Positions 1-64,000 of a stretch of 64,000 bases of DNA are shown piece by piece. This stretch comes from Serratia marcescens (GTDB taxonomy: Bacteria > Pseudomonadota > Gammaproteobacteria > Enterobacterales > Enterobacteriaceae), in NCBI RefSeq assembly GCF_006715005.1, contig NZ_VFMJ01000001.1:186001-250000 (forward strand), written 5' to 3'. Position numbers and translations under genes: made by a program. Each line of letters starts with the position of its first letter. Position 1 is the stretch's first letter. Under the pieces are notes generated by a model. The model ran no database searches and was not told where the DNA came from. It saw nothing but the letters and a program-made list of their open reading frames with translations.

Positions 1-121
1 CATCGTGCTGGAGGCGGGGGAGATCGTCGAACGCGGGGGGCATGAGACGCTGCTGGCGGCGAACGGCCGCTACGCCGCCATGTGGCAAACCCAGTACAGC
101 GAAGAGCAGGAACCGCAATGA
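1..121 (+). CDS. ABC exporter, C-terminal end only
   Basis: An open frame enters from the left edge and stops at 119-121. It encodes about 39 residues of the form IVLEAGEIVERGGHETLL then NGRYAAMWQTQY. This is the usual tail of a fused permease-ATPase ABC exporter just after the H-loop: 'L..G.IVERG.H.ELL...G.YA.MW..Q'. Substrate cannot be inferred from the tail. The gene lies convergent with the betI gene, with only about 9 bases between the two stop codons. Confidence 0.75.
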   Translation, partial: IVLEAGEIVERGGHETLLAANGRYAAMWQTQYSEEQEPQ

Positions 122-130
122 CGCTGCCGT

Positions 131-727
131 TCACCCCGCCGATGGCGCGGCCTTGAGCCGTTGTATCACGTAGTCGCAGGCGATGCGGTAATCCTGCTGC
201 AGATCGGTATCATCCCCGGCCAGGCTGCCGCGCAGCCAGAGCCCATCGATCATCGCCGCCAGCCCGCGCGCCGCGTCGCGCGCCTGCTGCAGCGGCAGCT
301 CGCGGCGGAACTGGCTGCAAATATTGGAATAGAGTCGCCGATCGTTGGCGCGCTGCAGGCGGCGCAGCACCGGCTGATGCATGCTGGCGGCCCAGAAGTC
401 GAGCCAGGCGCGCATGGAAATGGCGTTGGTTTGGCTGGGGTGGAAGTTGCCCTGAATGATGGCGCACAGCTGCGACTGGCTGTCGCTTGCCGCCTGAGCG
501 CGGCACTCGGCCACCGCGTCGCGCAGATCGCGCAGGATCTTGCGCATGGTCGCGCTCAACAAACCTTCTTTATCGCCGAAATAGTGGCTGACGATGCCGG
601 TCGACAGCCCGGCCTCTTTCGCCACCTGCGACAGGGTGACGCCAGCCAGCCCCACAACGTTGATGGTCTCGAAGGCGGCGTTAATCAGCTGCTCCTTGCG
701 CTGCTCAGGAATGTCTCTGCGGTACAT
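131..727 (-). CDS. betI: TetR-family choline-responsive repressor BetI
   Basis: A 198-residue TetR repressor. The N-terminal helix-turn-helix is seen as VTLSQVAKEAGLSTGIVSHY followed by F.DK.GLL. The ligand domain holds the BetI landmarks MRAWLDFWAASMHQPVLRRL, CSQFRRELP and AAMIDGLWLRGSL. The frame is open further upstream to 907, but that extension overlaps the divergent transporter and the operator; MYRRDIPEQRKEQL at 727 is the normal family N-terminus and length. It is divergent from the BCCT transporter with a palindrome between them, matching choline-sensitive repression in E. coli. The oxidation genes betB and betA are absent, so this is a free-standing regulator-transporter pair. Confidence 0.88.
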   Translation of the reverse strand: MYRRDIPEQRKEQLINAAFETINVVGLAGVTLSQVAKEAGLSTGIVSHYFGDKEGLLSATMRKILRDLRDAVAECRAQAASDSQSQLCAIIQGNFHPSQTNAISMRAWLDFWAASMHQPVLRRLQRANDRRLYSNICSQFRRELPLQQARDAARGLAAMIDGLWLRGSLAGDDTDLQQDYRIACDYVIQRLKAAPSAG

Positions 728-766
728 ATTTTCCTCAACTGATAGGCAAATCACACTTTGAATTTG

Positions 767-788
767 ATTGATTGAACGGTCAATCAAT
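767..788. promoter_or_regulatory. Probable BetI operator
   Basis: A perfect inverted repeat with 9-base arms ATTGATTGA (767-775) and TCAATCAAT (780-788), separated by ACGG. It lies between the divergent betI and BCCT genes, about 40 bases upstream of the betI start. TetR repressors bind such palindromes. The assignment to BetI is inference from position. Confidence 0.7.
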
Positions 789-885
789 ACTCTATATGCT
801 GCGAAAATGTCAAATAAATGACGATAAGATATTAACCAAAAGTTGCATTTAAATCGTCTGTCTTTCGCATCATGGAAGCCTGCCA

Positions 886-2430
886 ATGACAATGAAAACT
901 CCCCCATCGCTTGACGAAGAACCTGTCAGATTAAATGTCCCGGTATTTTTCGGCTCGGCGGCGGTGATCCTGCTGCTGGGATCGCTGGTCGTGCTGTTTC
1001 CCGCCGCCAGCAAACAGTGGCTGAATGTTGCGCAAAGCTGGGTGGCCGATGTGTTCGGCTGGTATTACATGCTGCTGATGGTCGCCTGCATGGCGTTCGT
1101 GTTCTGGCTGGCGCTGTCGCGCTTTGGCCATATTCGCCTGAGCCAGGATGACGAGCCGCCGCAGTTCAGCTACCCCTCGTGGGTGGCGATGCTGTTCTCG
1201 TCGGGCATCGGTATTGCGCTGGTGTATTACGGCGCCTATGAGCCGCTGGATCACTTCCTGTCGCCACCGGAAGGCAGCGGCGGCAGCGTGCAGGCGGCGC
1301 GACAGGCGATGGCGCTCACCTTTTTGCACTGGGGGCTGCACGGTTGGGCGCTGTACGCGCTGATCGCCACCGCGCTCGCCTATTTCGCCTATTGTCGCGG
1401 TTTGCCGCTGGCGCTGCGTTCGGCGCTGTACCCGATCTTCGGCGAGCGCATCCACGGCGGCGTCGGTCATCTGGTGGACAGCTTCGGTATTCTGGTGACG
1501 GTTATCTCGATGGTGACCAACCTGGGGATCGGCGCGTTGCTGGTGAACTCGGGGCTGTTTTACCTGTTCGACATCCCGCAAAGCACCGGCGTACTGCTGG
1601 CGCTGATCGTGGTGATGATGGTGGTGGCCACGCTGGCGGCGGTCACCGGCGTCGAGAAGGGCATTGCCATGCTGTCGAACATCAACGTCGGCTTCCTGTG
1701 CCTGCTGCTGCTGTTCGTGTTTCTGGCCGGGCCGACGCTGAACCTGCTCAACGGCATGTTGCAGAACCTCGGGGATTATCTGACCTCGCTCGTCAGCCGC
1801 AGCTTCGATATGTATCTGTATGGCAAGGCGCGCCAGTGGCAGGGCGCCTGGACGCTGTTCTATTGGGCCTGGTGGGTGGCGTGGGCGCCGTTCGTCGGGC
1901 TGTTTATCGCCCGCATTTCCAAAGGCCGTACCATCCGTGAGCTGATCTTCGGCGTGTTGCTGATCCCGCTCGGGTTCACGCTGGCGTGGCTGTCGATCTT
2001 CGGCAATACCGCCATCAGCCTGGTGCTGGAGGGCGGGCAGGCGATCCTGGGCCAGGTGGCGCAAAGCGATCCGCCGATGGCGGTGTTCAAGCTGTTTGAA
2101 TACCTGCCCTATACCCAGCTGACTGCCGGTTTCGTGGTGGTGATAAGCTTCGTGCTGTTCCTGACGCCGGTCGATTCCGGCACGCTGATGATAGCTAACC
2201 TCTCCTGCCAGGGCGGTTCCGCGCACGATGACGCGCCGGCCTGGCTGCGGGTGTTCTGGGCGGCGGTCACCACGCTGGTGTGCGCCGGGTTGCTGTACGC
2301 CGGCAGCTTCAGCGCGATGCAGACCGCGGTGGTGCTGTGCGGCCTGCCGTTCTCGGCGGTGATCGTGCTGTACATGGTCAGCCTGCGCAAGGATCTGCGC
2401 GGTTACGCCATGACGCCGGCGATCCCCTGA
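886..2430 (+). CDS. BCCT-family choline/betaine transporter
   Basis: A 514-residue secondary transporter of the betaine-choline-carnitine family with about 12 hydrophobic segments. Seen are SSGIGIALVYYGAYEPLDHF, which corresponds to the substrate/cation loop of the family, and the signature FYWAWWVAWAPFVGLFIARI followed by SKGRTIRE. E. coli BetT is about 160 residues longer because of a regulatory C-terminal tail; this protein ends soon after the last membrane helix, so osmotic activation may differ. ATGs at 886 and 892 are both possible. Divergence from betI suggests choline as substrate (inference). Confidence 0.85.
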   Translation: MTMKTPPSLDEEPVRLNVPVFFGSAAVILLLGSLVVLFPAASKQWLNVAQSWVADVFGWYYMLLMVACMAFVFWLALSRFGHIRLSQDDEPPQFSYPSWVAMLFSSGIGIALVYYGAYEPLDHFLSPPEGSGGSVQAARQAMALTFLHWGLHGWALYALIATALAYFAYCRGLPLALRSALYPIFGERIHGGVGHLVDSFGILVTVISMVTNLGIGALLVNSGLFYLFDIPQSTGVLLALIVVMMVVATLAAVTGVEKGIAMLSNINVGFLCLLLLFVFLAGPTLNLLNGMLQNLGDYLTSLVSRSFDMYLYGKARQWQGAWTLFYWAWWVAWAPFVGLFIARISKGRTIRELIFGVLLIPLGFTLAWLSIFGNTAISLVLEGGQAILGQVAQSDPPMAVFKLFEYLPYTQLTAGFVVVISFVLFLTPVDSGTLMIANLSCQGGSAHDDAPAWLRVFWAAVTTLVCAGLLYAGSFSAMQTAVVLCGLPFSAVIVLYMVSLRKDLRGYAMTPAIP

Positions 2431-2436
2431 GGCGGT

Positions 2437-2868
2437 TTATTCGTCCGCGCGCGGTCGGTGATGCACGTACTCGACAATCGTGCCGTCCGGCAGGCGAGCA
2501 TTGAAACAGGCGCCGGTGGGCACTTCCACCGGGCCGAAGAAGATCTCGGCTCCGGCCGCCAGCAGCCGCTGGTGGTAGGGATAAATATCATCGACCAGCA
2601 GCGTGCCGACGGTGCTGCGAAAAGGGCGCAGGTTTTCTTCCGCGCCTTCCAGGATAAGAAACGGCCCCACCGCCGCCAGCACCAGCCGATGCTCGGGAAA
2701 GTCGAAACGCATATCCGCTTCCACGCCGTGCAGCTGCGCGTAAAACGCGATGGCGCGGTCAATCTCGCCTTCGTCGACGTAGACCCGGATCAATACGCGC
2801 GGTTCGCGCAGCGATGAAGAGTCGGCGGTTTTGCGCCAAAAGCCCGCTTCTGTCAGTTTTGCCGTCAT
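2437..2868 (-). CDS. VOC-family (glyoxalase/bleomycin-resistance fold) protein
   Basis: A 143-residue protein with one pair of beta-alpha-beta-beta-beta repeats: IRVYVDEGEIDRAIAFYAQL opens the first half and LLVDDIYPYHQRLLAAGAEI the second. It ends in the typical LPDGTIVEYVHH. GTGACFNARLPDG-type metal-site neighbourhoods occur in the VOC superfamily, but the reaction cannot be named. An AGGA site sits 7 bases before the ATG at 2868. It faces the BCCT gene tail to tail with 6 bases between. Confidence 0.75.
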   Translation of the reverse strand: MTAKLTEAGFWRKTADSSSLREPRVLIRVYVDEGEIDRAIAFYAQLHGVEADMRFDFPEHRLVLAAVGPFLILEGAEENLRPFRSTVGTLLVDDIYPYHQRLLAAGAEIFFGPVEVPTGACFNARLPDGTIVEYVHHRPRADE

Positions 2869-2961
2869 TGCACATTCCTCATGGTGGCTCGTTTCCCCAT
2901 CATCATGCCGCCGTTTGGCAGCAGGGATTAGACTGAGTTGCTATGAAATAGCAGTGGCGGA

Positions 2962-2983
2962 AATAAAGCCCCGGTAACGGGGC
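2962..2983 (-). terminator. Rho-independent terminator of the luciferase-like gene
   Basis: On the minus strand a GC stem (GCCCCG at 2968-2973, loop GTAA, CGGGGC at 2978-2983) is followed by TTTATTT. It lies 40 bases past the stop at 3024. Confidence 0.7.
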
Positions 2984-3023
2984 AAAGGCGCGCTCAGGTT
3001 GGAATAGCGGGTTAAAGCGGGCG

Positions 3024-3941
3024 TCAAGCGCGATGGAATTCCGGCAACACCAGCTGACCTATCTCCTGCATTGTCTCTTCCAGCGGCCGCTGGTTGCGGC
3101 GGAAGTGCAGGCCGATGTGGTTGACCCCGGCGTCACGCATGGCGCTCAGTTCCTGAATCAACCCATTGCGGCCGCTCTTGATGCCGAAGCGATGGCGCTG
3201 AATCGGCGCGTCGGCGTTATCGGTGAGGTCGAGATGAATAAAGCTGACGTAGGGTTTGTCACCGGCCACGTTACGCCAGAGTTTGACCCGCGAAACATGG
3301 TCCGCTGGCGTGCCGGGATACGACAGCCAGCCATCCATATTTTTCCCCACCCACTCGGGCGTTTGTTGCGCCAGCCCGGCGACCAGCAGCGGCGGTGGCG
3401 GCGTGGCCGGCAGCAGGCGCAATCCAGGCTGGAGCGCGCTGTCGGCTTCACCTTTGAGAATGCCGACGCTGGTGCGGAAGCTTTCACCGCGCGCAGCGTA
3501 ATCGGCGCCGAACAGCGGGTACTCCACGGGGCGATCGCCGCTGGCGACGCCGAGCAGCAGACGATCGCCGCTCAGCGTTTGCAGCGTAGAAGCCGCTTTG
3601 CGCACCAGCCACGGCTGCCGCAGCGGCAGCACCACGGCCGCGGTGCCCAGCAGAATATTGCGTGTCAGGCTGGACAGATAACCGAGGTAGGTAAAGGTTT
3701 CAAACACCTGTGCGGCGTCGCCGAAGTCCGGATCGTACAGCGGCACGTCGCGAACCCAGGCGGCGCGAAAGCCGAGCTCATCGGCCAGCTTGATGCGCGC
3801 AGCGTGTTCGCTCATGTCCGGCACGCCGAACGGTCGCCCGTCCTGCTGGCGTTTCAGCTGCCCGCTGGTGGACCAATCATTGTCCAACGGCAGCTCAATA
3901 CCGATGGAAAGCGGCTCCCGGGTTAGTTTTTCGATGCTCAT
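3024..3941 (-). CDS. Luciferase-like (LLM class) flavin-dependent oxidoreductase
   Basis: A 305-residue (beta/alpha)8 bacterial-luciferase-family protein. Landmarks are a beta1 SIGIELPL, the segment ADELGFRAAWVRDVPLYDP, then ILLGTAAVVLPLRQPWLVRK and DRLLLGVASGDRPVEYPLFG, which form the usual flavin pocket and strands 4-5. The C-terminal helix has NHIGLHFRRNQRPLEETM. Members use FMNH2 or F420H2; in enterobacteria FMNH2 is the only plausible one. GGAG precedes the ATG at 3941 by 6 bases. It stands alone with its own terminator; substrate unknown. Confidence 0.82.
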   Translation of the reverse strand: MSIEKLTREPLSIGIELPLDNDWSTSGQLKRQQDGRPFGVPDMSEHAARIKLADELGFRAAWVRDVPLYDPDFGDAAQVFETFTYLGYLSSLTRNILLGTAAVVLPLRQPWLVRKAASTLQTLSGDRLLLGVASGDRPVEYPLFGADYAARGESFRTSVGILKGEADSALQPGLRLLPATPPPPLLVAGLAQQTPEWVGKNMDGWLSYPGTPADHVSRVKLWRNVAGDKPYVSFIHLDLTDNADAPIQRHRFGIKSGRNGLIQELSAMRDAGVNHIGLHFRRNQRPLEETMQEIGQLVLPEFHRA

Positions 3942-4488
3942 GTGTCACTCCGTCTCAGGCCTTGCGGCGCGGTGTCGAACGATGGCACGAAGTGTTGCAT
4001 GGCGATTAATTGAGATAAACAGCCCTAATCGCAATAGATAATTGCTGTTGCGAGCACAATGACTTTGCAGGATACGGCATGATTGCCGTGATTTACGTCA
4101 CGCTCTGCGCTTTTGTTATTGTCCAGATGAAATGATGTAACCCTGCCAATAGCCTTTCCCTCGTAAGAGTTATTTTGTTGTGCGGCCATGAAACAAAACG
4201 AAATGATTCAATAGATAAAAACGAATCCGAATGTTGCCTATAGCTCACTGAAAGCGGGTAACCAATTAATAAACCTAAAGAGTGAATGATGAGATTATTC
4301 GCCGCTGGCGTGAAAATGGGCGTTTTTAACCGCGGGAAAATACCCGTTATTATTTTATTGCCTGTAAAAACAAAGGAATAAAATATCTGATTGTGATAAT
4401 GCGATTTTAAAATAGTACCGGATAAAAACTTCATTCGTCTCTAAGAACGCGCCGGTTGACAGACCGTCGGCTTACGATAATTTTATGT

Positions 4489-4504
4489 CATTAACATGTT
4501 AATG
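4489..4504. promoter_or_regulatory. Perfect 16-base palindrome, candidate operator 1
   Basis: CATTAACATGTTAATG reads identically on both strands. It lies about 107 bases upstream of the MFS start, followed by a second site of the same length and similar ends. Confidence 0.5.
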
Positions 4505-4581
4505 AGTTGTTGTCGTGACGGAGGGCCAATTTCTCTCTTGGCCGAGCGCTTAACATACTTATGCCATGGCGGCTTGCCATT

Positions 4582-4597
4582 CATAAGTTAACTTATG
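4582..4597. promoter_or_regulatory. Perfect 16-base palindrome, candidate operator 2
   Basis: CATAAGTTAACTTATG is self-complementary. It lies 14 bases before the MFS start codon, so a bound protein would block translation or early transcription. The two palindromes are 93 bases apart centre to centre, near nine helical turns. Confidence 0.5.
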
Positions 4598-4610
4598 GAC
4601 AAATGACGCT

Positions 4611-5876
4611 ATGAATACATCGCCAGGGCCTCGCCGCGCATTAAGTGAAGAGAACCGGTTGCTGATTATTTTATTTTTTGTCTTCGGCTGCGTGTTCGTC
4701 GATCGTCTGACCATCTCGTTTCTGTTTCCGATGATTGCCGCCGATCTCAAGCTCAGCAACGTGCATCTCGGCACGCTGTCGGCGGTGCTGGCATTGACTT
4801 GGGCGCTATCCGGCGCGGGGCTGGGGGCGATAGCCGATCGCTTTAATATCCGTAAACCGATGTTGATCCTGTCGATCCTGGTGTTTTCACTGTTCTCCGC
4901 ACTGTCGTGGCTGGTCAGCGGGTTTGCCATGCTATTGATCTTCCGTGCGCTGATGGGGATCGCCGAAGGGCCGGTTTTGCCGATCGCACAGTCGTTGATG
5001 GTGGAAAAATCGCAGCCGCAGCGCCGCGGTTTCAACATGGGATTGATCCAGGGCGCGGCGCCGGGGCTGCTGGGCGGCATTATCGCGCCGCCGCTGATCA
5101 TCTATCTGGCGCAGAAGTGGGGATGGAGCATGGCGTTTCACCTGACCGCCGTGCCGGGCATCATTCTGGCGTGGCTGATCTATCGCTATGTGAACGGCAA
5201 AAAAGATCCCGCCTTTATCGCCGCGCCGGCGGCCGGTAAGGCGGCGAACAAAGCCGCTTACGGCGAGCTGTTCAAAATCAAGAACGTGGCGCTGTGCATT
5301 CTGATTTCCTGCGTGTTCGTCACCTGGTTCATGATCATCATTACCTTCACCCCCAACTTTTTGGTGACCGACCGCGGCTTCGGCGAAGGCACGATGGGCG
5401 GCATCATGAGCGCCATCGGCGCCGCCTGGGTGTTCTGGGGCGTAGCGGTGCCGGCGATTTCCGATCGCCTCGGCCGCAAGCCGACGCTGATCTTCTTTTC
5501 ATTGCTGGCAGTGTGCTGCCCGCTGTTCCTGAGCTACGTCGATAACCCGTGGCTGCTGGGCGTGCTGGTGTTCCTGTCTTATACCGGCCTCGGCTGCTTC
5601 ACGCTGTTTATGGCCACCATCCCGTCTGAAACGGTGTCGCCGGCCCGTATCGCCACCGCGTTGGGGCTGGTGATGGGGATCGGCGAGGTGATTGGCGGCT
5701 GTCTGGCGCCGTTTATCGCCGGGCTGATCGCCGATCGCTATGGCCTGGTCAGCGTGATGTGGCTGGCGGCTGCCGGCGCGGTCTGCGCCGGCGTACTGAG
5801 CTGTTTTCTCGATGAAACTGCACCCGCGGTGGTGAGCCGCAGAGCGGTGAAACCGGCGGGCGTCGCCGACGTTTAA
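4611..5876 (+). CDS. MFS transporter, probable organic-acid carrier
   Basis: A 421-residue major facilitator with 12 hydrophobic segments. The loop 2-3 motif appears as GAGLGAIADRFNIRKPM, the segment 4-5 region has RALMGIAEGPVLPIAQSLMV, and the loop 8-9 copy is PAISDRLGRKPTLI. RALMG.AEG..LP resembles the anion:cation symporter group that moves organic acids such as glucarate or aromatic acids. It is followed after 35 bases by the MoaF-like gene in the same direction, probably as one transcript, and preceded by two palindromes. Confidence 0.8.
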   Translation: MNTSPGPRRALSEENRLLIILFFVFGCVFVDRLTISFLFPMIAADLKLSNVHLGTLSAVLALTWALSGAGLGAIADRFNIRKPMLILSILVFSLFSALSWLVSGFAMLLIFRALMGIAEGPVLPIAQSLMVEKSQPQRRGFNMGLIQGAAPGLLGGIIAPPLIIYLAQKWGWSMAFHLTAVPGIILAWLIYRYVNGKKDPAFIAAPAAGKAANKAAYGELFKIKNVALCILISCVFVTWFMIIITFTPNFLVTDRGFGEGTMGGIMSAIGAAWVFWGVAVPAISDRLGRKPTLIFFSLLAVCCPLFLSYVDNPWLLGVLVFLSYTGLGCFTLFMATIPSETVSPARIATALGLVMGIGEVIGGCLAPFIAGLIADRYGLVSVMWLAAAGAVCAGVLSCFLDETAPAVVSRRAVKPAGVADV

Positions 5877-5911
5877 GACGGTTTTATCCCATTCAATCAA
5901 GGAGAGCGAAG

Positions 5912-6721
5912 ATGTCAGCAGAACCATCCGTACTGAATCAAAATGCCGAGCCGGACTGGAAGAATTACGACGATTTTGCACGCGGTATCGACACCAACCG
6001 GCTGCCGGGCACTCAGGACTGGCGCGGCAAAACGCTGCAGATCGCCTTTGAAGACGGCGGAGAAATCACGCTGCGTTTCAGCGCCGATCGGCAGCGGGTG
6101 CTGTGGGCCTGGGGCGGGGAGAGCGGCGAGGACGCTTACGAAGAGGTGCAAACCTCCGCCGCACGCTATTTCTTCAATATTCCGCTGCAGTCGCCGGGCA
6201 ACGAATGCCTGACGCTGGTGCTCAACCGCGACAGCGGCCGGGCGCTGCTGGTGCGCAGCACGCTGCTGCCCGAACATGCGGTAGAAAAGGGGTCTCGCCT
6301 CAAGCAAAGCTTCCACGTTGGGCTGATTGCAGGCGTCACGCCGGGCGGCATCGCGCCGCATCTGACCCGCGAGCTGATCGGCTATCGCACGCTGAACGTC
6401 TACAGCCCCAACCATTACTACGAGCACTTCTACGTCAACACCGAGCGCTACGCCTGGCAAAACCTGCGCGGCGAACAGTTCGGCCATGGCGACATGGACT
6501 ACGCCACCTACTACAAGTTTGAGGATGAGATGTTCCTCTTCACCTTCCGGGAAAAGATTATCCCGGTGTGCTCGGTGTTCTTCTTCGATTTTATCTCCGG
6601 GCGCTGCACCGGCACCTTCCTCGGGCTGGACGCCGCCGGCCGGGTGTTGGTGTCCCCGGCCGGGGCATTCATCAGCAAGATGAGCTACAACGCCTACCCG
6701 GAGGGCGTGCAGCCGCTGTGA
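5912..6721 (+). CDS. MoaF-family protein
   Basis: A 269-residue soluble protein with two calycin-like halves. Around residues 35-100 it reads DWRGKTLQIAFEDGGEITLR, then QRVLWAWGGESGEDAYEEVQ. The second half has YEHFYVNTERYAWQNLRGEQ and YYKFEDEMFLFTFREK. This pattern matches MoaF, first described in Klebsiella beside monoamine-regulated genes and named for molybdenum cofactor, although its role there is unproven. AAGGAGAG precedes the ATG. It is co-oriented with the MFS carrier and ends 1 base before the convergent lldD stop. I infer a ligand-binding role linked to the transported compound. Confidence 0.72.
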   Translation: MSAEPSVLNQNAEPDWKNYDDFARGIDTNRLPGTQDWRGKTLQIAFEDGGEITLRFSADRQRVLWAWGGESGEDAYEEVQTSAARYFFNIPLQSPGNECLTLVLNRDSGRALLVRSTLLPEHAVEKGSRLKQSFHVGLIAGVTPGGIAPHLTRELIGYRTLNVYSPNHYYEHFYVNTERYAWQNLRGEQFGHGDMDYATYYKFEDEMFLFTFREKIIPVCSVFFFDFISGRCTGTFLGLDAAGRVLVSPAGAFISKMSYNAYPEGVQPL

Positions 6722-6722
6722 G

Positions 6723-7862
6723 TCAGGCGTTTCTGACCAGCGATCCGGCGTTGATCTCCGCGATGGATTTCGCGCCGGTGAGCGTCATGGCGACGCGCAT
6801 TTCCTTGTCGATCAGATCCAGCAAGTTGGCCACCCCGGCTTCGCCCGCTGCCGCCAGCGCATAGACGAAGGCGCGCCCCAGCAGCACGCTGTCGGCGCCC
6901 AGTGCGATCATGCGCACCACGTCCAGGCCGCTGCGGATGCCGGAGTCGGCCAACAGGGTAATGTCGCCTTTCACCGCGTCGGCGATCGCCGGCATGGCGC
7001 GCGCGGTCGACAGCACGCCGTCCAGCTGGCGGCCGCCGTGGTTGGAGACGATGATGCCGTCGGCGCCGAAACGCACCGCGTCTTTGGCGTCTTCTGGATC
7101 CAGAATGCCTTTGATGATCATCGGGCCGTCCCAGAATTCGCGGATCCACTCCAGATCTTTCCAGGAAATCGACGGATCGAAGTTGGCGCCCAGCCAGCCG
7201 ATGTAGTCTTCCAGGCTGGTCGGTTTGCCGCGGTAGGCCGAGACGTTGCCCAGATCGTGCGGCTTGCCGAACAGGCCGACATCCCAGGCCCACTGCGGAT
7301 GGGTAAACGCCTGCAGCACGCGGCGCAGGGCGGCGTTAGGGCCGCTCATCCCCGAGTGGGCGTCGCGGTAACGGGCGCCGGGCACCGGCATGTCGACGGT
7401 AAACACCAGTGTTTTCACGCCGGCGGCCTTGGCGCGCTCCAGTGCGTTGCGCATAAAGCCGCGATCTTTCAGCACGTAGAGCTGGAACCACATCGGCCGA
7501 TCGATCGCCGGCGCCACCTCTTCGATCGGGCAGACCGACACGGTGGACAGCGTGAACGGAATGCCTTTTTTGGCCGCGGCGCGCGCGGCCTGCACTTCGC
7601 CGCGGCGGGCGTACATGCCGGTCAGCCCCACCGGCCCCAGCGCCACCGGCATCGCCAGCTGCTCGCCGAACAGCGTGGTCTCCAGGCTGAGTTCGGACAT
7701 ATTGCGCAGCACGCGCTGGCGCAAGGCAATATCGGCCAGATCTGCGGTATTGCGCTTCAGCGTATGCTCCGCGTAGGCCCCGCCATCGATGTAGTGAAAC
7801 AGAAACGGCGGCAGCTTGGCCTGGGCGGCGGCCCGGTAGTCGGTTGACGCGGAGATGATCAT
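6723..7862 (-). CDS. lldD: L-lactate dehydrogenase, FMN-dependent
   Basis: A 379-residue member of the alpha-hydroxyacid oxidase family, close to E. coli LldD in length and sequence. Features include [20 protein letters not shown] and [18 protein letters not shown] at the N-terminus, [14 protein letters not shown], and the FMN site and catalytic histidine in [18 protein letters not shown]. The flavin phosphate loop is [16 protein letters not shown] then LGRAFVYAL. It oxidises L-lactate to pyruvate and passes electrons to quinone at the inner membrane. It lies 42 bases downstream of lldP, so the operon order is lldP-lldD, whereas E. coli has lldP-lldR-lldD. Confidence 0.93.
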
Positions 7863-7904
7863 AGTGTTTACCTTCTTGTCTTGCTTGCGATAACGAGTGT
7901 TCAG

Positions 7905-9488
7905 TCAGAGCGTGAGGATCGCTGCCATACCGGCCGCAATCCCGCCGTACGCCAGCATCGGCAGTACGGTCTTTCTGATGATTTTGCCTTCGGCGTTGCC
8001 GATCCCGAGGATCGAACAGACCGCGATAATGTTGTTCAGGCAGACCATGTTGCCCATGGCGCCGCCGACGGACTGCAGGGCCAGCGTCAGATTGACGTCG
8101 AGACCGCTGCTCTGGGCGATCGATTGCTGAATGCCGCCGAACGTCAGGTTCGACACGGTATTGGAACCGGAGAAGAACGAGCCCAGCGCACCGAGGAACG
8201 ACGAGAACAGCAGCCAGCTCTCACCGGTCAGCGCCGCCAGCGCTTTACCGATCAGGATCACCGGTGCGTTGTCGCCGCCTTGCATCATCAGGTTAACCAT
8301 CACCAGCGCGCCGAACAGGGCGATAAAGGGCCGCGCGATGCGCCCGCCGGTTTCGCTGAACATTTGCCGCACCTGGCTGCCATTCAGACGGAACAGCGGA
8401 ATACACAGCAGTACCACCAACAGGAACGGGATCAGCGCCGGGACATACAGCGTTTTGTAGCCGGCGGCGGCGGTGGTACCCAGCACCTGCTGCAGTTCGA
8501 CGATCAGCGCCCGGCTGATGCGCAGCTCCCCGAGCCAGCCGAGGTTTTCCTGCCACAGCAGCGCGGTGTTGTTGAGCAGCGCCTTCAGGCCCAGCTGGTG
8601 GACGCGCGTTACTATCAGAATAGCAATCAGCAGCAGGGTCGGGGTCATGGCCTTGACCACTTGCAAGAACGGCACCGCCTGCCCGGCGTTCTGCGGTTTG
8701 TCGCTGTGGGCGAGGCCGAGGCCGCCGCGCGCCAGCAGCACCGAGAGCGCCAGGCCGATGGCGCCGCCGACCAGCGCCGGGAACTCATAGTTCACCTGGG
8801 CCAGCAGCAGATAAGGCACGGTGCAGCTCAGCACGCTGAGCAGGATAAAGGGCAGGTTGCGGCGGATATCCTGCCAGGAAACGATAAAGCGCAGCGCCAG
8901 CAGAGGAATGACGAAGCCGGCGATAAAGTGGATCAGCGCGGTTTGCCGGCCGATCTCCAGCAGGCTGGCGTCCGACAGGCCGAGATTGGCAAAGCCGAAC
9001 CAGGTGGGGGTGCCCACGGCGCCGAAGGAGACCGGTACCGAGTTCATCACCAGCGTCAGCAGGGCGACGCGCAGCGGGTTGAAGCCGAGCCCGACCAGAA
9101 TCGGCGCGGCGATGGCGGCCGGTGTGCCGAAGCCGCTGGCGCCCTCAATCATAAAGGCGAACGCCCAGCCGATAATCATCAGCTGGGCCACGGGATTGGG
9201 GCTGATGGTTTCCAGCCAGCGGCGCACCACGTTTTCCGCGCCGCTTACCTGCATCAGTTTATTGAGCAGGATGGCGCCGGCGATGATGGTGATCGGCGTC
9301 AGCGTCGACACCAGCGCGGTGATGATATTGGCATGCAGCAGCCGCAGCGAGGCATCGAACCACAGGAGCTGGACGGCATACACCACGGCGGCCGTCAGCG
9401 GCAGGGCGAGGTAAGAGGGCACGCCATTCCTTTTGGTCATCATCCAAATCAGTAGGACGATGGGCGCAATACTAAAAAGCAGGGGCAT
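7905..9488 (-). CDS. lldP: L-lactate permease
   Basis: A 527-residue membrane protein of the LctP family. Seen are GWAFAFMIEGASGFGTPAAI followed by AAPILVGLGFNPLRVALL, NSVPVSFGAVGTPTWFGF, and near the end FSGSNTVSNLTFGGIQ plus GGAMGNMVCLNNIIAVCSIL. These half-site loops are diagnostic of the family, which imports lactate or glycolate with protons. It is slightly shorter than E. coli LldP. It is first in the operon with lldD and divergent from a LysR regulator. Confidence 0.92.
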   Translation of the reverse strand: MPLLFSIAPIVLLIWMMTKRNGVPSYLALPLTAAVVYAVQLLWFDASLRLLHANIITALVSTLTPITIIAGAILLNKLMQVSGAENVVRRWLETISPNPVAQLMIIGWAFAFMIEGASGFGTPAAIAAPILVGLGFNPLRVALLTLVMNSVPVSFGAVGTPTWFGFANLGLSDASLLEIGRQTALIHFIAGFVIPLLALRFIVSWQDIRRNLPFILLSVLSCTVPYLLLAQVNYEFPALVGGAIGLALSVLLARGGLGLAHSDKPQNAGQAVPFLQVVKAMTPTLLLIAILIVTRVHQLGLKALLNNTALLWQENLGWLGELRISRALIVELQQVLGTTAAAGYKTLYVPALIPFLLVVLLCIPLFRLNGSQVRQMFSETGGRIARPFIALFGALVMVNLMMQGGDNAPVILIGKALAALTGESWLLFSSFLGALGSFFSGSNTVSNLTFGGIQQSIAQSSGLDVNLTLALQSVGGAMGNMVCLNNIIAVCSILGIGNAEGKIIRKTVLPMLAYGGIAAGMAAILTL

Positions 9489-9540
9489 AAGATCCTCAGG
9501 GTTATTATTTTTATGGGCAGAGATATGTAGCTGAAAGGTT

Positions 9541-9733
9541 AATTACCGCAACATTTTCATTCTAATCACAACGATGGTGACGATGCCATGCGGTAATTTT
9601 TTAACACCGGAGAATGGTGCCGGCGGTGGGAAATTGGCCGACGGGAGGGGGTAGATTAACTGCTTTAAAATCAGTTTGATAGAAGGTTTTTATGTGTGAT
9701 GAATGCGCGATATCACATTAATTAAGCGGTAAT
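9541..9733. promoter_or_regulatory. Repeated ATTACCGC sites in the lldP/LysR intergenic region
   Basis: The 323-base gap 9489-9811 holds AATTACCGCA (9541-9550), its exact inverse TGCGGTAATT (9589-9598), and another GCGGTAAT at 9726-9733. The first two are 48 bases apart. They probably bind the adjacent LysR-type regulator. The second copy runs into a T-stretch, so a transcript hairpin is an alternative. Confidence 0.5.
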
Positions 9734-9811
9734 GTTCAATAGATTATGTCCAAAAATGCCGTAATCCCCGCGGTCTTTTGCGGCCGAGGGGAAATAATCA
9801 GAGAAGAAAAC

Positions 9812-10732
9812 TCAAAAGTAATGGCCGATATTTTGGTAGGAACCGATGATATGTTCGATCAGCAGACGGGTTTTTAACGGCAGATTGCGGGTGTAAGGAT
9901 AGACGGCGTAAATGCCCAAAACTTTGCCGCAGTGGCCGGCCAGGATCTCCGTCAGTTTGCCGTCCTGCAAATCCTCATACACCATGCAGCGCGGCACCAT
10001 GGCGATGCCGTGGCCGCCGATCACCGCTTTGCGGATCGCCCGCGCATTGTTGGCCGACAGGTTGCCGTTAACCTGCAACTCGTAGATTTCGTTGCGCCCC
10101 GGCCGTTTCATCAGCCAGTTGGCGGTGCCGCTCTCCTGATAGGTGTAGGTCAGGCAGTTGTGGCCGAGCAGGTCTTCGGCGCAGCGCGGTTCCGGGTGGC
10201 TTTCCAGGTACCCCGGCGAGCAGACGATCACCCAGCGGGAATCGAAGATCGGCCGCGCAATCAGGCTCGAATCCGGCATGGTGCCGGTACGGATCGCCAG
10301 ATCGATGCCTTCTTCTACCAGATCGACAAAGCGGTTTTCCAGCCGCATCTCGACCTTCAGGCTGGGGTGCAGGGCGCAAAATTCCGCCACGCTTTCGCTC
10401 AGCAGCAACTCGCCCGAAATGGTCGGTACCGACATGCGGATGGTGCCGGTTAATTCTTCGCTCTTTTCGCTGACGGCGTACAGGGCCTCCTGCACTTTGG
10501 CGCCGATCTCTTTGGCCTGTTGGTAGAGCGCCTGGCCGTTTTCAGTCAGCGTCAGGCTGCGCGTGGTGCGGTACAGCAGGCGGGCGCCCAGCGATTTCTC
10601 CAGCCGCCCGATGCGTTTACTGACCACCGAACTGGTGATGCCGGCGCTTTCCGCGGCCTTGCTGAACGAGCCGCAGTCGACAATCAGGGCGAACAGAATC
10701 AGGTCGTTGGCGTATTCGTGAGTCGCGAGCAT
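9812..10732 (-). CDS. LysR-type regulator of the lactate genes
   Basis: A 306-residue regulator. The winged helix-turn-helix reads FALIVDCGSFSKAAESAGIT then SSVVSKRIGRLEKSLGARLL and YRTTRSLTLTENG. The effector domain has FVDLVEEGIDLAIRTGTMPD and PRCMVYEDLQDGKLTEIL. AGGA lies 5 bases before the ATG at 10732, favouring it over the ATG at 10738. It is divergent from lldP-lldD, so it probably controls them in place of the GntR-family LldR of E. coli (inference from position). Confidence 0.82.
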   Translation of the reverse strand: MLATHEYANDLILFALIVDCGSFSKAAESAGITSSVVSKRIGRLEKSLGARLLYRTTRSLTLTENGQALYQQAKEIGAKVQEALYAVSEKSEELTGTIRMSVPTISGELLLSESVAEFCALHPSLKVEMRLENRFVDLVEEGIDLAIRTGTMPDSSLIARPIFDSRWVIVCSPGYLESHPEPRCAEDLLGHNCLTYTYQESGTANWLMKRPGRNEIYELQVNGNLSANNARAIRKAVIGGHGIAMVPRCMVYEDLQDGKLTEILAGHCGKVLGIYAVYPYTRNLPLKTRLLIEHIIGSYQNIGHYF

Positions 10733-11158
10733 GGGCATCCTGGAGAGTGAGAGTCCTGTTGCCCCAGTGTAAATCCGGCGCGGCAGGAAGCAATCTTTTC
10801 AGCGTGTCGCACGTCGCCTCCAACTGGTCAGAGCTGAATTTTTCTTATTTTTTCTTTCATTTTATTGAGAATTATCCTTTTTTGTTTTTCTTGATTTAAT
10901 AGGCTTTGATCTATTTTTCTGGTTTTTAACCTAATTTAAATTGGAAAAGTCCCGCATTCACGGCTTACTTATTCGATTAACTTTACCTTGCAGTGTAAAT
11001 AATTGTATTGATCTGCTCGTTTGAGATGGCTATGCTTTTTCACGAAGCGCTCTCATTGTTATTAATAAATGGTTTTTAAATGTATTGAAGAATTGCTCTG
11101 TCTGCCGACAGAGTAATGGGTAGTGTGTTTATATTTTAATATATATAAGGATATTGTA
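10733..11158. other. AT-rich leader region of the peptide locus
   Basis: About 425 bases with no gene. It contains long T/A runs (10840-11000). A hairpin at 11096-11113 has 7-base arms CTCTGTC and GACAGAG around TGCC. The A/T-rich stretch TTTATATTTTAATATATA just before the peptide ribosome site could hold a -10 element, but I see no convincing -35. Confidence 0.5.
11096..11113. promoter_or_regulatory. Hairpin or operator upstream of the peptide gene
   Basis: Perfect 7-base inverted repeat CTCTGTC/GACAGAG with a 4-base loop, ending 45 bases before the peptide ATG. It could be an operator or a 5' leader structure; the sequence does not decide. Confidence 0.4.
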
Positions 11159-11362
11159 ATGAAAAAGATCAATCTGTCCGAAGCGGAAAACATCGTCGGC
11201 GGTACTTTTGTTTGTACCAAGGAGTTTGCCTGGGTGGGCAGCGGCAATAACCGTACCTGCCAACTGGTCACCACCTGCGCCGATAAGTTTGGCGGTGTAA
11301 GAAAGACTTATCATCCTGCGCCAGTGGCGAGCTGCCCGTCTAACCCAACCACGCCAAGCTGA
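11159..11362 (+). CDS. Double-glycine-leader peptide precursor, four cysteines
   Basis: A 67-residue precursor. The first 15 residues, MKKINLSEAENIVGG, fit the leader removed by C39 peptidases (L-S-x-x-E-x-x-I/V-x-G-G). Cleavage would leave a 52-residue product beginning TFVCTKEF and ending NPTTPS, with Cys at precursor positions 19, 34, 40 and 59, enough for two disulfides. It resembles small enterobacterial DUF4762-type peptides. TAAGGA lies 7 bases before the ATG; the longer frame from 11123 lacks this site. It heads a locus with a DsbA-like protein, a C39 exporter and acyl-transfer genes. Toxin, signal or surface factor are all possible; no immunity gene is recognised. Confidence 0.82.
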   Translation: MKKINLSEAENIVGGTFVCTKEFAWVGSGNNRTCQLVTTCADKFGGVRKTYHPAPVASCPSNPTTPS

Positions 11363-11399
11363 TGCGGATTAACCCCCTGCATTTAGATTAGCGGTGGGC

Positions 11400-11428
11400 A
11401 GGCGGGCAGCGTTCACGCTGTCCCGCCT
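11400..11428 (+). terminator. Hairpin between peptide gene and downstream operon
   Basis: Arms AGGCGGGCAGCG (11400-11411) and CGCTGTCCCGCCT (11416-11428) pair over 12 bases with one bulge and a TTCA loop. No T-run follows, so it is more likely a partial terminator or a 3' stabiliser that makes the peptide message more abundant than the export genes, as in many bacteriocin operons. Confidence 0.6.
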
Positions 11429-11539
11429 GATACCGGGCGAAAAAGGCGTCTTCACGTTCTCATTATTTACGGTATCAACTCTTTTTCATGTATTCACTCT
11501 GCTGGGTGAGTATTAATATATGCGCAGGATGCGTCCATT

Positions 11540-12205
11540 ATGTATAAACGTCCCTTGCTTTTTATCAGCTACACGATTGTTATTATTTTTTCCTCTTCTT
11601 TTTTGACTGCGTTTTATTTTAAACATTACGTCATGCAATCGCCGGAGGCAGAAAGCCTGACTTTTATCTCCCCGGAAAAAATAGAACAAAGCCCGTTGCA
11701 AGACGATAATACCATTGTCGAAGTCTTCTCTTACGCCTGCCACTATTGTGAAGTCAACGAAAGCGGCGTGGCCGAACTGGAAAAAAGTTTACCGGCGGGA
11801 GCCAAATTGGTGCGCTTGCACCTTAGCGACGACAGTCAGGCTGGCATGGCGGCCTTTGCGCCCCTGTTCGCCACGCTGACGGTCATGGGGATCGAAGTAC
11901 AGCATCGTCCCGCCGCTTATCGCGCCATTATCAAAGAAAACCTCAACCTGGCGGATGACAAACAGCTCAGCGCCTGGCTGACGGCCAACGGTATCGATGA
12001 GGCCGCCTATCAGCAGGCCAGAGAGTCAGAGCGGGTCAAAGAGCTGTTGGCGTATATGACGGCAGTGAGCCGTTATTACCAGGTCAACGCGACCCCCAGC
12101 TTTATCGTCAACCGTAAATGGCTGGCATTGCAAGATCGCGACTTTTCCGCTTTCAGTCAGCAGCTGTTGTCGCTGTTGCAGCACGATAAGCCGCTGGCCC
12201 CCTGA
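11540..12205 (+). CDS. Membrane-anchored DsbA-like thiol oxidoreductase
   Basis: A 221-residue thioredoxin-fold protein. Residues 5-25 form one hydrophobic anchor, placing the rest in the periplasm. VEVFSYACHYCEVNE carries the active site C67-H-Y-C70, and NATPSFIVN supplies the cis-proline loop. CHYC is close to the CPHC of DsbA, implying an oxidase or isomerase. The middle helical insert is shorter than in DsbA. It lies between the peptide gene and the exporters and overlaps the next gene by one base, so its substrate is probably the four-cysteine peptide. Confidence 0.8.
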   Translation: MYKRPLLFISYTIVIIFSSSFLTAFYFKHYVMQSPEAESLTFISPEKIEQSPLQDDNTIVEVFSYACHYCEVNESGVAELEKSLPAGAKLVRLHLSDDSQAGMAAFAPLFATLTVMGIEVQHRPAAYRAIIKENLNLADDKQLSAWLTANGIDEAAYQQARESERVKELLAYMTAVSRYYQVNATPSFIVNRKWLALQDRDFSAFSQQLLSLLQHDKPLAP

Positions 12206-13149
12206 TGCGCCTGCTCGCGGTTCGGGGGTACTTGGCCTGGCGCAACGGCCTGGACGCGATGGCTCGCTTATCGGCAACGGGGGCCGGGATGGGCAACCGC
12301 CTGACGTGTGCTCTGCTGCGGCGCGTGGATTATCGCCTGTGGCTGGAAGTGCGTCGGCGGTTGAGGGGAAGCAGACCGCAGCGTCGCTTTCGCCACCGGC
12401 AAGCCGTCGCTGCGGCGAATCGCCAAAGCCTGTTGGGCGACGGCAATCTGGACTTCGCCTGGCAGATGCAGCGGCGGCAGTGGCTGGATATCGCGGCGGT
12501 CCATGCCCGCAATGCATCGTTGATGAATCATTTGGCGCGCTGTTCCGCGCAGCTTAATCAGGTCGTGGAACCGCTGCATCGCGCGGGCGTGCCGGTGCTG
12601 TTGGCGCCGATGCATACGGTCTCCGACGTATTGGCGACGCTGGTCGGCGCGGATGTTTATCCCGGGCGTGCGACGGTTATCGTTTCCGGCGATGTACAGA
12701 CATTTGTGCGGCGGGCGCCGGAAGGCGAATGGCGGCAGCGGCTCGACTATTGCTCGATTCACGACGATCCGCGGCACATCGCCGGCACCTTGTCGCAGGC
12801 GATGCTGGAAGCGGCGGAACATCGGCGCAACATCATCCTCTTCCCGGACATCACGCCGGATTACACCCTGAACAGCAAGCAGAATGCTTCGGCCAAATTG
12901 GCCTGTCATCTGTTCGGCCGGCCGGCGCATTTGCACAGCGGCATCGTTCGGCTGTCCCGAGCGTTACGGGCTCAGGTGGTGTGCTATTCGCTTTATTTCG
13001 ATCGCGGTATCCGCATTCACATCGAAGAACCGGTCGCTGCAGATAAGGTCGGCCGCGCCATGCCGGCGTTCGTCGAGCGAACCCTCCGGCGGCATGCGGA
13101 TGATTGGCTGTTATGGCATTCGCACTCTTTATTTTTCATCAACGAATAA
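12205..13149 (+). CDS. LpxL/HtrB-like acyltransferase
   Basis: A 314-residue protein of the lipid A biosynthesis acyltransferase family. Residues 131-147 read VLLAPMHTVSDVLATLV, the site of the catalytic His-acidic motif. Here the spacing is H137-x3-D141, while the family normally has HX4E/D. The second block FPDITPDYTLNSKQ, then FGRPAHLHSGIVRLSRAL, matches the PD..DY...FFG...A...G..RLA region. LpxL enzymes use acyl-ACP at the cytoplasmic face of the inner membrane. With a ketosynthase and ACP in the same operon, it may transfer a special acyl chain to the peptide, or to lipid A as self-protection. The acceptor is unknown. Confidence 0.75.
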   Translation: MRLLAVRGYLAWRNGLDAMARLSATGAGMGNRLTCALLRRVDYRLWLEVRRRLRGSRPQRRFRHRQAVAAANRQSLLGDGNLDFAWQMQRRQWLDIAAVHARNASLMNHLARCSAQLNQVVEPLHRAGVPVLLAPMHTVSDVLATLVGADVYPGRATVIVSGDVQTFVRRAPEGEWRQRLDYCSIHDDPRHIAGTLSQAMLEAAEHRRNIILFPDITPDYTLNSKQNASAKLACHLFGRPAHLHSGIVRLSRALRAQVVCYSLYFDRGIRIHIEEPVAADKVGRAMPAFVERTLRRHADDWLLWHSHSLFFINE

Positions 13150-13168
13150 GTCAGGGATATCACTACGT

Positions 13169-15292
13169 ATGGAAAATACCCTTCCTACGCCGGTCTTGCA
13201 GAGCGAAATCAATGAGTGCGGGCTGGCCTGCATCGCCATGCTGGCGGAAACTCAGGGCATTCGCGCGCCGTTGACGGAGCTGCGGGAGCGTTATCCCGCC
13301 TCGCAGCACGGCACGTCGCTGGCGGCGCTGTGCACCATTTTGGGAGAACTGGCGCTACCGGCTTATCCGGTGGCATTTGAACACCGGGATCTGGCGGCGC
13401 TGCCTTTACCGGCCATTTTGCATTACGGCGCAGGCCACTATGTATTGTTGGCGTATCGCCAGGGAGGGTACGTATGCGTAATGAATCCCGCATTGGGGCA
13501 GCAACTGCTGCCGTACGCTGCCCTGAAAGCGGAAATCAGCGGTTATGCGCTGGTGCTGGATCGCGATGAGATACCGGCTGGCGCACCGGCCCAGCGTAGC
13601 GACCGCCGGAGCACTTTCGCCAGTTTAAGCCTGAAGGATACCGCCGGCATCGCCGGCATTTATCGCCTGGCAGCGATGACGTTTTTTATCTCACTGACGC
13701 TATTCATCATGCCGATGATGGTCGCCAGCGCGATCAATCAGGTGTTCGCCATGGCCGGCGAGGTCGCGTTCCCCTATGCCTACTATCTATTGGCGTTCGT
13801 GGCGTCCACGGCGTTGGCGCTGATCGCGCGAACTATCACCGAACGTTTCATCAAAAATTTCGTGTTGTTGCACGGCGCCGCCGGGTTCTCTCGCCTGCTG
13901 GAGAATTCGCTGAACTTCTTCAGTAAGCGCGCGCCCGGCGAGATTTTCAGCCGCTTCACCAGTTGGCAGATGGCCGCCGGCCAGAAGATCGAACTGGACA
14001 ACGGCCTGCGCACCGACTGGATTATCGGCGCCATCGCGCTGGCAGTGATGTGCTACCTGAGTCCGATGCTGGCGCTGGTGCCGGTTGTCGGCGTGCTGCT
14101 GATGGGGGCGGTCAGCGTGTGGGCCATCTACCGCGATCGGCATTACACCCAGCAGTTGCAGGTGCGAGGCGCGGTGCAAAATGATTTCATCCTGGAAACC
14201 ATCCAGGGGTTTTCGACCATCAAATCCGCCGGCCTGGCCGGTCAGCGGCAGGAAGGGTTCGCCGAACATGCCCGCTCGCTGTTCAATTGCCTGCAGCAGC
14301 AAAAGATCTATGAGCAGATAAAGGGCAGCATTTACCAGTTGATTGGCAGCCTGGAGATGGTGTTGTTCATGCTGCTGGCGCTGCCGCTGCTCAAGGAGGG
14401 CGAGCTCAGCCTGGGGGCATTCTTCGCCTACAGCTTTTTGCGTGAAATCTTTACCTCGTACAGCAGCAAGATCTTTTTTGCCGTTTTGCAGAAAAACCAG
14501 CTGCACGTCATTGATGAACGTGCGCGGGATCTGTTTCCTGCGGTATCCGTTCGCGCCCTGTCTGAGGACGAAAGCGTGAGTCATTTTGACGCGCGGCTGG
14601 CGTATCGGGGAGTGACCTTTGCTTATGACGCCGGCCAACCGGTGTTGCGTGATTTGTCGCTGACGCTGGAACGGGGGGAGTGTATTGCCATTTGCGGCGG
14701 TTCCGGCGCGGGCAAAAGCACGTTGCTGAAGGTGCTCGCCTGCCTGCTGACGCCGCAGCAGGGGGAGCTGGCGCTGGATGGGCGCGTACTGACAAATGCC
14801 GCCGCGCAGCGGTTGTTCTTCCTGCAAAGCCAGGAGGACATTCTGTTCAATGCCTCGGTGTTGCAGAACATCACGCTGTTCGCGCCGTCGTCGCCGGGCC
14901 AGCAACGGCAAGTGGAACAGGCGCTGCGCAGCTTGGGGCTGGCGGACGCGGTGGCGCAGCTGCCGGGGGGTGTGAATGCCCTGGTGCGGGAGAGCCATGC
15001 CGGACTGTCGCTGGGGCAGCGGCAGCGTCTGTTGCTGGCACGCGCCATGTACAGCCATTGCTCGGTGTTGGTGCTGGACGAGCCGACGGCGAATCTGGAT
15101 GAAAAGACCGCGGCGGCGGTGATGTCGGCTCTGGTGGCACATTGTCGTGAAAATCGTAAAACCCTGGTGACGGTCACCCATAATCCGCGGCTGTTGCCGT
15201 TGTTCGATCGGGTCTTGCGCATGTCGCAGGGGCGGCTGCTGGCCGAGCTTTCCGACGACGTCAGGATGAATGATTGTGCTGCGGTGGAGTGA
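13169..15292 (+). CDS. C39 peptidase-containing ABC exporter
   Basis: A 707-residue exporter with peptidase, membrane and ATPase domains. The C39 domain (1-130) begins VLQSEINECGLACIAMLAE with catalytic C17; H90 lies in GAGHYVLLAY. The usual Asp of the triad (DPA.G) is N106 in VMNPALG. Six membrane segments span about 170-440. The ATPase has Walker A GGSGAGKSTLLKV, signature LSLGQRQRLLLARA, Walker B VLVLDEPTANLDE and H-loop VTHN. It should cut the leader after Gly-Gly and move the peptide across the inner membrane. The frame is open upstream to 12884, but that overlaps the acyltransferase; the ATG at 13169 gives the standard N-terminus. Confidence 0.88.
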   Translation: MENTLPTPVLQSEINECGLACIAMLAETQGIRAPLTELRERYPASQHGTSLAALCTILGELALPAYPVAFEHRDLAALPLPAILHYGAGHYVLLAYRQGGYVCVMNPALGQQLLPYAALKAEISGYALVLDRDEIPAGAPAQRSDRRSTFASLSLKDTAGIAGIYRLAAMTFFISLTLFIMPMMVASAINQVFAMAGEVAFPYAYYLLAFVASTALALIARTITERFIKNFVLLHGAAGFSRLLENSLNFFSKRAPGEIFSRFTSWQMAAGQKIELDNGLRTDWIIGAIALAVMCYLSPMLALVPVVGVLLMGAVSVWAIYRDRHYTQQLQVRGAVQNDFILETIQGFSTIKSAGLAGQRQEGFAEHARSLFNCLQQQKIYEQIKGSIYQLIGSLEMVLFMLLALPLLKEGELSLGAFFAYSFLREIFTSYSSKIFFAVLQKNQLHVIDERARDLFPAVSVRALSEDESVSHFDARLAYRGVTFAYDAGQPVLRDLSLTLERGECIAICGGSGAGKSTLLKVLACLLTPQQGELALDGRVLTNAAAQRLFFLQSQEDILFNASVLQNITLFAPSSPGQQRQVEQALRSLGLADAVAQLPGGVNALVRESHAGLSLGQRQRLLLARAMYSHCSVLVLDEPTANLDEKTAAAVMSALVAHCRENRKTLVTVTHNPRLLPLFDRVLRMSQGRLLAELSDDVRMNDCAAVE

Positions 15293-16457
15293 CGTGTCCG
15301 GAAAGAGACGCTGGCGGCGAGTGGCGTTGGCGATGATCGTTTTGGTGGCGTTGGCTGGCGGACTGCCGTTGCTGAATCGGCCTCCTGACACGCAACCACC
15401 GCAAACGGCGCGCGTCGAGCGCGGTGACATCGAAAAAAGCGTGTTGGCAACCGGTATTCTAAAACCGATCCGGCAGGTGAACGTTGGCGCACAGGTCAAC
15501 GGGCAGTTGAAAAAGCTGTATGTCAAACAGGGGGACAGGGTGACCCAGGGGCAGCTGTTGGCCGAGATAGATCCGACGCTGCAGCTTAACGAGTTGCGCA
15601 AGTCACAGGCCGAATTACGCAGCGCGCAGGCGCAGAAACTGGCGAGTCAGGCGCAGCTGAAGCAGTACCAGCTGGAATTGACGCGTCAAAGGGCGCTGGC
15701 GCGCGACCACGCCGGCGTGGCCAGCGATTTGGAAAAAGCGCAGGCGCAGCGCGACGCGCAACTGGCGCAGTTGAAAGTGAACGAGTCGCAGATCGTCCAG
15801 GCCGAAGTGGCGCAGGAAACCGCCAGGGCCAATCTGGCCTTTACCCGTATAACCGCCCCTATTGACGGCGAGGTGTTGGGCATTGTCACTCAGGAAGGGC
15901 AAACCATCGTCTCGTCGCAAAGCGCGCCGACCATTTTGGTGATGGCAGACGTGGATACCATGATGGTGCATACCCGTATATCGGAAAATGACATCTTGCA
16001 GGTGAAGATGGGGCAGCCGCTCTGGTTTTACGTCGCCGCCGATCCCAACCGCCGATATGAGGGGGCCATGGGCGCGATACAGCAGGCGCCGGCGGAGGCG
16101 CTGGAAACCGACCCGCTGGGCAGGAATTCAAGCCAGCAAACGGCGGCGGTGTATTACAACGGCGTGTTTGCCGTCGCCAACGGCGAACGTCGACTGCGCA
16201 CCTCGATGACGGCGCAGGTATTTATCATTACCGAACGTGCGCAGGGGGTGGTGCGGGTGCCGATGGCTGCGCTGGGCGCGGCATTGGATGAAGGGAGCTA
16301 TCAGGTCAAGGTGTTGGAAGGGGAGCAGACCGTGGTACGCCGAGTGCGTATCGGTACCCGCGATCGTCGCTATGCCGAAGTGCTGGAAGGGCTGAACCCA
16401 GGGGAACGGGTGCTGCTGGAGCAGCAGCCTGATGCGGAGGAAGGCCATGTCAGCTAA
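15270..16457 (+). CDS. MacA/HlyD-family periplasmic adaptor
   Basis: A 395-residue membrane fusion protein. A single N-terminal anchor (about 18-35) is followed by the lipoyl half VNVGAQVNGQLKKLYVKQGD and RVTQGQLLAEID. A coiled-coil hairpin rich in Q, A, E and R (about 100-190) comes next, then the second lipoyl half TRITAPIDGEVLGI and a beta-barrel with MVHTRISENDILQVKMGQP. The order and the pairing with the next gene fit MacA. It bridges the inner-membrane MacB-like pump to the outer-membrane channel. The start overlaps the exporter by 23 bases, so translation is coupled. Confidence 0.87.
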   Translation: MIVLRWSDVSGKRRWRRVALAMIVLVALAGGLPLLNRPPDTQPPQTARVERGDIEKSVLATGILKPIRQVNVGAQVNGQLKKLYVKQGDRVTQGQLLAEIDPTLQLNELRKSQAELRSAQAQKLASQAQLKQYQLELTRQRALARDHAGVASDLEKAQAQRDAQLAQLKVNESQIVQAEVAQETARANLAFTRITAPIDGEVLGIVTQEGQTIVSSQSAPTILVMADVDTMMVHTRISENDILQVKMGQPLWFYVAADPNRRYEGAMGAIQQAPAEALETDPLGRNSSQQTAAVYYNGVFAVANGERRLRTSMTAQVFIITERAQGVVRVPMAALGAALDEGSYQVKVLEGEQTVVRRVRIGTRDRRYAEVLEGLNPGERVLLEQQPDAEEGHVS

Positions 16458-18405
16458 CGCCGAGCCCATTATCGCGTTGGATAACGTCTCGCGTGAGTTT
16501 CAGGCCGGGGAGCAAAAAATTGCGGTCCTTAAGCGCGTTTCCCTGCGCATTCAGCGGGGGGAAATGGTCGCTATCGTCGGTGCCTCCGGTTCTGGAAAAT
16601 CGACGCTGATGAACATCATCGGCTGTCTGGACAAGCCTTCTCAGGGCGATGTGTACATCAACGGGGTGGCAATTGGGCAAGCCGACGGCGATCGCCTGGC
16701 GCATCTTCGCAGCCGGCACATCGGCTTTATCTTCCAGCGCTATCATCTGATGCCCTATCTGACCGCCGGCGAGAATGTGGCGATCCCGGCGTTGTATACC
16801 GCCATGCCGGCCGCAGAGCGCCGCCAGCGGGCAGCGCATTTGTTGACTCGGCTCGGGTTGGCGCAGCGCGGCGGTCATCGTCCGGCGCAGCTTTCAGGTG
16901 GACAACAGCAGCGGGTCAGTATTGCCCGCGCCCTGATGAACGGTGCGGAAATCATTTTGGCCGATGAACCGACCGGCGCACTGGATAGCGCCAGCGGTCA
17001 GGCGTTGATGGCTATTTTGCACGAGCTGAACGCGGTCGGGCATACCGTCGTCATCGTGACACACGATCGGCGGATCGCCGAGCAGGCGCGGCGGATCATT
17101 GAGATCGGCGACGGCGAGATCGTCGCGGATCGTCGCCATGAGGCCTCCCGACAGCCTGCTACGTTCGAACGGCCGCTACCGCTGGCGGCCCCCCTGAAGC
17201 GCATGGCGCCGGGTATGGCGCTGAAAGAGGCTGTCGGCATGGCCTGGCGGGCATTGCTGGGGCATCGGGTCCGGGCCGTGTTGTCGATGCTCGGCATCAT
17301 TATCGGCATTGCGGCGGTGGTCTCCGCCATCGCTATCGGGGAGGGCACGCGGCGTAATATTCTCAATGAAATCAGCCAGCTTGGCACCAGTACGTTGGAG
17401 ATTCGCCCAGGTCTGGGGTGGGAAAAATCGCGCCCTGATTTCGCGCGTTCGCTGAGCGCGCGGGATGCTGCATTGTTGGCGGCGCTGCCTTACGTCGACA
17501 GCGTTTCGCCGGTGATCGGCACCCAACTGCTGGCCGTTCGCGAAGGCAAACAGGTGCCACTCGCCGTGATGGGCGTCGGCGAAGGGTATTTCCGCACGCA
17601 GGGCATTCGCCTGCTTTCCGGCGGCCTGTTGACCGCGCAGGATCTGAGTGAGCGCGCACCGGTAGCGGTGATTGATCCCTTGTTAAAGCAGGCGCTGTTT
17701 TCCTCTCGGCAAGATCCGTTAGGTGCGGTATTGCTGATAGCGGGCGTGCCTTATCGGGTGATTGGCGTCGCGCAGCGCCGCGGCGCCCAATACGCCGGCT
17801 CTCAACCGCTTGCCTGGCTGCCCTATACCTCCCTGACCGGCCGCATCGCCGGCGATATGCCGCTGGAATCCATTGTGATGCGAGTGAATGAGAAACTGAC
17901 GCTGGGAGAGGCGGGGCGGGATGCGACCCGGCGTTTGATCCTAGAACACGGGCGGCGGGATTTCTTCACCCTGACCGACGATCAGCTGACGCAATCCATT
18001 CAACGCGCCTCAGACTCCATGCAGCTGCTGATTACCGCGATTGCCGCCATCTCGCTGCTGGTGGGCGGTGTGGGGGTAATGAACATCATGCTGGTCTCGG
18101 TGACGGAACGGACCCATGAGATCGGTATTCGATTGGCGGTGGGCGCCGCTGAGAAGGACATTATGCGGCAGTTTCTGATCGAGGCGGTGGTGATCTGCAG
18201 CCTGGGGGGCGTGTTGGGGATCGCCTGCGCCGCGCTGGTTAAAGGGGCTCTGAGCGGATTGGCGCCGCAGGTGACGATGATCTTTACCTGGCCGCCGTTG
18301 CTGCTGGCCTGCGGATTCTCGGCGTTGATCGGTGTCGGGTTCGGGTTCTTTCCCGCTCGCACCGCCGCGCGCCTGCAGCCGGTGGAGGCGCTGGCGCGAG
18401 AATGA
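16447..18405 (+). CDS. MacB-like ABC efflux pump
   Basis: A 652-residue protein with an N-terminal ATPase and a C-terminal mechanotransmission membrane domain. Walker A is [14 protein letters not shown], the signature [15 protein letters not shown], Walker [15 protein letters not shown] first membrane helix ([20 protein letters not shown]) precedes a large periplasmic domain, then three C-terminal helices with [20 protein letters not shown]. MacB pumps substrates from the periplasm through MacA and TolC. GGAGG lies 6 bases before the ATG at 16447, preferred to 16432. It overlaps the adaptor by 11 bases. The substrate is probably the folded peptide delivered by the C39 exporter. Confidence 0.88.
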
Positions 18406-19781
18406 GCCGACTTTGGGTTTGCGGGCTGGTGATGCTGTCGCTGAGCGCCTGCGGATGGCGGCCGATCGACGCTACGGCGCCACCGTCGTTACCGCCGCAG
18501 TGGCGCGTGGTCGATGAGCGCTCCGGTTCACTGCGCGCGGGCATCGCCTGGTGGGAAAACTTCAATGATCCGCAACTGTCCGCGCTGATCGACGGCGTGC
18601 TGATCGCGAATCAGGATCTGGCGCTGGCCGGATTGCAGTGGCGTGAGGCCATGTTGGAGGCCGGGTTGGCGCAGGGCAATTTGACGCCGGATCTGGCTGC
18701 CAGCCTGAGTGGCCGCAATACCCGAGCGCTACGGGGCACGACTACGCCGCAGGAAAGCTACCGTGCAGGGCTTTCTCTGAGCTATGAACTGGATTTATGG
18801 GGCAAGCTGGCGCGCATTCGTGAACAGGCCGAATGGCTGGCCGTCGCCTCGGCGTTGGATCGGCGCAATACCGCGTTGACCTTGATAGGCGCTACCGCGC
18901 GCGGGTATTGGCAGATTGCCGATTTGAATCAGCAAGTCGTCCATCAGCAACGGATGGTGACGATCGCGCGTGAAACTTTGCGGCTGGTGGCGGCACGTCA
19001 CACCGCGGGCGACGTTGGCCGATTCGAGCTGTTGCAGGCGGAACAAAACCTGTTGGCGAGAGAGAATCAGCTGCATGAGCTGGAGCGGCAGCGGGAAGAC
19101 GCGCGCAACTCGCTGGCGTTATTGTTTGGGCGATCGCCGCTGCTGCGCTATAGCGAACGGCGTTCGTTGCCGCTTGAAGAGGTAGCTATCGCGCAGCGCC
19201 TGCCGGCGGCGGTGATTGCACGCCGGCCGGATGTTCAGGCGGCAGAGCGCCGCCTGAGAGCGGCGCTGGCCGGTGCGGAGGCGGCCAGGTTGAGTTTTTA
19301 TCCGGCGCTGACCCTGGACGCCGGGTTGGATGCCGGCAGCGGGCTTTTCCGCCGGTGGTTCAGTGAACCTTCGCGTTCGCTGGGTGCCACGCTGACGCTG
19401 CCGTTTATCGAATGGCGCAAGATGCGCTTGTCCAGCGACAAAGCGGCGTTGCAGGCGCAGCGGGCGGAGATTCAATTTCGCGATGCGGTTTATCGCGCGC
19501 TGGCCGATGTGGACAACGCCATGCGACAACGCCTGGAAGCACAGCGGCAAATCGGCAACCAGCGGCGGCATCTGGCGATGAGCCGGCAAGCCGTGGCGTT
19601 GGCGCGACATCAATATCAGGCCGGTTCCGTCGCGCTGCAAACGCTGCTGGATGCGCAAGAGACGGTGTTGATCAGCGAAAATTCGCTGTCGGCGCTGCAA
19701 TACCGCTACCTGAACGCCACGATGCAGCTGTGGCTGGCGCTGGGCGGCAACGAGGCTTTCGCATCGGGGCAAGGAGAATAA
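18402..19781 (+). CDS. Outer-membrane efflux channel, NodT-type lipoprotein
   Basis: A 459-residue TolC-family channel. The signal ends in a lipobox, LSLSAC, with Cys17 lipidated. Two outer-membrane-efflux repeats follow: WWENFNDPQLSALIDGVLIA to about 240, then IARRPDVQAAERRLRAALAG to the end, with SYELDLWGKLARIREQ typical of NodT/OprM. ATGA overlap with the MacB-like gene gives tight coupling. The locus thus has its own outer-membrane exit rather than relying on housekeeping TolC. Confidence 0.87.
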   Translation: MSRLWVCGLVMLSLSACGWRPIDATAPPSLPPQWRVVDERSGSLRAGIAWWENFNDPQLSALIDGVLIANQDLALAGLQWREAMLEAGLAQGNLTPDLAASLSGRNTRALRGTTTPQESYRAGLSLSYELDLWGKLARIREQAEWLAVASALDRRNTALTLIGATARGYWQIADLNQQVVHQQRMVTIARETLRLVAARHTAGDVGRFELLQAEQNLLARENQLHELERQREDARNSLALLFGRSPLLRYSERRSLPLEEVAIAQRLPAAVIARRPDVQAAERRLRAALAGAEAARLSFYPALTLDAGLDAGSGLFRRWFSEPSRSLGATLTLPFIEWRKMRLSSDKAALQAQRAEIQFRDAVYRALADVDNAMRQRLEAQRQIGNQRRHLAMSRQAVALARHQYQAGSVALQTLLDAQETVLISENSLSALQYRYLNATMQLWLALGGNEAFASGQGE

Positions 19782-19783
19782 GC

Positions 19784-21037
19784 ATGGAGAAAAAAAGACG
19801 AGTGGTGGTCACCGGTTACGGTGCCGTCACCGCGCTGGGAGGCAACGCGCAGCAAAACTGGCAGGCTATCATGGCCAGCCGCTTGGCCTATCGTTATCAC
19901 GATAAATCGGCGGCGGGGATCCACGCGCGCTTTTTTGCTTTGCTGGAGTCCGAACCGCTGCTGGAGGGCGTTGCCGCGCGGGTAAGCCGCCGGCTGCCCA
20001 GATTCGCCAGGTTGGCGCTTGCCGCCGCCGCGGAGGCGATCGAAATGGCGTTTTCATCCTCTTACAGGGGGCCTGCGCACTTTTATTCGTCGTTGGAGTG
20101 CGGGGCGATTATCGGCAGCGGCTGGGGAGGGCAGGATGAGATCATGCAAAACAATGCGGACTATCTGCAATCCGGATTGGGCCAGCTGTTTGGCTGTTTT
20201 CACGCGATGCCCAATATCGCGACCGCCATCTGTGGCCAGCATTGGTTGCTACGGGGTTATCAAGGCTCACCGGCGGCGGCCTGTGCGACCGGCGGCATCG
20301 CGATTGGCGATGCGTTTGAGGCGATTCGCAGCGGCCGCGCCGCAATGATGCTGGCCGGCGCGTCGGAGTCGCTGAGCGGCAACGGTGCGATCTGGAATAT
20401 GGATGCGTTGCGTTTGTTGAGCCGGGAGCAGAAGGATATTACCAAAGCCAGTTGCCCGTTCAGCAGGGATCGCAACGGTTTCGTCCTGGCGGAAGGGGCC
20501 GCCGTGTTATGCCTTGAGGAACGGGAGGCGGCTTTAGCGCGTGGTGCGACGATCCTGGGGGAGATCAAAGGGTACGGCAATTTTTCAGACGCTTTCGATC
20601 TTACCGCGCCATCGAAGGATCCTCAGGCCAAGGTGAAAACGCTGCAACGGGCCTTGGAGCAGGCGGGGCTCGGCAGCCATGAAATCGACTATATCAATGC
20701 GCATGGCACCTCTACGCTGCAAAACGATGTGAGCGAAACCGAGGCGATCAAGGCGGCACTGGGGCGCGATGCTTATCGCACGCCGATTTCCAGCACGAAA
20801 TCCTATACCGGGCACCTGCTTGGCGCATCCGGTAGCTTTGAGGCCATCGTCTGTCTGCAAGCATTACAGCAGCAAGTGATGCCGGCAACCTGCCATTTGC
20901 ACGCCGCCGATCCCGAATGTGATCTCGATTATATTCGCGAAGGGCATCGGCACGGTCGTTTGCGTCATGTCATGAGCCTCAGCTTCGGTTTTGGCGGTGC
21001 CAATGCGGCGCTGGTATTTGGTTATCACAATGAATAA
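19784..21037 (+). CDS. FabF-type beta-ketoacyl-ACP synthase
   Basis: A 417-residue condensing enzyme with an intact active site: C167 in PAAACATGGIAIGDAF, H307 in INAHGTSTLQND, K339 and H344 in SSTKSYTGHLLGASG. The C-terminal glycine loop is FGFGGANAALVFG. It joins an acyl chain to malonyl-ACP. The start is the ATG three bases after the channel stop; a much longer open frame lies inside the channel gene and is an artefact. It is followed by an ACP gene. With only one KS and no reductase here, housekeeping Fab enzymes would complete the chain. Probably supplies the acyl group for the operon's acyltransferase. Confidence 0.9.
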   Translation: MEKKRRVVVTGYGAVTALGGNAQQNWQAIMASRLAYRYHDKSAAGIHARFFALLESEPLLEGVAARVSRRLPRFARLALAAAAEAIEMAFSSSYRGPAHFYSSLECGAIIGSGWGGQDEIMQNNADYLQSGLGQLFGCFHAMPNIATAICGQHWLLRGYQGSPAAACATGGIAIGDAFEAIRSGRAAMMLAGASESLSGNGAIWNMDALRLLSREQKDITKASCPFSRDRNGFVLAEGAAVLCLEEREAALARGATILGEIKGYGNFSDAFDLTAPSKDPQAKVKTLQRALEQAGLGSHEIDYINAHGTSTLQNDVSETEAIKAALGRDAYRTPISSTKSYTGHLLGASGSFEAIVCLQALQQQVMPATCHLHAADPECDLDYIREGHRHGRLRHVMSLSFGFGGANAALVFGYHNE

Positions 21038-21048
21038 CGGTAGGGCGT

Positions 21049-21291
21049 ATGGAAAAGTATCATCGGTTATATGAAACGATTTGCGGCATGTTGCATGAAG
21101 CCAGAGGGGTGGAGAGAACGCGGCTGTCGGCAGATATGCCGCTGCAACAGCTTGGTCTGGACAGTCTGGATTATATGGAGTTGATGCTGGTGGTTCGGCG
21201 AGAATTCGGCATTACGCTCACTGCGGAAATGTTTATCGATCACCCTGAATTGACCCTCGGCGAATTGTGCCACGTAATAGTCGGCCAATAA
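21049..21291 (+). CDS. Acyl carrier protein
   Basis: An 80-residue carrier protein. The phosphopantetheine site is S39 in LGLDSLDYMELMLVV, followed by the helix III region FIDHPELTLGELCHVI. It is not housekeeping AcpP, which has a more acidic sequence around GADSLDTVE. It follows the ketosynthase by 11 bases and ends the operon before a terminator. It needs a phosphopantetheinyl transferase; one is encoded at 57.3-58.1 kb in this window, though AcpS could also serve. Confidence 0.9.
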   Translation: MEKYHRLYETICGMLHEARGVERTRLSADMPLQQLGLDSLDYMELMLVVRREFGITLTAEMFIDHPELTLGELCHVIVGQ

Positions 21292-21300
21292 TTTCATCCC

Positions 21301-21338
21301 CCCAGGCGCTCGCATGTCGAGGCCAAGCCTGGGTTTTT
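21301..21338 (+). terminator. Terminator of the peptide/export operon
   Basis: Arms CCCAGGC (21301-21307) and GCCTGGG (21327-21333) are followed directly by TTTTT. It lies 10 bases after the ACP stop. Confidence 0.75.
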
Positions 21339-21835
21339 CGTCTGTTGTTACTGCCATTTCATCCCTCATCCTTCCTGTTTCACTCTGTTATCGATATCCA
21401 TAATTATTAATGCTTATCCGTCAGATGAATATGCATCCGTGGCGGTGGTTTTTTATTCGTTTTTTGGCGGTGTGATTAATGGCGAGTGTTAATGACATGG
21501 CGATGTTTTTTTAGGAGTATTCTTTGTTTTGCCGGTTAATTTATCAACCTGACTCTACATCGTGCCCGGTAGTGATAACGCAAGCTAAAGCAAACAGGGA
21601 GCTGTGCGGTGATAATACCGGGCATCTGCGGAGCCCATTCACAATAGCGCCTCACAGGAGCGGTTGACACCCGTGATAATAACGGCTGTCGCGCTGTTCG
21701 CATTGGGCAAATCCGCTATACTCCGCGCTGGATGCAGGAACCTATCCATAAGCCAGGGGCTGCCCTGAGTGTCCATTGTGGTGATGTAAAAGGAAAATGA
21801 CAGCCACATTTTTCCGATCAAAGTAATGAGGTTGT
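21339..21835. other. Intergenic region before the fimbrial recombinase
   Basis: About 500 bases with no gene. A TATACT hexamer at 21717-21722 within CGCTATACTCCGCGC looks like a -10 element, with only a weak -35. GAGG 4 bases before the ATG at 21836 is the recombinase ribosome site. Confidence 0.45.
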
Positions 21836-22384
21836 ATGTCTAATCGTAAACATCTGACGCCTTCCGAAGTGGAGAGACTGCTTGAGGTCACGCTGCAGGG
21901 AAAGAATCCAGAACGCGATTATTGTTTGATATATATGTGTTTTATTCATGGGTGCCGCGCCAGCGAAATAGGGGGATGGCGCTTATCGGATATCGATCTG
22001 GAAGGCGGTAATATCTATGTACATCGGTTGAAAAATGGCTTTTCCACCGTCCATCCGCTCTATCTGCGCGAAAGGCAATGTTTGCGGCGCTGGTTGGATA
22101 AGCGTCAACGACACCGCTGGGCCGATCAAGAGTGGCTGTTCCTTTCAAACCGCGGTGGCCGTCTGTCGCGCCAACGTATTTACGGATTGATTCGCCATTA
22201 CAGCAAGGTGGCTAAATTGGAGGTCAACGCTCATCCACATATGCTGCGGCATGGCTGCGGATTTGCATTGGCGGACCGCGGTATCGACACCCGTTTAATT
22301 CAGGATTACCTCGGACACCGAAATATCCAAAATACGGTGATTTATACCGCCAGCAATGCACAGCGCTTTAAGGAAATTTGGTAA
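21836..22384 (+). CDS. FimB/FimE-type tyrosine recombinase, proximal copy
   Basis: A 182-residue site-specific recombinase. The catalytic tetrad context is complete: FIHGCRASEIGGW (Arg), HPHMLRHGCGFALA (His and Arg), IQDYLGHRNIQNT (His) and VIYTASNAQRF (Tyr). The sequence RLKNGFSTVHPL is shared with E. coli FimB and FimE. These enzymes invert the fimA promoter segment. The gene ends 30 bases before an inverted repeat. The protein lacks the basic C-terminal extension found in E. coli FimB and FimE. Confidence 0.92.
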   Translation: MSNRKHLTPSEVERLLEVTLQGKNPERDYCLIYMCFIHGCRASEIGGWRLSDIDLEGGNIYVHRLKNGFSTVHPLYLRERQCLRRWLDKRQRHRWADQEWLFLSNRGGRLSRQRIYGLIRHYSKVAKLEVNAHPHMLRHGCGFALADRGIDTRLIQDYLGHRNIQNTVIYTASNAQRFKEIW

Positions 22385-22413
22385 GTGTGATTTAAGTTAA
22401 TAACGATAAGGAG

Positions 22414-22432
22414 TCACTTTGAACTAAACTGA
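22414..22432. repeat. Left inverted repeat of the invertible element
   Basis: TCACTTTGAACTAAACTGA. Its reverse complement matches the right repeat at 22704-22722 in 17 of 19 positions, with an unbroken core TTTGAACTAAA at 22418-22428. It is the probable recombination half-site pair. Confidence 0.8.
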
Positions 22433-22437
22433 AACAT

Positions 22438-22466
22438 ACTGTAAGGACGCGTAAAAACAATGTCAA
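22438..22466 (-). promoter_or_regulatory. Fimbrial promoter inside the switch, pointing away from the pilin gene
   Basis: On the minus strand TTGACA (22466-22461), a 17-base spacer, and TACAGT (22443-22438). The -35 is perfect and the -10 matches four of six. Transcription would start near 22431 at the edge of the left repeat, as the E. coli fimA promoter does at its repeat. No comparable promoter faces the pilin gene from the right end. Confidence 0.7.
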
Positions 22467-22610
22467 TATTCCCATGCTCTCTTTCCTGTTTTAAGCTTAA
22501 TCCTGTTTAAAAACAGCGCATTGCGTTTTTTTCTCGTGTCACGCCCTCCCTCTTCATCTAAGTAAAATCCTAATCAAAGATCCACAGGTTTAAATCATCG
22601 AGTTTGCACC

Positions 22611-22698
22611 TTGGTTTTTTAGTCTGATTTATTATCCCTTTGCCAATCAGTTGGTTTTAAATTCTGTCAAATTGGTTCTTATTGGTTTTAAAAACCAA
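22611..22698. repeat. Helically phased TTGGTTTT array
   Basis: TTGGTTTT at 22611, 22651 and 22682 and TTGGTTCT at 22672: steps of 40, 21 and 10 bases, near whole turns of DNA. The last copy forms a perfect 17-base palindrome with AAAACCAA (22682-22698). It probably binds an architectural or regulatory protein that shapes the switch. Confidence 0.55.
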
Positions 22699-22703
22699 AG
22701 GAG

Positions 22704-22722
22704 TCACTTTAGTTCAAAATGA
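22704..22722. repeat. Right inverted repeat of the invertible element
   Basis: TCACTTTAGTTCAAAATGA, the inverse partner of 22414-22432 (core TTTAGTTCAAA at 22708-22718). Confidence 0.8.
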
Positions 22723-22855
22723 ATCGTTTGGGTGAATAAACCCGAAGCCATTAATCAGTCTGGTTAAGGCCCATCACATTCATGGAGCTAAATAAAAGGA
22801 ATGACATTAAGGATATGTCGGAAATAAACCCATGCATAATTTTAAGGAAAGTAGG

Positions 22856-23377
22856 ATGAAAAAGAATCTGTTGGCTGTAGCTGTATTGACCGCGTCCGCA
22901 TTTATCCCCTCTGCATTTGCTGCTGACGGCGCGCTGAATATCACTGGCACCATCACCGATCAGTCTTGCACCGTCGATCCAGACTCCCAGAACAAGCAGG
23001 TCGCTCTGGGTAAGATTGCCAAAGATGCATTCACCCTGTCTAAAACCGCCGGTGCCAAAGCCTTCAACCTGGTGCTGAAAAACTGCCCGGCTACCGTCAC
23101 CGGCGCTACCGTGCGTTTTGACGGCACTCAGGTGCAGGGGCAGTCCGGGCTGTTGCAACTGACCGGCGCCGGCACTGCTGGGGTCGCGGGCGGTATTGGC
23201 GTACAGCTGCTGGACGACGGCAGCAACGTGCTCAATATCGGCAACGATTCCCGCGTGTATGCGCTGGAAGAGAACAAAGAAAACACCCTGGGCTTTGTCG
23301 CGCGCTATTTCGCTTATGACGACGTTTCCGTCGGTAGCGCCAACGCTACGGCCAACTTCACCATCGTTTATCAGTAA
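22856..23377 (+). CDS. Major fimbrial subunit (FimA-like pilin)
   Basis: A 173-residue pilin. A signal peptide ends at SAFA (about residue 22). The mature N-terminus ADGALNITGTITDQSCTVDP supplies the donor strand and first Cys, NLVLKNCPATVTGATVRFDG the second Cys, and the end NFTIVYQ has the penultimate Tyr required for chaperone binding. It polymerises into the fimbrial shaft. AAGGAAAGTAGG precedes the ATG at 22856. It lies directly downstream of the invertible promoter, and a hairpin follows the gene. Confidence 0.92.
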   Translation: MKKNLLAVAVLTASAFIPSAFAADGALNITGTITDQSCTVDPDSQNKQVALGKIAKDAFTLSKTAGAKAFNLVLKNCPATVTGATVRFDGTQVQGQSGLLQLTGAGTAGVAGGIGVQLLDDGSNVLNIGNDSRVYALEENKENTLGFVARYFAYDDVSVGSANATANFTIVYQ

Positions 23378-23414
23378 GGCTATGCCGTCACGGCGGCGAA
23401 ACAGTTAGAAAAAT

Positions 23415-23440
23415 GAGCCAGAGGGCGTGTTCTCTGGCTC
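23415..23440 (+). terminator. Attenuating hairpin after the pilin gene
   Basis: Arms GAGCCAGAG (23415-23423) and CTCTGGCTC (23432-23440) pair perfectly with an 8-base loop, then TTGTT. It probably stops most transcripts so that pilin exceeds assembly proteins. Confidence 0.65.
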
Positions 23441-23473
23441 TTGTTCATCGGTGATGGGAACGGGAAGAAAGAG

Positions 23474-24151
23474 ATGAAAGCTGGATACTTTGCGCTGACG
23501 GCGGCGTTGTTGATGACGCTTTGGGCTCCGGTACAGGCCGGCGTGGTAGTGGGTGGAACGCGCCTCATCTATGACGGCGGTAAAAAAGAGTCTGCTCTGA
23601 ATATCAACAATCCGGATGCGGTGCCTTATCTGATCCAATCCTGGGTCGATGCGCAAGAGGGCGATAGCGCGAAAGCGCCTTTTATTATCACGCCGCCGCT
23701 CTTTCGTTTAGACGGAGGCCAAAATAACCTGCTGCGCGTGGTACGTGCGGGCGGCAATTTACCGACGGACAGAGAGTCGCTGTATTGGCTGAATGTGAAG
23801 GCTATTCCTTCGGTGGAAAAGAAAGAAAACACGCTGCAAATTGCGATCAAGACCCGCATCAAGCTGATTTATCGCCCGCAGGGGCTCGTCGGCAATCTGG
23901 AAGAGGCGGCCGGTAAAGTGACATGGCGGCGCAATGGCGATCGTTTGCAGGTGACCAACCCTTCTCCCTACTACCTCACCTTTTTCAATTTGAAGCTGAA
24001 TGGCCGCGCCATTACCGGCAACACCATGGTAGCGCCGCAGGCGAGCGCCAGTTTCCCGTTGCCGACGGCGAGTGGCACAGGTGGCAGCCTGAGCTGGCAA
24101 ATCATCAACGACTATGGCGGCACCGGCCAGACCTTCACCAGCACGTTATAA
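23474..24151 (+). CDS. Periplasmic fimbrial chaperone
   Basis: A 225-residue PapD-type chaperone with a signal peptide ending in VQA. The first immunoglobulin domain has GVVVGGTRLIYDGGKKESAL, the Arg that anchors pilin C-termini, and RESLYWLNVKAIPS. IKTRIKLIYRPQGL carries the conserved Lys and the interdomain link. The second domain ends in WQIINDYGGTGQTF. It caps subunits by donor-strand complementation and delivers them to the usher. AAGAAAGAG precedes the ATG at 23474; an upstream TTG frame has no such site. Confidence 0.93.
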   Translation: MKAGYFALTAALLMTLWAPVQAGVVVGGTRLIYDGGKKESALNINNPDAVPYLIQSWVDAQEGDSAKAPFIITPPLFRLDGGQNNLLRVVRAGGNLPTDRESLYWLNVKAIPSVEKKENTLQIAIKTRIKLIYRPQGLVGNLEEAAGKVTWRRNGDRLQVTNPSPYYLTFFNLKLNGRAITGNTMVAPQASASFPLPTASGTGGSLSWQIINDYGGTGQTFTSTL

Positions 24152-24256
24152 CCGGGCCGCGGTGCGTATTTTTTTGCTCCGTGATAACGCTGGAGCAGGC
24201 GTTCGGCTTACCGGGTTTTAGTCGGGCCGAGCCAATCGGGACAGGGAGTTAAAAGG

Positions 24257-26806
24257 ATGAATAACCCGAATTGCATTGGTTTACCAGGAGCGCGATCGGT
24301 TCTTGCCGGCCTGATATCTTGCCAAATGGCGCTGCTGAGCTCGCTCGGCACGGCTTATGCTCGCGATTATTTCAACCCGGCGCTGCTGGAAATTGATAAT
24401 CCGGCGCTGCGCGGCGCCGATCTCTCGGTGTTTGAGGAGAACAGCAGCCAGGCGCCCGGGAACTACCGGGTCGATCTTTACCTTAACGGCGAACAGATCG
24501 ACAGCCTGGACGTCGAGTTTCGGCTTATGCCGGGGACCGACAGGAAGCAAACGCTGCAGCCTTGTTTCAGCACGGAAAAATTGGCGGAGCTGGGCGTGAG
24601 GGTTGCCATGTTTCCGGCGATGGTGCCTGGGGATAGCTGCGTCAACCTGGCACAGGCCATTCCGCAGGCCTCTGCGGTATTTCTGTTTAATCAGCTGAGG
24701 CTGAATTTGAGCATCCCGCAGGCGGCACTGCGCCTGAATGCGCGCGACTACGTTTCCCCGGATAAATGGGACTCCGGCATACCGGCGCTGTTGGTCAATT
24801 ACAACTTCAGCGGTGCCAATAGCCAGATGCGCGACAGCGAACGGCAAAACAACAATAACTATTACCTCAATCTGCGGTCGGGCATCAACTGGGGTGCCTG
24901 GCGCCTGCGTAACTATTCGATCTGGAACCATTACACCGGCGGTTCTTCTTCCTGGCGTTCAATCAACACCTATCTGCAGCGCGATATCGTTGCGTTGCAA
25001 AGCCGCCTGACGCTGGGCGACAGCACAACGTCCAGCGATGTATTCGACAGCGTGCAGTTCCGCGGCGGGCAGTTGGCCTCTGAGGACGACATCCTGCCGG
25101 ATAGCATGAAAGGTTATTCGCCGGTGGTGCGCGGGATCGCGCGTACTAATGCGCAAATCGTGATCCGGCAAAACGGCTATGTGATTTATCAAAGCTATGT
25201 GCCGCCGGGGGCGTTTGAAATTACCGATCTGTACCCCACGGGCGGCAGCGGCGATCTGAATGTGAACGTGCGTGAGGCCGACGGCCAGGAGCAGCATTTT
25301 GTGGTGCCTTATGCCGTGGTGCCGGTATTGCAGCGCGAAGGGCGTCTGAAATACAGCCTGACCAGCGGGAAATACCGTTCATACGGCGGCGGTGTTGATG
25401 AACGTCCGTTTAGCCAAGCGACCGCGATCTACGGTCTGCCGTGGGGGGCCACGCTGTATGGGGGCGTGCAGGCAGCCAGTAAATATCAGTCTCTGGCGCT
25501 GGGGTGGGGGCAGAACCTGGGGGCGGTGGGCGCCTTGTCTGCCGATGTCACTCAAGCCTGGACCAAACAGGAAACCCGGCCGAAGGAACAGGGCCAATCA
25601 TGGCGACTGCGCTACGGTAAAAACTTCATTGAGACCGGCACTAACTTTAGCTTGGCCAGTTATCGCTACTCCACGCGCGGCTTTTATAACCTGCAAGAGG
25701 CGCTGGAGAGCTACGGCGGCAACAGTGCTATCTATAACGATCACAAGAAGAGCCGTGCCGAGCTGACGATGAGCCAGAGCCTGTGGGATTTGGGGGGAAC
25801 GCTGTCGCTCAGCCTGTTTAATGAAGACTACTGGAATGACAATCGCCGTTCGCAGTCGGTCAGCCTCAGCTACAACAACAGCTGGGAAGCCGTCAGTTAC
25901 GGGCTGAATTACACGTTCAGCCAGAACGGCTACGACAGTAACGGCAATCGCAGCAGTATTCGCGACCATATCGTGGCTTTCAACGTCAGCATACCGCTCA
26001 GCAAATGGTTACCGGGCAGCTACGCCACTTACAGCATGAACGCCAGCCGCAATGGCGCCACCAGCAACAACCTTGGGTTGAGCGGTACTGCCCTGCCGGG
26101 AAACAACCTGAACTACAGCATCAGTCAGGGCTATACCGGCAGAGATGTGGGGGCGAACGGCAATATTCAGGCGGACTATAAAGGCGCTCTCGCCGAGTGG
26201 AACCTGGGGTATGGCTACGATCGCCATCGCCAGCAGGTGAACTACGGCGTGCAGGGCGGTGTTCTGGTGCATCAAAACGGCGTCACGCTGTCGCAGCCGC
26301 TGGGCGACACGGTGGCGTTGGTGCAGGCGCCCGGCGCTTCAGGGGTGGATGTCCTGAACCAAACCGGGGTCAGCACCGACTGGCGCGGCTATGCGGTTGT
26401 CCCTTACCTGACGCCTTACCGGCGCAACATCGTTGGATTGGACGGTGAATCTTTCGCCGAGGATGTCGACATGACGCTGAGCAGCCAAACGGTGATCCCA
26501 ACCCGTGGCGCCGTGGTACGCGCCCGCTTCAATCCGGACGTCGGTGCCCGCGTGTTGCTGACCTTGCTGACGCGCAGCGGCGATCCGGTGCCATTCGGCG
26601 CCACCGTCAGCACGCTCAACAGCCCTTCTGACAATGCAGCCATCGTCGGCGACGGTGGCCAGGTTTATCTGGCCGGCCTGGCGGAGAGTGGGCGGTTGCA
26701 GGTGAAGTGGGGCCATGACGCGGCTCAGCAATGTCAGGCCAACTATCAATTGGCTAATCAGCCCGAGAGCGGTGGGATTCGTCTCGTTAACGGGCAGTGT
26801 TTATAA
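24257..26806 (+). CDS. Outer-membrane fimbrial usher (FimD-like)
   Basis: An 849-residue usher. After the signal peptide come the N-terminal chaperone-binding domain starting YFNPALLEIDNPALRGADLS, the 24-strand barrel with the plug motif PVVRGIARTNAQIVIRQNGY and PPGAFEITDLYPTGGSGDLN, and C-terminal domains ending in LVNGQCL. AAAAGG stands just before the ATG. It gates the pore and orders subunit assembly for the pilin, adhesin and minor pilin of this operon. Confidence 0.94.
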   Translation: MNNPNCIGLPGARSVLAGLISCQMALLSSLGTAYARDYFNPALLEIDNPALRGADLSVFEENSSQAPGNYRVDLYLNGEQIDSLDVEFRLMPGTDRKQTLQPCFSTEKLAELGVRVAMFPAMVPGDSCVNLAQAIPQASAVFLFNQLRLNLSIPQAALRLNARDYVSPDKWDSGIPALLVNYNFSGANSQMRDSERQNNNNYYLNLRSGINWGAWRLRNYSIWNHYTGGSSSWRSINTYLQRDIVALQSRLTLGDSTTSSDVFDSVQFRGGQLASEDDILPDSMKGYSPVVRGIARTNAQIVIRQNGYVIYQSYVPPGAFEITDLYPTGGSGDLNVNVREADGQEQHFVVPYAVVPVLQREGRLKYSLTSGKYRSYGGGVDERPFSQATAIYGLPWGATLYGGVQAASKYQSLALGWGQNLGAVGALSADVTQAWTKQETRPKEQGQSWRLRYGKNFIETGTNFSLASYRYSTRGFYNLQEALESYGGNSAIYNDHKKSRAELTMSQSLWDLGGTLSLSLFNEDYWNDNRRSQSVSLSYNNSWEAVSYGLNYTFSQNGYDSNGNRSSIRDHIVAFNVSIPLSKWLPGSYATYSMNASRNGATSNNLGLSGTALPGNNLNYSISQGYTGRDVGANGNIQADYKGALAEWNLGYGYDRHRQQVNYGVQGGVLVHQNGVTLSQPLGDTVALVQAPGASGVDVLNQTGVSTDWRGYAVVPYLTPYRRNIVGLDGESFAEDVDMTLSSQTVIPTRGAVVRARFNPDVGARVLLTLLTRSGDPVPFGATVSTLNSPSDNAAIVGDGGQVYLAGLAESGRLQVKWGHDAAQQCQANYQLANQPESGGIRLVNGQCL

Positions 26807-26813
26807 GGTGCAT

Positions 26814-27875
26814 ATGATGGCGACAGGAATATCGATTCAACGAGGGATCATCGTCGGTGGGCTATTGGCCTGCGCAACGTTGGGCGCACCACAGGTACAG
26901 GCGGCTTTCGGGCAGTGTGTCCCTATTTCGGGGACCCACGGGTTTTCATTCCTTTTTTCCCCGGTCTTAACTGACCCGTCGCAAAACGTGGTGGGGCGGA
27001 TTATTAAGAATGCTGATGGCGGTAACTGGAATTTGCCCGGTTCTTATCGGGTGAAGTGCGAATGTCAGACGCGTACGGCGTCTTATGTCACCGCCAAAAT
27101 GCTGCTGAGTGAGCCGGTATTCAGCAGCGGGGGATTAACGTATTACGCGTTGAATGAATACCTGGGCGTTGCCAGCGAGGTTTTCGTGGCGGGATATCGC
27201 AATGAGTTTATTGCCGCGCCGTTCACCAATGAGTCTAATTTTAAGACCGATATGGATGGTGATGATGAATCCTGTGCCAGCACGCCCTACAACAGCGGCG
27301 CTCGCGGGCGAATTCATCTGTATTTCCGCCGCCCTTTCGTTGGCGTGACCACCATCCCCAGCACCCGCCTGGTAGACACCTACGTCTCCGTGGCGAGTGG
27401 TGTGAAAAGCGATGTGCCGGTCTCCACGATATCAATGAGCGGCACCGTTACTGTGCCGCAGAGTTGTGAAATCAGCCCGCAAACGGTCACGGTCGATTTT
27501 GGCGACATCTTGACCTCGAATATCCAAACCAAGGGCGCGATGCCGCCCCGTTTTACTCCAGAAGAGAGAACGCTGACGCTGGCCTGTCGCAATATTTCCG
27601 CCGGCGTCAAGGTCAGTCTGTCATTCCGCGGCGAGGCTGACGGCAGCATGCCAGAGGCGCTGAAGACCAGCAATCGCGACATTGGCGTGATGATTAAGGA
27701 TATGCAGGGCAATGTGATTCGGCCTCAGAGCGGGCGCTTGCCAATCGATAACTTCCAATATCCCAACCAAAGTGGCAGTTCACGGATCAGCATCTATCCG
27801 ATCAACACCACTGGGCAAGCTCCTTCAGTGGGGCAGTTCAATGCAACGGCGACCATTCAGGCCGAAATCCAATAA
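26814..27875 (+). CDS. Fimbrial tip adhesin
   Basis: A 353-residue two-domain subunit. The signal peptide ends VQA, then AFGQCVPISGTHGFSFLF opens a Cys-rich lectin-like half (about 25-215) with CECQ and ESCAS. The second half (from about 225) is a pilin domain: GTVTVPQSCEISPQTVTVDF, then LACRNISAGVKVSL. It sits in the adhesin position after the usher and is about twice pilin length. Its receptor is unknown. TAAGGTG precedes the ATG pair at 26814/26817; the longer frame from 26715 lies inside the usher gene. Confidence 0.85.
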   Translation: MMATGISIQRGIIVGGLLACATLGAPQVQAAFGQCVPISGTHGFSFLFSPVLTDPSQNVVGRIIKNADGGNWNLPGSYRVKCECQTRTASYVTAKMLLSEPVFSSGGLTYYALNEYLGVASEVFVAGYRNEFIAAPFTNESNFKTDMDGDDESCASTPYNSGARGRIHLYFRRPFVGVTTIPSTRLVDTYVSVASGVKSDVPVSTISMSGTVTVPQSCEISPQTVTVDFGDILTSNIQTKGAMPPRFTPEERTLTLACRNISAGVKVSLSFRGEADGSMPEALKTSNRDIGVMIKDMQGNVIRPQSGRLPIDNFQYPNQSGSSRISIYPINTTGQAPSVGQFNATATIQAEIQ

Positions 27876-27935
27876 ACGGATATTTCAACGGCAGCGGGCT
27901 GACGGGCCCCTGCGTTTTACGAGAAGGAACAGACG

Positions 27936-28463
27936 ATGGTGAAAATGTTTAATCGTTTTGGCTGCAACCTGGCGCTGGCCAGCATGTTGCTTTTGACGAT
28001 CCCGGCGGCGCATGCGGTATCTAAAATAGTGATTACCGGCAATATCAAAGCCGCGCCCTGTGAAATCGACGGTGCGAACGGCACGGTTTCGGTCAATCTG
28101 GGGGATGACATTTCCGCCGCTGTTCTGGCGACCTCCGGGGCCTTTAGCCCTTGGGTGGAGTTCCCTTTGACGCTAAAAAATTGCCCGAGCACCACCACCT
28201 CTGTCGTCGCGACCTTCAGCGGGACGGCCGCTGAGGAAAGCACCAGCTTATACAAAAGCACCGGCAGCTCTCGTCGGGTACAAATTGAATTGCAAAACAA
28301 CCAGGGGGCAAACCTGGGTAATGGCAAGAACATGACCCAATCAGTTAATCAGGCGACGCATGAAGCCAAATTCAATTTGCGGGCGCGGGCATACAGCACC
28401 AATGGCGGTTCTACACCTGGCTCGATAGAGGGTGTCCTGCAGGTCACTTTTGTCTATCAGTAG
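27936..28463 (+). CDS. Minor fimbrial subunit
   Basis: A 175-residue pilin with a signal peptide ending AHA. It shows KIVITGNIKAAPCEIDGANG, FPLTLKNCPSTTTSVVATFS and a C-terminal VLQVTFVYQ with penultimate Tyr. It is closer to FimF/FimG linkers than to the shaft pilin and probably joins the adhesin to the shaft or ends assembly. It is the last structural gene before the two regulators. Confidence 0.88.
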   Translation: MVKMFNRFGCNLALASMLLLTIPAAHAVSKIVITGNIKAAPCEIDGANGTVSVNLGDDISAAVLATSGAFSPWVEFPLTLKNCPSTTTSVVATFSGTAAEESTSLYKSTGSSRRVQIELQNNQGANLGNGKNMTQSVNQATHEAKFNLRARAYSTNGGSTPGSIEGVLQVTFVYQ

Positions 28464-28514
28464 ACAAAAAGACCGTCTTCAATGGAATGCTAACGACAGA
28501 TTTAAGGTGATGAT

Positions 28515-29210
28515 ATGAATAGTAATTATCCCTCTGAAACGACCTTGGCGGCCGGTAATGCAACGACGGGGGCTGTAGCCATCATGGAGCCCTGTCTCAT
28601 CACGGCGTTGGGGATGAGAAATCGCTTGATTGAGTCCTGCGGCCTGCAGCCCGACAACGTTCGGCAGGTGACCAACCTGGTGGCGTTGAGAACCTTATTC
28701 ACTCAGCATGCGCATCGCTTATTGGTAATGGAGCTGTGCGGTAAATCAGAATCGGTATTGGACGGTTTCCGGTTGATCGCTGAAGTGCGCGAAAGCTCAC
28801 CGGACACTGCGATAGTCATTTGCACGGCACTGGATGAACCGAAGCTGCTACGGCAACTGATCGCCTCCGGCATCAGCGGCCTGATGTTGAAGCAGGAACC
28901 GGCTATTGCGTTGACTCACTGCGTCCAACAGGTTTTGACGGGCTGCAGCAGTTTCAGCCATCGAGTGCGTCAACGTCAGTTGCATGAAGCGACGGCCGAC
29001 AAGCCTCTGACGGCGAAGGAGTTGGATGTGTTGACCCAGCTGTTTTCCGGTAAAAGCGTAACCAACGTGGCGTTAACGATGTGCCGTGATATACGCACCG
29101 TCAGCACCCATAAACGCAATGCGATGTTGAAGTTGGGATTTCACAGCGATGGGGAATTGTACCTTCAGGGGAAATGGATGGCTGCGCAAGGTTCATCCTT
29201 TGTTCGCTAG
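28515..29210 (+). CDS. LuxR-type regulator with pseudo-receiver domain 1
   Basis: A 231-residue RcsB/FimZ-like regulator. The C-terminal helix-turn-helix reads LTAKELDVLTQLFSGKSVTN then IRTVSTHKRNAMLKLGFHSD. The N-terminal receiver-like domain has IMEPCLITALGMRNRLIE where RcsB has its acidic pair, and E73 (LLVMELCG) at the phospho-Asp position. Loss of Asp suggests it does not rely on phosphotransfer and may be fixed in an active-like state. It follows the minor pilin by about 50 bases with an AAGGTGATGAT ribosome site, so it may be cotranscribed and feed back on fimbrial expression. Confidence 0.8.
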   Translation: MNSNYPSETTLAAGNATTGAVAIMEPCLITALGMRNRLIESCGLQPDNVRQVTNLVALRTLFTQHAHRLLVMELCGKSESVLDGFRLIAEVRESSPDTAIVICTALDEPKLLRQLIASGISGLMLKQEPAIALTHCVQQVLTGCSSFSHRVRQRQLHEATADKPLTAKELDVLTQLFSGKSVTNVALTMCRDIRTVSTHKRNAMLKLGFHSDGELYLQGKWMAAQGSSFVR

Positions 29211-29255
29211 GCATGCGCGAACGCCCTCTCGGGTAAGCAAGCATAGGAGCAGATT

Positions 29256-29939
29256 ATGCATTTATGGCGTCAGCAACCGCTGAACATAGCGTTAATGGAC
29301 AGATGTCCATTAACGTTGGAAGGGTTGGCGAGTTTTTTAAAAACGCTGCCAACCCAGGCAAAAGTCGTCGTAAAGGAAACCAGCGTCCGCGCGGTGGCGG
29401 ATAGCGTGGTCTATCAGCAGGCCGACGTGCTGATTACCGAGATGGACGGTGAAGATGAGACGGTGGCTCAAGGCAGAGAAACGTTGCTTGCCCTGAGCGC
29501 GCAACAGCCCGAATTGCGGGTAATTGTCTATACCCGTTGCCAGAATGCAGAAGAGTTGGGGCACTTATTGAACCAGCACAATGTCAGCATCGTTGCCAGA
29601 GATGACGTTTTACCGCTGGTGGCGGAGTTTTTTAATCGCGTGTTGCTGGGGGAACGTGTGTTGAGCCCGAAGATTGGGGGGGTTCTGGCACCTTCCGTTA
29701 GTGGTGAGACGGCTACCACGCGAAAATTGACCCGCTGTGAGAGCGACGTTTTGGCTTTTTTGTTTAACGGTATGAGCCTGCGGCAAATCGCCGAGTTGCA
29801 ACGTCGCAGCATCAAGACGATCAGCGCGCATAAATGCAGCGCCATGCGTAAACTGCAGGTGAAGAATGACAGCGAATTGTTTTCTTTGCACGGCAATATT
29901 ACGCGGCAATTGGGGGGGAAATGGTCAAAGGGTACCTAG
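29256..29939 (+). CDS. LuxR-type regulator with pseudo-receiver domain 2
   Basis: A 227-residue paralogue-like partner of the preceding gene. The receiver-like half reads LNIALMDRCPLTLEGLASFL, with E62 in DVLITEMDGED where RcsB has the phospho-accepting Asp (LITDLSMPG). The helix-turn-helix is LTRCESDVLAFLFNGMSLRQ, then IKTISAHKCSAMRKLQVKND. AGGAG lies 7 bases before the ATG. The pair may act as a heterodimer (inference). Confidence 0.8.
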   Translation: MHLWRQQPLNIALMDRCPLTLEGLASFLKTLPTQAKVVVKETSVRAVADSVVYQQADVLITEMDGEDETVAQGRETLLALSAQQPELRVIVYTRCQNAEELGHLLNQHNVSIVARDDVLPLVAEFFNRVLLGERVLSPKIGGVLAPSVSGETATTRKLTRCESDVLAFLFNGMSLRQIAELQRRSIKTISAHKCSAMRKLQVKNDSELFSLHGNITRQLGGKWSKGT

Positions 29940-30171
29940 CTTTAATGAAACGGTATGGCGTTATGTTTTATCGGCAGGTTTACCGCTAGCTTAACCAGTG
30001 CGGCGTGCGCCACGGGCGCTGAGGCATGAAAAGCAGCTCGGCGTTGAAAGTCGTGCTGGAGTTGGCCGTTGATGACGTGCCGGGCTGCATCTTCCCATCT
30101 GAGTTTTTTACCGTACTCGATGCGCTGTTTAACAGAGGACGAGATCCCGCGTAGTTATTCTCATTGTGAGA
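29940..30171. other. Short intergenic region between regulator 2 and distal recombinase
   Basis: It contains a 42-codon frame (30026-30154, plus strand) starting MKSSSALKVVLELAVDD, without a good ribosome site. All frames here are unusually open and none is recognised; a decayed gene remnant is possible. Not called as a gene. Confidence 0.35.
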
Positions 30172-30723
30172 TTAAATGCTGATTGCGCGGAATCGTTCTA
30201 CGTTGGTCGCGGTGTAGATCACCGTATTCTGGATATTTTTGTGTCCTAAATAATCTTGAATCAAACGCGTATCGATTCCCTTATCCGCAAGGGCGTAGCC
30301 GCAGGAGTGCCGCAACATGTGAGGATGGACCTGAACGCTAATACCGGCCATTTCGCCATACATTCTCATTAATCGATACAGCTGCTGACGTGATATTTTT
30401 CCGCCGTGGCGCGACAGGAATAGCCATGGCGCTTCTGCGTCAGAATAGCTCGCCCGCTGGGCCAGCCAATTTAACAACGCCAGTCTTTCTCGCGGTTGGA
30501 TCGGATGCTGAACGGAAAACCCGTTTTTCAGGCGGGATATATGAATCCGATTGGAGGTCAGATCAATATCCTCAAGGCGTAAAGCACGCAGTTCGCTAAC
30601 CCGTAAACCGTGAATAAAGCACATTAATAGTAGGCAACGATCTCGAATGCTATTTTTCCCCTCATGCACGGCAGCAATCAGTTGCTCAATTTCAACCTGA
30701 CTGAGAAACTTCCTTTTTTTCAT
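30172..30723 (-). CDS. FimB/FimE-type tyrosine recombinase, distal copy
   Basis: A 183-residue recombinase similar to the one at 21.8 kb. Catalytic contexts are FIHGLRVSELRAL, HPHMLRHSCGYALA, IQDYLGHKNIQNT and VIYTATNVERF; RLKNGFSVQHPI is also shared. In E. coli fimB and fimE are adjacent and upstream of the switch; here the second gene is at the far end, reversed. It probably acts on the same inverted repeats with a different direction preference (inference). Confidence 0.9.
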   Translation of the reverse strand: MKKRKFLSQVEIEQLIAAVHEGKNSIRDRCLLLMCFIHGLRVSELRALRLEDIDLTSNRIHISRLKNGFSVQHPIQPRERLALLNWLAQRASYSDAEAPWLFLSRHGGKISRQQLYRLMRMYGEMAGISVQVHPHMLRHSCGYALADKGIDTRLIQDYLGHKNIQNTVIYTATNVERFRAISI

Positions 30724-31098
30724 TTTTCTTTCCTGCGTCTTTGATGTTGGCGATTTCTATCATGAAGTTTTATTAAAGCATTGGAGCATAATGGGCGGCA
30801 AAGGAAATAAGTAATTTCATTTGTGAATAGATGGATTTTTTCTCTTTTCTCTTTTTTCATTTTTAAAGTGAATGCATTTTTTATTTTATATGGTTATTTA
30901 ATTTGTTTCGTTGGGTTATTTAATTAGCGAATATTTAGCGTCCTGTAAGAACCCTGTGGAGAGTTTGTATCCGTCAGGCAGCCATGAGATACCGTCTCTC
31001 TCAGGGCGGTGCTTGATAAACTGTGATGAGAATTCGTCTTGATCTCATTCTCACGCCGCTTACAATGCCTGCCAGATCGCGACTTCAGAGGTTTTTTC
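30724..31098. other. AT-rich region between the recombinase and yojI
   Basis: 375 bases, with C/T-rich tracts near 30835-30870. It holds two identical 12-base direct repeats GGTTATTTAATT (30892-30903 and 30914-30925) spaced 22 bases, two turns of helix. No gene seen. Confidence 0.5.
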
Positions 31099-32751
31099 AT
31101 GGAACTGCTACGGGTGGTTTATCACCAGTACCGTTGGCCATTTCTGGCTGTCATGGCGCTGACCATGGCCAGCGCCGGTTTAGGCATCGGTATCATTGCA
31201 TTTATCAATCAATACCTGATGGAGGCCGGCGGCGATGCATTGGCCGTGCTGCCAATGTTTCTCGCCCTGCTGGCATTGCTGATGGCGGTCACGCTGGGCT
31301 CGCAATTGGCGTTGACGACATTGGGCCATTACTTCGTCTATCGCCTGCGTGGGCAGTTGGTGAAACGCATCCTGGATACCGATATTGAACGTCTCGAGCA
31401 GGTAGGCAGCGCCTCATTGCTGGCGAGCCTGTCCAGCGATATCCGCAATATCACCGTCGCCTTCGTTCGCTTGCCTGAACTGGTACAAGGGGTGATTTTG
31501 ACCCTGGGGGCGGCAGCCTATCTGGGGTGGCTATCGCCGAAAATGCTGGCGGTGACGGCGGTCTGGGTGGCGGTGACCGTCGTGGGCAGTGGCTGCCTGG
31601 TGTCACGGGTTTATCGTCATATGGCCAGTTTGCGCGAATCGGAAGAGCGTCTCTATCACCGTTATGAGTCGGTAATTGACGGTCGTAAGGAACTGATGTT
31701 GAACCGCAAGCGGGCGCAGGCGCTGTACGAACAAACCTATCAGCCCGATGCGCAAGCTTATCGCTACCATATCATTCGCGCCGATACCTTCCATTTGAGT
31801 GCGCTCAACTGGTCAAATATCATGATGTTAGGCGCGATTGGGCTGGTGTTCTTTATGGCTAACAGTCTGGGATGGGCGGACTCGGTGGTGGCCGCCACCT
31901 ATTCACTGACGCTGCTGTTCTTACGCACGCCATTACTGCAGGCGGTTGGGGCGTTTCCGACGCTGGTTAGCGCCGAAGTGGCCTTTAACAAGCTGAAGAC
32001 GCTGCGCCTGGCCGAGTATCAAGCGGCGTTTCCTGCCGCCGTCGCCCGTTCCTGGCAGACGCTGGAGCTTCGCGACGTGGTTTTTCACTATGCGGATACG
32101 GAACAGCAACCCGGTTTTGCCGTCGGGCCGCTCAATCTGACGCTGCGGCGTGGTGAGTTGGTCTTTCTGATCGGCGGCAACGGCAGTGGCAAGTCAACGC
32201 TGGCGATGTTGTTGACCGGGTTGTACCAACCGGTGAGCGGTCACATCGTTCTGGATGGCGTCGCACAAACCGCGGCGGATATGCCGGACTACCGTCGGCT
32301 GTTTTCGGCGATTTTTACCGATTTTCATCAGTTCGATCGCTTGCAAGGGCCGGAAGGCGGTGAACCTGATGCGGAATTGGTCGCCGGCTGGCTCGAACGG
32401 TTGAATATGAAAAGCAAACTGCAGTTCGACGGCACCAGGGTGACTAACCCGCAGCTGTCGCAAGGGCAGCGTAAACGCCTGGCTCTGCTGTTGGCGGTGG
32501 CAGAGCAGCGCGATATCCTGCTGTTGGATGAATGGGCCGCAGATCAGGATCCGCAATTCCGGCGGATTTTCTATCGCGAGCTGTTGCCTGAATTGCGCGC
32601 GCTGGGCAAAACGGTGTTTGCGATCAGCCATGACGATCACTATTTCGAACATGCCGATCGGCTGCTTGAGATGCGCTCAGGCCATTTACGCGAGTTGACC
32701 GGCATTGAGCGTGAACACGCCAGCCGGGATTCCGTCAGCAGAATCGGTTAA
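31099..32751 (+). CDS. yojI: ABC exporter YojI (cyclic-peptide exporter family)
   Basis: A 550-residue fused membrane-ATPase exporter that follows E. coli YojI almost segment for segment. Examples are [60 protein letters not shown] and RKLFSA/F-type Q-loop [17 protein letters not shown]. Walker A is [13 protein letters not shown], the signature [14 protein letters not shown], Walker [13 protein letters not shown]. In E. coli it exports microcin J25 with TolC. The start [10 protein letters not shown] at 31099 matches YojI; the frame from 31039 is longer than the family. Confidence 0.92.
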
Positions 32752-32757
32752 CTCACG

Positions 32758-32786
32758 CCGGCCCGGGCGAAACCAAAACGGGCCGG
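32758..32786 (+). terminator. Hairpin after yojI
   Basis: Perfect 8-base arms CCGGCCCG (32758-32765) and CGGGCCGG (32779-32786) just after the stop. No T-run follows, so termination strength is uncertain. Confidence 0.5.
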
Positions 32787-33140
32787 TGCTCCTCCGCAGG
32801 ATTTCAGTACGTCGCTTCATTTTCTCTCCTCCCTTCAGCGCGGTCTGTTGCCGATTTGCCTTATGACCAGTCAAATAATTGACTGTTGAATTATTTACCA
32901 GTGGTTTAATTTTGACCATGCAAGGTGTGGCACACTGCACATTCGTTCGCCTATCAATACACGTTGTCGGCTGCCGATAACAAGGGTATCCACGGTACCG
33001 TCCTTACTGAGGCCGCAGTGCAGGTCTATGGGTAGCAGCAGTTTTTTAAAATGCCATAGGAAAAAACGACTTTATCGATCGTTAAAATAGATCGATAATC
33101 TCAATTTGAATGGTTTAATCTATTGGTTGAGGGCGCTGTG
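32787..33140. other. Intergenic region before the ymiA-like gene
   Basis: About 350 bases. A minus-strand 44-codon frame (32686-32820) has a strong GGGAGGAG ribosome-like site, but it overlaps the yojI end and the hairpin, so it is left uncalled. The inverted repeat at 33072-33098 is listed separately. Confidence 0.4.
33072..33098. promoter_or_regulatory. Inverted repeat upstream of the ymiA-like gene
   Basis: Arms TTATCGATC (33072-33080) and GATCGATAA (33090-33098) with a 9-base spacer. It is a candidate operator about 45 bases before the small membrane protein. Confidence 0.45.
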
Positions 33141-33251
33141 GTGAGCAAGGATGGATCAAATATCAAACGTAAAGCATGGCTGTGCGTATTTATCGGGAGT
33201 GGGCTGTTCTGGCTACTCATCGCCGCCGTGATTTATTGGTTACTGAATTAA
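33141..33251 (+). CDS. ymiA: YmiA-like small membrane protein
   Basis: A 36-residue protein from a GTG start with GAGGG 7 bases upstream. After a short basic segment (SNIKRKAW) comes one membrane helix, LCVFIGSGLFWLLIAAVIYW. The RKAWL.VF.GS.LFW core matches what I recall of E. coli YmiA. It is followed after 24 bases by another tiny gene, as ymiA is by yciX in E. coli. Function unknown. Short length keeps confidence moderate. Confidence 0.6.
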   Translation: MSKDGSNIKRKAWLCVFIGSGLFWLLIAAVIYWLLN

Positions 33252-33275
33252 GTAGGTTAAGCAGGAAGGCGACTT

Positions 33276-33437
33276 GTGAACAAAAAGCAGGCTAAAAACC
33301 GTGAGGGCGCACAGCGTCGTGCGCAGTCCAAAATTCCGCCTTCGTGGGTGTTGAGCGATGAGCAACGCGCCTTTATTGAAGACTTGTGGCAGGATAGCGC
33401 GCCTGAGCCGGTGCGGCCCATCGCCCAACGGCGCTAG
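33276..33437 (+). CDS. Small basic protein, possibly YciX-like
   Basis: A 53-residue frame from GTG with GCAGGAAGG 6 bases upstream. It has a basic N-terminal half (KKQAKNREGAQRRAQSK) and a C-terminal motif PPSWVLSDEQRAFIEDLW. The strong ribosome site and coupling to the ymiA-like gene support it. Position suggests yciX, but I cannot confirm the sequence match. Its last 4 bases overlap the end of the convergent MFS gene. Confidence 0.5.
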   Translation: MNKKQAKNREGAQRRAQSKIPPSWVLSDEQRAFIEDLWQDSAPEPVRPIAQRR

Positions 33438-34654
33438 CGAATCACGCGGCTGCGGCCGGCCAGTGCGCCGAACAGCATTTGCAGAATGGTCAGGCAAAGC
33501 AGGACGATAAGCGGCAAACGCCAGCCATCCGTCAGATCGTGCAGCAGGCCGAACAACGTGGGCCCCAGCGCTGCCAGCAAATAGCCGACGGATTGCGCCA
33601 TACCCGACAGCAGCGTCGCCTGGTGATGATGCTGACTGCGTAAACCAAAGAACGACAGTGCCAGCACCAGTGAACTCCCCGCCCCCAACCCGGCAAATGT
33701 CAGCCACACCAGGGAACTGGCGGGTTGCACCAATAATCCTCCGACGCCGATGAAGATCAGCAGGGAACTGCCCAGCGCTATTGCCCGCTGATCGCGCGCC
33801 CGCGGCAAAATCACCACCATGACAAAGTTGGCGACGATCGCGACCACCTGATAAACAAACAGCTCGAATCCGGCCTGCTGGGCGGAAGTGCCGTGGCTGG
33901 CGGCAAAGGCGCTGAACCAGCCGATGATGGTGTAGAAGGCGATCGATTGTAGCCCCATGAACATCGCCACTTGCCAACCCAGCGCGCTGCCCCAGGGAGA
34001 ACGGTAGCGCTGTTGCTCCGTCGGCTGCGGTTCTTTGGTGGCGGGGGTGGCTGAGCGCCGCAGCTGCGGCAGCCACACCAGCAGCGCCAGCAAGGCGGGC
34101 AAACCCCAACACAGCAAAGAGAACCGCCAGCCGAGGCCGGCCAGGGCAGCCAGCGGCACCGCCAGGCCGGAGGCGATGGCGGCAACCAGTGACATCACCG
34201 CCGCATAGGCGGCGATCATCGCGGCGGCGCGATGCGGAAAATCTCTTTTCACCAGCGTTGGCAGCACCACGTTGGCGAAGGCAATAGCGGCGCCGATCAG
34301 GACGCTGCCCGGCCAGAGCATGGCGTCTTGCGGCAGGGAACGTAGCACGATACCGCAGACCAGCAGCGCGAGGGCGAGGCCCAGGGTGCGTTCGATGCCG
34401 ATGCGTTTCGCCAGCGCCGGAGTCAATGGCGAGAGAACGGCGAACAAGATCAGCGGCAGCGAGTTGATCAGGCCGGCGGCGGTGGCGGACAACGCCAGCT
34501 GTTGCTGGATTTGTTCCAACAGTGGGCCGACGCTGGTCAGGGCGGCGCGCAGGTTGGCCGCGATCAGCATAATGCCGACGATCAGCAGGACAGGGCGATG
34601 TAAACGGCGACGCGGGGTCGCGGTGGACGTTGGGGATGAAGCGGGTTGCGGCAT
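33434..34654 (-). CDS. MFS transporter, CynX/NimT type
   Basis: A 406-residue carrier. Its hallmark is the first segment and loop LIAANLRAALTSVGPLLEQI, typical of the cyanate (CynX) and nitroimidazole (NimT/YeaN) group. Further segments include GAAIAFANVVLPTLVKRDFP and GMAQSVGYLLAALGPTLFGL. GAGGAA precedes the ATG at 34654, preferred over 34675. The substrate is unknown. A very long frame at 33240-34667 on the same strand is a shadow of this gene. Confidence 0.8.
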   Translation of the reverse strand: MPQPASSPTSTATPRRRLHRPVLLIVGIMLIAANLRAALTSVGPLLEQIQQQLALSATAAGLINSLPLILFAVLSPLTPALAKRIGIERTLGLALALLVCGIVLRSLPQDAMLWPGSVLIGAAIAFANVVLPTLVKRDFPHRAAAMIAAYAAVMSLVAAIASGLAVPLAALAGLGWRFSLLCWGLPALLALLVWLPQLRRSATPATKEPQPTEQQRYRSPWGSALGWQVAMFMGLQSIAFYTIIGWFSAFAASHGTSAQQAGFELFVYQVVAIVANFVMVVILPRARDQRAIALGSSLLIFIGVGGLLVQPASSLVWLTFAGLGAGSSLVLALSFFGLRSQHHHQATLLSGMAQSVGYLLAALGPTLFGLLHDLTDGWRLPLIVLLCLTILQMLFGALAGRSRVIR

Positions 34655-34805
34655 GAGTTCCTCGCACCAGGGCATGCAGTCAATCAGCGCTGCATGGCGT
34701 GATGCGTTGATTGACGTTAACGCTTACGTACCGACAAGTGGTCGATATCTGATCGCAAGTGTAGGGAAGATGGCTCGTGCTGACAAGGGGATTGCCCGAT
34801 AGGCT

Positions 34806-34826
34806 GGCGGGGGGGGCCCCCCCGCC
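34806..34826. repeat. G-run/C-run palindrome
   Basis: GGC, eight G, seven C, GCC in direct succession. It could form a very stable hairpin. Long homopolymers are also places where read errors and slippage occur. Confidence 0.5.
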
Positions 34827-34993
34827 GACCGCCGGATAATTCCCATTATGTGATCCTGGTCACTGAGCGAACTAAAAGTCATGGCACAGGGTGGGGCCCA
34901 CTCCACTTTCACTTCTCCCGCTGCCCGCGCAGTTGCCCTCCGGCGCTCGTGCCCGTCATGGCGTTTCACTTTTCCCCCTTTCCGCTTTTTTGA

Positions 34994-35016
34994 TTTTCGG
35001 TTTGTTTCGATTCGAA
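34994..35016. promoter_or_regulatory. Candidate AgaR operator
   Basis: TTTTCGGTTTGTTTCGATTC resembles the repeated TTTCR/TTTY pattern bound by AgaR in E. coli. It lies about 145 bases upstream of agaR. The match is approximate. Confidence 0.4.
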
Positions 35017-35158
35017 AGGTTTTTTGGCGATTTTTTTGCTAAAACGGGGCTGTAAGCCCGATCACAATTTCATTGCTTTCGCTTTGCTGTAATGCCAGCG
35101 CAGTAGAGCGAAAGCCATCTTCTCCCCGGCGTTGCCGGAAACCTGAGGACCGCAGCTC

Positions 35159-35932
35159 ATGCCAGTGAATACCGCAAAGCGACGTGAACACATTATCGAT
35201 CTGTTATGCGAGCACGGTAGCGTGCGCGTGGAACAGCTCAGTAAGCAGTTTGCGGTATCCACGGTGACGATCCGCAACGATCTGCGCTTTCTGGAACGAA
35301 AAGGGTGTGCGCTGCGCGCTTACGGCGGCGCAATGCTCAATCAGCAATTCGCTTTCGATCGGCCGCTGCGGGACAAAGGGCGGTTGAATCGCGACGTCAA
35401 AACGCTGATCGCCAATGCGGCGGCCGGCTATGTGCGCGACGGCGATGCGCTGATCCTCGATTCCGGCTCCACCACCGCGCAGATTGTGCCGTTCCTGAAG
35501 GGGCGGCGCGATCTGGTAGTGATGACCAATGCGCTGAACATTGCCTACGAGCTTTCGGGAAACGACGGGGTGGAGGTCATGGTGCTGGGGGGCAGCGTGC
35601 GCCGCAACTCTTACTCGCTCTACGGTCCGGCTGCCGAGCAGCAATTGCGTCAGTACCGCTTCGACAAGCTGTTTTTGGGTGTCGACGGGTTCGATCTGAG
35701 CGCCGGCATCACCACGCCTCACCCCGGTGAGGCGCACCTCAATCGCGTGATGTGCGAGGTGGCGCGCGAGATTATCGCGGTGGCAGATGCCAGCAAATTT
35801 GGTCGCAAGAGCTTTTGCATGATTCGCGAAGCCGGACAAATCCATCGGCTGATCACCGACAGCCGTCTTCCGGACGATTACGAGCGGGCGTTAACTGAGC
35901 TGGGCGTGGAGGTCATCATCGCCGATCGGTAG
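35159..35932 (+). CDS. agaR: DeoR-family repressor AgaR
   Basis: A 257-residue repressor. The helix-turn-helix is REHIIDLLCEHGSVRVEQLS then KQFAVSTVTIRNDLRFLERK. The sugar-phosphate domain has ILDSGSTTAQIVPFLKGR, VMTNALNIAYELSG and FLGVDGFDLSAGITTPHPGE. Length and sequence match AgaR of the N-acetylgalactosamine regulon. It heads the aga genes in the same direction, 23 bases before agaZ. Confidence 0.88.
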   Translation: MPVNTAKRREHIIDLLCEHGSVRVEQLSKQFAVSTVTIRNDLRFLERKGCALRAYGGAMLNQQFAFDRPLRDKGRLNRDVKTLIANAAAGYVRDGDALILDSGSTTAQIVPFLKGRRDLVVMTNALNIAYELSGNDGVEVMVLGGSVRRNSYSLYGPAAEQQLRQYRFDKLFLGVDGFDLSAGITTPHPGEAHLNRVMCEVAREIIAVADASKFGRKSFCMIREAGQIHRLITDSRLPDDYERALTELGVEVIIADR

Positions 35933-35955
35933 CAGGGCGCCTGCATGGGGGCTTC

Positions 35956-37239
35956 ATGCAGCAGTTGTTACAGCTTGTCGAGCAGCACAAGGCCGGTATG
36001 CCGGTCGGGATCTTTTCCGTCTGTTCCGCCCATCCCTGGGTTCTGAAGGCCGCGCTGCGGCAGGCCAAAGCGCGCGGCACGCCGGTATTGGTAGAGGCGA
36101 CGTCCAACCAGGTCAATCAGTTCGGCGGCTATACCGGCCAAACGGCGGCCCAGTTCCGCGATGCGCTGTGGCGCTTGGCGGATGAGGCTGGCCTGGCGCG
36201 CGAGCGCGTGTGGCTGGGCGGCGATCATCTGGGGCCCAACGCCTGGCAAGATCGCCCGGCTCAGGAGGCGATGGCGCTGGCGGAAACCTTGATCGACGAT
36301 TACGTTCGCGCCGGATTTCGCAAAATTCACCTCGATTGTTCCATGTCGTGCGCCGGCGATCCCTCGCCCCTGGGGGATGCCACGGTCGCCGAGCGTGCGG
36401 CGCGCCTGTGCGCGGTGGCGGAGCGGGCCTGGGCGCAGAGCGGCGGCGAAGCGCCGGTCTATGTGATCGGCACCGAAGTGCCGGTGCCGGGCGGCGCGCA
36501 GGAGGCGCTGGCGGGTCTGCAGGTCACCACGCCGCAGGCGGTGGCGCAAACGCTGGAAACGCATCGTATCGCTTGGCAAAAAGCCGAGCTGAACGATGCC
36601 TGGCAGCGAACCATTGCGCTGGTGGTGCAGCCGGGCGTCGAGTTCGATCACCACAGCGTTGAGCATTACCAGCCGCAGCGTGCCGACGCATTGAGCCATT
36701 TCATCGAACGGCAGCCGGGCATGATCTATGAAGCGCACTCTACGGATTACCAACCGCCGCAGGCCTATCGTCAGCTGGTGCGCGATCATTTCGCCATCCT
36801 GAAGGTGGGGCCGGCGCTGACCTTCGCGCTGCGCGAAGCGCTGTTCGCCCTCGATCGCATCGAACGCGAATGGCTGGGGGAACGCCAGTCGGCGCAGCTG
36901 TGCGCCACGCTGGAGCAGGTGATGCGCGAGCAGCCACAGCAGTGGAGCCGCTATTACCACGGCACGCCGCACCAGCAGTATCTCGATCGCCACTACAGCC
37001 TGAGCGATCGGGTGCGTTACTACTGGCCGCAGCCGCAGGTGCAGCAGGCGGTCGACGGTTTGCTGGACAACCTGCGCCGCAGCCCGGTGCCGCTGGCGCT
37101 GCTCAGCCAGTACCTGCCGGATCAGGCGCGGGCGCTGAACGCCGGCGAATTGAGCGCCGATCCGCAGGAGTGGGTGCTGCATAAAGTGACGCAGGTGCTC
37201 GACGATTACCACGCCGCCTGTTACCCGGAGGGCCGCTGA
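35956..37239 (+). CDS. agaZ: Tagatose-bisphosphate aldolase non-catalytic subunit
   Basis: A 427-residue AgaZ/GatZ family protein. It contains GMPVGIFSVCSAHPWVLKAA, VLVEATSNQVNQFGGYTG, VWLGGDHLGPNAWQ, HLDCSMSCAGDP and the barrel end YEAHSTDYQ followed by LKVGPALTFALREALFALD. It stabilises the catalytic class II aldolase AgaY/KbaY, which cleaves tagatose 1,6-bisphosphate. The catalytic subunit is not in this operon. The stop is 1 base before the next gene. Confidence 0.9.
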   Translation: MQQLLQLVEQHKAGMPVGIFSVCSAHPWVLKAALRQAKARGTPVLVEATSNQVNQFGGYTGQTAAQFRDALWRLADEAGLARERVWLGGDHLGPNAWQDRPAQEAMALAETLIDDYVRAGFRKIHLDCSMSCAGDPSPLGDATVAERAARLCAVAERAWAQSGGEAPVYVIGTEVPVPGGAQEALAGLQVTTPQAVAQTLETHRIAWQKAELNDAWQRTIALVVQPGVEFDHHSVEHYQPQRADALSHFIERQPGMIYEAHSTDYQPPQAYRQLVRDHFAILKVGPALTFALREALFALDRIEREWLGERQSAQLCATLEQVMREQPQQWSRYYHGTPHQQYLDRHYSLSDRVRYYWPQPQVQQAVDGLLDNLRRSPVPLALLSQYLPDQARALNAGELSADPQEWVLHKVTQVLDDYHAACYPEGR

Positions 37240-37240
37240 C

Positions 37241-37717
37241 ATGCCGAACATTTTAATGACCCGCATCGACAATCGCCTGGTGCACGGCCAGGTGGGGGTG
37301 ACCTGGACCAATACCCTCGGTGCCAACCTGGTGGTGGTGGCCAACGATGAGGCCGCCGCCGATCCGGTGCAGCAGAACCTGATGGACATGGTGGTGGCGG
37401 AAGGGGTGCAGACCCGCTACTTCACGCTGCAGAAAACCATCGACGTGATCCACAAGGCGGCGGATCGGCAGAAGATTTTTCTGGTGTGCAAAACACCGCA
37501 GGACGTGTTGACGCTGGTGCGCGGCGGGGTGCCGATCCGTTTCGTCAACGTCGGCAATATGCACTTCGCCGAGGGGAAGCGGCAGGTGCACAAAACGGTG
37601 TCGCTGGACGACGGCGACGTGGCCGCGTTTCGCGCGCTGGCGGCGCTGGGCGTGGAGTGCGAAGTGCGCCGGGTGCCGGATGAAGCGGGTGAGGCGATCG
37701 GCAAACTGCTCTTTTGA
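37241..37717 (+). CDS. agaV: PTS IIB component, N-acetylgalactosamine
   Basis: A 158-residue mannose-family IIB. The phosphorylated His lies in MTRIDNRLVHGQVGVTW near residue 17; the remainder shows ADPVQQNLMDMVVAEGV and VNVGNMHFAEGKRQVHKT. It passes phosphate from IIA to the sugar crossing IIC/IID. Placement as agaV rather than agaB rests on gene order Z-V-W-E-F. Confidence 0.87.
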   Translation: MPNILMTRIDNRLVHGQVGVTWTNTLGANLVVVANDEAAADPVQQNLMDMVVAEGVQTRYFTLQKTIDVIHKAADRQKIFLVCKTPQDVLTLVRGGVPIRFVNVGNMHFAEGKRQVHKTVSLDDGDVAAFRALAALGVECEVRRVPDEAGEAIGKLLF

Positions 37718-37731
37718 GCCTGGGGGAAAGC

Positions 37732-38511
37732 ATGTTTACGGATGCGTTATTGATTGCGCTGTTGGCCGGGCTGGCGGGGGTTGACCTGTTCGACGGTCTG
37801 ACCCACTTCCACCGGCCGGTGGTGATGGGGCCGCTGGTGGGGCTGATTTTGGGCGACGTTTACACCGGGTTGCTGGTGGGCGGCACGCTGGAGCTGGTGT
37901 GGATGGGGATGGTGCCGCTGGCGGGCGCCCAACCGCCTAACGTGGTGATTGGCGGGGTGATCGGCACCGCCTTCGCCATTCTGACCAAGGCCGATCCTAA
38001 AGTGGCGATCGGCGTGGCGGTACCGTTCTCGATTGCGGTACAGGGTTGCATCACGCTGCTGTTTACGCTGTTCTCGCCGATGATGCACCGCTGCGATCGC
38101 ATGGTGAAAGAGCTGAACTGGCGCGGCATCGAACGGGTGAATTACCTCGGCATCAGCATCCTGTTCATCTTCTATTTCGTGGTGGCGTTCCTGCCGATTT
38201 ACTTCGGCGCCGATGCGGCCAGCGCCATGGTGCAAAAGGCGCCAGGTTGGCTGCTGGACGGGCTGGCGGTGGCGGGCGGCATGATGCCGGCGATCGGCTT
38301 CTCGCTGCTGATGAAGGTGATGATGAAAAAAACCTACGTGGCCTATTTTATCCTTGGCTTCATCTCGGTCACGTTCCTCAAGCTGCCGATCCTGGCGGTG
38401 GCGCTGGGTGCCCTGGCGATCGCCCTGATCGACTTCTTCAACACGCAACGCGGCGCGGCAGAGGCGACGGCCCGGCCCGTTCCGCAGGAGGACGCCGAAG
38501 ATGGCATTTAA
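37732..38511 (+). CDS. agaW: PTS IIC component, N-acetylgalactosamine
   Basis: A 259-residue membrane component of the mannose-sorbose family. It has GLAGVDLFDGLTHFHRPVVM and GLLVGGTLELVWMGMVPLAG with AQPPNVVIGGVIGTAFAI, the usual IIC signature. GGGGGAAAG lies 5 bases before the ATG at 37732; the frame from 37714 lacks a site. It forms the translocation channel with IID and overlaps the IID gene by 11 bases. Confidence 0.88.
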   Translation: MFTDALLIALLAGLAGVDLFDGLTHFHRPVVMGPLVGLILGDVYTGLLVGGTLELVWMGMVPLAGAQPPNVVIGGVIGTAFAILTKADPKVAIGVAVPFSIAVQGCITLLFTLFSPMMHRCDRMVKELNWRGIERVNYLGISILFIFYFVVAFLPIYFGADAASAMVQKAPGWLLDGLAVAGGMMPAIGFSLLMKVMMKKTYVAYFILGFISVTFLKLPILAVALGALAIALIDFFNTQRGAAEATARPVPQEDAEDGI

Positions 38512-39394
38512 CGATTCTGACGATCTGCTGGCGCAAAAGGCCGAGCAACGCATGGCGCAGGCGCTGGCCACCAGCCAGGTGGAGCAGGACGACTATCTGG
38601 ACAGCCAGCCCGCCGAAGCGCTGACGCGCGGCGACATCAACCGCATGGCCTGGCGTTCGCTGCTGTTGCAGGCGTCGTTCAACTATGAACGCATGCAGGC
38701 CGGCGGCTGGCTGTATCAGCTGATCCCCGGGCTGCGCAAGATCCACCGCAACCCGCAGGATCTGGCCAACTCGATGAAGATGCATATGGAATTTATCAAC
38801 GTGCACCCGTTCGACGTCACCTTCCTGTCCGGTCTGGTGCTGGCGATGGAGCAGAACAAGGAGAAAATCTCCACCATTCGCGCGGTGAAAGTGGCGCTGA
38901 TGGGGCCGCTCGGCGGCATCGGCGACGCGCTGTTTTGGCTGACGCTGCTGCCGATTTGCGCCGGGATAGGCGCTTCGTTGGCGCTGGAAGGGAGCCTGTT
39001 CGGGCCGATCGTCTTCCTGCTGCTGTTCAACCTGTTCCACTTCGGCCTGCGTTTTGGGCTGGCGCACTACGGCTATCAGGCCGGCACCAGCGCGCTGGCG
39101 CTGTTGAAGACCCACACCCGGCGCATTTCTCACGCCGCGTCGATCGTCGGCATGACGGTGATTGGCGCGCTGGTGGCCTCGTATGTGCACCTGTCCACGC
39201 CGTTGGTGATGCATGCCGGCAAGGCCAGCGTGGCGCTGCAGACCGACGTGCTGGACAAGTTGATGCCCAATTTATTGCCGCTGTGTTTCACGCTGCTTAT
39301 TTTCTTCCTGATGAAGCGCGGATTCTCACCGGTGAAGCTGATAGGCGTCACCGTAGCGATTGGCGTAGTGGGCAAATTTATCGGCATTTTGTGA
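38501..39394 (+). CDS. agaE: PTS IID component, N-acetylgalactosamine
   Basis: A 297-residue IID. LLLQASFNYERMQAGGWLYQ and the proline-bearing LIPGLRKIHRNPQDLANSMK open the protein; GPLGGIGDALFWLTLLPICA is the conserved membrane motif, and a hydrophobic anchor ends it. It works with IIC. The GGAGG site lies inside the IIC gene, giving translational coupling. Confidence 0.9.
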   Translation: MAFNDSDDLLAQKAEQRMAQALATSQVEQDDYLDSQPAEALTRGDINRMAWRSLLLQASFNYERMQAGGWLYQLIPGLRKIHRNPQDLANSMKMHMEFINVHPFDVTFLSGLVLAMEQNKEKISTIRAVKVALMGPLGGIGDALFWLTLLPICAGIGASLALEGSLFGPIVFLLLFNLFHFGLRFGLAHYGYQAGTSALALLKTHTRRISHAASIVGMTVIGALVASYVHLSTPLVMHAGKASVALQTDVLDKLMPNLLPLCFTLLIFFLMKRGFSPVKLIGVTVAIGVVGKFIGIL

Positions 39395-39404
39395 GGAGCG
39401 AGCT

Positions 39405-39839
39405 ATGCCAGGCATTGTGATTACCGGCCACGGCGGTTTTGCCACCGGGCTGTTGCAGGCGGTGGAACAGGTGGTGGGGCCGCAGCGGTACTGCACGGCG
39501 GTTGATTTCCCCGAACAGATGAGTACCGCGCAGCTCAGGGACGCCCTACGCTCGGCGCTGGCGGCGGTGATGCAGCCGGACGGCGTGGTGTTCCTGACCG
39601 ATATGCTCGGCGGTTCGCCGTTTCGCAGCGCCTGCGAACTGGCGGATGAGCAGGGCGATTGCGAAGTGCTCACCGGCGTCAATATGCAGCTGGCGGCGGA
39701 AATGATGCTGGAGCGCGACGGGTTGAGCCTGGATGAGTTTCGCGAGGTGGCGCTGGCGTGCGGCAAACGCGGCCTGACCAGCCTGTGGCATGAGCGCCGC
39801 CGAGTGAAGTGCGAAGACGTGCAGACCGACGGCATTTGA
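39405..39839 (+). CDS. agaF: PTS IIA component, N-acetylgalactosamine
   Basis: A 144-residue mannose-family IIA. The phosphorylated histidine is H9 in MPGIVITGHGGFATGLLQAV, and LTDMLGGSPFRSACELAD follows in the middle, as in ManX IIA. It receives phosphate from HPr. It is the last gene of the operon, ahead of a strong hairpin; agaA, agaS and agaY do not follow. Confidence 0.9.
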   Translation: MPGIVITGHGGFATGLLQAVEQVVGPQRYCTAVDFPEQMSTAQLRDALRSALAAVMQPDGVVFLTDMLGGSPFRSACELADEQGDCEVLTGVNMQLAAEMMLERDGLSLDEFREVALACGKRGLTSLWHERRRVKCEDVQTDGI

Positions 39840-39845
39840 ACGAAC

Positions 39846-39867
39846 GCCGGGCGCGGTAGCGCCCGGC
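39846..39867. terminator. Bidirectional hairpin between agaF and the ABC gene
   Basis: Perfect 9-base arms GCCGGGCGC (39846-39854) and GCGCCCGGC (39859-39867) with a GGTA loop, between convergent stops. No long T-run. Confidence 0.6.
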
Positions 39868-39875
39868 TCTGCGGG

Positions 39876-41603
39876 TTATACCGGCAGCGGGCTCAGTGCC
39901 AGGCGCGCCGGTTGATCTTCGCTGCGGCTGAAGCGCCAGCAGGTCTGGTGGTACTTCGCCACGCTGTTGCGGTGCGCCACGCTGATCAGCGTCACGTCCG
40001 GCAGTTCATCCACCAGCAGGCAGTACATCAGTTGCTCGGTTTCGTCGTCCAGCGCGCTGGTGGCTTCGTCGAGGAACAGGATGCTCGGGCGAATCAACAG
40101 GGCGCGGGCGAACGCCAGCCGCTGTTGCTCGCCCGGCGACAGGCGGTGGCTCCAGTTGGCGGCGGTATCCAGCCAGCGCTGCAGGTGTTTCAGCCGGCAG
40201 TTTTCCAGCACCCGCATCAGCTGCTCGTCGCTGTATTGTGTCGCCTGGCTCGGGTAGCTCAACGCCTCGCGCAGCGTGCCGATCGGAATGTAGCTGCGCT
40301 GCGGCAGGAACAGGGTATTGGCGTTGGCCGGCAGCCCGATGGCGCCCGCGCCGTAAGGCCAAATGCCGGCGATGGCCCGCAGCAGCGTCGACTTGCCGCA
40401 GCCGGAAGGGCCGACGATCAGCAGGCGATCGCCGCGTTGCAGCGTCATCTCGGCGCCGGCCAGCAGCGGTTGGCCGTCGGGCAAGTGCAGGCTGAGGTTA
40501 TCCAGCGTTAACGGATGGACGGGCTCTTCCCGCAGCTGAATGCCGCGCGGCTGATGATGCACCTGATCGACGGCGGCGTTGAAGCCGGCCAAACGGTTGA
40601 CGCAGGCTTTCCAGGTCGCCAGATCGCTGAAGGCGTCGATAAACCACGACAGCGCCCCCTGCACCTGACCGAAGGCCGAGGAGATTTGCATCAGGCCACC
40701 CATCTGAATGGCGCCGGAGAAATAGCGCGGCGCGGCCACCAACATGGGAAACACGATGGCGAACTGGCTGTAGAAGTTGGTGGCGATGTTCAGCCGCCGG
40801 GTGATGCGCATAATTGCCCACCAGTTGCTGCGAATGGTGTCAAAACGGTCGCCCAGCTGCTGTGCCTCGCGCGGTTCGCCGTGGTACAGCGCGATGGCGT
40901 CGTTGTTTTCGCGGATGCGGATCAGGCCGAAACGGAAGTTCGCCTCGTATCGTTCCTGGTTGAAGCCCAGCATGACCAGCGGTTTGCCGACCCACCAGAT
41001 CAGCAGCGATCCCAGCACCGCATACAGCAGCGCGAACCACACCATATAGCCGGGCAGCGTGATGGCGTGCTGACCGAGCGCGAAGGTCATCGGCCCGCTG
41101 ACGTGCCATAAAATGTCGATAAAGGAAAACAGCGTCACCAGGCTGGAGAGCAGCCCGAGCGACAGCGACAGGGTATATTGGGTCAGCACGTTGAGATCTT
41201 CCGCGATACGCTGATCGGGGTTATCGACGATCTGTTGCTGCTCGGTGTGATAATACGCCTGGTGCGCCAACCATTTCCCCATGAACTTTTCCGTCATCCA
41301 GCGCCGCCAGCGCATCTGCAGCCCCTGGGTGAGGTAGATCTTGTAGACCGCCAGCACGATGAAAATCAGTGCCAGATAGGTAAAACGCCACAGCTGCGCC
41401 TTGAATACCGGGTAATTTTTGTTCTGCAACGCATCGTAGAACACCTGGTTCCACTGGTTGATCAGCACGCTGATATAGACCAGGCCGAGTGACAGGATGA
41501 CGATGGCGATCAGCATCATCCAGGCGCGCCATCGTTCCTCCGACACCCAAAAGGGTTTGATCAGCTGCCACACGGCGTGTTTCTGCAAGGGGGTTGCGTT
41601 CAT
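39876..41603 (-). CDS. SbmA/YddA-type ABC transporter (fused permease-ATPase)
   Basis: A 575-residue protein. The N-terminal SbmA/BacA-like membrane half has QWNQVFYDALQNKNYPVF, RWRRWMTEKFMGKWLAHQAY and NPDQRIAEDLNVLTQYTLSL. The C-terminal ATPase has Walker A VGPSGCGKSTLLRAIAG, signature LSPGEQQRLAFARAL and Walker B ILFLDEATSALDD. Architecture matches YddA and the vitamin/peptide group of ABCD-type transporters. The substrate is not known; peptides or cobalamin-like compounds are family precedents. Confidence 0.85.
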   Translation of the reverse strand: MNATPLQKHAVWQLIKPFWVSEERWRAWMMLIAIVILSLGLVYISVLINQWNQVFYDALQNKNYPVFKAQLWRFTYLALIFIVLAVYKIYLTQGLQMRWRRWMTEKFMGKWLAHQAYYHTEQQQIVDNPDQRIAEDLNVLTQYTLSLSLGLLSSLVTLFSFIDILWHVSGPMTFALGQHAITLPGYMVWFALLYAVLGSLLIWWVGKPLVMLGFNQERYEANFRFGLIRIRENNDAIALYHGEPREAQQLGDRFDTIRSNWWAIMRITRRLNIATNFYSQFAIVFPMLVAAPRYFSGAIQMGGLMQISSAFGQVQGALSWFIDAFSDLATWKACVNRLAGFNAAVDQVHHQPRGIQLREEPVHPLTLDNLSLHLPDGQPLLAGAEMTLQRGDRLLIVGPSGCGKSTLLRAIAGIWPYGAGAIGLPANANTLFLPQRSYIPIGTLREALSYPSQATQYSDEQLMRVLENCRLKHLQRWLDTAANWSHRLSPGEQQRLAFARALLIRPSILFLDEATSALDDETEQLMYCLLVDELPDVTLISVAHRNSVAKYHQTCWRFSRSEDQPARLALSPLPV

Positions 41604-41808
41604 AACGGCTCGATAATTGCGGTATTTCGTTCAGCATGGGCTGCGGGCCGGTAACAAACAAACCGTGACTGTAAGCAGTTTTAACTCCGCTAACCGTTTG
41701 AAATAAAGCGGCTGAATTGCCGGCAGCGTGCAGCTGGGCGCAATTGCGGCATACACTCCGCCGCCGGGCGGTTATACTGGCGCCGAATTTTTGCAGAAAG
41801 GATAAACG

Positions 41809-42516
41809 ATGAAGGCTTGGTTTCCTCTGTTGCTGACCTGCGGCGTCTTCGCCAGCGCCCGGGCCTGGGCGCACATTGACGAGCCGGACATCGCCGCCGA
41901 CTGCCAAAAGGTGGCGAGCTACGCCGAACTGGGAAAAAAGGCCTATCAGCGGCAGGATTACGCCAAAGCTGCCGACATCTTTCGCGATCAGGCGGCCTGG
42001 AGCGAGTTTTGCGGCCTGAGTGAACAGGCCGTCGCTACGGCCTACAACAACGTGGCGCTGTCGTTGATGCACGCCGGCGAATTGCTCAAGGCGCAGGCCT
42101 ATCTGGCGCTGGCGCCGCACGATGACAAATCGCAGCACAACATGAGCCTGTTGCGCCAACGGCTGGCGCAGCGGCCACAGCCGCAGGGGCCGGGCGGCGT
42201 GTACTGGCAATACGCCGGGCGCGGCGTGTGGAGCGAAGTGGTGGTGAAGCCGCAGGGCGAGCGCTGGCTGATCGATTTCTCCGGCTACGCCATGCCGCAG
42301 ATGGGGCTGTATTACGGCCCGAACATGGGCGACTTCTCCGCCGAGCTGCCAATTGAGCACGGCAAGGCCGTCTACCATCAGCATGACTCGGAAAGCGCGC
42401 AGGTCTGCGACGTCACGCTGGAGTTTGGCGAGCAAGCGCTGGAGATGCACACGCGGGGGGATTGTGGGTTCGGTCACAACGTGCGGGCGGAAGGGCGGTT
42501 CGTGCGGGTCGAATGA
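41809..42516 (+). CDS. Secreted protein with helical repeat, function unknown
   Basis: A 235-residue protein with a signal peptide ending ARAWA. Residues about 35-105 look like paired helices of a tetratricopeptide-like repeat (YAELGKKAYQRQDYAKAADI, AYNNVALSLMHAGELLKAQA). The C-terminal part (GVYWQYAGRGVWSEVVVKPQ onward) looks beta-rich with two Cys. I do not recognise a family. It stands alone with a shared terminator. Confidence 0.65.
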   Translation: MKAWFPLLLTCGVFASARAWAHIDEPDIAADCQKVASYAELGKKAYQRQDYAKAADIFRDQAAWSEFCGLSEQAVATAYNNVALSLMHAGELLKAQAYLALAPHDDKSQHNMSLLRQRLAQRPQPQGPGGVYWQYAGRGVWSEVVVKPQGERWLIDFSGYAMPQMGLYYGPNMGDFSAELPIEHGKAVYHQHDSESAQVCDVTLEFGEQALEMHTRGDCGFGHNVRAEGRFVRVE

Positions 42517-42518
42517 CC

Positions 42519-42537
42519 CGCCCCGGCAGCCGGGGCG
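42519..42537. terminator. Bidirectional terminator between convergent genes
   Basis: Arms CGCCCCGG (42519-42526) and CCGGGGCG (42530-42537) with a 3-base loop, between stops at 42516 and 42544. Confidence 0.6.
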
Positions 42538-42543
42538 AGGGGG

Positions 42544-43191
42544 TTACGCCAGCGCGGCGGCGCCCAGCAGGTTTTTCCAGGCTTCCACGTTACCCAGATA
42601 GTTGCCGGCCGGCAGCAGATGCAGGCGGCCTTCGCTGTCCTGCAGCGCAAAGGTCGGGAACCCCTGGCCTTGCACTTTGGCCAGCAGCGCCCGGCTTTCC
42701 GCGATGTGTTGCGCGGTCGGCGCGCCGCTGTTGAAGCGCATTTCGGCGATAAACGCCGCCGAAGACAACCCCAGCTCTTTCGCCAACGCTTCCAGCACCG
42801 GCGTGTCGGCGATGCGCCGGCCTTCTTGATAGTGTGCCTGCTGAATGCGGTGCAGCATGTCCAGCCCGCGTCCCGCCAGTTTCTCCGCCGCCAGGATTGC
42901 GGTGATCGGCGGCTCGGAATCCATCACTGCCGTGGTGTCGCGCAGCAGTCCGTTGAAATAGGCTTCGCCGAAAGGCTGGCCCGTCATCTCGGCGATGCGT
43001 TTGTCGTGCGGAATGACGTAGTTGCGCCATTCGTCGGTGATTTGGCGGCGGTTATTACCGGTCATCATGCCGCCGGCGTGCGGCACCACCTTCAGCCCGG
43101 GGAGGCTCTGAGCCGCTTTCACCAGCGGCGCGGCGCCGTAGCACCAGCCGCACAGCGGATCGAAAATATAATGCAGAGTGGTTTCGGTCAT
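42544..43191 (-). CDS. DsbA-family oxidoreductase, CGWC type
   Basis: A 215-residue cytosolic thioredoxin-fold protein with no signal peptide. The active site is C14-G-W-C17 in HYIFDPLCGWCYGAAPLVKA, and the cis-Pro segment is GQGFPTFALQDSEG. The long helical insert carries PITAILAAEKLAGRGLDMLH. This matches the FrnE-like branch of DsbA-fold proteins, which work as cytosolic disulfide or thiol exchange enzymes. The ATG at 43191 is the family start; a longer frame to 43245 has no support. It lies just downstream of an MBL-fold gene on the same strand. Confidence 0.82.
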   Translation of the reverse strand: MTETTLHYIFDPLCGWCYGAAPLVKAAQSLPGLKVVPHAGGMMTGNNRRQITDEWRNYVIPHDKRIAEMTGQPFGEAYFNGLLRDTTAVMDSEPPITAILAAEKLAGRGLDMLHRIQQAHYQEGRRIADTPVLEALAKELGLSSAAFIAEMRFNSGAPTAQHIAESRALLAKVQGQGFPTFALQDSEGRLHLLPAGNYLGNVEAWKNLLGAAALA

Positions 43192-43259
43192 TTTTACTCC
43201 TCGCTTGGCGCGCGGCAGTTCACCGCGGCGCCAGGGCTGGTTCAATCACGCACGGGCGC

Positions 43260-44144
43260 TTATTGCGGCCACTTCATCTCGCCTTTCAGCACTTTCGCGC
43301 TCAGTTCCAGGCTCGACTCGTCTTTCAGCGTCGGGTAGTGTTTTTTCATCGCTTCAATCAGCGCGGCGGAATCCTTGGCTTTCGGCAGCTCGGCTTCCAG
43401 CGTGGTCAGGTATTTTTGGGTAAAGTGCACCGATGCCAGCGTTTGCGCTGCGCCCGGCAGGAAGTGGCCCGGCACGACGACCTGTGGCTTCAGTGCTTCG
43501 ATGTTTTTCAGCGTCTGCTGCCAGTGCTGGCGCGATTCTACGCTCTGGTTGTCGGCGATCCACGGATGGATGTTGTCACCGGCGACCGCGACACCGCCCA
43601 CGACCGCTTTCAGCGCCGGGATCCATACGAAGGTGCGATCCGGGGTCGGGCCGTTCAGGCCTTTCACTTCCACTTTCTGGCCGTCGATGGTGAAGCTGTC
43701 GCCCTGCAGCGGCTGCGGCACGATCACGGTTTTCGGCGCGTTGTCTTTCAGGATCGGGCCCCAGTAGGCAACTTTACCGTCTTTGGTCGCATTGATGTCT
43801 TTGATGGTGCCAGGCGAAGCGATGATTTTCGCCTCCGGGAAGGCCGCCTTGATCACGTCCAGACCGAAATAGAAATCCGGGTCTGAGTGGCTGATATAAA
43901 CGGTGGTCAGCTTCTTGCCGGTCGCCTTGATCTTTTTCACCAACTCTTCAGCATCGTTACGCTGGAACTGAGCGTCGATCAGTGCCACTTCGTGTTTGCC
44001 GCTGATGATTTCGGAAGACACCGGGAACACGCTTTTCTCGCCCGGGTTATACACCTCCATGGTCAGAGTGTCGGCTGCGGTGGCGTAGGTGCTCAGAGTG
44101 GCGACGCCGGTGAAGGCCAGAGTTAACAGTGATTTTTTAAACAT
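43260..44144 (-). CDS. Exported MBL-fold hydrolase-like protein with altered metal motif
   Basis: A 294-residue protein with a signal peptide ending ATA. Fold landmarks are SEIISGKHEVALIDAQF, TTVYISHSDPDFYFGLDVIK, DRTFVWIPALKAVVGGVAVA, GDNIHPW and VVVPGHFLPGAA. The canonical HxHxDH is replaced by H86-S-D88-P-D90-F91, so two of the four zinc-binding residues differ, although the later GDNIHPW and PGH are kept. Similar HxDxD variants exist in exported MBL proteins, so it may bind one metal or another ion. It is divergent from a LysR regulator, which probably controls it. Confidence 0.75.
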   Translation of the reverse strand: MFKKSLLTLAFTGVATLSTYATAADTLTMEVYNPGEKSVFPVSSEIISGKHEVALIDAQFQRNDAEELVKKIKATGKKLTTVYISHSDPDFYFGLDVIKAAFPEAKIIASPGTIKDINATKDGKVAYWGPILKDNAPKTVIVPQPLQGDSFTIDGQKVEVKGLNGPTPDRTFVWIPALKAVVGGVAVAGDNIHPWIADNQSVESRQHWQQTLKNIEALKPQVVVPGHFLPGAAQTLASVHFTQKYLTTLEAELPKAKDSAALIEAMKKHYPTLKDESSLELSAKVLKGEMKWPQ

Positions 44145-44252
44145 GGGCAGAGGTCCTTAGGTATCAGTTAATGTTGTAATGATGTTAGGTTGCATAAAGC
44201 GATAGAAAAACCGGATAATAAGCAATTATTCGTTGCATAAATCGGACTAATA

Positions 44253-45161
44253 ATGGATCGCATTACCGCCGCTGAGGTTTTTGTCACCATCGTCGATCGC
44301 GGCAGCATGATCGCCGCCGCGGAAACGCTGGAGATGTCGCGTGCGATGGTGACGCGCTATCTGGCGCAGATGGAGCAATGGGCCGGGGCACGTTTACTGC
44401 ATCGCACTACCCGTAAGCTTAGTCTGACCGACGCCGGTGAGCGTACTTTGGCGCGCTGCCGACAAATGCTGGCGCTGGCGGGGGAGATCGATCTGGTGGA
44501 GGAAGGGCAGAGCGACGAGCTGCGCGGCCTGCTGCGCATCACCTGTTCGCAGTCGCTCGGGCAAACGGCGCTGGTGGGGGCCGTCGCTCAGTATCTGAAG
44601 CGTCACCCGCAGGTGGCGGTCGATCTGCAGATGAACAACCGGGCGGTGAATCTGGTGGAAGAGCGCATCGATCTGGCGCTGCGCATCACCAACGAGCTGG
44701 ATCCCAACCTTATCGCCCGGCCGCTGTCCACCTGCGCATCGGTGGTGTGTGCCGCGCCGGCGTATCTGGCGGCGCACGGCACGCCGCGCCAGCCGCAGGA
44801 TCTGGCGTTGCACAACTGCCTGACTTATTCCTATTTCGGCAAAAGCCTGTGGCACTTTGACGCTCAGGGGGTGAAATCGGCGGTGGCGGTCAGCGGCAAC
44901 CTGAGCGCCAACGAGTCGGTGGTGCTGATGGCCGGCACGGTGCAGGGGGCGGGCATTTCCATGCAACCCTATTATTCGGCGGCGCCGCTGCTGGCCAGCG
45001 GCGAACTGGTTGAGTTGCTGCCGGGTTATCGGCCGCAGTCGATGGGCATCTACGGCATCTATACCTCGCGTCGCCAGATGCCCGCCACCTTGCGCACCAT
45101 GCTGGACTTTCTGGTGGAGTGGTTCGCCAGCGATCCGCAGTGGCAGGCGACGCTGCGCTGA
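44253..45161 (+). CDS. LysR-type regulator
   Basis: A 302-residue regulator of the CrgA-like group. The N-terminal winged helix is FVTIVDRGSMIAAAETLEMS then RAMVTRYLAQMEQWAGARLL and HRTTRKLSLTDAG. The effector part has NNRAVNLVEERIDLALRITN and ALHNCLTYSY. It is divergent from the MBL-fold gene with a 108-base gap, so it is the likely regulator of that gene and the CGWC oxidoreductase. Confidence 0.83.
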   Translation: MDRITAAEVFVTIVDRGSMIAAAETLEMSRAMVTRYLAQMEQWAGARLLHRTTRKLSLTDAGERTLARCRQMLALAGEIDLVEEGQSDELRGLLRITCSQSLGQTALVGAVAQYLKRHPQVAVDLQMNNRAVNLVEERIDLALRITNELDPNLIARPLSTCASVVCAAPAYLAAHGTPRQPQDLALHNCLTYSYFGKSLWHFDAQGVKSAVAVSGNLSANESVVLMAGTVQGAGISMQPYYSAAPLLASGELVELLPGYRPQSMGIYGIYTSRRQMPATLRTMLDFLVEWFASDPQWQATLR

Positions 45162-45188
45162 GGCTTCGGCAACATTCCCACGCCGTTT

Positions 45189-46112
45189 TCACCGCTTGAC
45201 GGCGGCGGCCAGGCGAGCGGAGAAGAGTGCAGCCTGTTGATGCAAATGGTCGATAAAGGCCGTCACCAGCGCCGACGAAGGGCGGTGCAGCGGCCGGATA
45301 AGGCTGACGGTGAACGGCACGTCGATGCTGAATGGCCGCACCTGTACGCCGCTGCCGGCATAGTCGAGCGCGGTCAGCGGGTTAACGATCGACACCCCCA
45401 CGCCGGCTCTCACCATGGCGCACACCGACGCCGCGCTGTGCGTTTCTATCACCATGCGGCGCTCGACGCCCTGTTCGCCGAACAGCGCATCCAGCAGGTG
45501 GCGATAGCTGTCGGTGCTCGACAGGCTGATAAAGTTCTGCCCGGCGAAGTCCTGCGGCGTCAGCCGATCTTTCACCAGCAGCGGGTGGCCCGTCGGCAGC
45601 ACGCACACTTCGTTCAACGTCATCAGCGTCACCCGCTCGGTGCCCGCCGGCGTCAGGGTGGTTTCCGTCAGCCCGAGATCGTGGCGCTGGGCAGACAGCC
45701 ACTCTTCCAGCAGCGGCGACTCTTGCGGGATGACGCTGAAGCTGACTTCCGGGTAACGTTCGATAAAGGGCCGGCACACCGCCGGCAGCAGCGATTGGGA
45801 AAATACCGGCAGGCACACGATCGACAGCTGCGCCTGCTGAAACTGGCGGATACCGGCGGCGGCGTTGACGATGCGATCGAGGCCGTAATAGGAACGCTGC
45901 ACCTCTTCGAACAACCGCAGGCCTTGCACCGTGGGGGACAAGCGACCGCGCACCCGGTCGAACAGCTGCAGCCGGATCAGCTTCTCAAAGCGCGCCAGCT
46001 CACGGCTGACGGTCGGTTGCGAGGTTTGCAGCAGGGCTGCCGCCTCGGTCAGGTTGCCGGTGGTCATCACCGCCCGAAAGATTTCGATCTGCCGCAAAGA
46101 GATGCTGTGCAT
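45189..46112 (-). CDS. lysR: LysR, activator of lysA
   Basis: A 307-residue regulator. It starts MHSISLRQIEIFRAVMTTGN then LTEAAALLQTSQPTVSRELA, and has RFEKLIRLQLFDRVRGRLSP, all close to E. coli LysR. The effector domain shows ETHSAASVCAMVRAGVGVSI. It is divergent from lysA, the standard arrangement, and activates lysA when diaminopimelate is high and lysine low. The frame continues upstream to 46184, but MHSISLRQIEI is the conserved start. Confidence 0.92.
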   Translation of the reverse strand: MHSISLRQIEIFRAVMTTGNLTEAAALLQTSQPTVSRELARFEKLIRLQLFDRVRGRLSPTVQGLRLFEEVQRSYYGLDRIVNAAAGIRQFQQAQLSIVCLPVFSQSLLPAVCRPFIERYPEVSFSVIPQESPLLEEWLSAQRHDLGLTETTLTPAGTERVTLMTLNEVCVLPTGHPLLVKDRLTPQDFAGQNFISLSSTDSYRHLLDALFGEQGVERRMVIETHSAASVCAMVRAGVGVSIVNPLTALDYAGSGVQVRPFSIDVPFTVSLIRPLHRPSSALVTAFIDHLHQQAALFSARLAAAVKR

Positions 46113-46245
46113 GGCAAGGCTGCTCGACTGGAAAGAAAGCCATATCATAAATGAATAGACTACGGCTAAATAGATATTTTCCACCCGATTTAGCGTACGG
46201 CACTATGGCTCTATCTGCCGTCATTTTCGAATTGGGAATATCGCC

Positions 46246-47508
46246 ATGCCTCGCTCGTTGCACGACACCTCCACCGCGTTGAATGCCGCTAACCTGCTGG
46301 CCTTGCCGCAGCGTTTCGGTTGCCCGGTCTGGGCCTATGATGCGAACATCATCAGCCAGCGCATCGCTCAACTGCGCCACTTCGACACTATCCGTTTCGC
46401 ACAGAAGGCCTGTTCGAATATTCATATTTTGCGCTTGATGCGCGAGCAGGGCGTGAAGGTGGATTCGGTGTCGCTGGGCGAGATCGAACGGGCGCTGCAG
46501 GCCGGTTTTCAACCGGGCGGCGAACCGAGTGAGATCGTGTTTACGGCAGACGTGTTGGATCACGCCACGCTGGCGCGCGTCAGCGAATTGAAAATCCCGG
46601 TCAACGCCGGTTCCATCGACATGCTGGATCAGCTCGGCCAGGTTTCCGCAGGGCATCCGGTGTGGCTGCGCATTAACCCGGGGTTTGGCCACGGCCACAG
46701 CCAGAAAACCAACACCGGCGGCGAGAACAGCAAGCACGGCATCTGGTATGCCGACCTGCCGCAGGCGGTGGAGAAGATCCGCCGCTACGGCCTAAAACTG
46801 ATCGGCGTACACATGCATATCGGTTCCGGCGTCGATTATCAGCATCTGGAGCGGGTCTGCGATGCGATGGTGCAGCAGGTGATCGATCTCGGTCATGACA
46901 TCAGCGCCATTTCCGCCGGCGGTGGCCTGTCTATTCCCTATCAGTACGGCGAAGAGGCGATCGATACCGAACACTATTTCGGTTTGTGGAACCGGGCGCG
47001 TGAACGCATCGCCGCGCATCTGGGGCATCCGGTACAGCTGGAGATCGAACCCGGGCGTTTCCTGATGGCGGAAGCGGGCGTCTTGGTGGCCGAGGTGCGA
47101 GCGGTAAAAGACATGGGCAGCCGCCACTTTGTGCTGGTGGATGCCGGTTTTAACGATCTGATGCGTCCGGCAATGTATGGCAGCTATCATCATATTTCGC
47201 TGTTGCCGGCCGATGGGCGAGATACTTCGGGGCAAGCGCTGCGCGAAACGGTGATCGCCGGGCCGCTGTGTGAATCCGGCGACGTGTTCACCCAGCAGGC
47301 GGGCGGCGGCGTGGAAACCCGCGAACTGCCGCCGGTCCAGATCGGCGATTATCTGGTGTTCCACGACACCGGCGCCTACGGCGCGTCGATGTCCTCCAAC
47401 TACAACAGCCGTCCGCTGTTGCCGGAGGTGCTGTTCGAAAACGGCGAACCTCGCCTGATCCGCCGCCGCCAAACCATCGAAGAACTGATCGCGCTGGAGC
47501 TTATCTGA
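46246..47508 (+). CDS. lysA: Diaminopimelate decarboxylase
   Basis: A 420-residue PLP enzyme converting meso-diaminopimelate to lysine. The PLP lysine lies in TIRFAQKACSNIHILRLMRE, and the substrate loop is INPGFGHGHSQKTNTGGENS with KHGIW. LIGVHMHIGSGVDYQHLERV, AGGGLSIPY, EIEPGRFLMAEAG, PLCESGDVFTQQ and DTGAYGASMSSNYNSRPL follow. Length and motifs equal E. coli LysA. In E. coli lysA is followed by convergent galR; here about 10.5 kb intervene. Confidence 0.96.
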   Translation: MPRSLHDTSTALNAANLLALPQRFGCPVWAYDANIISQRIAQLRHFDTIRFAQKACSNIHILRLMREQGVKVDSVSLGEIERALQAGFQPGGEPSEIVFTADVLDHATLARVSELKIPVNAGSIDMLDQLGQVSAGHPVWLRINPGFGHGHSQKTNTGGENSKHGIWYADLPQAVEKIRRYGLKLIGVHMHIGSGVDYQHLERVCDAMVQQVIDLGHDISAISAGGGLSIPYQYGEEAIDTEHYFGLWNRARERIAAHLGHPVQLEIEPGRFLMAEAGVLVAEVRAVKDMGSRHFVLVDAGFNDLMRPAMYGSYHHISLLPADGRDTSGQALRETVIAGPLCESGDVFTQQAGGGVETRELPPVQIGDYLVFHDTGAYGASMSSNYNSRPLLPEVLFENGEPRLIRRRQTIEELIALELI

Positions 47509-47515
47509 GAATCGG

Positions 47516-47537
47516 GCGGGCGTGCTGCGCCCGCTTT
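47516..47537 (+). terminator. lysA terminator
   Basis: Arms GCGGGCG (47516-47522) and CGCCCGC (47528-47534) then TTTA, 8 bases after the stop. Confidence 0.65.
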
Positions 47538-47940
47538 ACAACGTCATGCGGCGGTGCTGGTCGGTTAGGTAATTGCACCTTTAGCGACAGCGTGTCGCCT
47601 ACGGGATTGCCAGGTTTCATCATAGAGTTATCTCTCTTCATCGACGCCTTCTTGGCATAGATAAATATATTTCGCTATCTATATATTAACCAATGCTTCG
47701 TTAAGCATTGGTTAATTATTTCATACCGATTAAACTTTGGCTTTCTTTATGTTTTTTTATCATTAACAAATGCAATCAATCTGTTTGTTTTTCGAACTCC
47801 TTGGTTTTTGTTGAGTGATGAGATTAATAAAACGTTAAATTGGTATCGAAATGGTAAAAGAATTTACTTGATTTTTGTTTTGGCGGATATATTCTTCATA
47901 CCACAAAAAAGTTAGCCTAAAACAATATGGAGTAAGAGCA
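47538..47940. other. AT-rich region at the left edge of the polyketide insertion
   Basis: About 400 bases whose composition drops from GC-rich to AT-rich near 47600, matching a junction between core and acquired DNA. It contains a 14-base-pair hairpin (47685-47716). No gene seen. GGAG at 47928-47931 is the ribosome site of the next gene. Confidence 0.6.
47685..47716. terminator. Long perfect hairpin upstream of the radical SAM gene
   Basis: ATTAACCAATGCTT (47685-47698) pairs with AAGCATTGGTTAAT (47703-47716) around a CGTT loop, then TATTTC. It may be a terminator, attenuator or remnant of the insertion junction. Confidence 0.55.
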
Positions 47941-49341
47941 ATGTACAAAAATCGCTGCTATATGCCATTCATTCTGTACCCACCCGATATGTATGATGTC
48001 TCAGATGGCGAGTCTGAGAATAATCTTATTAAATCGCTGTCGCTTGAAAGCGATGGGACTGATTTTGTTATGTATCTTTCAGTCCCTTATTGCCGAGTGT
48101 GTTGTAAAGCGTGCCCATACTTTGTTGACCTGCTGCCGATGAATAAAGGAAAGTCGCAAGATTTATTGGACCGCTATGTTGACGCTTTGGTTCTGGATTT
48201 GAAGCGCCATGCCGCAACACGTCGCTGGGGCAATGCGCGGTTGAGAGGGGTATACATCGGAGGCGGAACTGGTTCTCTGTTGGAAATTACCCATCTCGAT
48301 AAAATTCTCACAACGTTAACTCGATACTTTAATTTGGCGAAGGACTGTGAAATTACCCTGGAAGGGAATGCTAAGGATTTCACCAAAGAGAAAGCGGTTT
48401 ATATTGCTGATTCGATTATTAATCGGATTTCTCTGGGGGCTCAATCTTTCCAACCTGAAGTATTACGCACCGTCGGTTCACCGCATAAAGCGCAGCAGAC
48501 GATTGACTCCATCCGCATGTTGCAAGATGCCGGATTAGAACATATCCAACTCGATATGATGTATAACATGCCGGGGCATACGCTAGCGCATTGGGAAAAA
48601 GATTTTAAAGTACTCCATGAATTGGGTATTAAACATCTGACGACCTATTTGTATCGCATTACTCCGGGCACGCGGCAAGAAGCGTTGATTAAAGCCGGCA
48701 AGGTGGCGCCTGTCGCCGATGCGGAAAGCGTGTTGGTCAAGGATATGCAAGCGATGATCGGCCAGTTCGCCGCGGAGGCGGGTATGCGCAACTACATGCA
48801 CGAACACTACGCGCTGCCGGGTTTTGAATCCAAATACAATCACTGGACGATGAAGGAGTGTGTCGACGCGTTGGGAATCGGCCCAGGGGCATACAGCTTT
48901 ATAAACCAGCGGCGTACTGGGATTTCGAAGAGCGTGGATCGCTATATCGACGCCGTGCAGAATGGGGACAGCACCTTCACTACTGCCAGCATTCAGCTTA
49001 CGCCACAGCTAAGTCGTCAGCGTTATATGATTTTCAATCTGCTGTACTATCGAATTGATAAGGCGCATTACCGCAAGGCGTGGGGAACGGAATGCCGGGA
49101 GGATTTCAACGCGATTATTAACGGCCTTATTCTGGATGGCTTCATGCAGGATAATGGGGCGGAGCTCTTGCTTACGCTAAAAGGGAAGTCATGGTTGCAA
49201 AATATCATGTTGGAATTCTTCGACGATAGCATGTGGGAAAACTCTCAGGCCTTGAGGCAACAGCAAAGCTCTTGGGCTATGAATAATCACATGATCGATA
49301 TTAGTGCTGCAAAGAAAAGTTTCTGGTTAGACAAAATATAA
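47941..49341 (+). CDS. HemN-like radical SAM enzyme
   Basis: A 466-residue radical SAM protein. The iron-sulfur site is CxxxCxxC at C51, C55 and C58 in SVPYCRVCCKACPYF, an order typical of the HemN family. GVYIGGGTGSLLEI, CEITLEGNAKDFT, RISLGAQSFQ and IQLDMMYNMPGHT mark the barrel, and a HemN C-terminal domain follows. HemN-like proteins in natural-product clusters can be C-methyltransferases or cyclopropanases rather than haem enzymes. It opens the polyketide-like cluster. The gene is more AT-rich than its surroundings, a sign of acquisition. The frame from 47875 has no ribosome site. Confidence 0.82.
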   Translation: MYKNRCYMPFILYPPDMYDVSDGESENNLIKSLSLESDGTDFVMYLSVPYCRVCCKACPYFVDLLPMNKGKSQDLLDRYVDALVLDLKRHAATRRWGNARLRGVYIGGGTGSLLEITHLDKILTTLTRYFNLAKDCEITLEGNAKDFTKEKAVYIADSIINRISLGAQSFQPEVLRTVGSPHKAQQTIDSIRMLQDAGLEHIQLDMMYNMPGHTLAHWEKDFKVLHELGIKHLTTYLYRITPGTRQEALIKAGKVAPVADAESVLVKDMQAMIGQFAAEAGMRNYMHEHYALPGFESKYNHWTMKECVDALGIGPGAYSFINQRRTGISKSVDRYIDAVQNGDSTFTTASIQLTPQLSRQRYMIFNLLYYRIDKAHYRKAWGTECREDFNAIINGLILDGFMQDNGAELLLTLKGKSWLQNIMLEFFDDSMWENSQALRQQQSSWAMNNHMIDISAAKKSFWLDKI

Positions 49342-49366
49342 TTAACTGCTCAGGGATTAACTTATC

Positions 49367-50092
49367 ATGTTGCATGATTGTGGTGTTCGGCGTGCCGCTT
49401 TGGACGTTACTAATACATTATTTGAATTAGGCGTTATAGACTCTAATAATGACAGTGTGGAAATGGAACAGGATATTCGTCAGGGGCTTGGTTTGGATAG
49501 CCAAGAGTTAATGACCCTGGTGGAGATTGTTTCTTCGTTAGGGCTTTCCGCGGCTCCGTTGGATGAGGATAATGTCACAACGCTTGCCGACTTGGTTAAC
49601 TACCTTGCCGAACATCGGGATCGCTGGCTGCATACCGATGTTCCATTCGTATTGCAAGGCAGCACGATTATATCCCAGGATATAGAGACGGTTTTTTCTT
49701 ATATTCGGGATTATCGGAAGTGGCCGGAGATGTTGGCGCACGTCACTAAAATTGAAGAAGATATGGATGATGGGCGGCTGCAAAGTTTCATTATGCATAT
49801 TGAGGAGCTGGGCACTAAACAAGATTACTTTGTTAAGTCCTGGCGTTATGTCAATGACGAGCATCGAATCATCGATTTTTCCCAACCGTTGCCGCCCAAA
49901 GGATTCCGCAGCCACAAGGGCGGCTGGCGCTTCCAACCACTTGCCGATGGACGTACCCGTTTAATCAGTTATCACGGTTTCTCACTGCATGACGATATTC
50001 AGGCGGATGAAGCCATTATTTTGATTAGAAAGCACATTCATGCCGCGCTGAGCACGTGGGCGCGCCTTGGCAACGGTGAGTGCAATGTCTGA
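49367..50092 (+). CDS. ACP-cyclase fusion protein
   Basis: A 241-residue two-domain protein. Residues about 10-85 form an acyl carrier domain with S45 in LGLDSQELMTLVEIVSS and a helix III region DEDNVTTLADLVNYLAEH. From about 95 a START-like (SRPBCC) aromatase/cyclase domain runs to the end: FVLQGSTIISQDIETVFSYI, RDYRKWPEMLAHVTKIEED, then WRYVNDEHRIIDFSQPLPPK and GGWRFQPLADGRTRLISYHG. In type II polyketide systems these are separate proteins, so the fusion ties the growing chain to its cyclase. It overlaps the next gene by 8 bases. Confidence 0.8.
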   Translation: MLHDCGVRRAALDVTNTLFELGVIDSNNDSVEMEQDIRQGLGLDSQELMTLVEIVSSLGLSAAPLDEDNVTTLADLVNYLAEHRDRWLHTDVPFVLQGSTIISQDIETVFSYIRDYRKWPEMLAHVTKIEEDMDDGRLQSFIMHIEELGTKQDYFVKSWRYVNDEHRIIDFSQPLPPKGFRSHKGGWRFQPLADGRTRLISYHGFSLHDDIQADEAIILIRKHIHAALSTWARLGNGECNV

Positions 50093-50525
50093 GCTTTGTC
50101 TCAATCTGCTGACCAAACAGCGGGTGCGGCACGGCGTTGAACCGCTGGCGCTCATCTGGTCGCTGGATCATTGGCTCGGCAGCCTGGAACGGGTTTGCGG
50201 CATTCAACGGATTGAAGAAAGCGCTGTCAGGCAGCGCTTTATCCTGCATTTCGATGCTGACAGACCTGAGGCGGACCGGGTCGAGGTGGAACGAACACGT
50301 ACGGATTCTCGGATATCCGTGATTCACCTCATTCCACCACCGGGTATTCAGGCGCTGTCGGCCGATTGGTGGACGGAAGCGGAGCACCCGGGGATTTTGT
50401 TTGTCTGCCGGCGCATGCTGATAGATGAAGCGGCGTATACCCCCACGATGGCGCGCAAGATGTTTGGTTTGCTGCGGGAAAATGTCGGCAAATTGATGGA
50501 GCGCCCGTCATGCGACAGCGAATAG
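50085..50525 (+). CDS. SRPBCC-like protein, probable polyketide cyclase
   Basis: A 146-residue protein. It begins MSELCLNLLTKQRVRHGVEP, has LIWSLDHWLGSLERVCGI and a strand-rich middle VRQRFILHFDADRPEADRVE, then WWTEAEHPGILFVCRRMLID and a long C-terminal helix MFGLLRENVGKLMER. The layout suits a small START-like fold, but similarity is weak. The ATG at 50085 overlaps the previous stop region, showing coupling; the next gene starts 16 bases inside this one. Confidence 0.55.
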   Translation: MSELCLNLLTKQRVRHGVEPLALIWSLDHWLGSLERVCGIQRIEESAVRQRFILHFDADRPEADRVEVERTRTDSRISVIHLIPPPGIQALSADWWTEAEHPGILFVCRRMLIDEAAYTPTMARKMFGLLRENVGKLMERPSCDSE

Positions 50526-51436
50526 CAATTGTAGGCGGCGGGGTGACTGCCGGCATGGCCGCGCGCTTGCTCGCCCCTTTGGGCGAAACGACGTTGATTC
50601 AGCCGGGAACCCCTCACGCGAGCGGCATGCCTGAAATTGTGCCGCGTCGGCCATTTTTCAGCGCGCTGGGGGAACGCGGGGAAGATGAATGGGTTGCCGC
50701 AATGGCACCGTCTCTCACCGAGGTGAGTTGGCGTAAGGGAGCCCGCGTGCGCACAGTTCGGTTGGCCTCTACCGAGGATTTCTTGGTTTACGACAAAACG
50801 CGATTGGCGAGGTTACTGCTTGATGGCGCATCGGTGGCGCGCCGGATAACCGGAGAGGTCGGTGAGATCGCCGAATTGCAGGGGTTTGACCGGGTCTTCG
50901 ATTGTCGCGGAGCCAGAGCGGTGAAAAACGATCCAGCTTATCAGCATCAGGTGGTTCATTCCGCGCGCACGGCTTGCCGTTATCTCGTCGTTTCTGTCTC
51001 ACCTAAAGGTCATGACGGCGTCATGAGGTTTTGGGCGGAAACGGCGCCTGGTGGCAACAGGCGCACTTTCTTTCGGGTGCCGGTGGGTAGAGGGCGTGTA
51101 TCGTTGGGGTGCTCTTGTTTCCCGGATGACTTGCTGTCCGATGACGAACTGCATGCGGCGTTAGAACAGCAAGAAGGCGCAAGGGTGTCACCTGAGGCCG
51201 TGCTGTTTAGCGGCGCTGCTGTTCCGCAACCACTCGCCATGCATTGCCGCATTCCGCATGTCACCCCGTTGGGCGACGCCGGCGCAACCCCGTGTCCGTT
51301 GACTGAATATGGCGTGTTGAAAGCGCTTTCGCAGATTATGGCTTTGGCCGGCGGCGAGTCGCTGCCGGAGGCTGCGCTGCGCCGTACCCCGAATGAAGAA
51401 GTCGATCCGCATTTACCGCAGGAGCTGTTTTCATGA
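50510..51436 (+). CDS. FAD-dependent oxidoreductase
   Basis: A 308-residue flavoprotein. The dinucleotide fold is RIAIVGGGVTAGMAARLLAP at the N-terminus, and DRVFDCRGARAV marks the second FAD contact. HVTPLGDAGATPCPLTEYGV is the GD motif of the hydroxylase family (GDAA..P..G.G). It is shorter than most aromatic hydroxylases, around 400 residues, so part of the substrate domain is reduced. A role in oxidising or hydroxylating the aromatic product is inferred from context. Confidence 0.7.
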   Translation: MRQRIAIVGGGVTAGMAARLLAPLGETTLIQPGTPHASGMPEIVPRRPFFSALGERGEDEWVAAMAPSLTEVSWRKGARVRTVRLASTEDFLVYDKTRLARLLLDGASVARRITGEVGEIAELQGFDRVFDCRGARAVKNDPAYQHQVVHSARTACRYLVVSVSPKGHDGVMRFWAETAPGGNRRTFFRVPVGRGRVSLGCSCFPDDLLSDDELHAALEQQEGARVSPEAVLFSGAAVPQPLAMHCRIPHVTPLGDAGATPCPLTEYGVLKALSQIMALAGGESLPEAALRRTPNEEVDPHLPQELFS

Positions 51437-52170
51437 AACCTTTCACCTGTATTTCCACGGCGCTCTATCCCGGTAACGGTGAACCTATCTCGATTCAGGT
51501 TGATACGTTGGATCACGTTGCCGGCGTAGCTCATCTGTGCCGTGGCTTCGACATCACACCGGAAGATTGGCCGGATGGCTACGGTATTTCTAATGAGATC
51601 GTCACGCTTTCGACCCATCAGGGCACGCATATTGATGCGCCACTGCATTACTCGCCAGATGGCTTCGACATCGCGGCGGCAGATATTGATAACTTTATGG
51701 GCCAGGCCGTTATTTTCACCGATCGCATCTCTTCGGGGCATGAAGTTGAGCTCGACTGGCGAGAGTATCTGGCGCGTCTCGACCGGTACGCAGGGCAGGC
51801 GCGTGCGGTCTTTTTCATTACCGGCGCTTACGAACGCTATGGCGAATCAAGTTATTTCACCGAGTTCAAAGGTGTGCCGGCCCCCTATGTCGAGGCGGCA
51901 TTGGATCGGGGATACACCCTGATTGGCACCGATGCGTTCAGTCTCGATCCCCCTTTCGCGGTGATGTCGCGCGAATTTGTCGCGACTCGGGATCGTTCGG
52001 TCTTATGGCCTGCGCATGTGCTGGGCCGTCAACGTCCGTATTTCCAGATTGAGCGGCTGGCAAACCTCAAGGATTTTGAGGCGGCCCGGTTGGTCGAATT
52101 TATCGCATTACCCATCAAACTGCACTGCGGCGCCGCTTGGGCGCGCGCCGTTGCAAGGATCATAGAATGA
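51433..52170 (+). CDS. PF04199-type (KynB-like) cyclase
   Basis: A 245-residue member of the cyclase family that includes kynurenine formamidase and late ring cyclases of aromatic polyketides. The metal motif is complete: H62, H66, D68 and H72 in STHQGTHIDAPLHYSP. Later features are FFITGAYERYGESSYFTEF and IGTDAFSLDPPF. In the anthracycline pathway homologues such as DpsY act in ring closure. It overlaps neighbours by 4 bases on both sides. Confidence 0.8.
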   Translation: MKPFTCISTALYPGNGEPISIQVDTLDHVAGVAHLCRGFDITPEDWPDGYGISNEIVTLSTHQGTHIDAPLHYSPDGFDIAAADIDNFMGQAVIFTDRISSGHEVELDWREYLARLDRYAGQARAVFFITGAYERYGESSYFTEFKGVPAPYVEAALDRGYTLIGTDAFSLDPPFAVMSREFVATRDRSVLWPAHVLGRQRPYFQIERLANLKDFEAARLVEFIALPIKLHCGAAWARAVARIIE

Positions 52171-53315
52171 GCAAGCTGTACATCACCAATGCGGCCGCGC
52201 TAAGCCCGCTCGGCGGCAGTTTAAATGAGATTTGGCGGCAGATCTTGCAAGGTACCGTCGCCTACGGCCATGCGCGCTTGCCCGGCCGGCGCGATTTTTT
52301 TGTCGCCGAAACGGTGCCAGGCAGTGGTTCTGACATCGTCGCCTACGCTTCGTTGTTTAAAGAGGCGATCCGCCGCCTCGTCGAGCAACTGGAAATTGAA
52401 GCGCCTGTTGATGCCATCTTCTTCGCCAGCGCAGTTGGCAATCTGGCTGAGGTGGAAAACGATATTTACGCCGACCGGCCGGTTTCTCTTGAGCAGTTGG
52501 ATTTTTCCTCGATGGAGACGGTATTTGCGGAAACGGCAGCCTATGGTGCCGGGACAAAGTTCGTCTGCGTTCCTACCGGATGCTGCGCGGGATTGCAGGC
52601 GATCGGCTTGGCGAAAACCACCATGCCTCGTCTTGGTCTGAAGCGGGCCCTCATCATGTCACTGGATTTCGGCTTGACGCCACTGGCACTGGAGGCGTTC
52701 AACAAAATCAATGCGACGCGCACTTATGACTCCGCCATGTCGGGTAGCCCGTCACGCCCATTCTGCCATGACAGGGACGGTTTTTTATTTGCCGATGGCG
52801 GCGGCGCGATCTTGGTGACGACAGAGGAACCGACGCCGTCTGTACCGCATATTGCCGGCTATGGCTGCGTATCAAGCGCATACCATATGACCGATATTGC
52901 AACCGACGGCAGTTCCATTCGTCAGAGCATTGAACGGGCGATATGGGACGCCGACATCACGGGCGCGGCGCTCGACCATGTGAATCTGCACGCTTCAGGA
53001 ACCCAGCAAAACGATCAGGCTGAATACCAAGCCCTTGTCGATGTCATTGGCCCAAATCTGCCGCCGATCACCGCTTTTAAAGGGAATCATGGCCATGCGT
53101 TAGGTGGCGCCAATATGATCGAGATCGCTTTGGCCTGGAAGATGATGACCACCGGCCTATTGCCTCCCACGGCGGAATCGCTGCCGGTTGATGCCTACGA
53201 AGCCGTTCCTCCGCGTGAGCAGGCGGTTTCCGCCCCGATGGCCTCGCTGCTGAAAACGGCCAGCGGCTTTTCGGGTATTCACGCCGCAATGATTATGGAG
53301 AACGGCAATGTCTGA
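52167..53315 (+). CDS. Ketosynthase (KS-alpha-like)
   Basis: A 382-residue condensing enzyme. Active-site residues are present: C139 in VPTGCCAGLQAIGLA, H275 in NLHASGTQQNDQAEY, K305 and H310 in KGNHGHALGGANMIE; MSLDFGLTPLALEAFNKINA and PFCHDRDGFLFADGGGAILV also fit. It differs much from FabF and from the ketosynthase at 19.8 kb. The following gene is a half-length chain-length-factor-like protein, suggesting a minimal synthase made of KS, partner and fused ACP. Confidence 0.82.
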   Translation: MSKLYITNAAALSPLGGSLNEIWRQILQGTVAYGHARLPGRRDFFVAETVPGSGSDIVAYASLFKEAIRRLVEQLEIEAPVDAIFFASAVGNLAEVENDIYADRPVSLEQLDFSSMETVFAETAAYGAGTKFVCVPTGCCAGLQAIGLAKTTMPRLGLKRALIMSLDFGLTPLALEAFNKINATRTYDSAMSGSPSRPFCHDRDGFLFADGGGAILVTTEEPTPSVPHIAGYGCVSSAYHMTDIATDGSSIRQSIERAIWDADITGAALDHVNLHASGTQQNDQAEYQALVDVIGPNLPPITAFKGNHGHALGGANMIEIALAWKMMTTGLLPPTAESLPVDAYEAVPPREQAVSAPMASLLKTASGFSGIHAAMIMENGNV

Positions 53316-53961
53316 GACTTTTAGCTGTGTGCTGCATCACGATGTTGTCGAACTGAGCGAGAGCGCCACTGGAACGGTAACGCATGTTGCGCGAAAGGAT
53401 TTCGAGGCCCTGATCCCTCGACGGCAGCGGGGTAAGCTGCCCGCCGCGACGCGCATGGCCGGCGGGGTTTGGCAACACTATCGCCTTGACCAGCGTTTGG
53501 CTAGGTTGGATGCCGATCCGAAAGAGACGCCGCTGTTGATCCTCAACCGCTACGCCAATTGGGACTATGTGGCCGACATGATGTGCGACGACGTAGCCGT
53601 CACGCTGGAAAGCGTTAACAGCTATGTCGCCACCGCGTGGTTCCCCGCGAGCCTGCAGGGGTATCTGACGATAGAACATGGCAATCGCGCCGAAGCACTC
53701 ACGTTGGCGACTAAAGACATCGATATGCAGGCCGCCGCGATTGATGGTCTGTTCCTGCGTGACTTGCAGAACAACAAGATCGGAGCGGTCGTGGTGGGGA
53801 CTTTTGAAGCGATACCTGAAAAAGTCGGTCGTCATGACATTGTCCAGGGCAAACCGGCCGTTTTCGGCGCGTTCAGCATTTTCTCTTCCCAAGACAGTGA
53901 AACCGCGATTGTCGCGGCCTTAACCACTCATCAGGAGCTTTATCATCATGACAACCGCTAA
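53308..53961 (+). CDS. Half-length chain-length-factor-like ketosynthase partner
   Basis: A 217-residue protein. LLILNRYANWDYVADMMCDD, ESVNSYVATAWFPASLQGYL and TIEHGNRAEALTLATKDID follow the pattern of N-terminal ketosynthase domains called chain-length factors, where the region around the missing nucleophile reads S-V-x-N. No Cys nucleophile or C-terminal ketosynthase half is present. It starts 8 bases inside the ketosynthase gene and probably forms a heterodimer with it. The assignment is moderate. Confidence 0.6.
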   Translation: MSETFSCVLHHDVVELSESATGTVTHVARKDFEALIPRRQRGKLPAATRMAGGVWQHYRLDQRLARLDADPKETPLLILNRYANWDYVADMMCDDVAVTLESVNSYVATAWFPASLQGYLTIEHGNRAEALTLATKDIDMQAAAIDGLFLRDLQNNKIGAVVVGTFEAIPEKVGRHDIVQGKPAVFGAFSIFSSQDSETAIVAALTTHQELYHHDNR

Positions 53962-54415
53962 CGGCAACGCATTCATTTTCAACCACTCCGTCGAAATTCC
54001 CGTAACCGCAGCCCCCCATGTGTGGGCCGCCTGGAACGAATTGGCGAATTGGCACCGCTGGGATGCTTCATTGCGGGGGACTGATGCGGCGGAGAATGGC
54101 CTGGTTTTAGGAAAGCGCTTCGCGGTGCTACCGAACGGGGGCCCTGGCGCGATCGCGGTTAATGTGACCGCATTGGTTGAGGGTTCGCATTTCACTACGA
54201 CGGCCAATAGCCCGATGGGATTGCTCTCTTTCGGCCATACGCTGACCCTGAGTGAGGATCGGCAAAGCGTTCAGTTGCTCCATTCAATCTGCGCTATTCC
54301 GGGGGAGAACGGGAGCGCATTGCCGCCACCCCTGTTGCAAAAATTGCGCGCCGATGTCATTGACAGCGTGCAGCGTCTCGCTGCTTTCGCCGTCCAGGAG
54401 GAGCCGCTGGCATGA
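53948..54415 (+). CDS. SRPBCC-family protein, probable cyclase
   Basis: A 155-residue START-like protein: FNHSVEIPVTAAPHVWAAWN, ELANWHRWDASLRG, NGLVLGKRFAVLPNGG, then a C-terminal helix LLQKLRADVIDSVQRLAAFA. This is the polyketide cyclase/dehydrase fold used to guide aromatic ring formation. It overlaps the preceding gene by 14 bases and the EVE-domain gene by 4. Confidence 0.75.
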   Translation: MTTANGNAFIFNHSVEIPVTAAPHVWAAWNELANWHRWDASLRGTDAAENGLVLGKRFAVLPNGGPGAIAVNVTALVEGSHFTTTANSPMGLLSFGHTLTLSEDRQSVQLLHSICAIPGENGSALPPPLLQKLRADVIDSVQRLAAFAVQEEPLA

Positions 54416-54828
54416 AACATTGGATTGCCGTTATATCGCAGGCTCACGCTCGTATTGCCGCTGAGTCGGGATTTCTGCAAGTCTGCCATGGCAAGGCCGG
54501 GCCGCTGCGGAAAACCCGCTCCGGCGACGAGGTGTTTATTTATTGCCCCCGCAGCGAGATGGGGGGCGGGGATGTGTTGAAAACCGTCGAGTTTCACTGT
54601 GTTTTCCAAAACGACGACGTGTATCAGGTGGAACAGTTTCCCGGTTTCACCCCACACCGTAAAGACGTTGTTTTCAATAGACACTTTCAGCCAGTGGTGC
54701 TGAAAGAGGTCGCGGGACTGGAATTCACCGCAGATTCTCACTGGGGAATGTTGGCGCGTCGCGGATTTTTCGAGATCGGCCCTCATGATGCCGCCTTGCT
54801 GAGAAAGGCGATGCAGGGGGACAAATGA
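54412..54828 (+). CDS. EVE-domain protein
   Basis: A 138-residue protein made of one EVE domain: MKHWIAVISQAHARIAAESG, GFLQVCHGKAGPLRKTRSGD, VYQVEQFPGFTPHRKDVVF and HWGMLARRGFFEIGPHDAAL. This closely follows the family pattern W.AV.S..H...G...GF.QV.HGK. EVE domains belong to the PUA fold and some bind modified DNA bases. A PUA-like protein inside a polyketide operon is unexpected. It may protect DNA or RNA against the product, or regulate it (inference). Confidence 0.78.
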   Translation: MKHWIAVISQAHARIAAESGFLQVCHGKAGPLRKTRSGDEVFIYCPRSEMGGGDVLKTVEFHCVFQNDDVYQVEQFPGFTPHRKDVVFNRHFQPVVLKEVAGLEFTADSHWGMLARRGFFEIGPHDAALLRKAMQGDK

Positions 54829-55202
54829 CGGCTTCTTCATCCATCGTTGTGGTGTTCGATCAGCTCACTCGGGAGGATTTTTTTCGCCGTCTGGAGTGGC
54901 CGGCTTTAGTACGTGCTTGGTCAAAAACCATCGCCTGGCATCCCCTCTCCGCTCACAAAGTGCTGCTGGAGTTGGCCGGACTGGACGGCATTGATCGCCT
55001 GACCATTACCCGTCGGCGGCGTGGCGATCGCATTTTCATCGGTGCGCGCGACAGTAAAGGCGTGCTGCTGCAATCCGGCGTTTGGGAATATGAGCGCGAA
55101 AGCGGGTTGTGCGTGTGCTATCGCCGCGTTTATCGGCCTGAACTGGTCACGGTCTTGCGGGAGCGCCTGGCTGATTTTGTGTGTGCAACCTTTATGAAGT
55201 GA
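54825..55202 (+). CDS. Small protein of unknown family in the polyketide cluster
   Basis: A 125-residue protein. It has VVVFDQLTREDFFRRLEWPA, ITRRRRGDRIFIGARDSKGV and a C-terminal helix VTVLRERLADFVCATFMK. The strand-rich middle and terminal helix suggest a reduced START-like fold, but I do not recognise it. It overlaps the EVE gene by 4 bases, so it belongs to the operon. Confidence 0.55.
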   Translation: MTASSSIVVVFDQLTREDFFRRLEWPALVRAWSKTIAWHPLSAHKVLLELAGLDGIDRLTITRRRRGDRIFIGARDSKGVLLQSGVWEYERESGLCVCYRRVYRPELVTVLRERLADFVCATFMK

Positions 55203-55211
55203 GAACGTCCG

Positions 55212-56384
55212 ATGTCAAAAAACGCCATTTCAGCCGTGATGATGACGGTGCTTGCCGCCACGGCATTTTCTGCAGGCCTGTCCGAATTTATCGTCATTGG
55301 TCTGTTGGGACAAATGGCCGGTGAGCTGGATGCGCCACTGTCGCAGATGGGATTGCTGGTCACCGCCTATGCGGCAGGAATTGCGCTTGGCGCACCGTTG
55401 CTGACGCGAATGACGCTATCTTTACACGCGCGTTCTCTGGCCGTCGGCTTGATGTTGCTTTTTGCCGTCGTGAGCGCCGCTTCGGCGATGGCGTCCAGCC
55501 TGGCTTCTTTGTTGGCGTTACGTATTGTCGCCGGCGCGATACATGGGGTCTATTTCAGCATCGCCTCCGCCAGTTTATCGATGATCTTCGACGAGCGGCG
55601 TGCGCCGATAGCCATCGCCTTGATGTTTTCCGGTCTGACGCTGGCGATGGTGCTGGGCGTCCCCTTAGGGATGCTGGCGACGGCGGATTATGGTTGGCAG
55701 GCGCCGTTCCAGGCGATAGCGGTGGTGGCATGTGTAAGCGGCGGTTTGTTGCAGTTCGTTTTGCCGGAAAGTTTTGGGCCGGCGCTGCCGGTACCCCGAG
55801 GTAGCGCGCTGCTGCGAAGCACGCTGTTCAATCCGGCGTTAATCCGACCGTACTGTTTCACCGTATTGGCATTTGGCGGCGGTTTTGTCTTTTTCTCGTA
55901 TGTCGAACCTTGGCTTGCTCATGTGGCCGCATTGGATGTCGGCTCGGTCGCGCTCGTTCTGGCGATGGTCGGAGGCGGCTCTTTAGTGGGCAACATCCTT
56001 GGGGGCATACTGCCGGGTAAGCTCGGTTTGCAAAGGGCGCTGATTATCGCCGTGTTGCTGCAGTGTGTCGGGTTGGCCGGGCTCTTTTGGAGCGCCGGCT
56101 CATTCAACCCCATCGTTTTCTTATTGCTCTGGAGTTTTGGCGCGTTCGCGACGGCACCAATGGTGCAGACCTGGGCGATTGTCGAGGCGGAGCAAGCCAA
56201 TGCGCGTTTATCGGCTAGCTTTAATGTTTCGGCGTTTAATTTTGGGCTCGCTCTCAGTTCTTTTATCGCCACACGCCAGGTGGCGCTGAACGGCATGGCG
56301 TATCTACCGGTGACGGCTGCGCTGATGGTTGCATTGGCGCTGCCATTCTGTTTTCTCCGTACGCGCGGCGTGCCGGCGAAATGA
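55212..56384 (+). CDS. MFS exporter (DHA1 type)
   Basis: A 390-residue drug/proton antiporter-like carrier with 12 segments. FIVIGLLGQMAGELDAPLSQ with MGLLVTAYAAGIALGAPLLT is the start typical of AraJ/YdhP-like DHA1 proteins, and RIVAGAIHGVYFSIASASLS and GVPLGMLATADYGWQAPFQA contain motif C-like residues. It probably exports the cluster product and gives self-resistance. Confidence 0.82.
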   Translation: MSKNAISAVMMTVLAATAFSAGLSEFIVIGLLGQMAGELDAPLSQMGLLVTAYAAGIALGAPLLTRMTLSLHARSLAVGLMLLFAVVSAASAMASSLASLLALRIVAGAIHGVYFSIASASLSMIFDERRAPIAIALMFSGLTLAMVLGVPLGMLATADYGWQAPFQAIAVVACVSGGLLQFVLPESFGPALPVPRGSALLRSTLFNPALIRPYCFTVLAFGGGFVFFSYVEPWLAHVAALDVGSVALVLAMVGGGSLVGNILGGILPGKLGLQRALIIAVLLQCVGLAGLFWSAGSFNPIVFLLLWSFGAFATAPMVQTWAIVEAEQANARLSASFNVSAFNFGLALSSFIATRQVALNGMAYLPVTAALMVALALPFCFLRTRGVPAK

Positions 56385-56419
56385 GGCTTTTTTAACGTTT
56401 AACAGCAAGGAGTATGGAT

Positions 56420-56866
56420 ATGTTCACATGGACTTACAGCGAAAAAGTGGCAACCCAGGCAACGCCGGAGCAGATTTGGGCGATGTGGCAAGACGCCGCC
56501 TCTTGGCCCTGTTGGGACAGTGAGTTGGAGTGGGTGAGGTTGGAAGGAGAGTTCATTGTTGGCACCGTTGGCCGGATGAAACCCACCAGCGGCCCGGAGG
56601 TGAAATTCCTCCTCAGCGATATTGTGCCTCTGCGATCTTTCTCTGATGTGGCGCAGTTACCCCTGACGCGCCTGGCGTTCGATCATGAGTATATTTCCCC
56701 TCAGGGGAAGGACGAGACAGCGCAAATCTGCCACTCGGTGACCATGTCGGGCCTGTTGGCGCCCGTGTTTGGGCGTCTGATTGGCGGGAAGATAAAAACC
56801 CATTTGCGGCAGGCGATGCAGGAACTGAGTCAGCGGGCGTTAACCGAGGATAAGACATTGAGGTAA
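56420..56866 (+). CDS. SRPBCC-family protein, probable cyclase/dehydrase
   Basis: A 148-residue START-like protein. It has FTWTYSEKVATQATPEQIWA, MWQDAASWPCWDSELEWVRL and a helix GRLIGGKIKTHLRQAMQELS at the C-terminus, the clear polyketide cyclase/dehydrase pattern. AAGGAG lies 7 bases before the ATG at 56420. It is separated from the exporter by only 35 bases. Confidence 0.78.
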   Translation: MFTWTYSEKVATQATPEQIWAMWQDAASWPCWDSELEWVRLEGEFIVGTVGRMKPTSGPEVKFLLSDIVPLRSFSDVAQLPLTRLAFDHEYISPQGKDETAQICHSVTMSGLLAPVFGRLIGGKIKTHLRQAMQELSQRALTEDKTLR

Positions 56867-56905
56867 ACTCTCCCTCTAATTTTAAGATTTAAAGGGAGAT
56901 AAGAC

Positions 56906-57346
56906 ATGATGACCGAAGATGATGCAAGGCCGACATTCTCACACCGTTCGCCGATGGAAAGCCCTGGTTTCAGATTCTGGCAAACGTTCTTGCAGTGGCA
57001 AAGGCAGATTGATATTGCCCTGGCTCCCTATCATCTGACGCAGCAGAGCTTCAGCATTCTGGCGGTGATTGGCTGGTTGTCAAAGCAGAATTATCAGGCG
57101 ACGCAGGATGGCACGGTCAGGCAAAAAATGATCGTTGAAAAATCCGGTGTGCAGAAGATGCAGATCTCTCTGTTATTACGCAAGTTGGAACAGGGGCAGC
57201 TGATCACGGTGCAGCCTTTTTTACTGGATCGGCGAGAGCGGTTGATAACCTTGACGCCGCACGGATTGCGAACGTTGAAAGAGGCTGTGCCGTTGGTGGA
57301 AAAGGAAGACAAGCGGTTTTTAGCCAAAGTTCATATTGAAGACTGA
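56906..57346 (+). CDS. MarR-family regulator
   Basis: A 146-residue regulator with a winged helix: LAPYHLTQQSFSILAVIGWL, QKMIVEKSGVQKMQISLLLR and KLEQGQLITVQPFLLDRRER then LITLTPHG. AGGGAG precedes the ATG. As the last plus-strand gene next to an exporter, it probably represses the cluster until its product or a related phenolic compound appears. Its end overlaps the convergent transferase gene by 16 bases. Confidence 0.78.
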   Translation: MMTEDDARPTFSHRSPMESPGFRFWQTFLQWQRQIDIALAPYHLTQQSFSILAVIGWLSKQNYQATQDGTVRQKMIVEKSGVQKMQISLLLRKLEQGQLITVQPFLLDRRERLITLTPHGLRTLKEAVPLVEKEDKRFLAKVHIED

Positions 57347-58071
57347 CATAACCAGGTCAGCATGAAATCGTTCATCTGAGCATAGCTGAGTTCGAAACAT
57401 TGGCCGCTGTCCAAACCGGGACCTAAATTTCGGGTCAGCTTGAGAGACAGAACGCCGTGCTGCGGTGGGGCCGGGGCTTCTGCGGCAGCATAGCCTGGGT
57501 TGACGTTCATTTTACTGCAAAGGGCTTTGAACAGCGTTTCCTTCGCGGAGAACAGCACGGTTGCGCCGAGCTGTTGCTGCGAAGCCGCCAGGTCATGCAG
57601 CCAGCGTTGCTCTGCCTGTGTCGCCACCCGGTTGATGACCGATTGCAGAGCGATCGGTGTTAACCGGCGTTCGATATCCACCCCCGTGTATGCCCCTTCC
57701 GGCCCCGCCAGCAGTAAAATATTGTCTGACGAATGCGAGAGTGAGCCGCTGACGCCGCTCGGCAAGTGCGGTGCGCCGGATGGCATTCGGCCTGGCGGTG
57801 TCTGTAGGCCGAATGCCAGCATCATCAGGTTTCGCCCAGCCCAATATTCTGCCTGGCGCTTGATCGGCCTCTTTTCTAATCCGGCGAGACGCAACGCCTC
57901 TTGCGTTTGAGCCGGGCGAAAGGAAAAGCGTCGCGGATCATACCGCGCATGCCACATGACGAGCTCAGGTGCCGGTTCGGCGTATCGAACCGTGCGGAGG
58001 ATCGAACCGTCCTGAAGCGGTGTTTCGAACCAAAACAGCGTTTCTGCGGAGGAACGGCCGTCGGTTTCCAT
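57331..58071 (-). CDS. EntD/Sfp-type phosphopantetheinyl transferase
   Basis: A 246-residue transferase. The metal and CoA motifs are GAYTGVDIERRLTPI and TVLFSAKETLFKALC, and the preceding KRQAEYWAGRNLMMLAFG and GSLSHSSDNILLL fit the EntD branch. It converts apo-carrier proteins to the holo form with the CoA arm. The natural client is the ACP-cyclase fusion, and possibly the ACP at 21 kb. ATG at 58071 is preferred over an upstream GTG. It is on the strand opposite to the cluster, next to galR. Confidence 0.85.
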   Translation of the reverse strand: METDGRSSAETLFWFETPLQDGSILRTVRYAEPAPELVMWHARYDPRRFSFRPAQTQEALRLAGLEKRPIKRQAEYWAGRNLMMLAFGLQTPPGRMPSGAPHLPSGVSGSLSHSSDNILLLAGPEGAYTGVDIERRLTPIALQSVINRVATQAEQRWLHDLAASQQQLGATVLFSAKETLFKALCSKMNVNPGYAAAEAPAPPQHGVLSLKLTRNLGPGLDSGQCFELSYAQMNDFMLTWLCQSSI

Positions 58072-58087
58072 CACGTTTAATCGCCTG

Positions 58088-59101
58088 CTAGTCGTGCGCG
58101 TTGTTGAGGGTGGCGACCGAGTGGCGGCGCACCAGCGTCGGGCTGAACATGTTGGTGATTTCCGGCAGCGGTTGCCGGTTGGCCAGCGCCAGGGCCAGCT
58201 CTGCCGCTTGGGTGGCCATCGCTACGATAGGGTAGCGAATGGTGGTCAGGCGCGGCCGCAGGTAGCGTGAAATTAACACGTCGTCGAAACCGATCAGCGA
58301 AATTTCCCCCGGCACATCGACGCTGTTGTCGCTCAGCACCGACAGCGCGCCGGCGGCCATTGGGTCGTTGTAGCAGGTAATGGCGGAGAACGAACGGCCG
58401 CGGCCGAGCAATTCGGTCATCGCCTGTTCGCCGCCGATCTCGTCCGGTTCGCCGTAGGCGATCAGCTTTTCATCCACCGCAATGCCGTGCTCCTGCAGCG
58501 CGTCGAGATAGCCTTGCAGCCGGTCGGTGGCGTCGGAAATCTGGTGGGTGGAGCAGATGATGGCGATGCGCTGATGCCCTTGCTGGATCAGATGACGGGT
58601 CGCCAGCCAGGCGCCGTAGCGATCGTCGAGCGCCACGCAGCGCGTTTCAAAACCCGGCAGCGTGCGGTTGATCAGCACCATGCCCGGGATCTGTTGCATC
58701 CAGCCGCAAAGTTCCTGATCGCTCAGCCTTTTGGCGTGCACCACCAGCGCTTCGCAGCGATGCCGCACCAGCTGTTCAATCGCCTGGCGCTCTTTTTCCG
58801 CGTCGTGGTAACCGTTGCCAATCAGCAGAAAATTGTGGGTGGCGTAGGCTACCTGCTCGACCGCTTTGACCATCGCGCCGAAGAAGGGATCGGAAACGTC
58901 GGAGACGATCAGGCCCAGCGTCTCGGTGGATTGCTGCGCCAGCGCCCGAGCGTTGGCGTTAGGGTGATACTGCAGTTGTTCCATGGCGGCCAGCACCGCG
59001 GTGCGCGACCCTTCGCTGGCCTTGGGGGAATGGTTTATCACGCGGGATACCGTGGCCACGGAAACACCCGCCAGCCTGGCAACATCCTTTATCGTAGCCA
59101 T
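58088..59101 (-). CDS. galR: Galactose repressor GalR
   Basis: A 337-residue LacI-family repressor matching E. coli GalR over its whole length: MATIKDVARLAGVSVATVSR, RALAQQSTETLGLIVSDVSD then PFFGAMVKAVEQVAY, HRCEALVVHAKRL, GEPDEIGGEQAMTELLGRGR and SPTLVRRHSVATLNN. It controls galactose uptake and use. The frame continues to 59113, but MATIKD at 59101 is the conserved start. It is separated from lysA by the polyketide-like cluster. Confidence 0.93.
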   Translation of the reverse strand: MATIKDVARLAGVSVATVSRVINHSPKASEGSRTAVLAAMEQLQYHPNANARALAQQSTETLGLIVSDVSDPFFGAMVKAVEQVAYATHNFLLIGNGYHDAEKERQAIEQLVRHRCEALVVHAKRLSDQELCGWMQQIPGMVLINRTLPGFETRCVALDDRYGAWLATRHLIQQGHQRIAIICSTHQISDATDRLQGYLDALQEHGIAVDEKLIAYGEPDEIGGEQAMTELLGRGRSFSAITCYNDPMAAGALSVLSDNSVDVPGEISLIGFDDVLISRYLRPRLTTIRYPIVAMATQAAELALALANRQPLPEITNMFSPTLVRRHSVATLNNAHD

Positions 59102-59321
59102 ATCAGTCAACACATCCTGGGTAATCGCTTACATCCCCCAGTTTTGCGGAAAACCACCGGGGCTGCAAGCGGTCTCGTGCGCAACTTGTGGTGGCCGTTG
59201 CAGAATCTCTTCGAGTCTGCGCGCATAACCACCGGCCGCCGAACGATAGCGCAATTTGTACGTTGGCACTGGCGACGGGCTGAGGTAACGTCTGTGCACT
59301 CCGATTTGCGCCGAGAATGCC

Positions 59322-61604
59322 ATGTCCATTAAACGCTATCCGCAGCTCGCCCATTGGGGCGCTTATACCGCCGTGGTTGAAGACGGCCGGCTTATCCGTT
59401 GTGAACCCTTCGCCGACGATCCCGATCCTTCGCCGCTGCTCGATTCCATCGTCCCGATGGTTTACTCCGACAAACGCATCCGCAAGCCGGCGGTGCGCCG
59501 CTCGTGGCTGCAAAAGCGCGAGGGCAGCGACCGTACGCTGCGCGGCAGGGAAGATTTCGTCGAGGTGGACTGGGAGCTGGCGCTCGATTTGGTGGCGCAA
59601 GAGAATCGCCGGGTGCGCGATCGCTACGGTCCCTCCGGGCTGTTTACCGGCTCTTATGGCTGGTCGTCGGCCGGGCGTTTGCATCATGCGCGCTCGCTGG
59701 TGCGGCGGTTCTATTTCAGCGGCGGCGGCGGGGTCGACCAGCAGGGCAACTACAGCTGGGGCGCGGCGCAGTTTTTCCTGCCGTATGTGATCGGCACTTT
59801 CTCGCCGTTGACCGGGCGCGTCACCAGCTGGCCGAGCGTGGTGGAGCATTGCGAGCTGTTTGTGGCGTTTGGCGGGCTGGCGCTGAAAAACGCCCAGGTC
59901 TCTTCCGGCGGCGCGGCGGAACATGCGCTCAAGCCCTGGCTGCAAAAGTTGGCGCGCAAGGGCACGCCGGTTGTCAACATCAGCCCGATGCGCGACGACT
60001 GCCCCGAGTTCGTCAACGCGGAATGGATCCCGATCCGGCCGAATACCGACGTGGCGCTGATGCTGGCGTTGGCTTACGAAATCCAGCGGCTTGGCGCGCA
60101 GGATGAAGCTTTCCTGCACAACCACTGCGTGGGCTATCAACCGCTGGCGGATTACCTGAACGGCGTGAGCGACGGCGTGGCGAAAACCCCCGGCTGGGCC
60201 AGCGCCATTACCGGTATTCCAGCGGCGCGCATTGCGCTGCTGGCGCGGCAACTGATCGGCGTGCGCAGTTTCATCACCTGTTCTTACTCCGTGCAACGCG
60301 CACATCGGGGGGAACAACCGTATTGGATGATGATCGCGCTGTCGGCGATGCTGGGCCAGGTGGGGCTGCCGGGCGGCGGCTTCTCGTTCGGCCACGGCTC
60401 GATGAACGGCGTCGGCAACCCGCGCGTGGACACCCCCGCGCCGACCATGCCGGTAGGGGAAAACCCGGCCGGGCTGGCTATTCCGGTGGCGCGCATCTGC
60501 GACATGCTGCTGCACCCCGGCGAAGCCTATCAGTTTTGCGGCGAGACGCGGCAATACCCGGATATCCATCTGGTGCACTGGGCCGGCGGCAACCCATTCC
60601 ATCACCATCAGCAGCTGAACCGGCTGGTAGAAGGCTGGCAGAAGCCGGATACGGTGATCGTCCAAGATATCTGGTGGACGGCGGCGGCCAAAATGGCGGA
60701 TATCGTGTTGCCGGTCACCAGTTCGCTGGAGCGCAACGACATCGGCGGCTCCTCGCGCGATCGCTATGTGCTGGCGATGCATCAGGCGATTGCGCCGCAG
60801 CATCAGGCGCGCAACGATTTCGATATCTTCGCCGATCTGGCGGAACGCCTGGGCTATCGCGAACGCTTTACCGAAAACCGCGACGAGCGAGCCTGGATCG
60901 AAGAGATCTATCGGCAATGCGGCGCAGCGCAGCAGCGCGCCGGCGTCGCCTGGCCCGAGTTTGAGGATTTTTGGCGCCGGGGCTATGTCGAGCTGCCCGC
61001 GCCGGCCAAGGCGTTCGTCTTTTTTGACGCGTTCCGCGCCGATCCGCAGGCTAATCCGCTGCAGACGCCCAGCGGCAAGATCGAGCTGTTCAGCGAGCGG
61101 ATCGCCGGTTATCGCTACGAGGATTTCGCGCCGCATCCGCAGTGGCGGCCGCCGGTGGAGTGGCTGGGCGCGCCGCAGGCCAAAACCTGGCCGCTGCATC
61201 TGATCTCCATCCAACCGAGCGATCGCCTGCACAGCCAGATGGATCCGGCGCCGCTGGCGCAGGGCAATAAGACTGCCGGCCGCGAAACCCTGTATATGCA
61301 TCCGGAAGACGCGGCGCAGCGCGGCGTGGCGGACGGCGCCGAAGTGCTGGTCAGCAATGCGCGCGGCAGCTGCCTGGCGGGGGCGTCCCTCACCGACGGC
61401 GTGACGCGCGGCGTGGTGCTGATGGCGACCGGCGCCTGGTTCGAGCCGGGTTACGACGCGCAGCGCCGGCCGGTCGAGCAGGCGGGCAACCCGAATGTGC
61501 TGACGTTGGATATCGGCACCTCGCCGCTGACGCAGGGGCCGAACGCCATGAGCTGTCTGGTCGAGGTCAGCGCATTCACCGAACGTCGGGATCAAGATAG
61601 TTAG
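59322..61604 (+). CDS. Bis-MGD S-/N-oxide reductase, BisC-like
   Basis: A 760-residue molybdenum enzyme of the DMSO reductase family. The active-site region is GLFTGSYGWSSAGRLHHARS, where a Ser ligands molybdenum. GNYSWGAAQFFLPYVIGTF, WMMIALSAMLGQVGLPGGGF, HWAGGNPFHHHQQLNRLVEG, DIVLPVTSSLERNDIGGSSR and TPSGKIELFSERIAGYRYED follow. There is no Tat signal and no N-terminal iron-sulfur motif, so it is cytoplasmic like BisC (biotin/methionine sulfoxide reductase). Exact substrate not determined. The end overlaps the convergent fimbrial gene by 29 bases. Confidence 0.83.
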   Translation: MSIKRYPQLAHWGAYTAVVEDGRLIRCEPFADDPDPSPLLDSIVPMVYSDKRIRKPAVRRSWLQKREGSDRTLRGREDFVEVDWELALDLVAQENRRVRDRYGPSGLFTGSYGWSSAGRLHHARSLVRRFYFSGGGGVDQQGNYSWGAAQFFLPYVIGTFSPLTGRVTSWPSVVEHCELFVAFGGLALKNAQVSSGGAAEHALKPWLQKLARKGTPVVNISPMRDDCPEFVNAEWIPIRPNTDVALMLALAYEIQRLGAQDEAFLHNHCVGYQPLADYLNGVSDGVAKTPGWASAITGIPAARIALLARQLIGVRSFITCSYSVQRAHRGEQPYWMMIALSAMLGQVGLPGGGFSFGHGSMNGVGNPRVDTPAPTMPVGENPAGLAIPVARICDMLLHPGEAYQFCGETRQYPDIHLVHWAGGNPFHHHQQLNRLVEGWQKPDTVIVQDIWWTAAAKMADIVLPVTSSLERNDIGGSSRDRYVLAMHQAIAPQHQARNDFDIFADLAERLGYRERFTENRDERAWIEEIYRQCGAAQQRAGVAWPEFEDFWRRGYVELPAPAKAFVFFDAFRADPQANPLQTPSGKIELFSERIAGYRYEDFAPHPQWRPPVEWLGAPQAKTWPLHLISIQPSDRLHSQMDPAPLAQGNKTAGRETLYMHPEDAAQRGVADGAEVLVSNARGSCLAGASLTDGVTRGVVLMATGAWFEPGYDAQRRPVEQAGNPNVLTLDIGTSPLTQGPNAMSCLVEVSAFTERRDQDS

Positions 61605-62130
61605 CGCTGACCAGCAATTGGGTCGACAGCGGGATGTTATCGCGTTGCTGTTGACGCAGTTGTGTCGCGGACGCGGCGAAACTGGAGACTGTTAATGACA
61701 GTGTGAAGTGTTGCCCAACCTCGTTATCCGGTACAAGGATGTGTAATGCTTCCCGATCGACGGATAGACGATAGTTGGGCAGATGTCTTTGGCGTGGTTG
61801 CCCGGGGGCAAGTGAAAAGGAAAGGGGCTCACCATCACCGTTGCGTAATTCATCAACCGTGAGGCTGAGATAGCTAGAAGCATCGGTTGCGCCGCTTCCT
61901 TCTGCCAGGTTTCTATTCTCCCGCAGAGTGAATCCCTGCAACTGCACTGGCTCATCGCAAGTCAACCGATACTGCAATGGGGCGCTGTGCAGCAGAGTGG
62001 ATTGCTGAGACAGCGTCCCAATATTGTGCTCCCCCAGATAAATGCTGTTTTGTGTGGTCGTTAGCGTGCAGTTAGCGTTAGCCCCAAAACTGATGGCTAT
62101 GGCTGCCAACCCATAATAAATCACTTTCAT
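61576..62130 (-). CDS. Fimbrial subunit-like secreted protein
   Basis: A 184-residue protein with a signal peptide ending GANA and N-terminal CTLTTTQNSIYLGEHNIGTL. It has Cys pairs and alternating strands (YRLTCDEPVQLQGFTLRENR), ending LLVSANYLDPDVR. The start CxLT...I.LG....G resembles subunits with spore-coat-protein-U-like domains from archaic (Csu-type) pili. It follows the usher gene on the same strand by 25 bases and is probably a tip or end subunit. Confidence 0.6.
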   Translation of the reverse strand: MKVIYYGLAAIAISFGANANCTLTTTQNSIYLGEHNIGTLSQQSTLLHSAPLQYRLTCDEPVQLQGFTLRENRNLAEGSGATDASSYLSLTVDELRNGDGEPLSFSLAPGQPRQRHLPNYRLSVDREALHILVPDNEVGQHFTLSLTVSSFAASATQLRQQQRDNIPLSTQLLVSANYLDPDVR

Positions 62131-62155
62131 GTGTTCTCCTGATATCGATGAACGT

Positions 62156-64000
62156 TTAGCGACACACGGCTTCGGAGTGGCTGATGCCGGCACGATTGCG
62201 GGAAGAGGTGTCTGCAGCAATTGCGAAATAACATGCCTGTCCCGACGAGTTTTTCATGCTGAAGCGTTGTGAAGACGCATCGTTCTTCGCGCGGTGCGCT
62301 TTCTGATGTTCAATGAAGGCTGCGCCCTGATCATTGGTAAAAGCGACCACTCGTTGTTGTTCATCCAAAATCATGCTGCCGATAGCGGGTTTTGTGCCGT
62401 CTGCATAGCTAATTTGGACAATGGCCCGCAATGTATTAATGGCACCGATATTGATACGTTTAACGCTGCCACGTGCCAGATTGATCTTGCGCACGCCGTT
62501 ATCGATATCGGCGTCGGGGGGCAAGGTGCTTGTGTCTACGTTAATCAGACTTGGTTGATACTCACGCAGCCTTGGGATGACCGCCTTACCTTGCTTGCCA
62601 TAGGTTTTCACCTTTCCGCCTGGCGTAGACACGCTGATTCCGGCGAGGCCCGGTATCGTCAAGACGCCGAAGGTATCGCCGATTTTCTGTGGTGAGAGCG
62701 TTAGCCCGCTGCTGTCTGCCACCAGGGAGCCAGAGGCACTGTAGTAAAATGCCTGCTGATTTTCTGACAGATGGCTATAGCTGCCGGAAAGCGTTGTGAA
62801 CGGACTCAAATAGTTCACATTGCCTGAATAGGTGCCGTTGTTGGATTGGGTGCCCTGTGTTGCATTGAGTCCATAAGCCAGATCGCCATTCAACGCTTGG
62901 CCGGAAAGCGAATTGCTGATGCTACGATGTCTTCCGTTGCTTATCATATTGGCGCTATAACGTCGGTTTTTTCCCAGAGGCAATGAAAGGGTGGCGAACA
63001 CCCTGGTATCGTTATCGCGAACCTCGCGGCTGCGCTCTTTTTCCAGGCTAACGCCAACGGTGGCTGCGCCAAATTGACGGTTCCAGAAGGCGTAGACTCG
63101 TTGATTTTGTTGCTTATCTCCCCCTTCAGCGCGTGTAACGCCTAAAGATAGATTTCCAAGGTATTTATGGTGCCAGCCTAGACCCAGGCTGTAGCTTTGA
63201 CGTTGGTGTGAAGATGATGCACCGTGCGATACAGGCCAATAAGTTCCTTCGCCGCCATCTTTACGTGGAGAACGAAGCTGTGTGGGCGAACGGTATCGCT
63301 CTGACTGGATGCTGTAACCGGCGTTCAGCTTAAGGTTTTTTATCAGGGGCAATGCGCTATTCAGCTGCAGCTTGGTGCCTTTTCCACTTGGCGACTGCGC
63401 CACGTGGCTCAAGGCTGTAAAACGATAATCGCTATTGGCAACGCTATAACCGGCGGCGATGCCGCGATAATCGCGGCTGAGGAAACTTCCCCCTCTCACC
63501 TGGTGGTGGTTGAGCCATGGCAAAGAGAATGAGCCAGTGATGAAAGGCATTTCTGTGCTTTTTTCCAGGCTGTGAGTGCGCCCGAGAGCAAGGGAGTAAC
63601 TGCCCTGGCGGGGAGTAGAGCGTCCTGAGGTCGTCAGATAAGGGACGATGAATTGTTTGCGGCTACCGTTGCTTTCCGTGACGGTGACGGACAAATCGAC
63701 TGCGTCGAACTGCGCAGGGATATCGGTCAGGCGGAAAGTGCCCGGTTGCACCTGCGTGGCGTAAACTAATCTGCCATTCTGAAAAATCTCAACCTTGGCT
63801 TGGCTCTCGGCGATACCTTCGACTACCGGCACATCACTGCGTTGACTCAATGACAACGACGAGTCAGGCAACCATTGCAGGCCGTCCAAGGTAATGCCGT
63901 TGTAAAGCGAATCTGATAACGTCGCTCGCCCCAAACGCATCATGGCGTCATGATGCGTCAATGTCCGCTGCAGATAACTATTATAAGGCGTGTATCCCTG
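62156..64000 (-). CDS. Outer-membrane usher, C-terminal part, cut by window edge
   Basis: About 614 residues; the frame continues past 64000, since upstream codons read QGYTPYNSYLQRTLT without a stop. Barrel and plug segments are WLPDSSLSLSQRSDVPVVEG, VEIFQNGRLVYATQVQPGTF then RLTDIPAQ, and QFIVPYLTTSGRSTPRQGSY. C-terminal domains have GKAVIPRLREYQPSLINVDT and end SHSEAVCR. It is not a copy of the usher at 24 kb. It belongs to a second chaperone-usher operon whose chaperone and pilin genes must lie beyond the edge. Confidence 0.88.
   Translation of the reverse strand, partial: QGYTPYNSYLQRTLTHHDAMMRLGRATLSDSLYNGITLDGLQWLPDSSLSLSQRSDVPVVEGIAESQAKVEIFQNGRLVYATQVQPGTFRLTDIPAQFDAVDLSVTVTESNGSRKQFIVPYLTTSGRSTPRQGSYSLALGRTHSLEKSTEMPFITGSFSLPWLNHHQVRGGSFLSRDYRGIAAGYSVANSDYRFTALSHVAQSPSGKGTKLQLNSALPLIKNLKLNAGYSIQSERYRSPTQLRSPRKDGGEGTYWPVSHGASSSHQRQSYSLGLGWHHKYLGNLSLGVTRAEGGDKQQNQRVYAFWNRQFGAATVGVSLEKERSREVRDNDTRVFATLSLPLGKNRRYSANMISNGRHRSISNSLSGQALNGDLAYGLNATQGTQSNNGTYSGNVNYLSPFTTLSGSYSHLSENQQAFYYSASGSLVADSSGLTLSPQKIGDTFGVLTIPGLAGISVSTPGGKVKTYGKQGKAVIPRLREYQPSLINVDTSTLPPDADIDNGVRKINLARGSVKRINIGAINTLRAIVQISYADGTKPAIGSMILDEQQRVVAFTNDQGAAFIEHQKAHRAKNDASSQRFSMKNSSGQACYFAIAADTSSRNRAGISHSEAVCR

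Follow-up and report, generated by a model that had tools for sequence, protein, structure and literature searches.

A compact cluster of 14 genes between lysA and galR of Serratia marcescens appears to be a mobile type II polyketide synthase (PKS) system, which probably makes an unreduced aromatic polyketide, putatively C-methylated by a radical SAM enzyme and exported (the window is the whole 64,000-nucleotide stretch analysed; coordinates are in the table). The elements of a type II aromatic PKS are found at the sequence level: a ketosynthase (KS) that falls within the type II PKS clade, a chain-length factor (CLF) partner, an acyl carrier protein (ACP) domain with weak family matches, and an aromatase/cyclase. 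A preliminary description of the window had proposed a compact polyketide-like cluster inserted between lysA and galR, and the evidence supports one that is of type II and was acquired horizontally. Gene content, homology, conservation, selection, the insertion site and an antitoxin stub are read directly from the sequence.

Features of the lysA-galR interval, in window coordinates
Feature	Position	Strand	Evidence or remark
lysA	stops at 47508		left neighbour of cluster
Decayed 3' antitoxin stub	47536..47599	-	genus-mates carry an antitoxin gene here
Foreign segment	47600..58091	.	edges set by homology (blastn)
Inverted repeat, 14 bp, 4-nt loop	47685..47716	+	
14-gene cluster	47941-58074		block of about 10.5 kb between lysA and galR
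HemN/HutW-like radical SAM protein	47941..49341	+	CxxxCxxC; PF04055 E 2e-13
ACP fused to START aromatase/cyclase (ACP-START)	49367..50092	+	
ST1, probable divergent START protein	50067..50525	+	no Pfam match
FAD-type oxidoreductase, weakly flavin-halogenase-like	50510..51436	+	no Pfam match
PF04199 cyclase, AntC-like	51433..52170	+	PF04199 E 1e-14
KS, 382 aa	52167..53315	+	Cys139, His275, Lys305, His310 conserved
Half-length CLF	53308..53961	+	N-terminal thiolase half
ST2, START/Polyketide_cyc2 protein	53948..54415	+	E 6e-6, 27.0 bits (cut-off 27.4)
EVE-domain protein	54412..54828	+	PF01878 E 7e-8
125-aa conserved protein	54825..55202	+	no family
Predicted MFS exporter, Cmx/AraJ-like	55212..56384	+	PF07690 E 1e-32
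ST5, START protein	56414..56866	+	Polyketide_cyc2 E 1.4e-3, below cut-off
MarR-type regulator	56906..57346	+	PF01047 E 2e-4, below cut-off
Phosphopantetheinyl transferase (PPTase)	57331..58074	-	PF01648 E 9e-11, PF17837 E 7e-8
galR	ends 58088	-	right neighbour of cluster

The cluster was compared with loci in Rosenbergiella collisarenosi 8.8A (contig NZ_JABBFP010000002.1) and on a Mixta intestinalis IncFII plasmid (NZ_CP028272.1), with the ant cluster of genome G994 (L076), whose CLF is near-identical to AntE of PDB 6SMO and which serves as the Photorhabdus-type reference, with a fuller ant-like cluster (L075) in genome G991, a likely Mixta genus-mate, and with a type II PKS-like locus on Staphylococcus haemolyticus plasmid NZ_CP120084.1 (L024). 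Profile searches and trees both place the KS, with its Cys-His-His, which we take to be the catalytic residues, in the type II PKS clade. A KS profile of four rows, including the Staphylococcus KS, scores higher against AntD (261 bits) than against the actinorhodin KS (217) or the best FabF (203) among solved structures. In a first tree, seven type II PKS rows, three of them from this cluster, are split with strong support (100/99.9) from eight other KSs, which are FabF/FabB-type or unclassified. The window holds a second KS, which along with FabB and Paenibacillus is omitted from a second tree; there, with AntD and the L075 KS added, five type II PKS rows are split from nine (100/99). The cluster KS lies on a very long branch in the second tree, and its placement relative to the ant KSs is weak. 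It is shorter than the six other type II KSs compared (421-435 aa).

The putative partner of the KS is a half-length AntE homologue. The CLF profile finds AntE (E 1.5e-9) as the sole solved structure at E <= 0.1, and the earlier reading of a half CLF is upheld. CLF lengths in the three closely similar clusters are 217, 214 and 216 aa, compared with 371-381 aa in L076 and L025 and 325 aa in L024. A stepwise shrinkage of the CLF was dropped in part, as the 271-aa CLF frame of L075 is interrupted, with its end in another frame, and so does not represent a natural size step. The AlphaFold2 model of the CLF, from a two-row alignment, is poor (pLDDT 49.5); Foldseek with this model finds nothing at E <= 0.001, ranks dihydrofolate reductase first, and includes PqsBC, AntE and the ishigamide CLF among the next weak matches. 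These PqsBC chains, together with the shortening of both KS and CLF and a KS score of 89.2 bits against the AmcF model, could suggest that the two proteins build no polyketide chain and instead transfer acyl groups, or condense only once, on the way to some other small metabolite, as with AmcF of cispentacin or PqsBC. Such a role is unlikely, however: the AmcF score does not reach the equivalog cut-off of 325 and is beaten by FabF models (127 bits), with AntD far better still, and the cluster encodes an AntC-like cyclase as well as a START domain of the aromatase/cyclase type. The AntD-type KS of L076 matches AmcF too (165 bits), so the AmcF match is not specific.

AntD, AntE and AntC are distantly related to the KS, the CLF and the PF04199 cyclase, respectively. 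Identity to L076 is 36% over 208 columns for the PF04199 cyclase, 34% over 270 residues for the KS, 36% over 80 residues for the CLF and 24-25% for the START cyclase; a PPTase is present in both, that of Serratia being in the AntB superfamily, although tblastn gives it no direct hit in either L075 or L076. In addition to genes for a PF04199 protein, a KS and a CLF, L075 has homologues of the radical SAM (40%), START and EVE (30%) genes. These likenesses could be read as those of a standard ant-type cluster for anthraquinones of the AQ-256 family that has only diverged, but this is improbable. By gene order and sequence, L076 contains a ketoreductase (KR), an AMP-ligase, the multi-START AntH, a lyase, a free ACP and a full-length CLF; the 14 proteins match none of the AntA (KR), AntG (ligase) and AntI (lyase) genes there, and in the Serratia cluster the ACP is part of a fusion protein and the CLF is of half length. 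Loss of AntA in E. coli is described as giving mainly SEK4/SEK4b (available text of PMC6638757). In the other direction, relatives of the EVE and FAD proteins are missing from L076, and no gene for a radical SAM enzyme was seen in it. L075 keeps a KR, ligase, multi-START protein, lyase-type hydrolase, free ACP and second SDR, and has LuxI-/LuxR-type genes at its edges (its ACP, ligase, MFS, second SDR and LuxR were named by reading the sequence).

None of the KR, acyltransferase, AMP-ligase, lyase and dehydratase families was found in the 14 proteins, and the lack of KR and acyltransferase claimed earlier is supported. A reducing system of the aryl-polyene kind was considered because of the half-size CLF, for which the one-thiolase-domain ApeC of the ApeO-ApeC pair, roughly half as large as its KS, is a precedent (available text of PMC8358021); it is very improbable, as no KR or dehydratase family lies beside the KS-CLF pair, and the CLF profile misses ApeC. 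Classification with the aryl polyene, cispentacin or ordinary ant clusters was accordingly rejected (KR and dehydratase absent; AmcF cut-off missed; AntA, AntG and AntI absent). The Staphylococcus locus resembles the cluster in its KS (29%), PF04199 cyclase (32%), shortened CLF, START proteins, FAD enzyme and MarR, but has a separate ACP, an FAD enzyme of the Trp-halogenase family and a methyltransferase; within the 17 kb compared, neither the radical SAM nor the EVE protein has a match.

The ACP-START protein carries a Polyketide_cyc2 domain (Pfam, E 1e-8) and an ACP domain with invariant Asp44-Ser45, for which the matches to PP-binding (E 0.012, below cut-off) and an ACP family (E 0.003) are weak. 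Its profile finds the aromatase/cyclases BexL and StfQ among solved structures; Streptomyces accounts for 30 of the 34 matches on plasmids, and among the Streptomyces matches listed 21 of 26 are annotated as aromatase/cyclase. Three further START-like proteins had been proposed, and the count is about right, with unequal support: ST2 matches at the Pfam level, ST5 weakly, and ST1 by profile only, to one of the START proteins at the Staphylococcus locus (P 1.5e-5). ST2 and ST5 are related at the profile level (P 5e-8); the ST1 profile matches neither of these nor ACP-START, and profile comparison links none of the three to the START of ACP-START. One small gene that might be taken for START-like encodes the EVE-domain protein (NF002616, E 1e-31, below cut-off), and the 125-aa protein, with 75% and 64% identity to its counterparts in the two closely similar clusters, has no START relation detectable with profiles, no Pfam or PHROG match, and a best PDB match at E 0.65. 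Five cluster proteins were searched against PHROGs and none matched.

The radical SAM protein is a putative HemN-like (class C) methyltransferase, judged by its relatives. Its nearest solved structures are NocN (E 2e-24), named a radical SAM methyltransferase, then HemN (4e-22). C51, C55 and C58 are invariant, including in the L075 relative; identity is 84%, 74% and 40% to the Rosenbergiella, Mixta plasmid and L075 proteins. Its score against the ChuW/HutW haem enzyme model (205.7 bits) falls short of the equivalog cut-off of 400. CoeI, another HemN-like protein, is reported to be required for modifying C2 of coelulatin, an anthraquinone made by a type II PKS (available text of PMC9714029). 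As described there, the soil-metagenome coe cluster resembles the Serratia one in its type II PKS, its C-methylase of the HemN-like radical SAM type, its MarR and its MFS protein, but differs by description in its full-length CLF, two KRs, ligase and separate ACP. The preliminary description recognised no known pathway, and indeed no identical characterised cluster, and no paper on this cluster in the open-access literature, was found; kin do exist, though, in AntC, AntD and AntE and in the published coelulatin PKS with its radical SAM enzyme. The FAD assignment is weak: the N-terminus matches tryptophan halogenases (E 9e-4), G9, G11 and L254-G-D-A257 are invariant, and the AlphaFold2 model is poor (pLDDT 33, two-row alignment). 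NCBIfam matches of the MFS protein are below cut-off.

We infer every catalytic step, and the product, along the following lines. The cluster PPTase would prime the ACP domain, after which housekeeping FabD may load malonate onto it; in the ant pathway, malonyl transacylase is encoded outside the cluster (available text of PMC12186476). The KS and half-length CLF would make a short poly-beta-ketone, the first ring of which would close on the ACP-START polypeptide itself, because the ACP is fused to the aromatase/cyclase. No KR would act first, so the aromatic product would be unreduced. Further rings may be closed and dehydrated by the AntC-like protein and free START proteins, and the radical SAM enzyme would add one carbon, most likely a C-methyl on the aromatic ring. 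The FAD protein may provide an oxidation step, the MFS protein would export the product, and MarR may repress the operon. There is a small but appreciable chance that the cluster is a minimal aromatic PKS of new build, in which the KS and a CLF reduced to its N-terminal thiolase half feed an ACP-cyclase fusion. The radical SAM enzyme would then insert one carbon, as a C-methyl, a cyclopropane or an expanded ring, and so turn the unreduced ring system into a new scaffold class, while the EVE and 125-aa proteins would be novel enzymes for tailoring or for shaping the rings.

Type II PKSs are called rare in Gram-negative bacteria (available text of PMC12186476), where knowledge of them is described as sparse (available text of PMC13213394). 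As distant cousins make known anthraquinone pigments, the kind of system is known and the stripped-down version is not. The cluster is very compact, with 14 genes in 10.5 kb, and is present on a plasmid as well as in two other genomes, with a fuller relative in a likely Mixta genus-mate. Comparison of Photorhabdus ant, L075 and the Serratia cluster could indicate which CLF parts and accessory enzymes are dispensable for an aromatic PKS, and as ant PKS proteins are reported to be functional in E. coli (available text of PMC6638757), a test of dispensability would be feasible.

Both the Rosenbergiella contig and the Mixta plasmid carry 13 of the 14 genes in the same order, including the half CLF and the ACP-START fusion. 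They lie at other genomic sites and have no match to marR, which is private to the Serratia copy. A scan of genome contigs with the KS finds one locus, in Rosenbergiella, and a scan with the CLF finds nothing; viral contigs contain no relative (KS alignment), and E. coli genomes have no megablast match. An E value of 3.9e-5 was noted for G609. The short KS and CLF and the AT-rich start could be signs of a decaying, non-functional cluster, but this is scarcely credible, as no gene has internal stops, KS and CLF sizes are equal in the three genera, and pN is far below pS in 13/13 shared genes.

The biosynthetic block of about 10.5 kb described earlier between lysA and galR is found there, and horizontal acquisition is supported. 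Of 88 plasmid records matching the first 15 kb of the second contig of this genome, 52 come from Serratia. The preliminary description had named the presence of the same genes at this site in all related species as a refuting condition, and the comparison did not refute it: the cluster is absent from all 25 genus-mates whose interval between lysA and a LacI-family gene could be read, and no KS match in 29 genus-mates exceeds 31% identity. Of these 25, 18 have a toxin-antitoxin pair at this position, one has only the antitoxin and six have next to nothing. The segment edges come from blastn of both flanks against the genus-mate loci: left-flank homology stops at 47599 in 15 of 23 matched loci and at 47554-47594 in the other eight, and right-flank homology begins at 58092 in 11/11. 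A match to the toxin-antitoxin locus spans the lysA end to 47599 (84-88% over 120 bases in the nearest six loci), with no antitoxin protein match remaining in the window; the stop codon of the stub was placed by reading the sequence. The cluster has taken the place of a toxin-antitoxin pair at lysA-galR in this chromosome. Its start is AT-rich, as had been stated (GC 0.41-0.51 in 600-base windows at 47.8-50.2 kb, compared with 0.53-0.68 at 40.0-47.8 and 58.0-61.6 kb). Terminator-like sites in the whole region (12, against 13.9 in shuffles) and promoter predictions are not above chance; the inverted repeat near the left edge is a candidate lysA terminator or MarR operator.

The preliminary description placed a biosynthetic cluster between lysA and galR, and this was borne out: among 25 readable loci, genus-mates hold a toxin-antitoxin pair, an antitoxin or a short gap at this position. 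In the window, the lysA-galR interval contains 14 genes, of which 13 are co-directional, left to right, with the radical SAM gene first and marR last, and overlaps of a few bases between many of them. The PPTase gene runs antiparallel to the other 13, immediately downstream of galR. There are no internal stops in any of the 14 genes. Third-position GC is lower in the cluster genes (0.50-0.70) than in lysA (0.75) and galR (0.79), and the first 2 kb of the cluster are AT-rich. No tRNA genes were found across the window with ARAGORN.

Positions of the loci discussed
Feature	Sequence	Position	Strand	Remark
lysA	window	46246-47508	+	left neighbour of cluster
galR	window	58088-59113	-	right neighbour of cluster
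Second biosynthesis/export-like locus	window	12884-21037		named by reading
Ant-like cluster	L075	2195-18300		genome G991, placed in the genus of Mixta (G1054)
Two serine-recombinase/resolvase-like genes	L023	16438-20017		by reading; near Rosenbergiella copy
Type II PKS-like cluster, shortened CLF	L024 (NZ_CP120084.1)	3215-12168		Staphylococcus haemolyticus plasmid
Type II PKS-like cluster	L025	6877-15122		Azospirillum plasmid
Type II PKS-like cluster	L026	6506-18559		Priestia plasmid

The genus sample comprised 30 genomes, the window's own included, and lysA was located in 28. Among the 27 other loci, one lysA is broken (L055) and one lacks a LacI-family match in the 1.5 kb examined (L054), leaving 25 readable intervals. 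A toxin-antitoxin pair (844-907 bp between genes) is found at 18, the antitoxin alone, by the search used, at one, and a near-empty gap of 64-91 bp at six. By reading, the pair is RelE/HigB-like. At 14/25 loci the neighbour of lysA is another LacI-family gene, with 36-38% identity to galR. Across the genus-mates the interval appears as a small hot spot of change.

Against the toxin-antitoxin loci, homology of the window continues beyond lysA to 47599, within the end of the antitoxin gene, and restarts at 58092, which falls in the final codons of galR; the galR C-terminus is unlike that of its relatives. About 10.49 kb occupies the place of the pair, which was lost either at insertion or shortly before. 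As four of the six near-empty loci match a short way into the antitoxin end (to 47554-47557), pair loss occurred elsewhere too. Integrase and transposase families are absent from the 14 cluster proteins, and the route of entry is not visible. The recombinase-like genes near the Rosenbergiella copy hint at how the cluster moves.

Thirteen of the 14 genes, with order kept, are found in Rosenbergiella collisarenosi (L023, on a 584-kb contig with guaA nearby; 42-85% protein identity) and on an IncFII plasmid of Mixta intestinalis (L021; 36-74%), only marR having no match in either. Compared with Rosenbergiella, each of the 13 genes shows far fewer non-synonymous than synonymous differences per site (0.09-0.39 versus 0.70-0.87); synonymous sites are saturated in most of these, and therefore no ratio is quoted. 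The cluster is real, mobile, conserved and under selection.

It is also rare in samples of one genome per species. All 30 genus genomes match the KS at E <= 1e-10, due to FabF/FabB-type enzymes, and none exceeds 31% identity outside the window's own copy. The CLF protein finds only its own copy in the order sample (1/394), which includes many other families. The CLF profile finds two of 369 genomes in the class sample (own and G609, E 3.9e-5) and seven of 392 in the family sample: own, G1054, G991 of the same genus as G1054, and four of one further genus, including G994, which holds a Photorhabdus-type ant cluster. G1054 is taken as the Mixta intestinalis plasmid genome, since its match starts at the coordinate found on that plasmid. 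Of 72,556 plasmid records, the CLF matches five at E <= 0.01, all but one distantly, and the FAD protein matches one. E. coli genomes gave no match by megablast.

The KS is of the type II PKS class, with AntD as the nearest solved structure. In a KS tree, seven type II PKS sequences split from eight other KSs at 100/99.9 support, and the three KSs of the window-type cluster lie on a very long branch. The catalytic set, Cys139, His275, Lys305 and His310, is invariant in all four sequences compared. Among solved structures the CLF profile matches AntE only (E 1.5e-9); profile-profile comparison matches the Staphylococcus (P 3e-8) and Azospirillum (P 8e-7) CLFs, with no clear match to a Streptomyces CLF (P 0.008). 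The CLF is 214-217 aa in three genera and, by reading, stops shortly past the strand following the nucleophile position. This halving has precedent, as excerpts of PMC8358021 describe an aryl polyene CLF about half the size of the KS, with a single thiolase domain; that halving apparently took place in another lineage. The halved CLF, ACP-cyclase fusion and radical SAM/EVE genes form an unusual combination, each class having known kin, and the cluster is a new form of type II PKS cluster.

A fuller relative, L075, has the order SDR, PPTase, PF04199, radical SAM, START, EVE, KS, CLF, ACP, AMP-ligase, multi-START protein, hydrolase, MFS and SDR, and is flanked by a LuxI-type gene on its upstream side and a LuxR-type gene on its downstream side (the ACP, ligase, MFS, LuxR and second SDR being identified by reading). 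Its KS is 59% identical to that of Photorhabdus, and its CLF reading frame is interrupted. This is the Photorhabdus ant order to which radical SAM, START and EVE genes have been added, after the PF04199 gene and ahead of the KS gene; the window cluster has this trio as well. L075 gives no match to the FAD, ST1, ST4, MFS or PPTase protein of the window cluster. Gene content suggests descent of the window cluster from an ant-like cluster; the KS tree does not show it, as the window KS is not seen nested within the ant KSs there.

In the ACP-START protein, the START part resembles BexL and StfQ, and the ACP part scores weakly but retains Asp-Ser. The PF04199 cyclase is 36% identical to AntC (assigned by gene order). 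ST2 and ST5 are START proteins by below-cut-off Pfam hits plus a mutual match, and ST1 is probably another, through a match to the Staphylococcus cluster alone. The EVE gene belongs to PF01878, and family and structure searches matched nothing to the 125-aa ST4. The FAD protein is weakly assigned. Just 29 columns of it align with the Staphylococcus FAD enzyme, a clear Trp-halogenase family member. The radical SAM protein carries CxxxCxxC, has NocN, then HemN, as its nearest solved structures, and shares 40% identity with its L075 counterpart over 462 residues, versus 22-27% with the three other matches of the genome.

By analogy, the product would be an unreduced, C-methylated aromatic. Excerpts of PMC12186476 describe an ant KS-CLF that builds an octaketide on ACP, with malonyl transacylase encoded outside the cluster. 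In those of PMC6638757, a role in ACP priming is suggested for AntB, and loss of AntC or AntA gives the shunts SEK34 or SEK4/SEK4b; in those of PMC9714029, modification of a type II anthraquinone at C2 requires the HemN-like CoeI.

Other loci were also noted. By reading, the second locus in the window holds a C39-type ABC transporter, HlyD-type and MacB-type proteins, an outer-membrane factor and a ketosynthase; KS matches in three genomes (G012, G013 and G021) lie at the same distance from lysA (~26 kb). The Staphylococcus plasmid came from a dog nasal swab, and its cluster is near merB and a recombinase.
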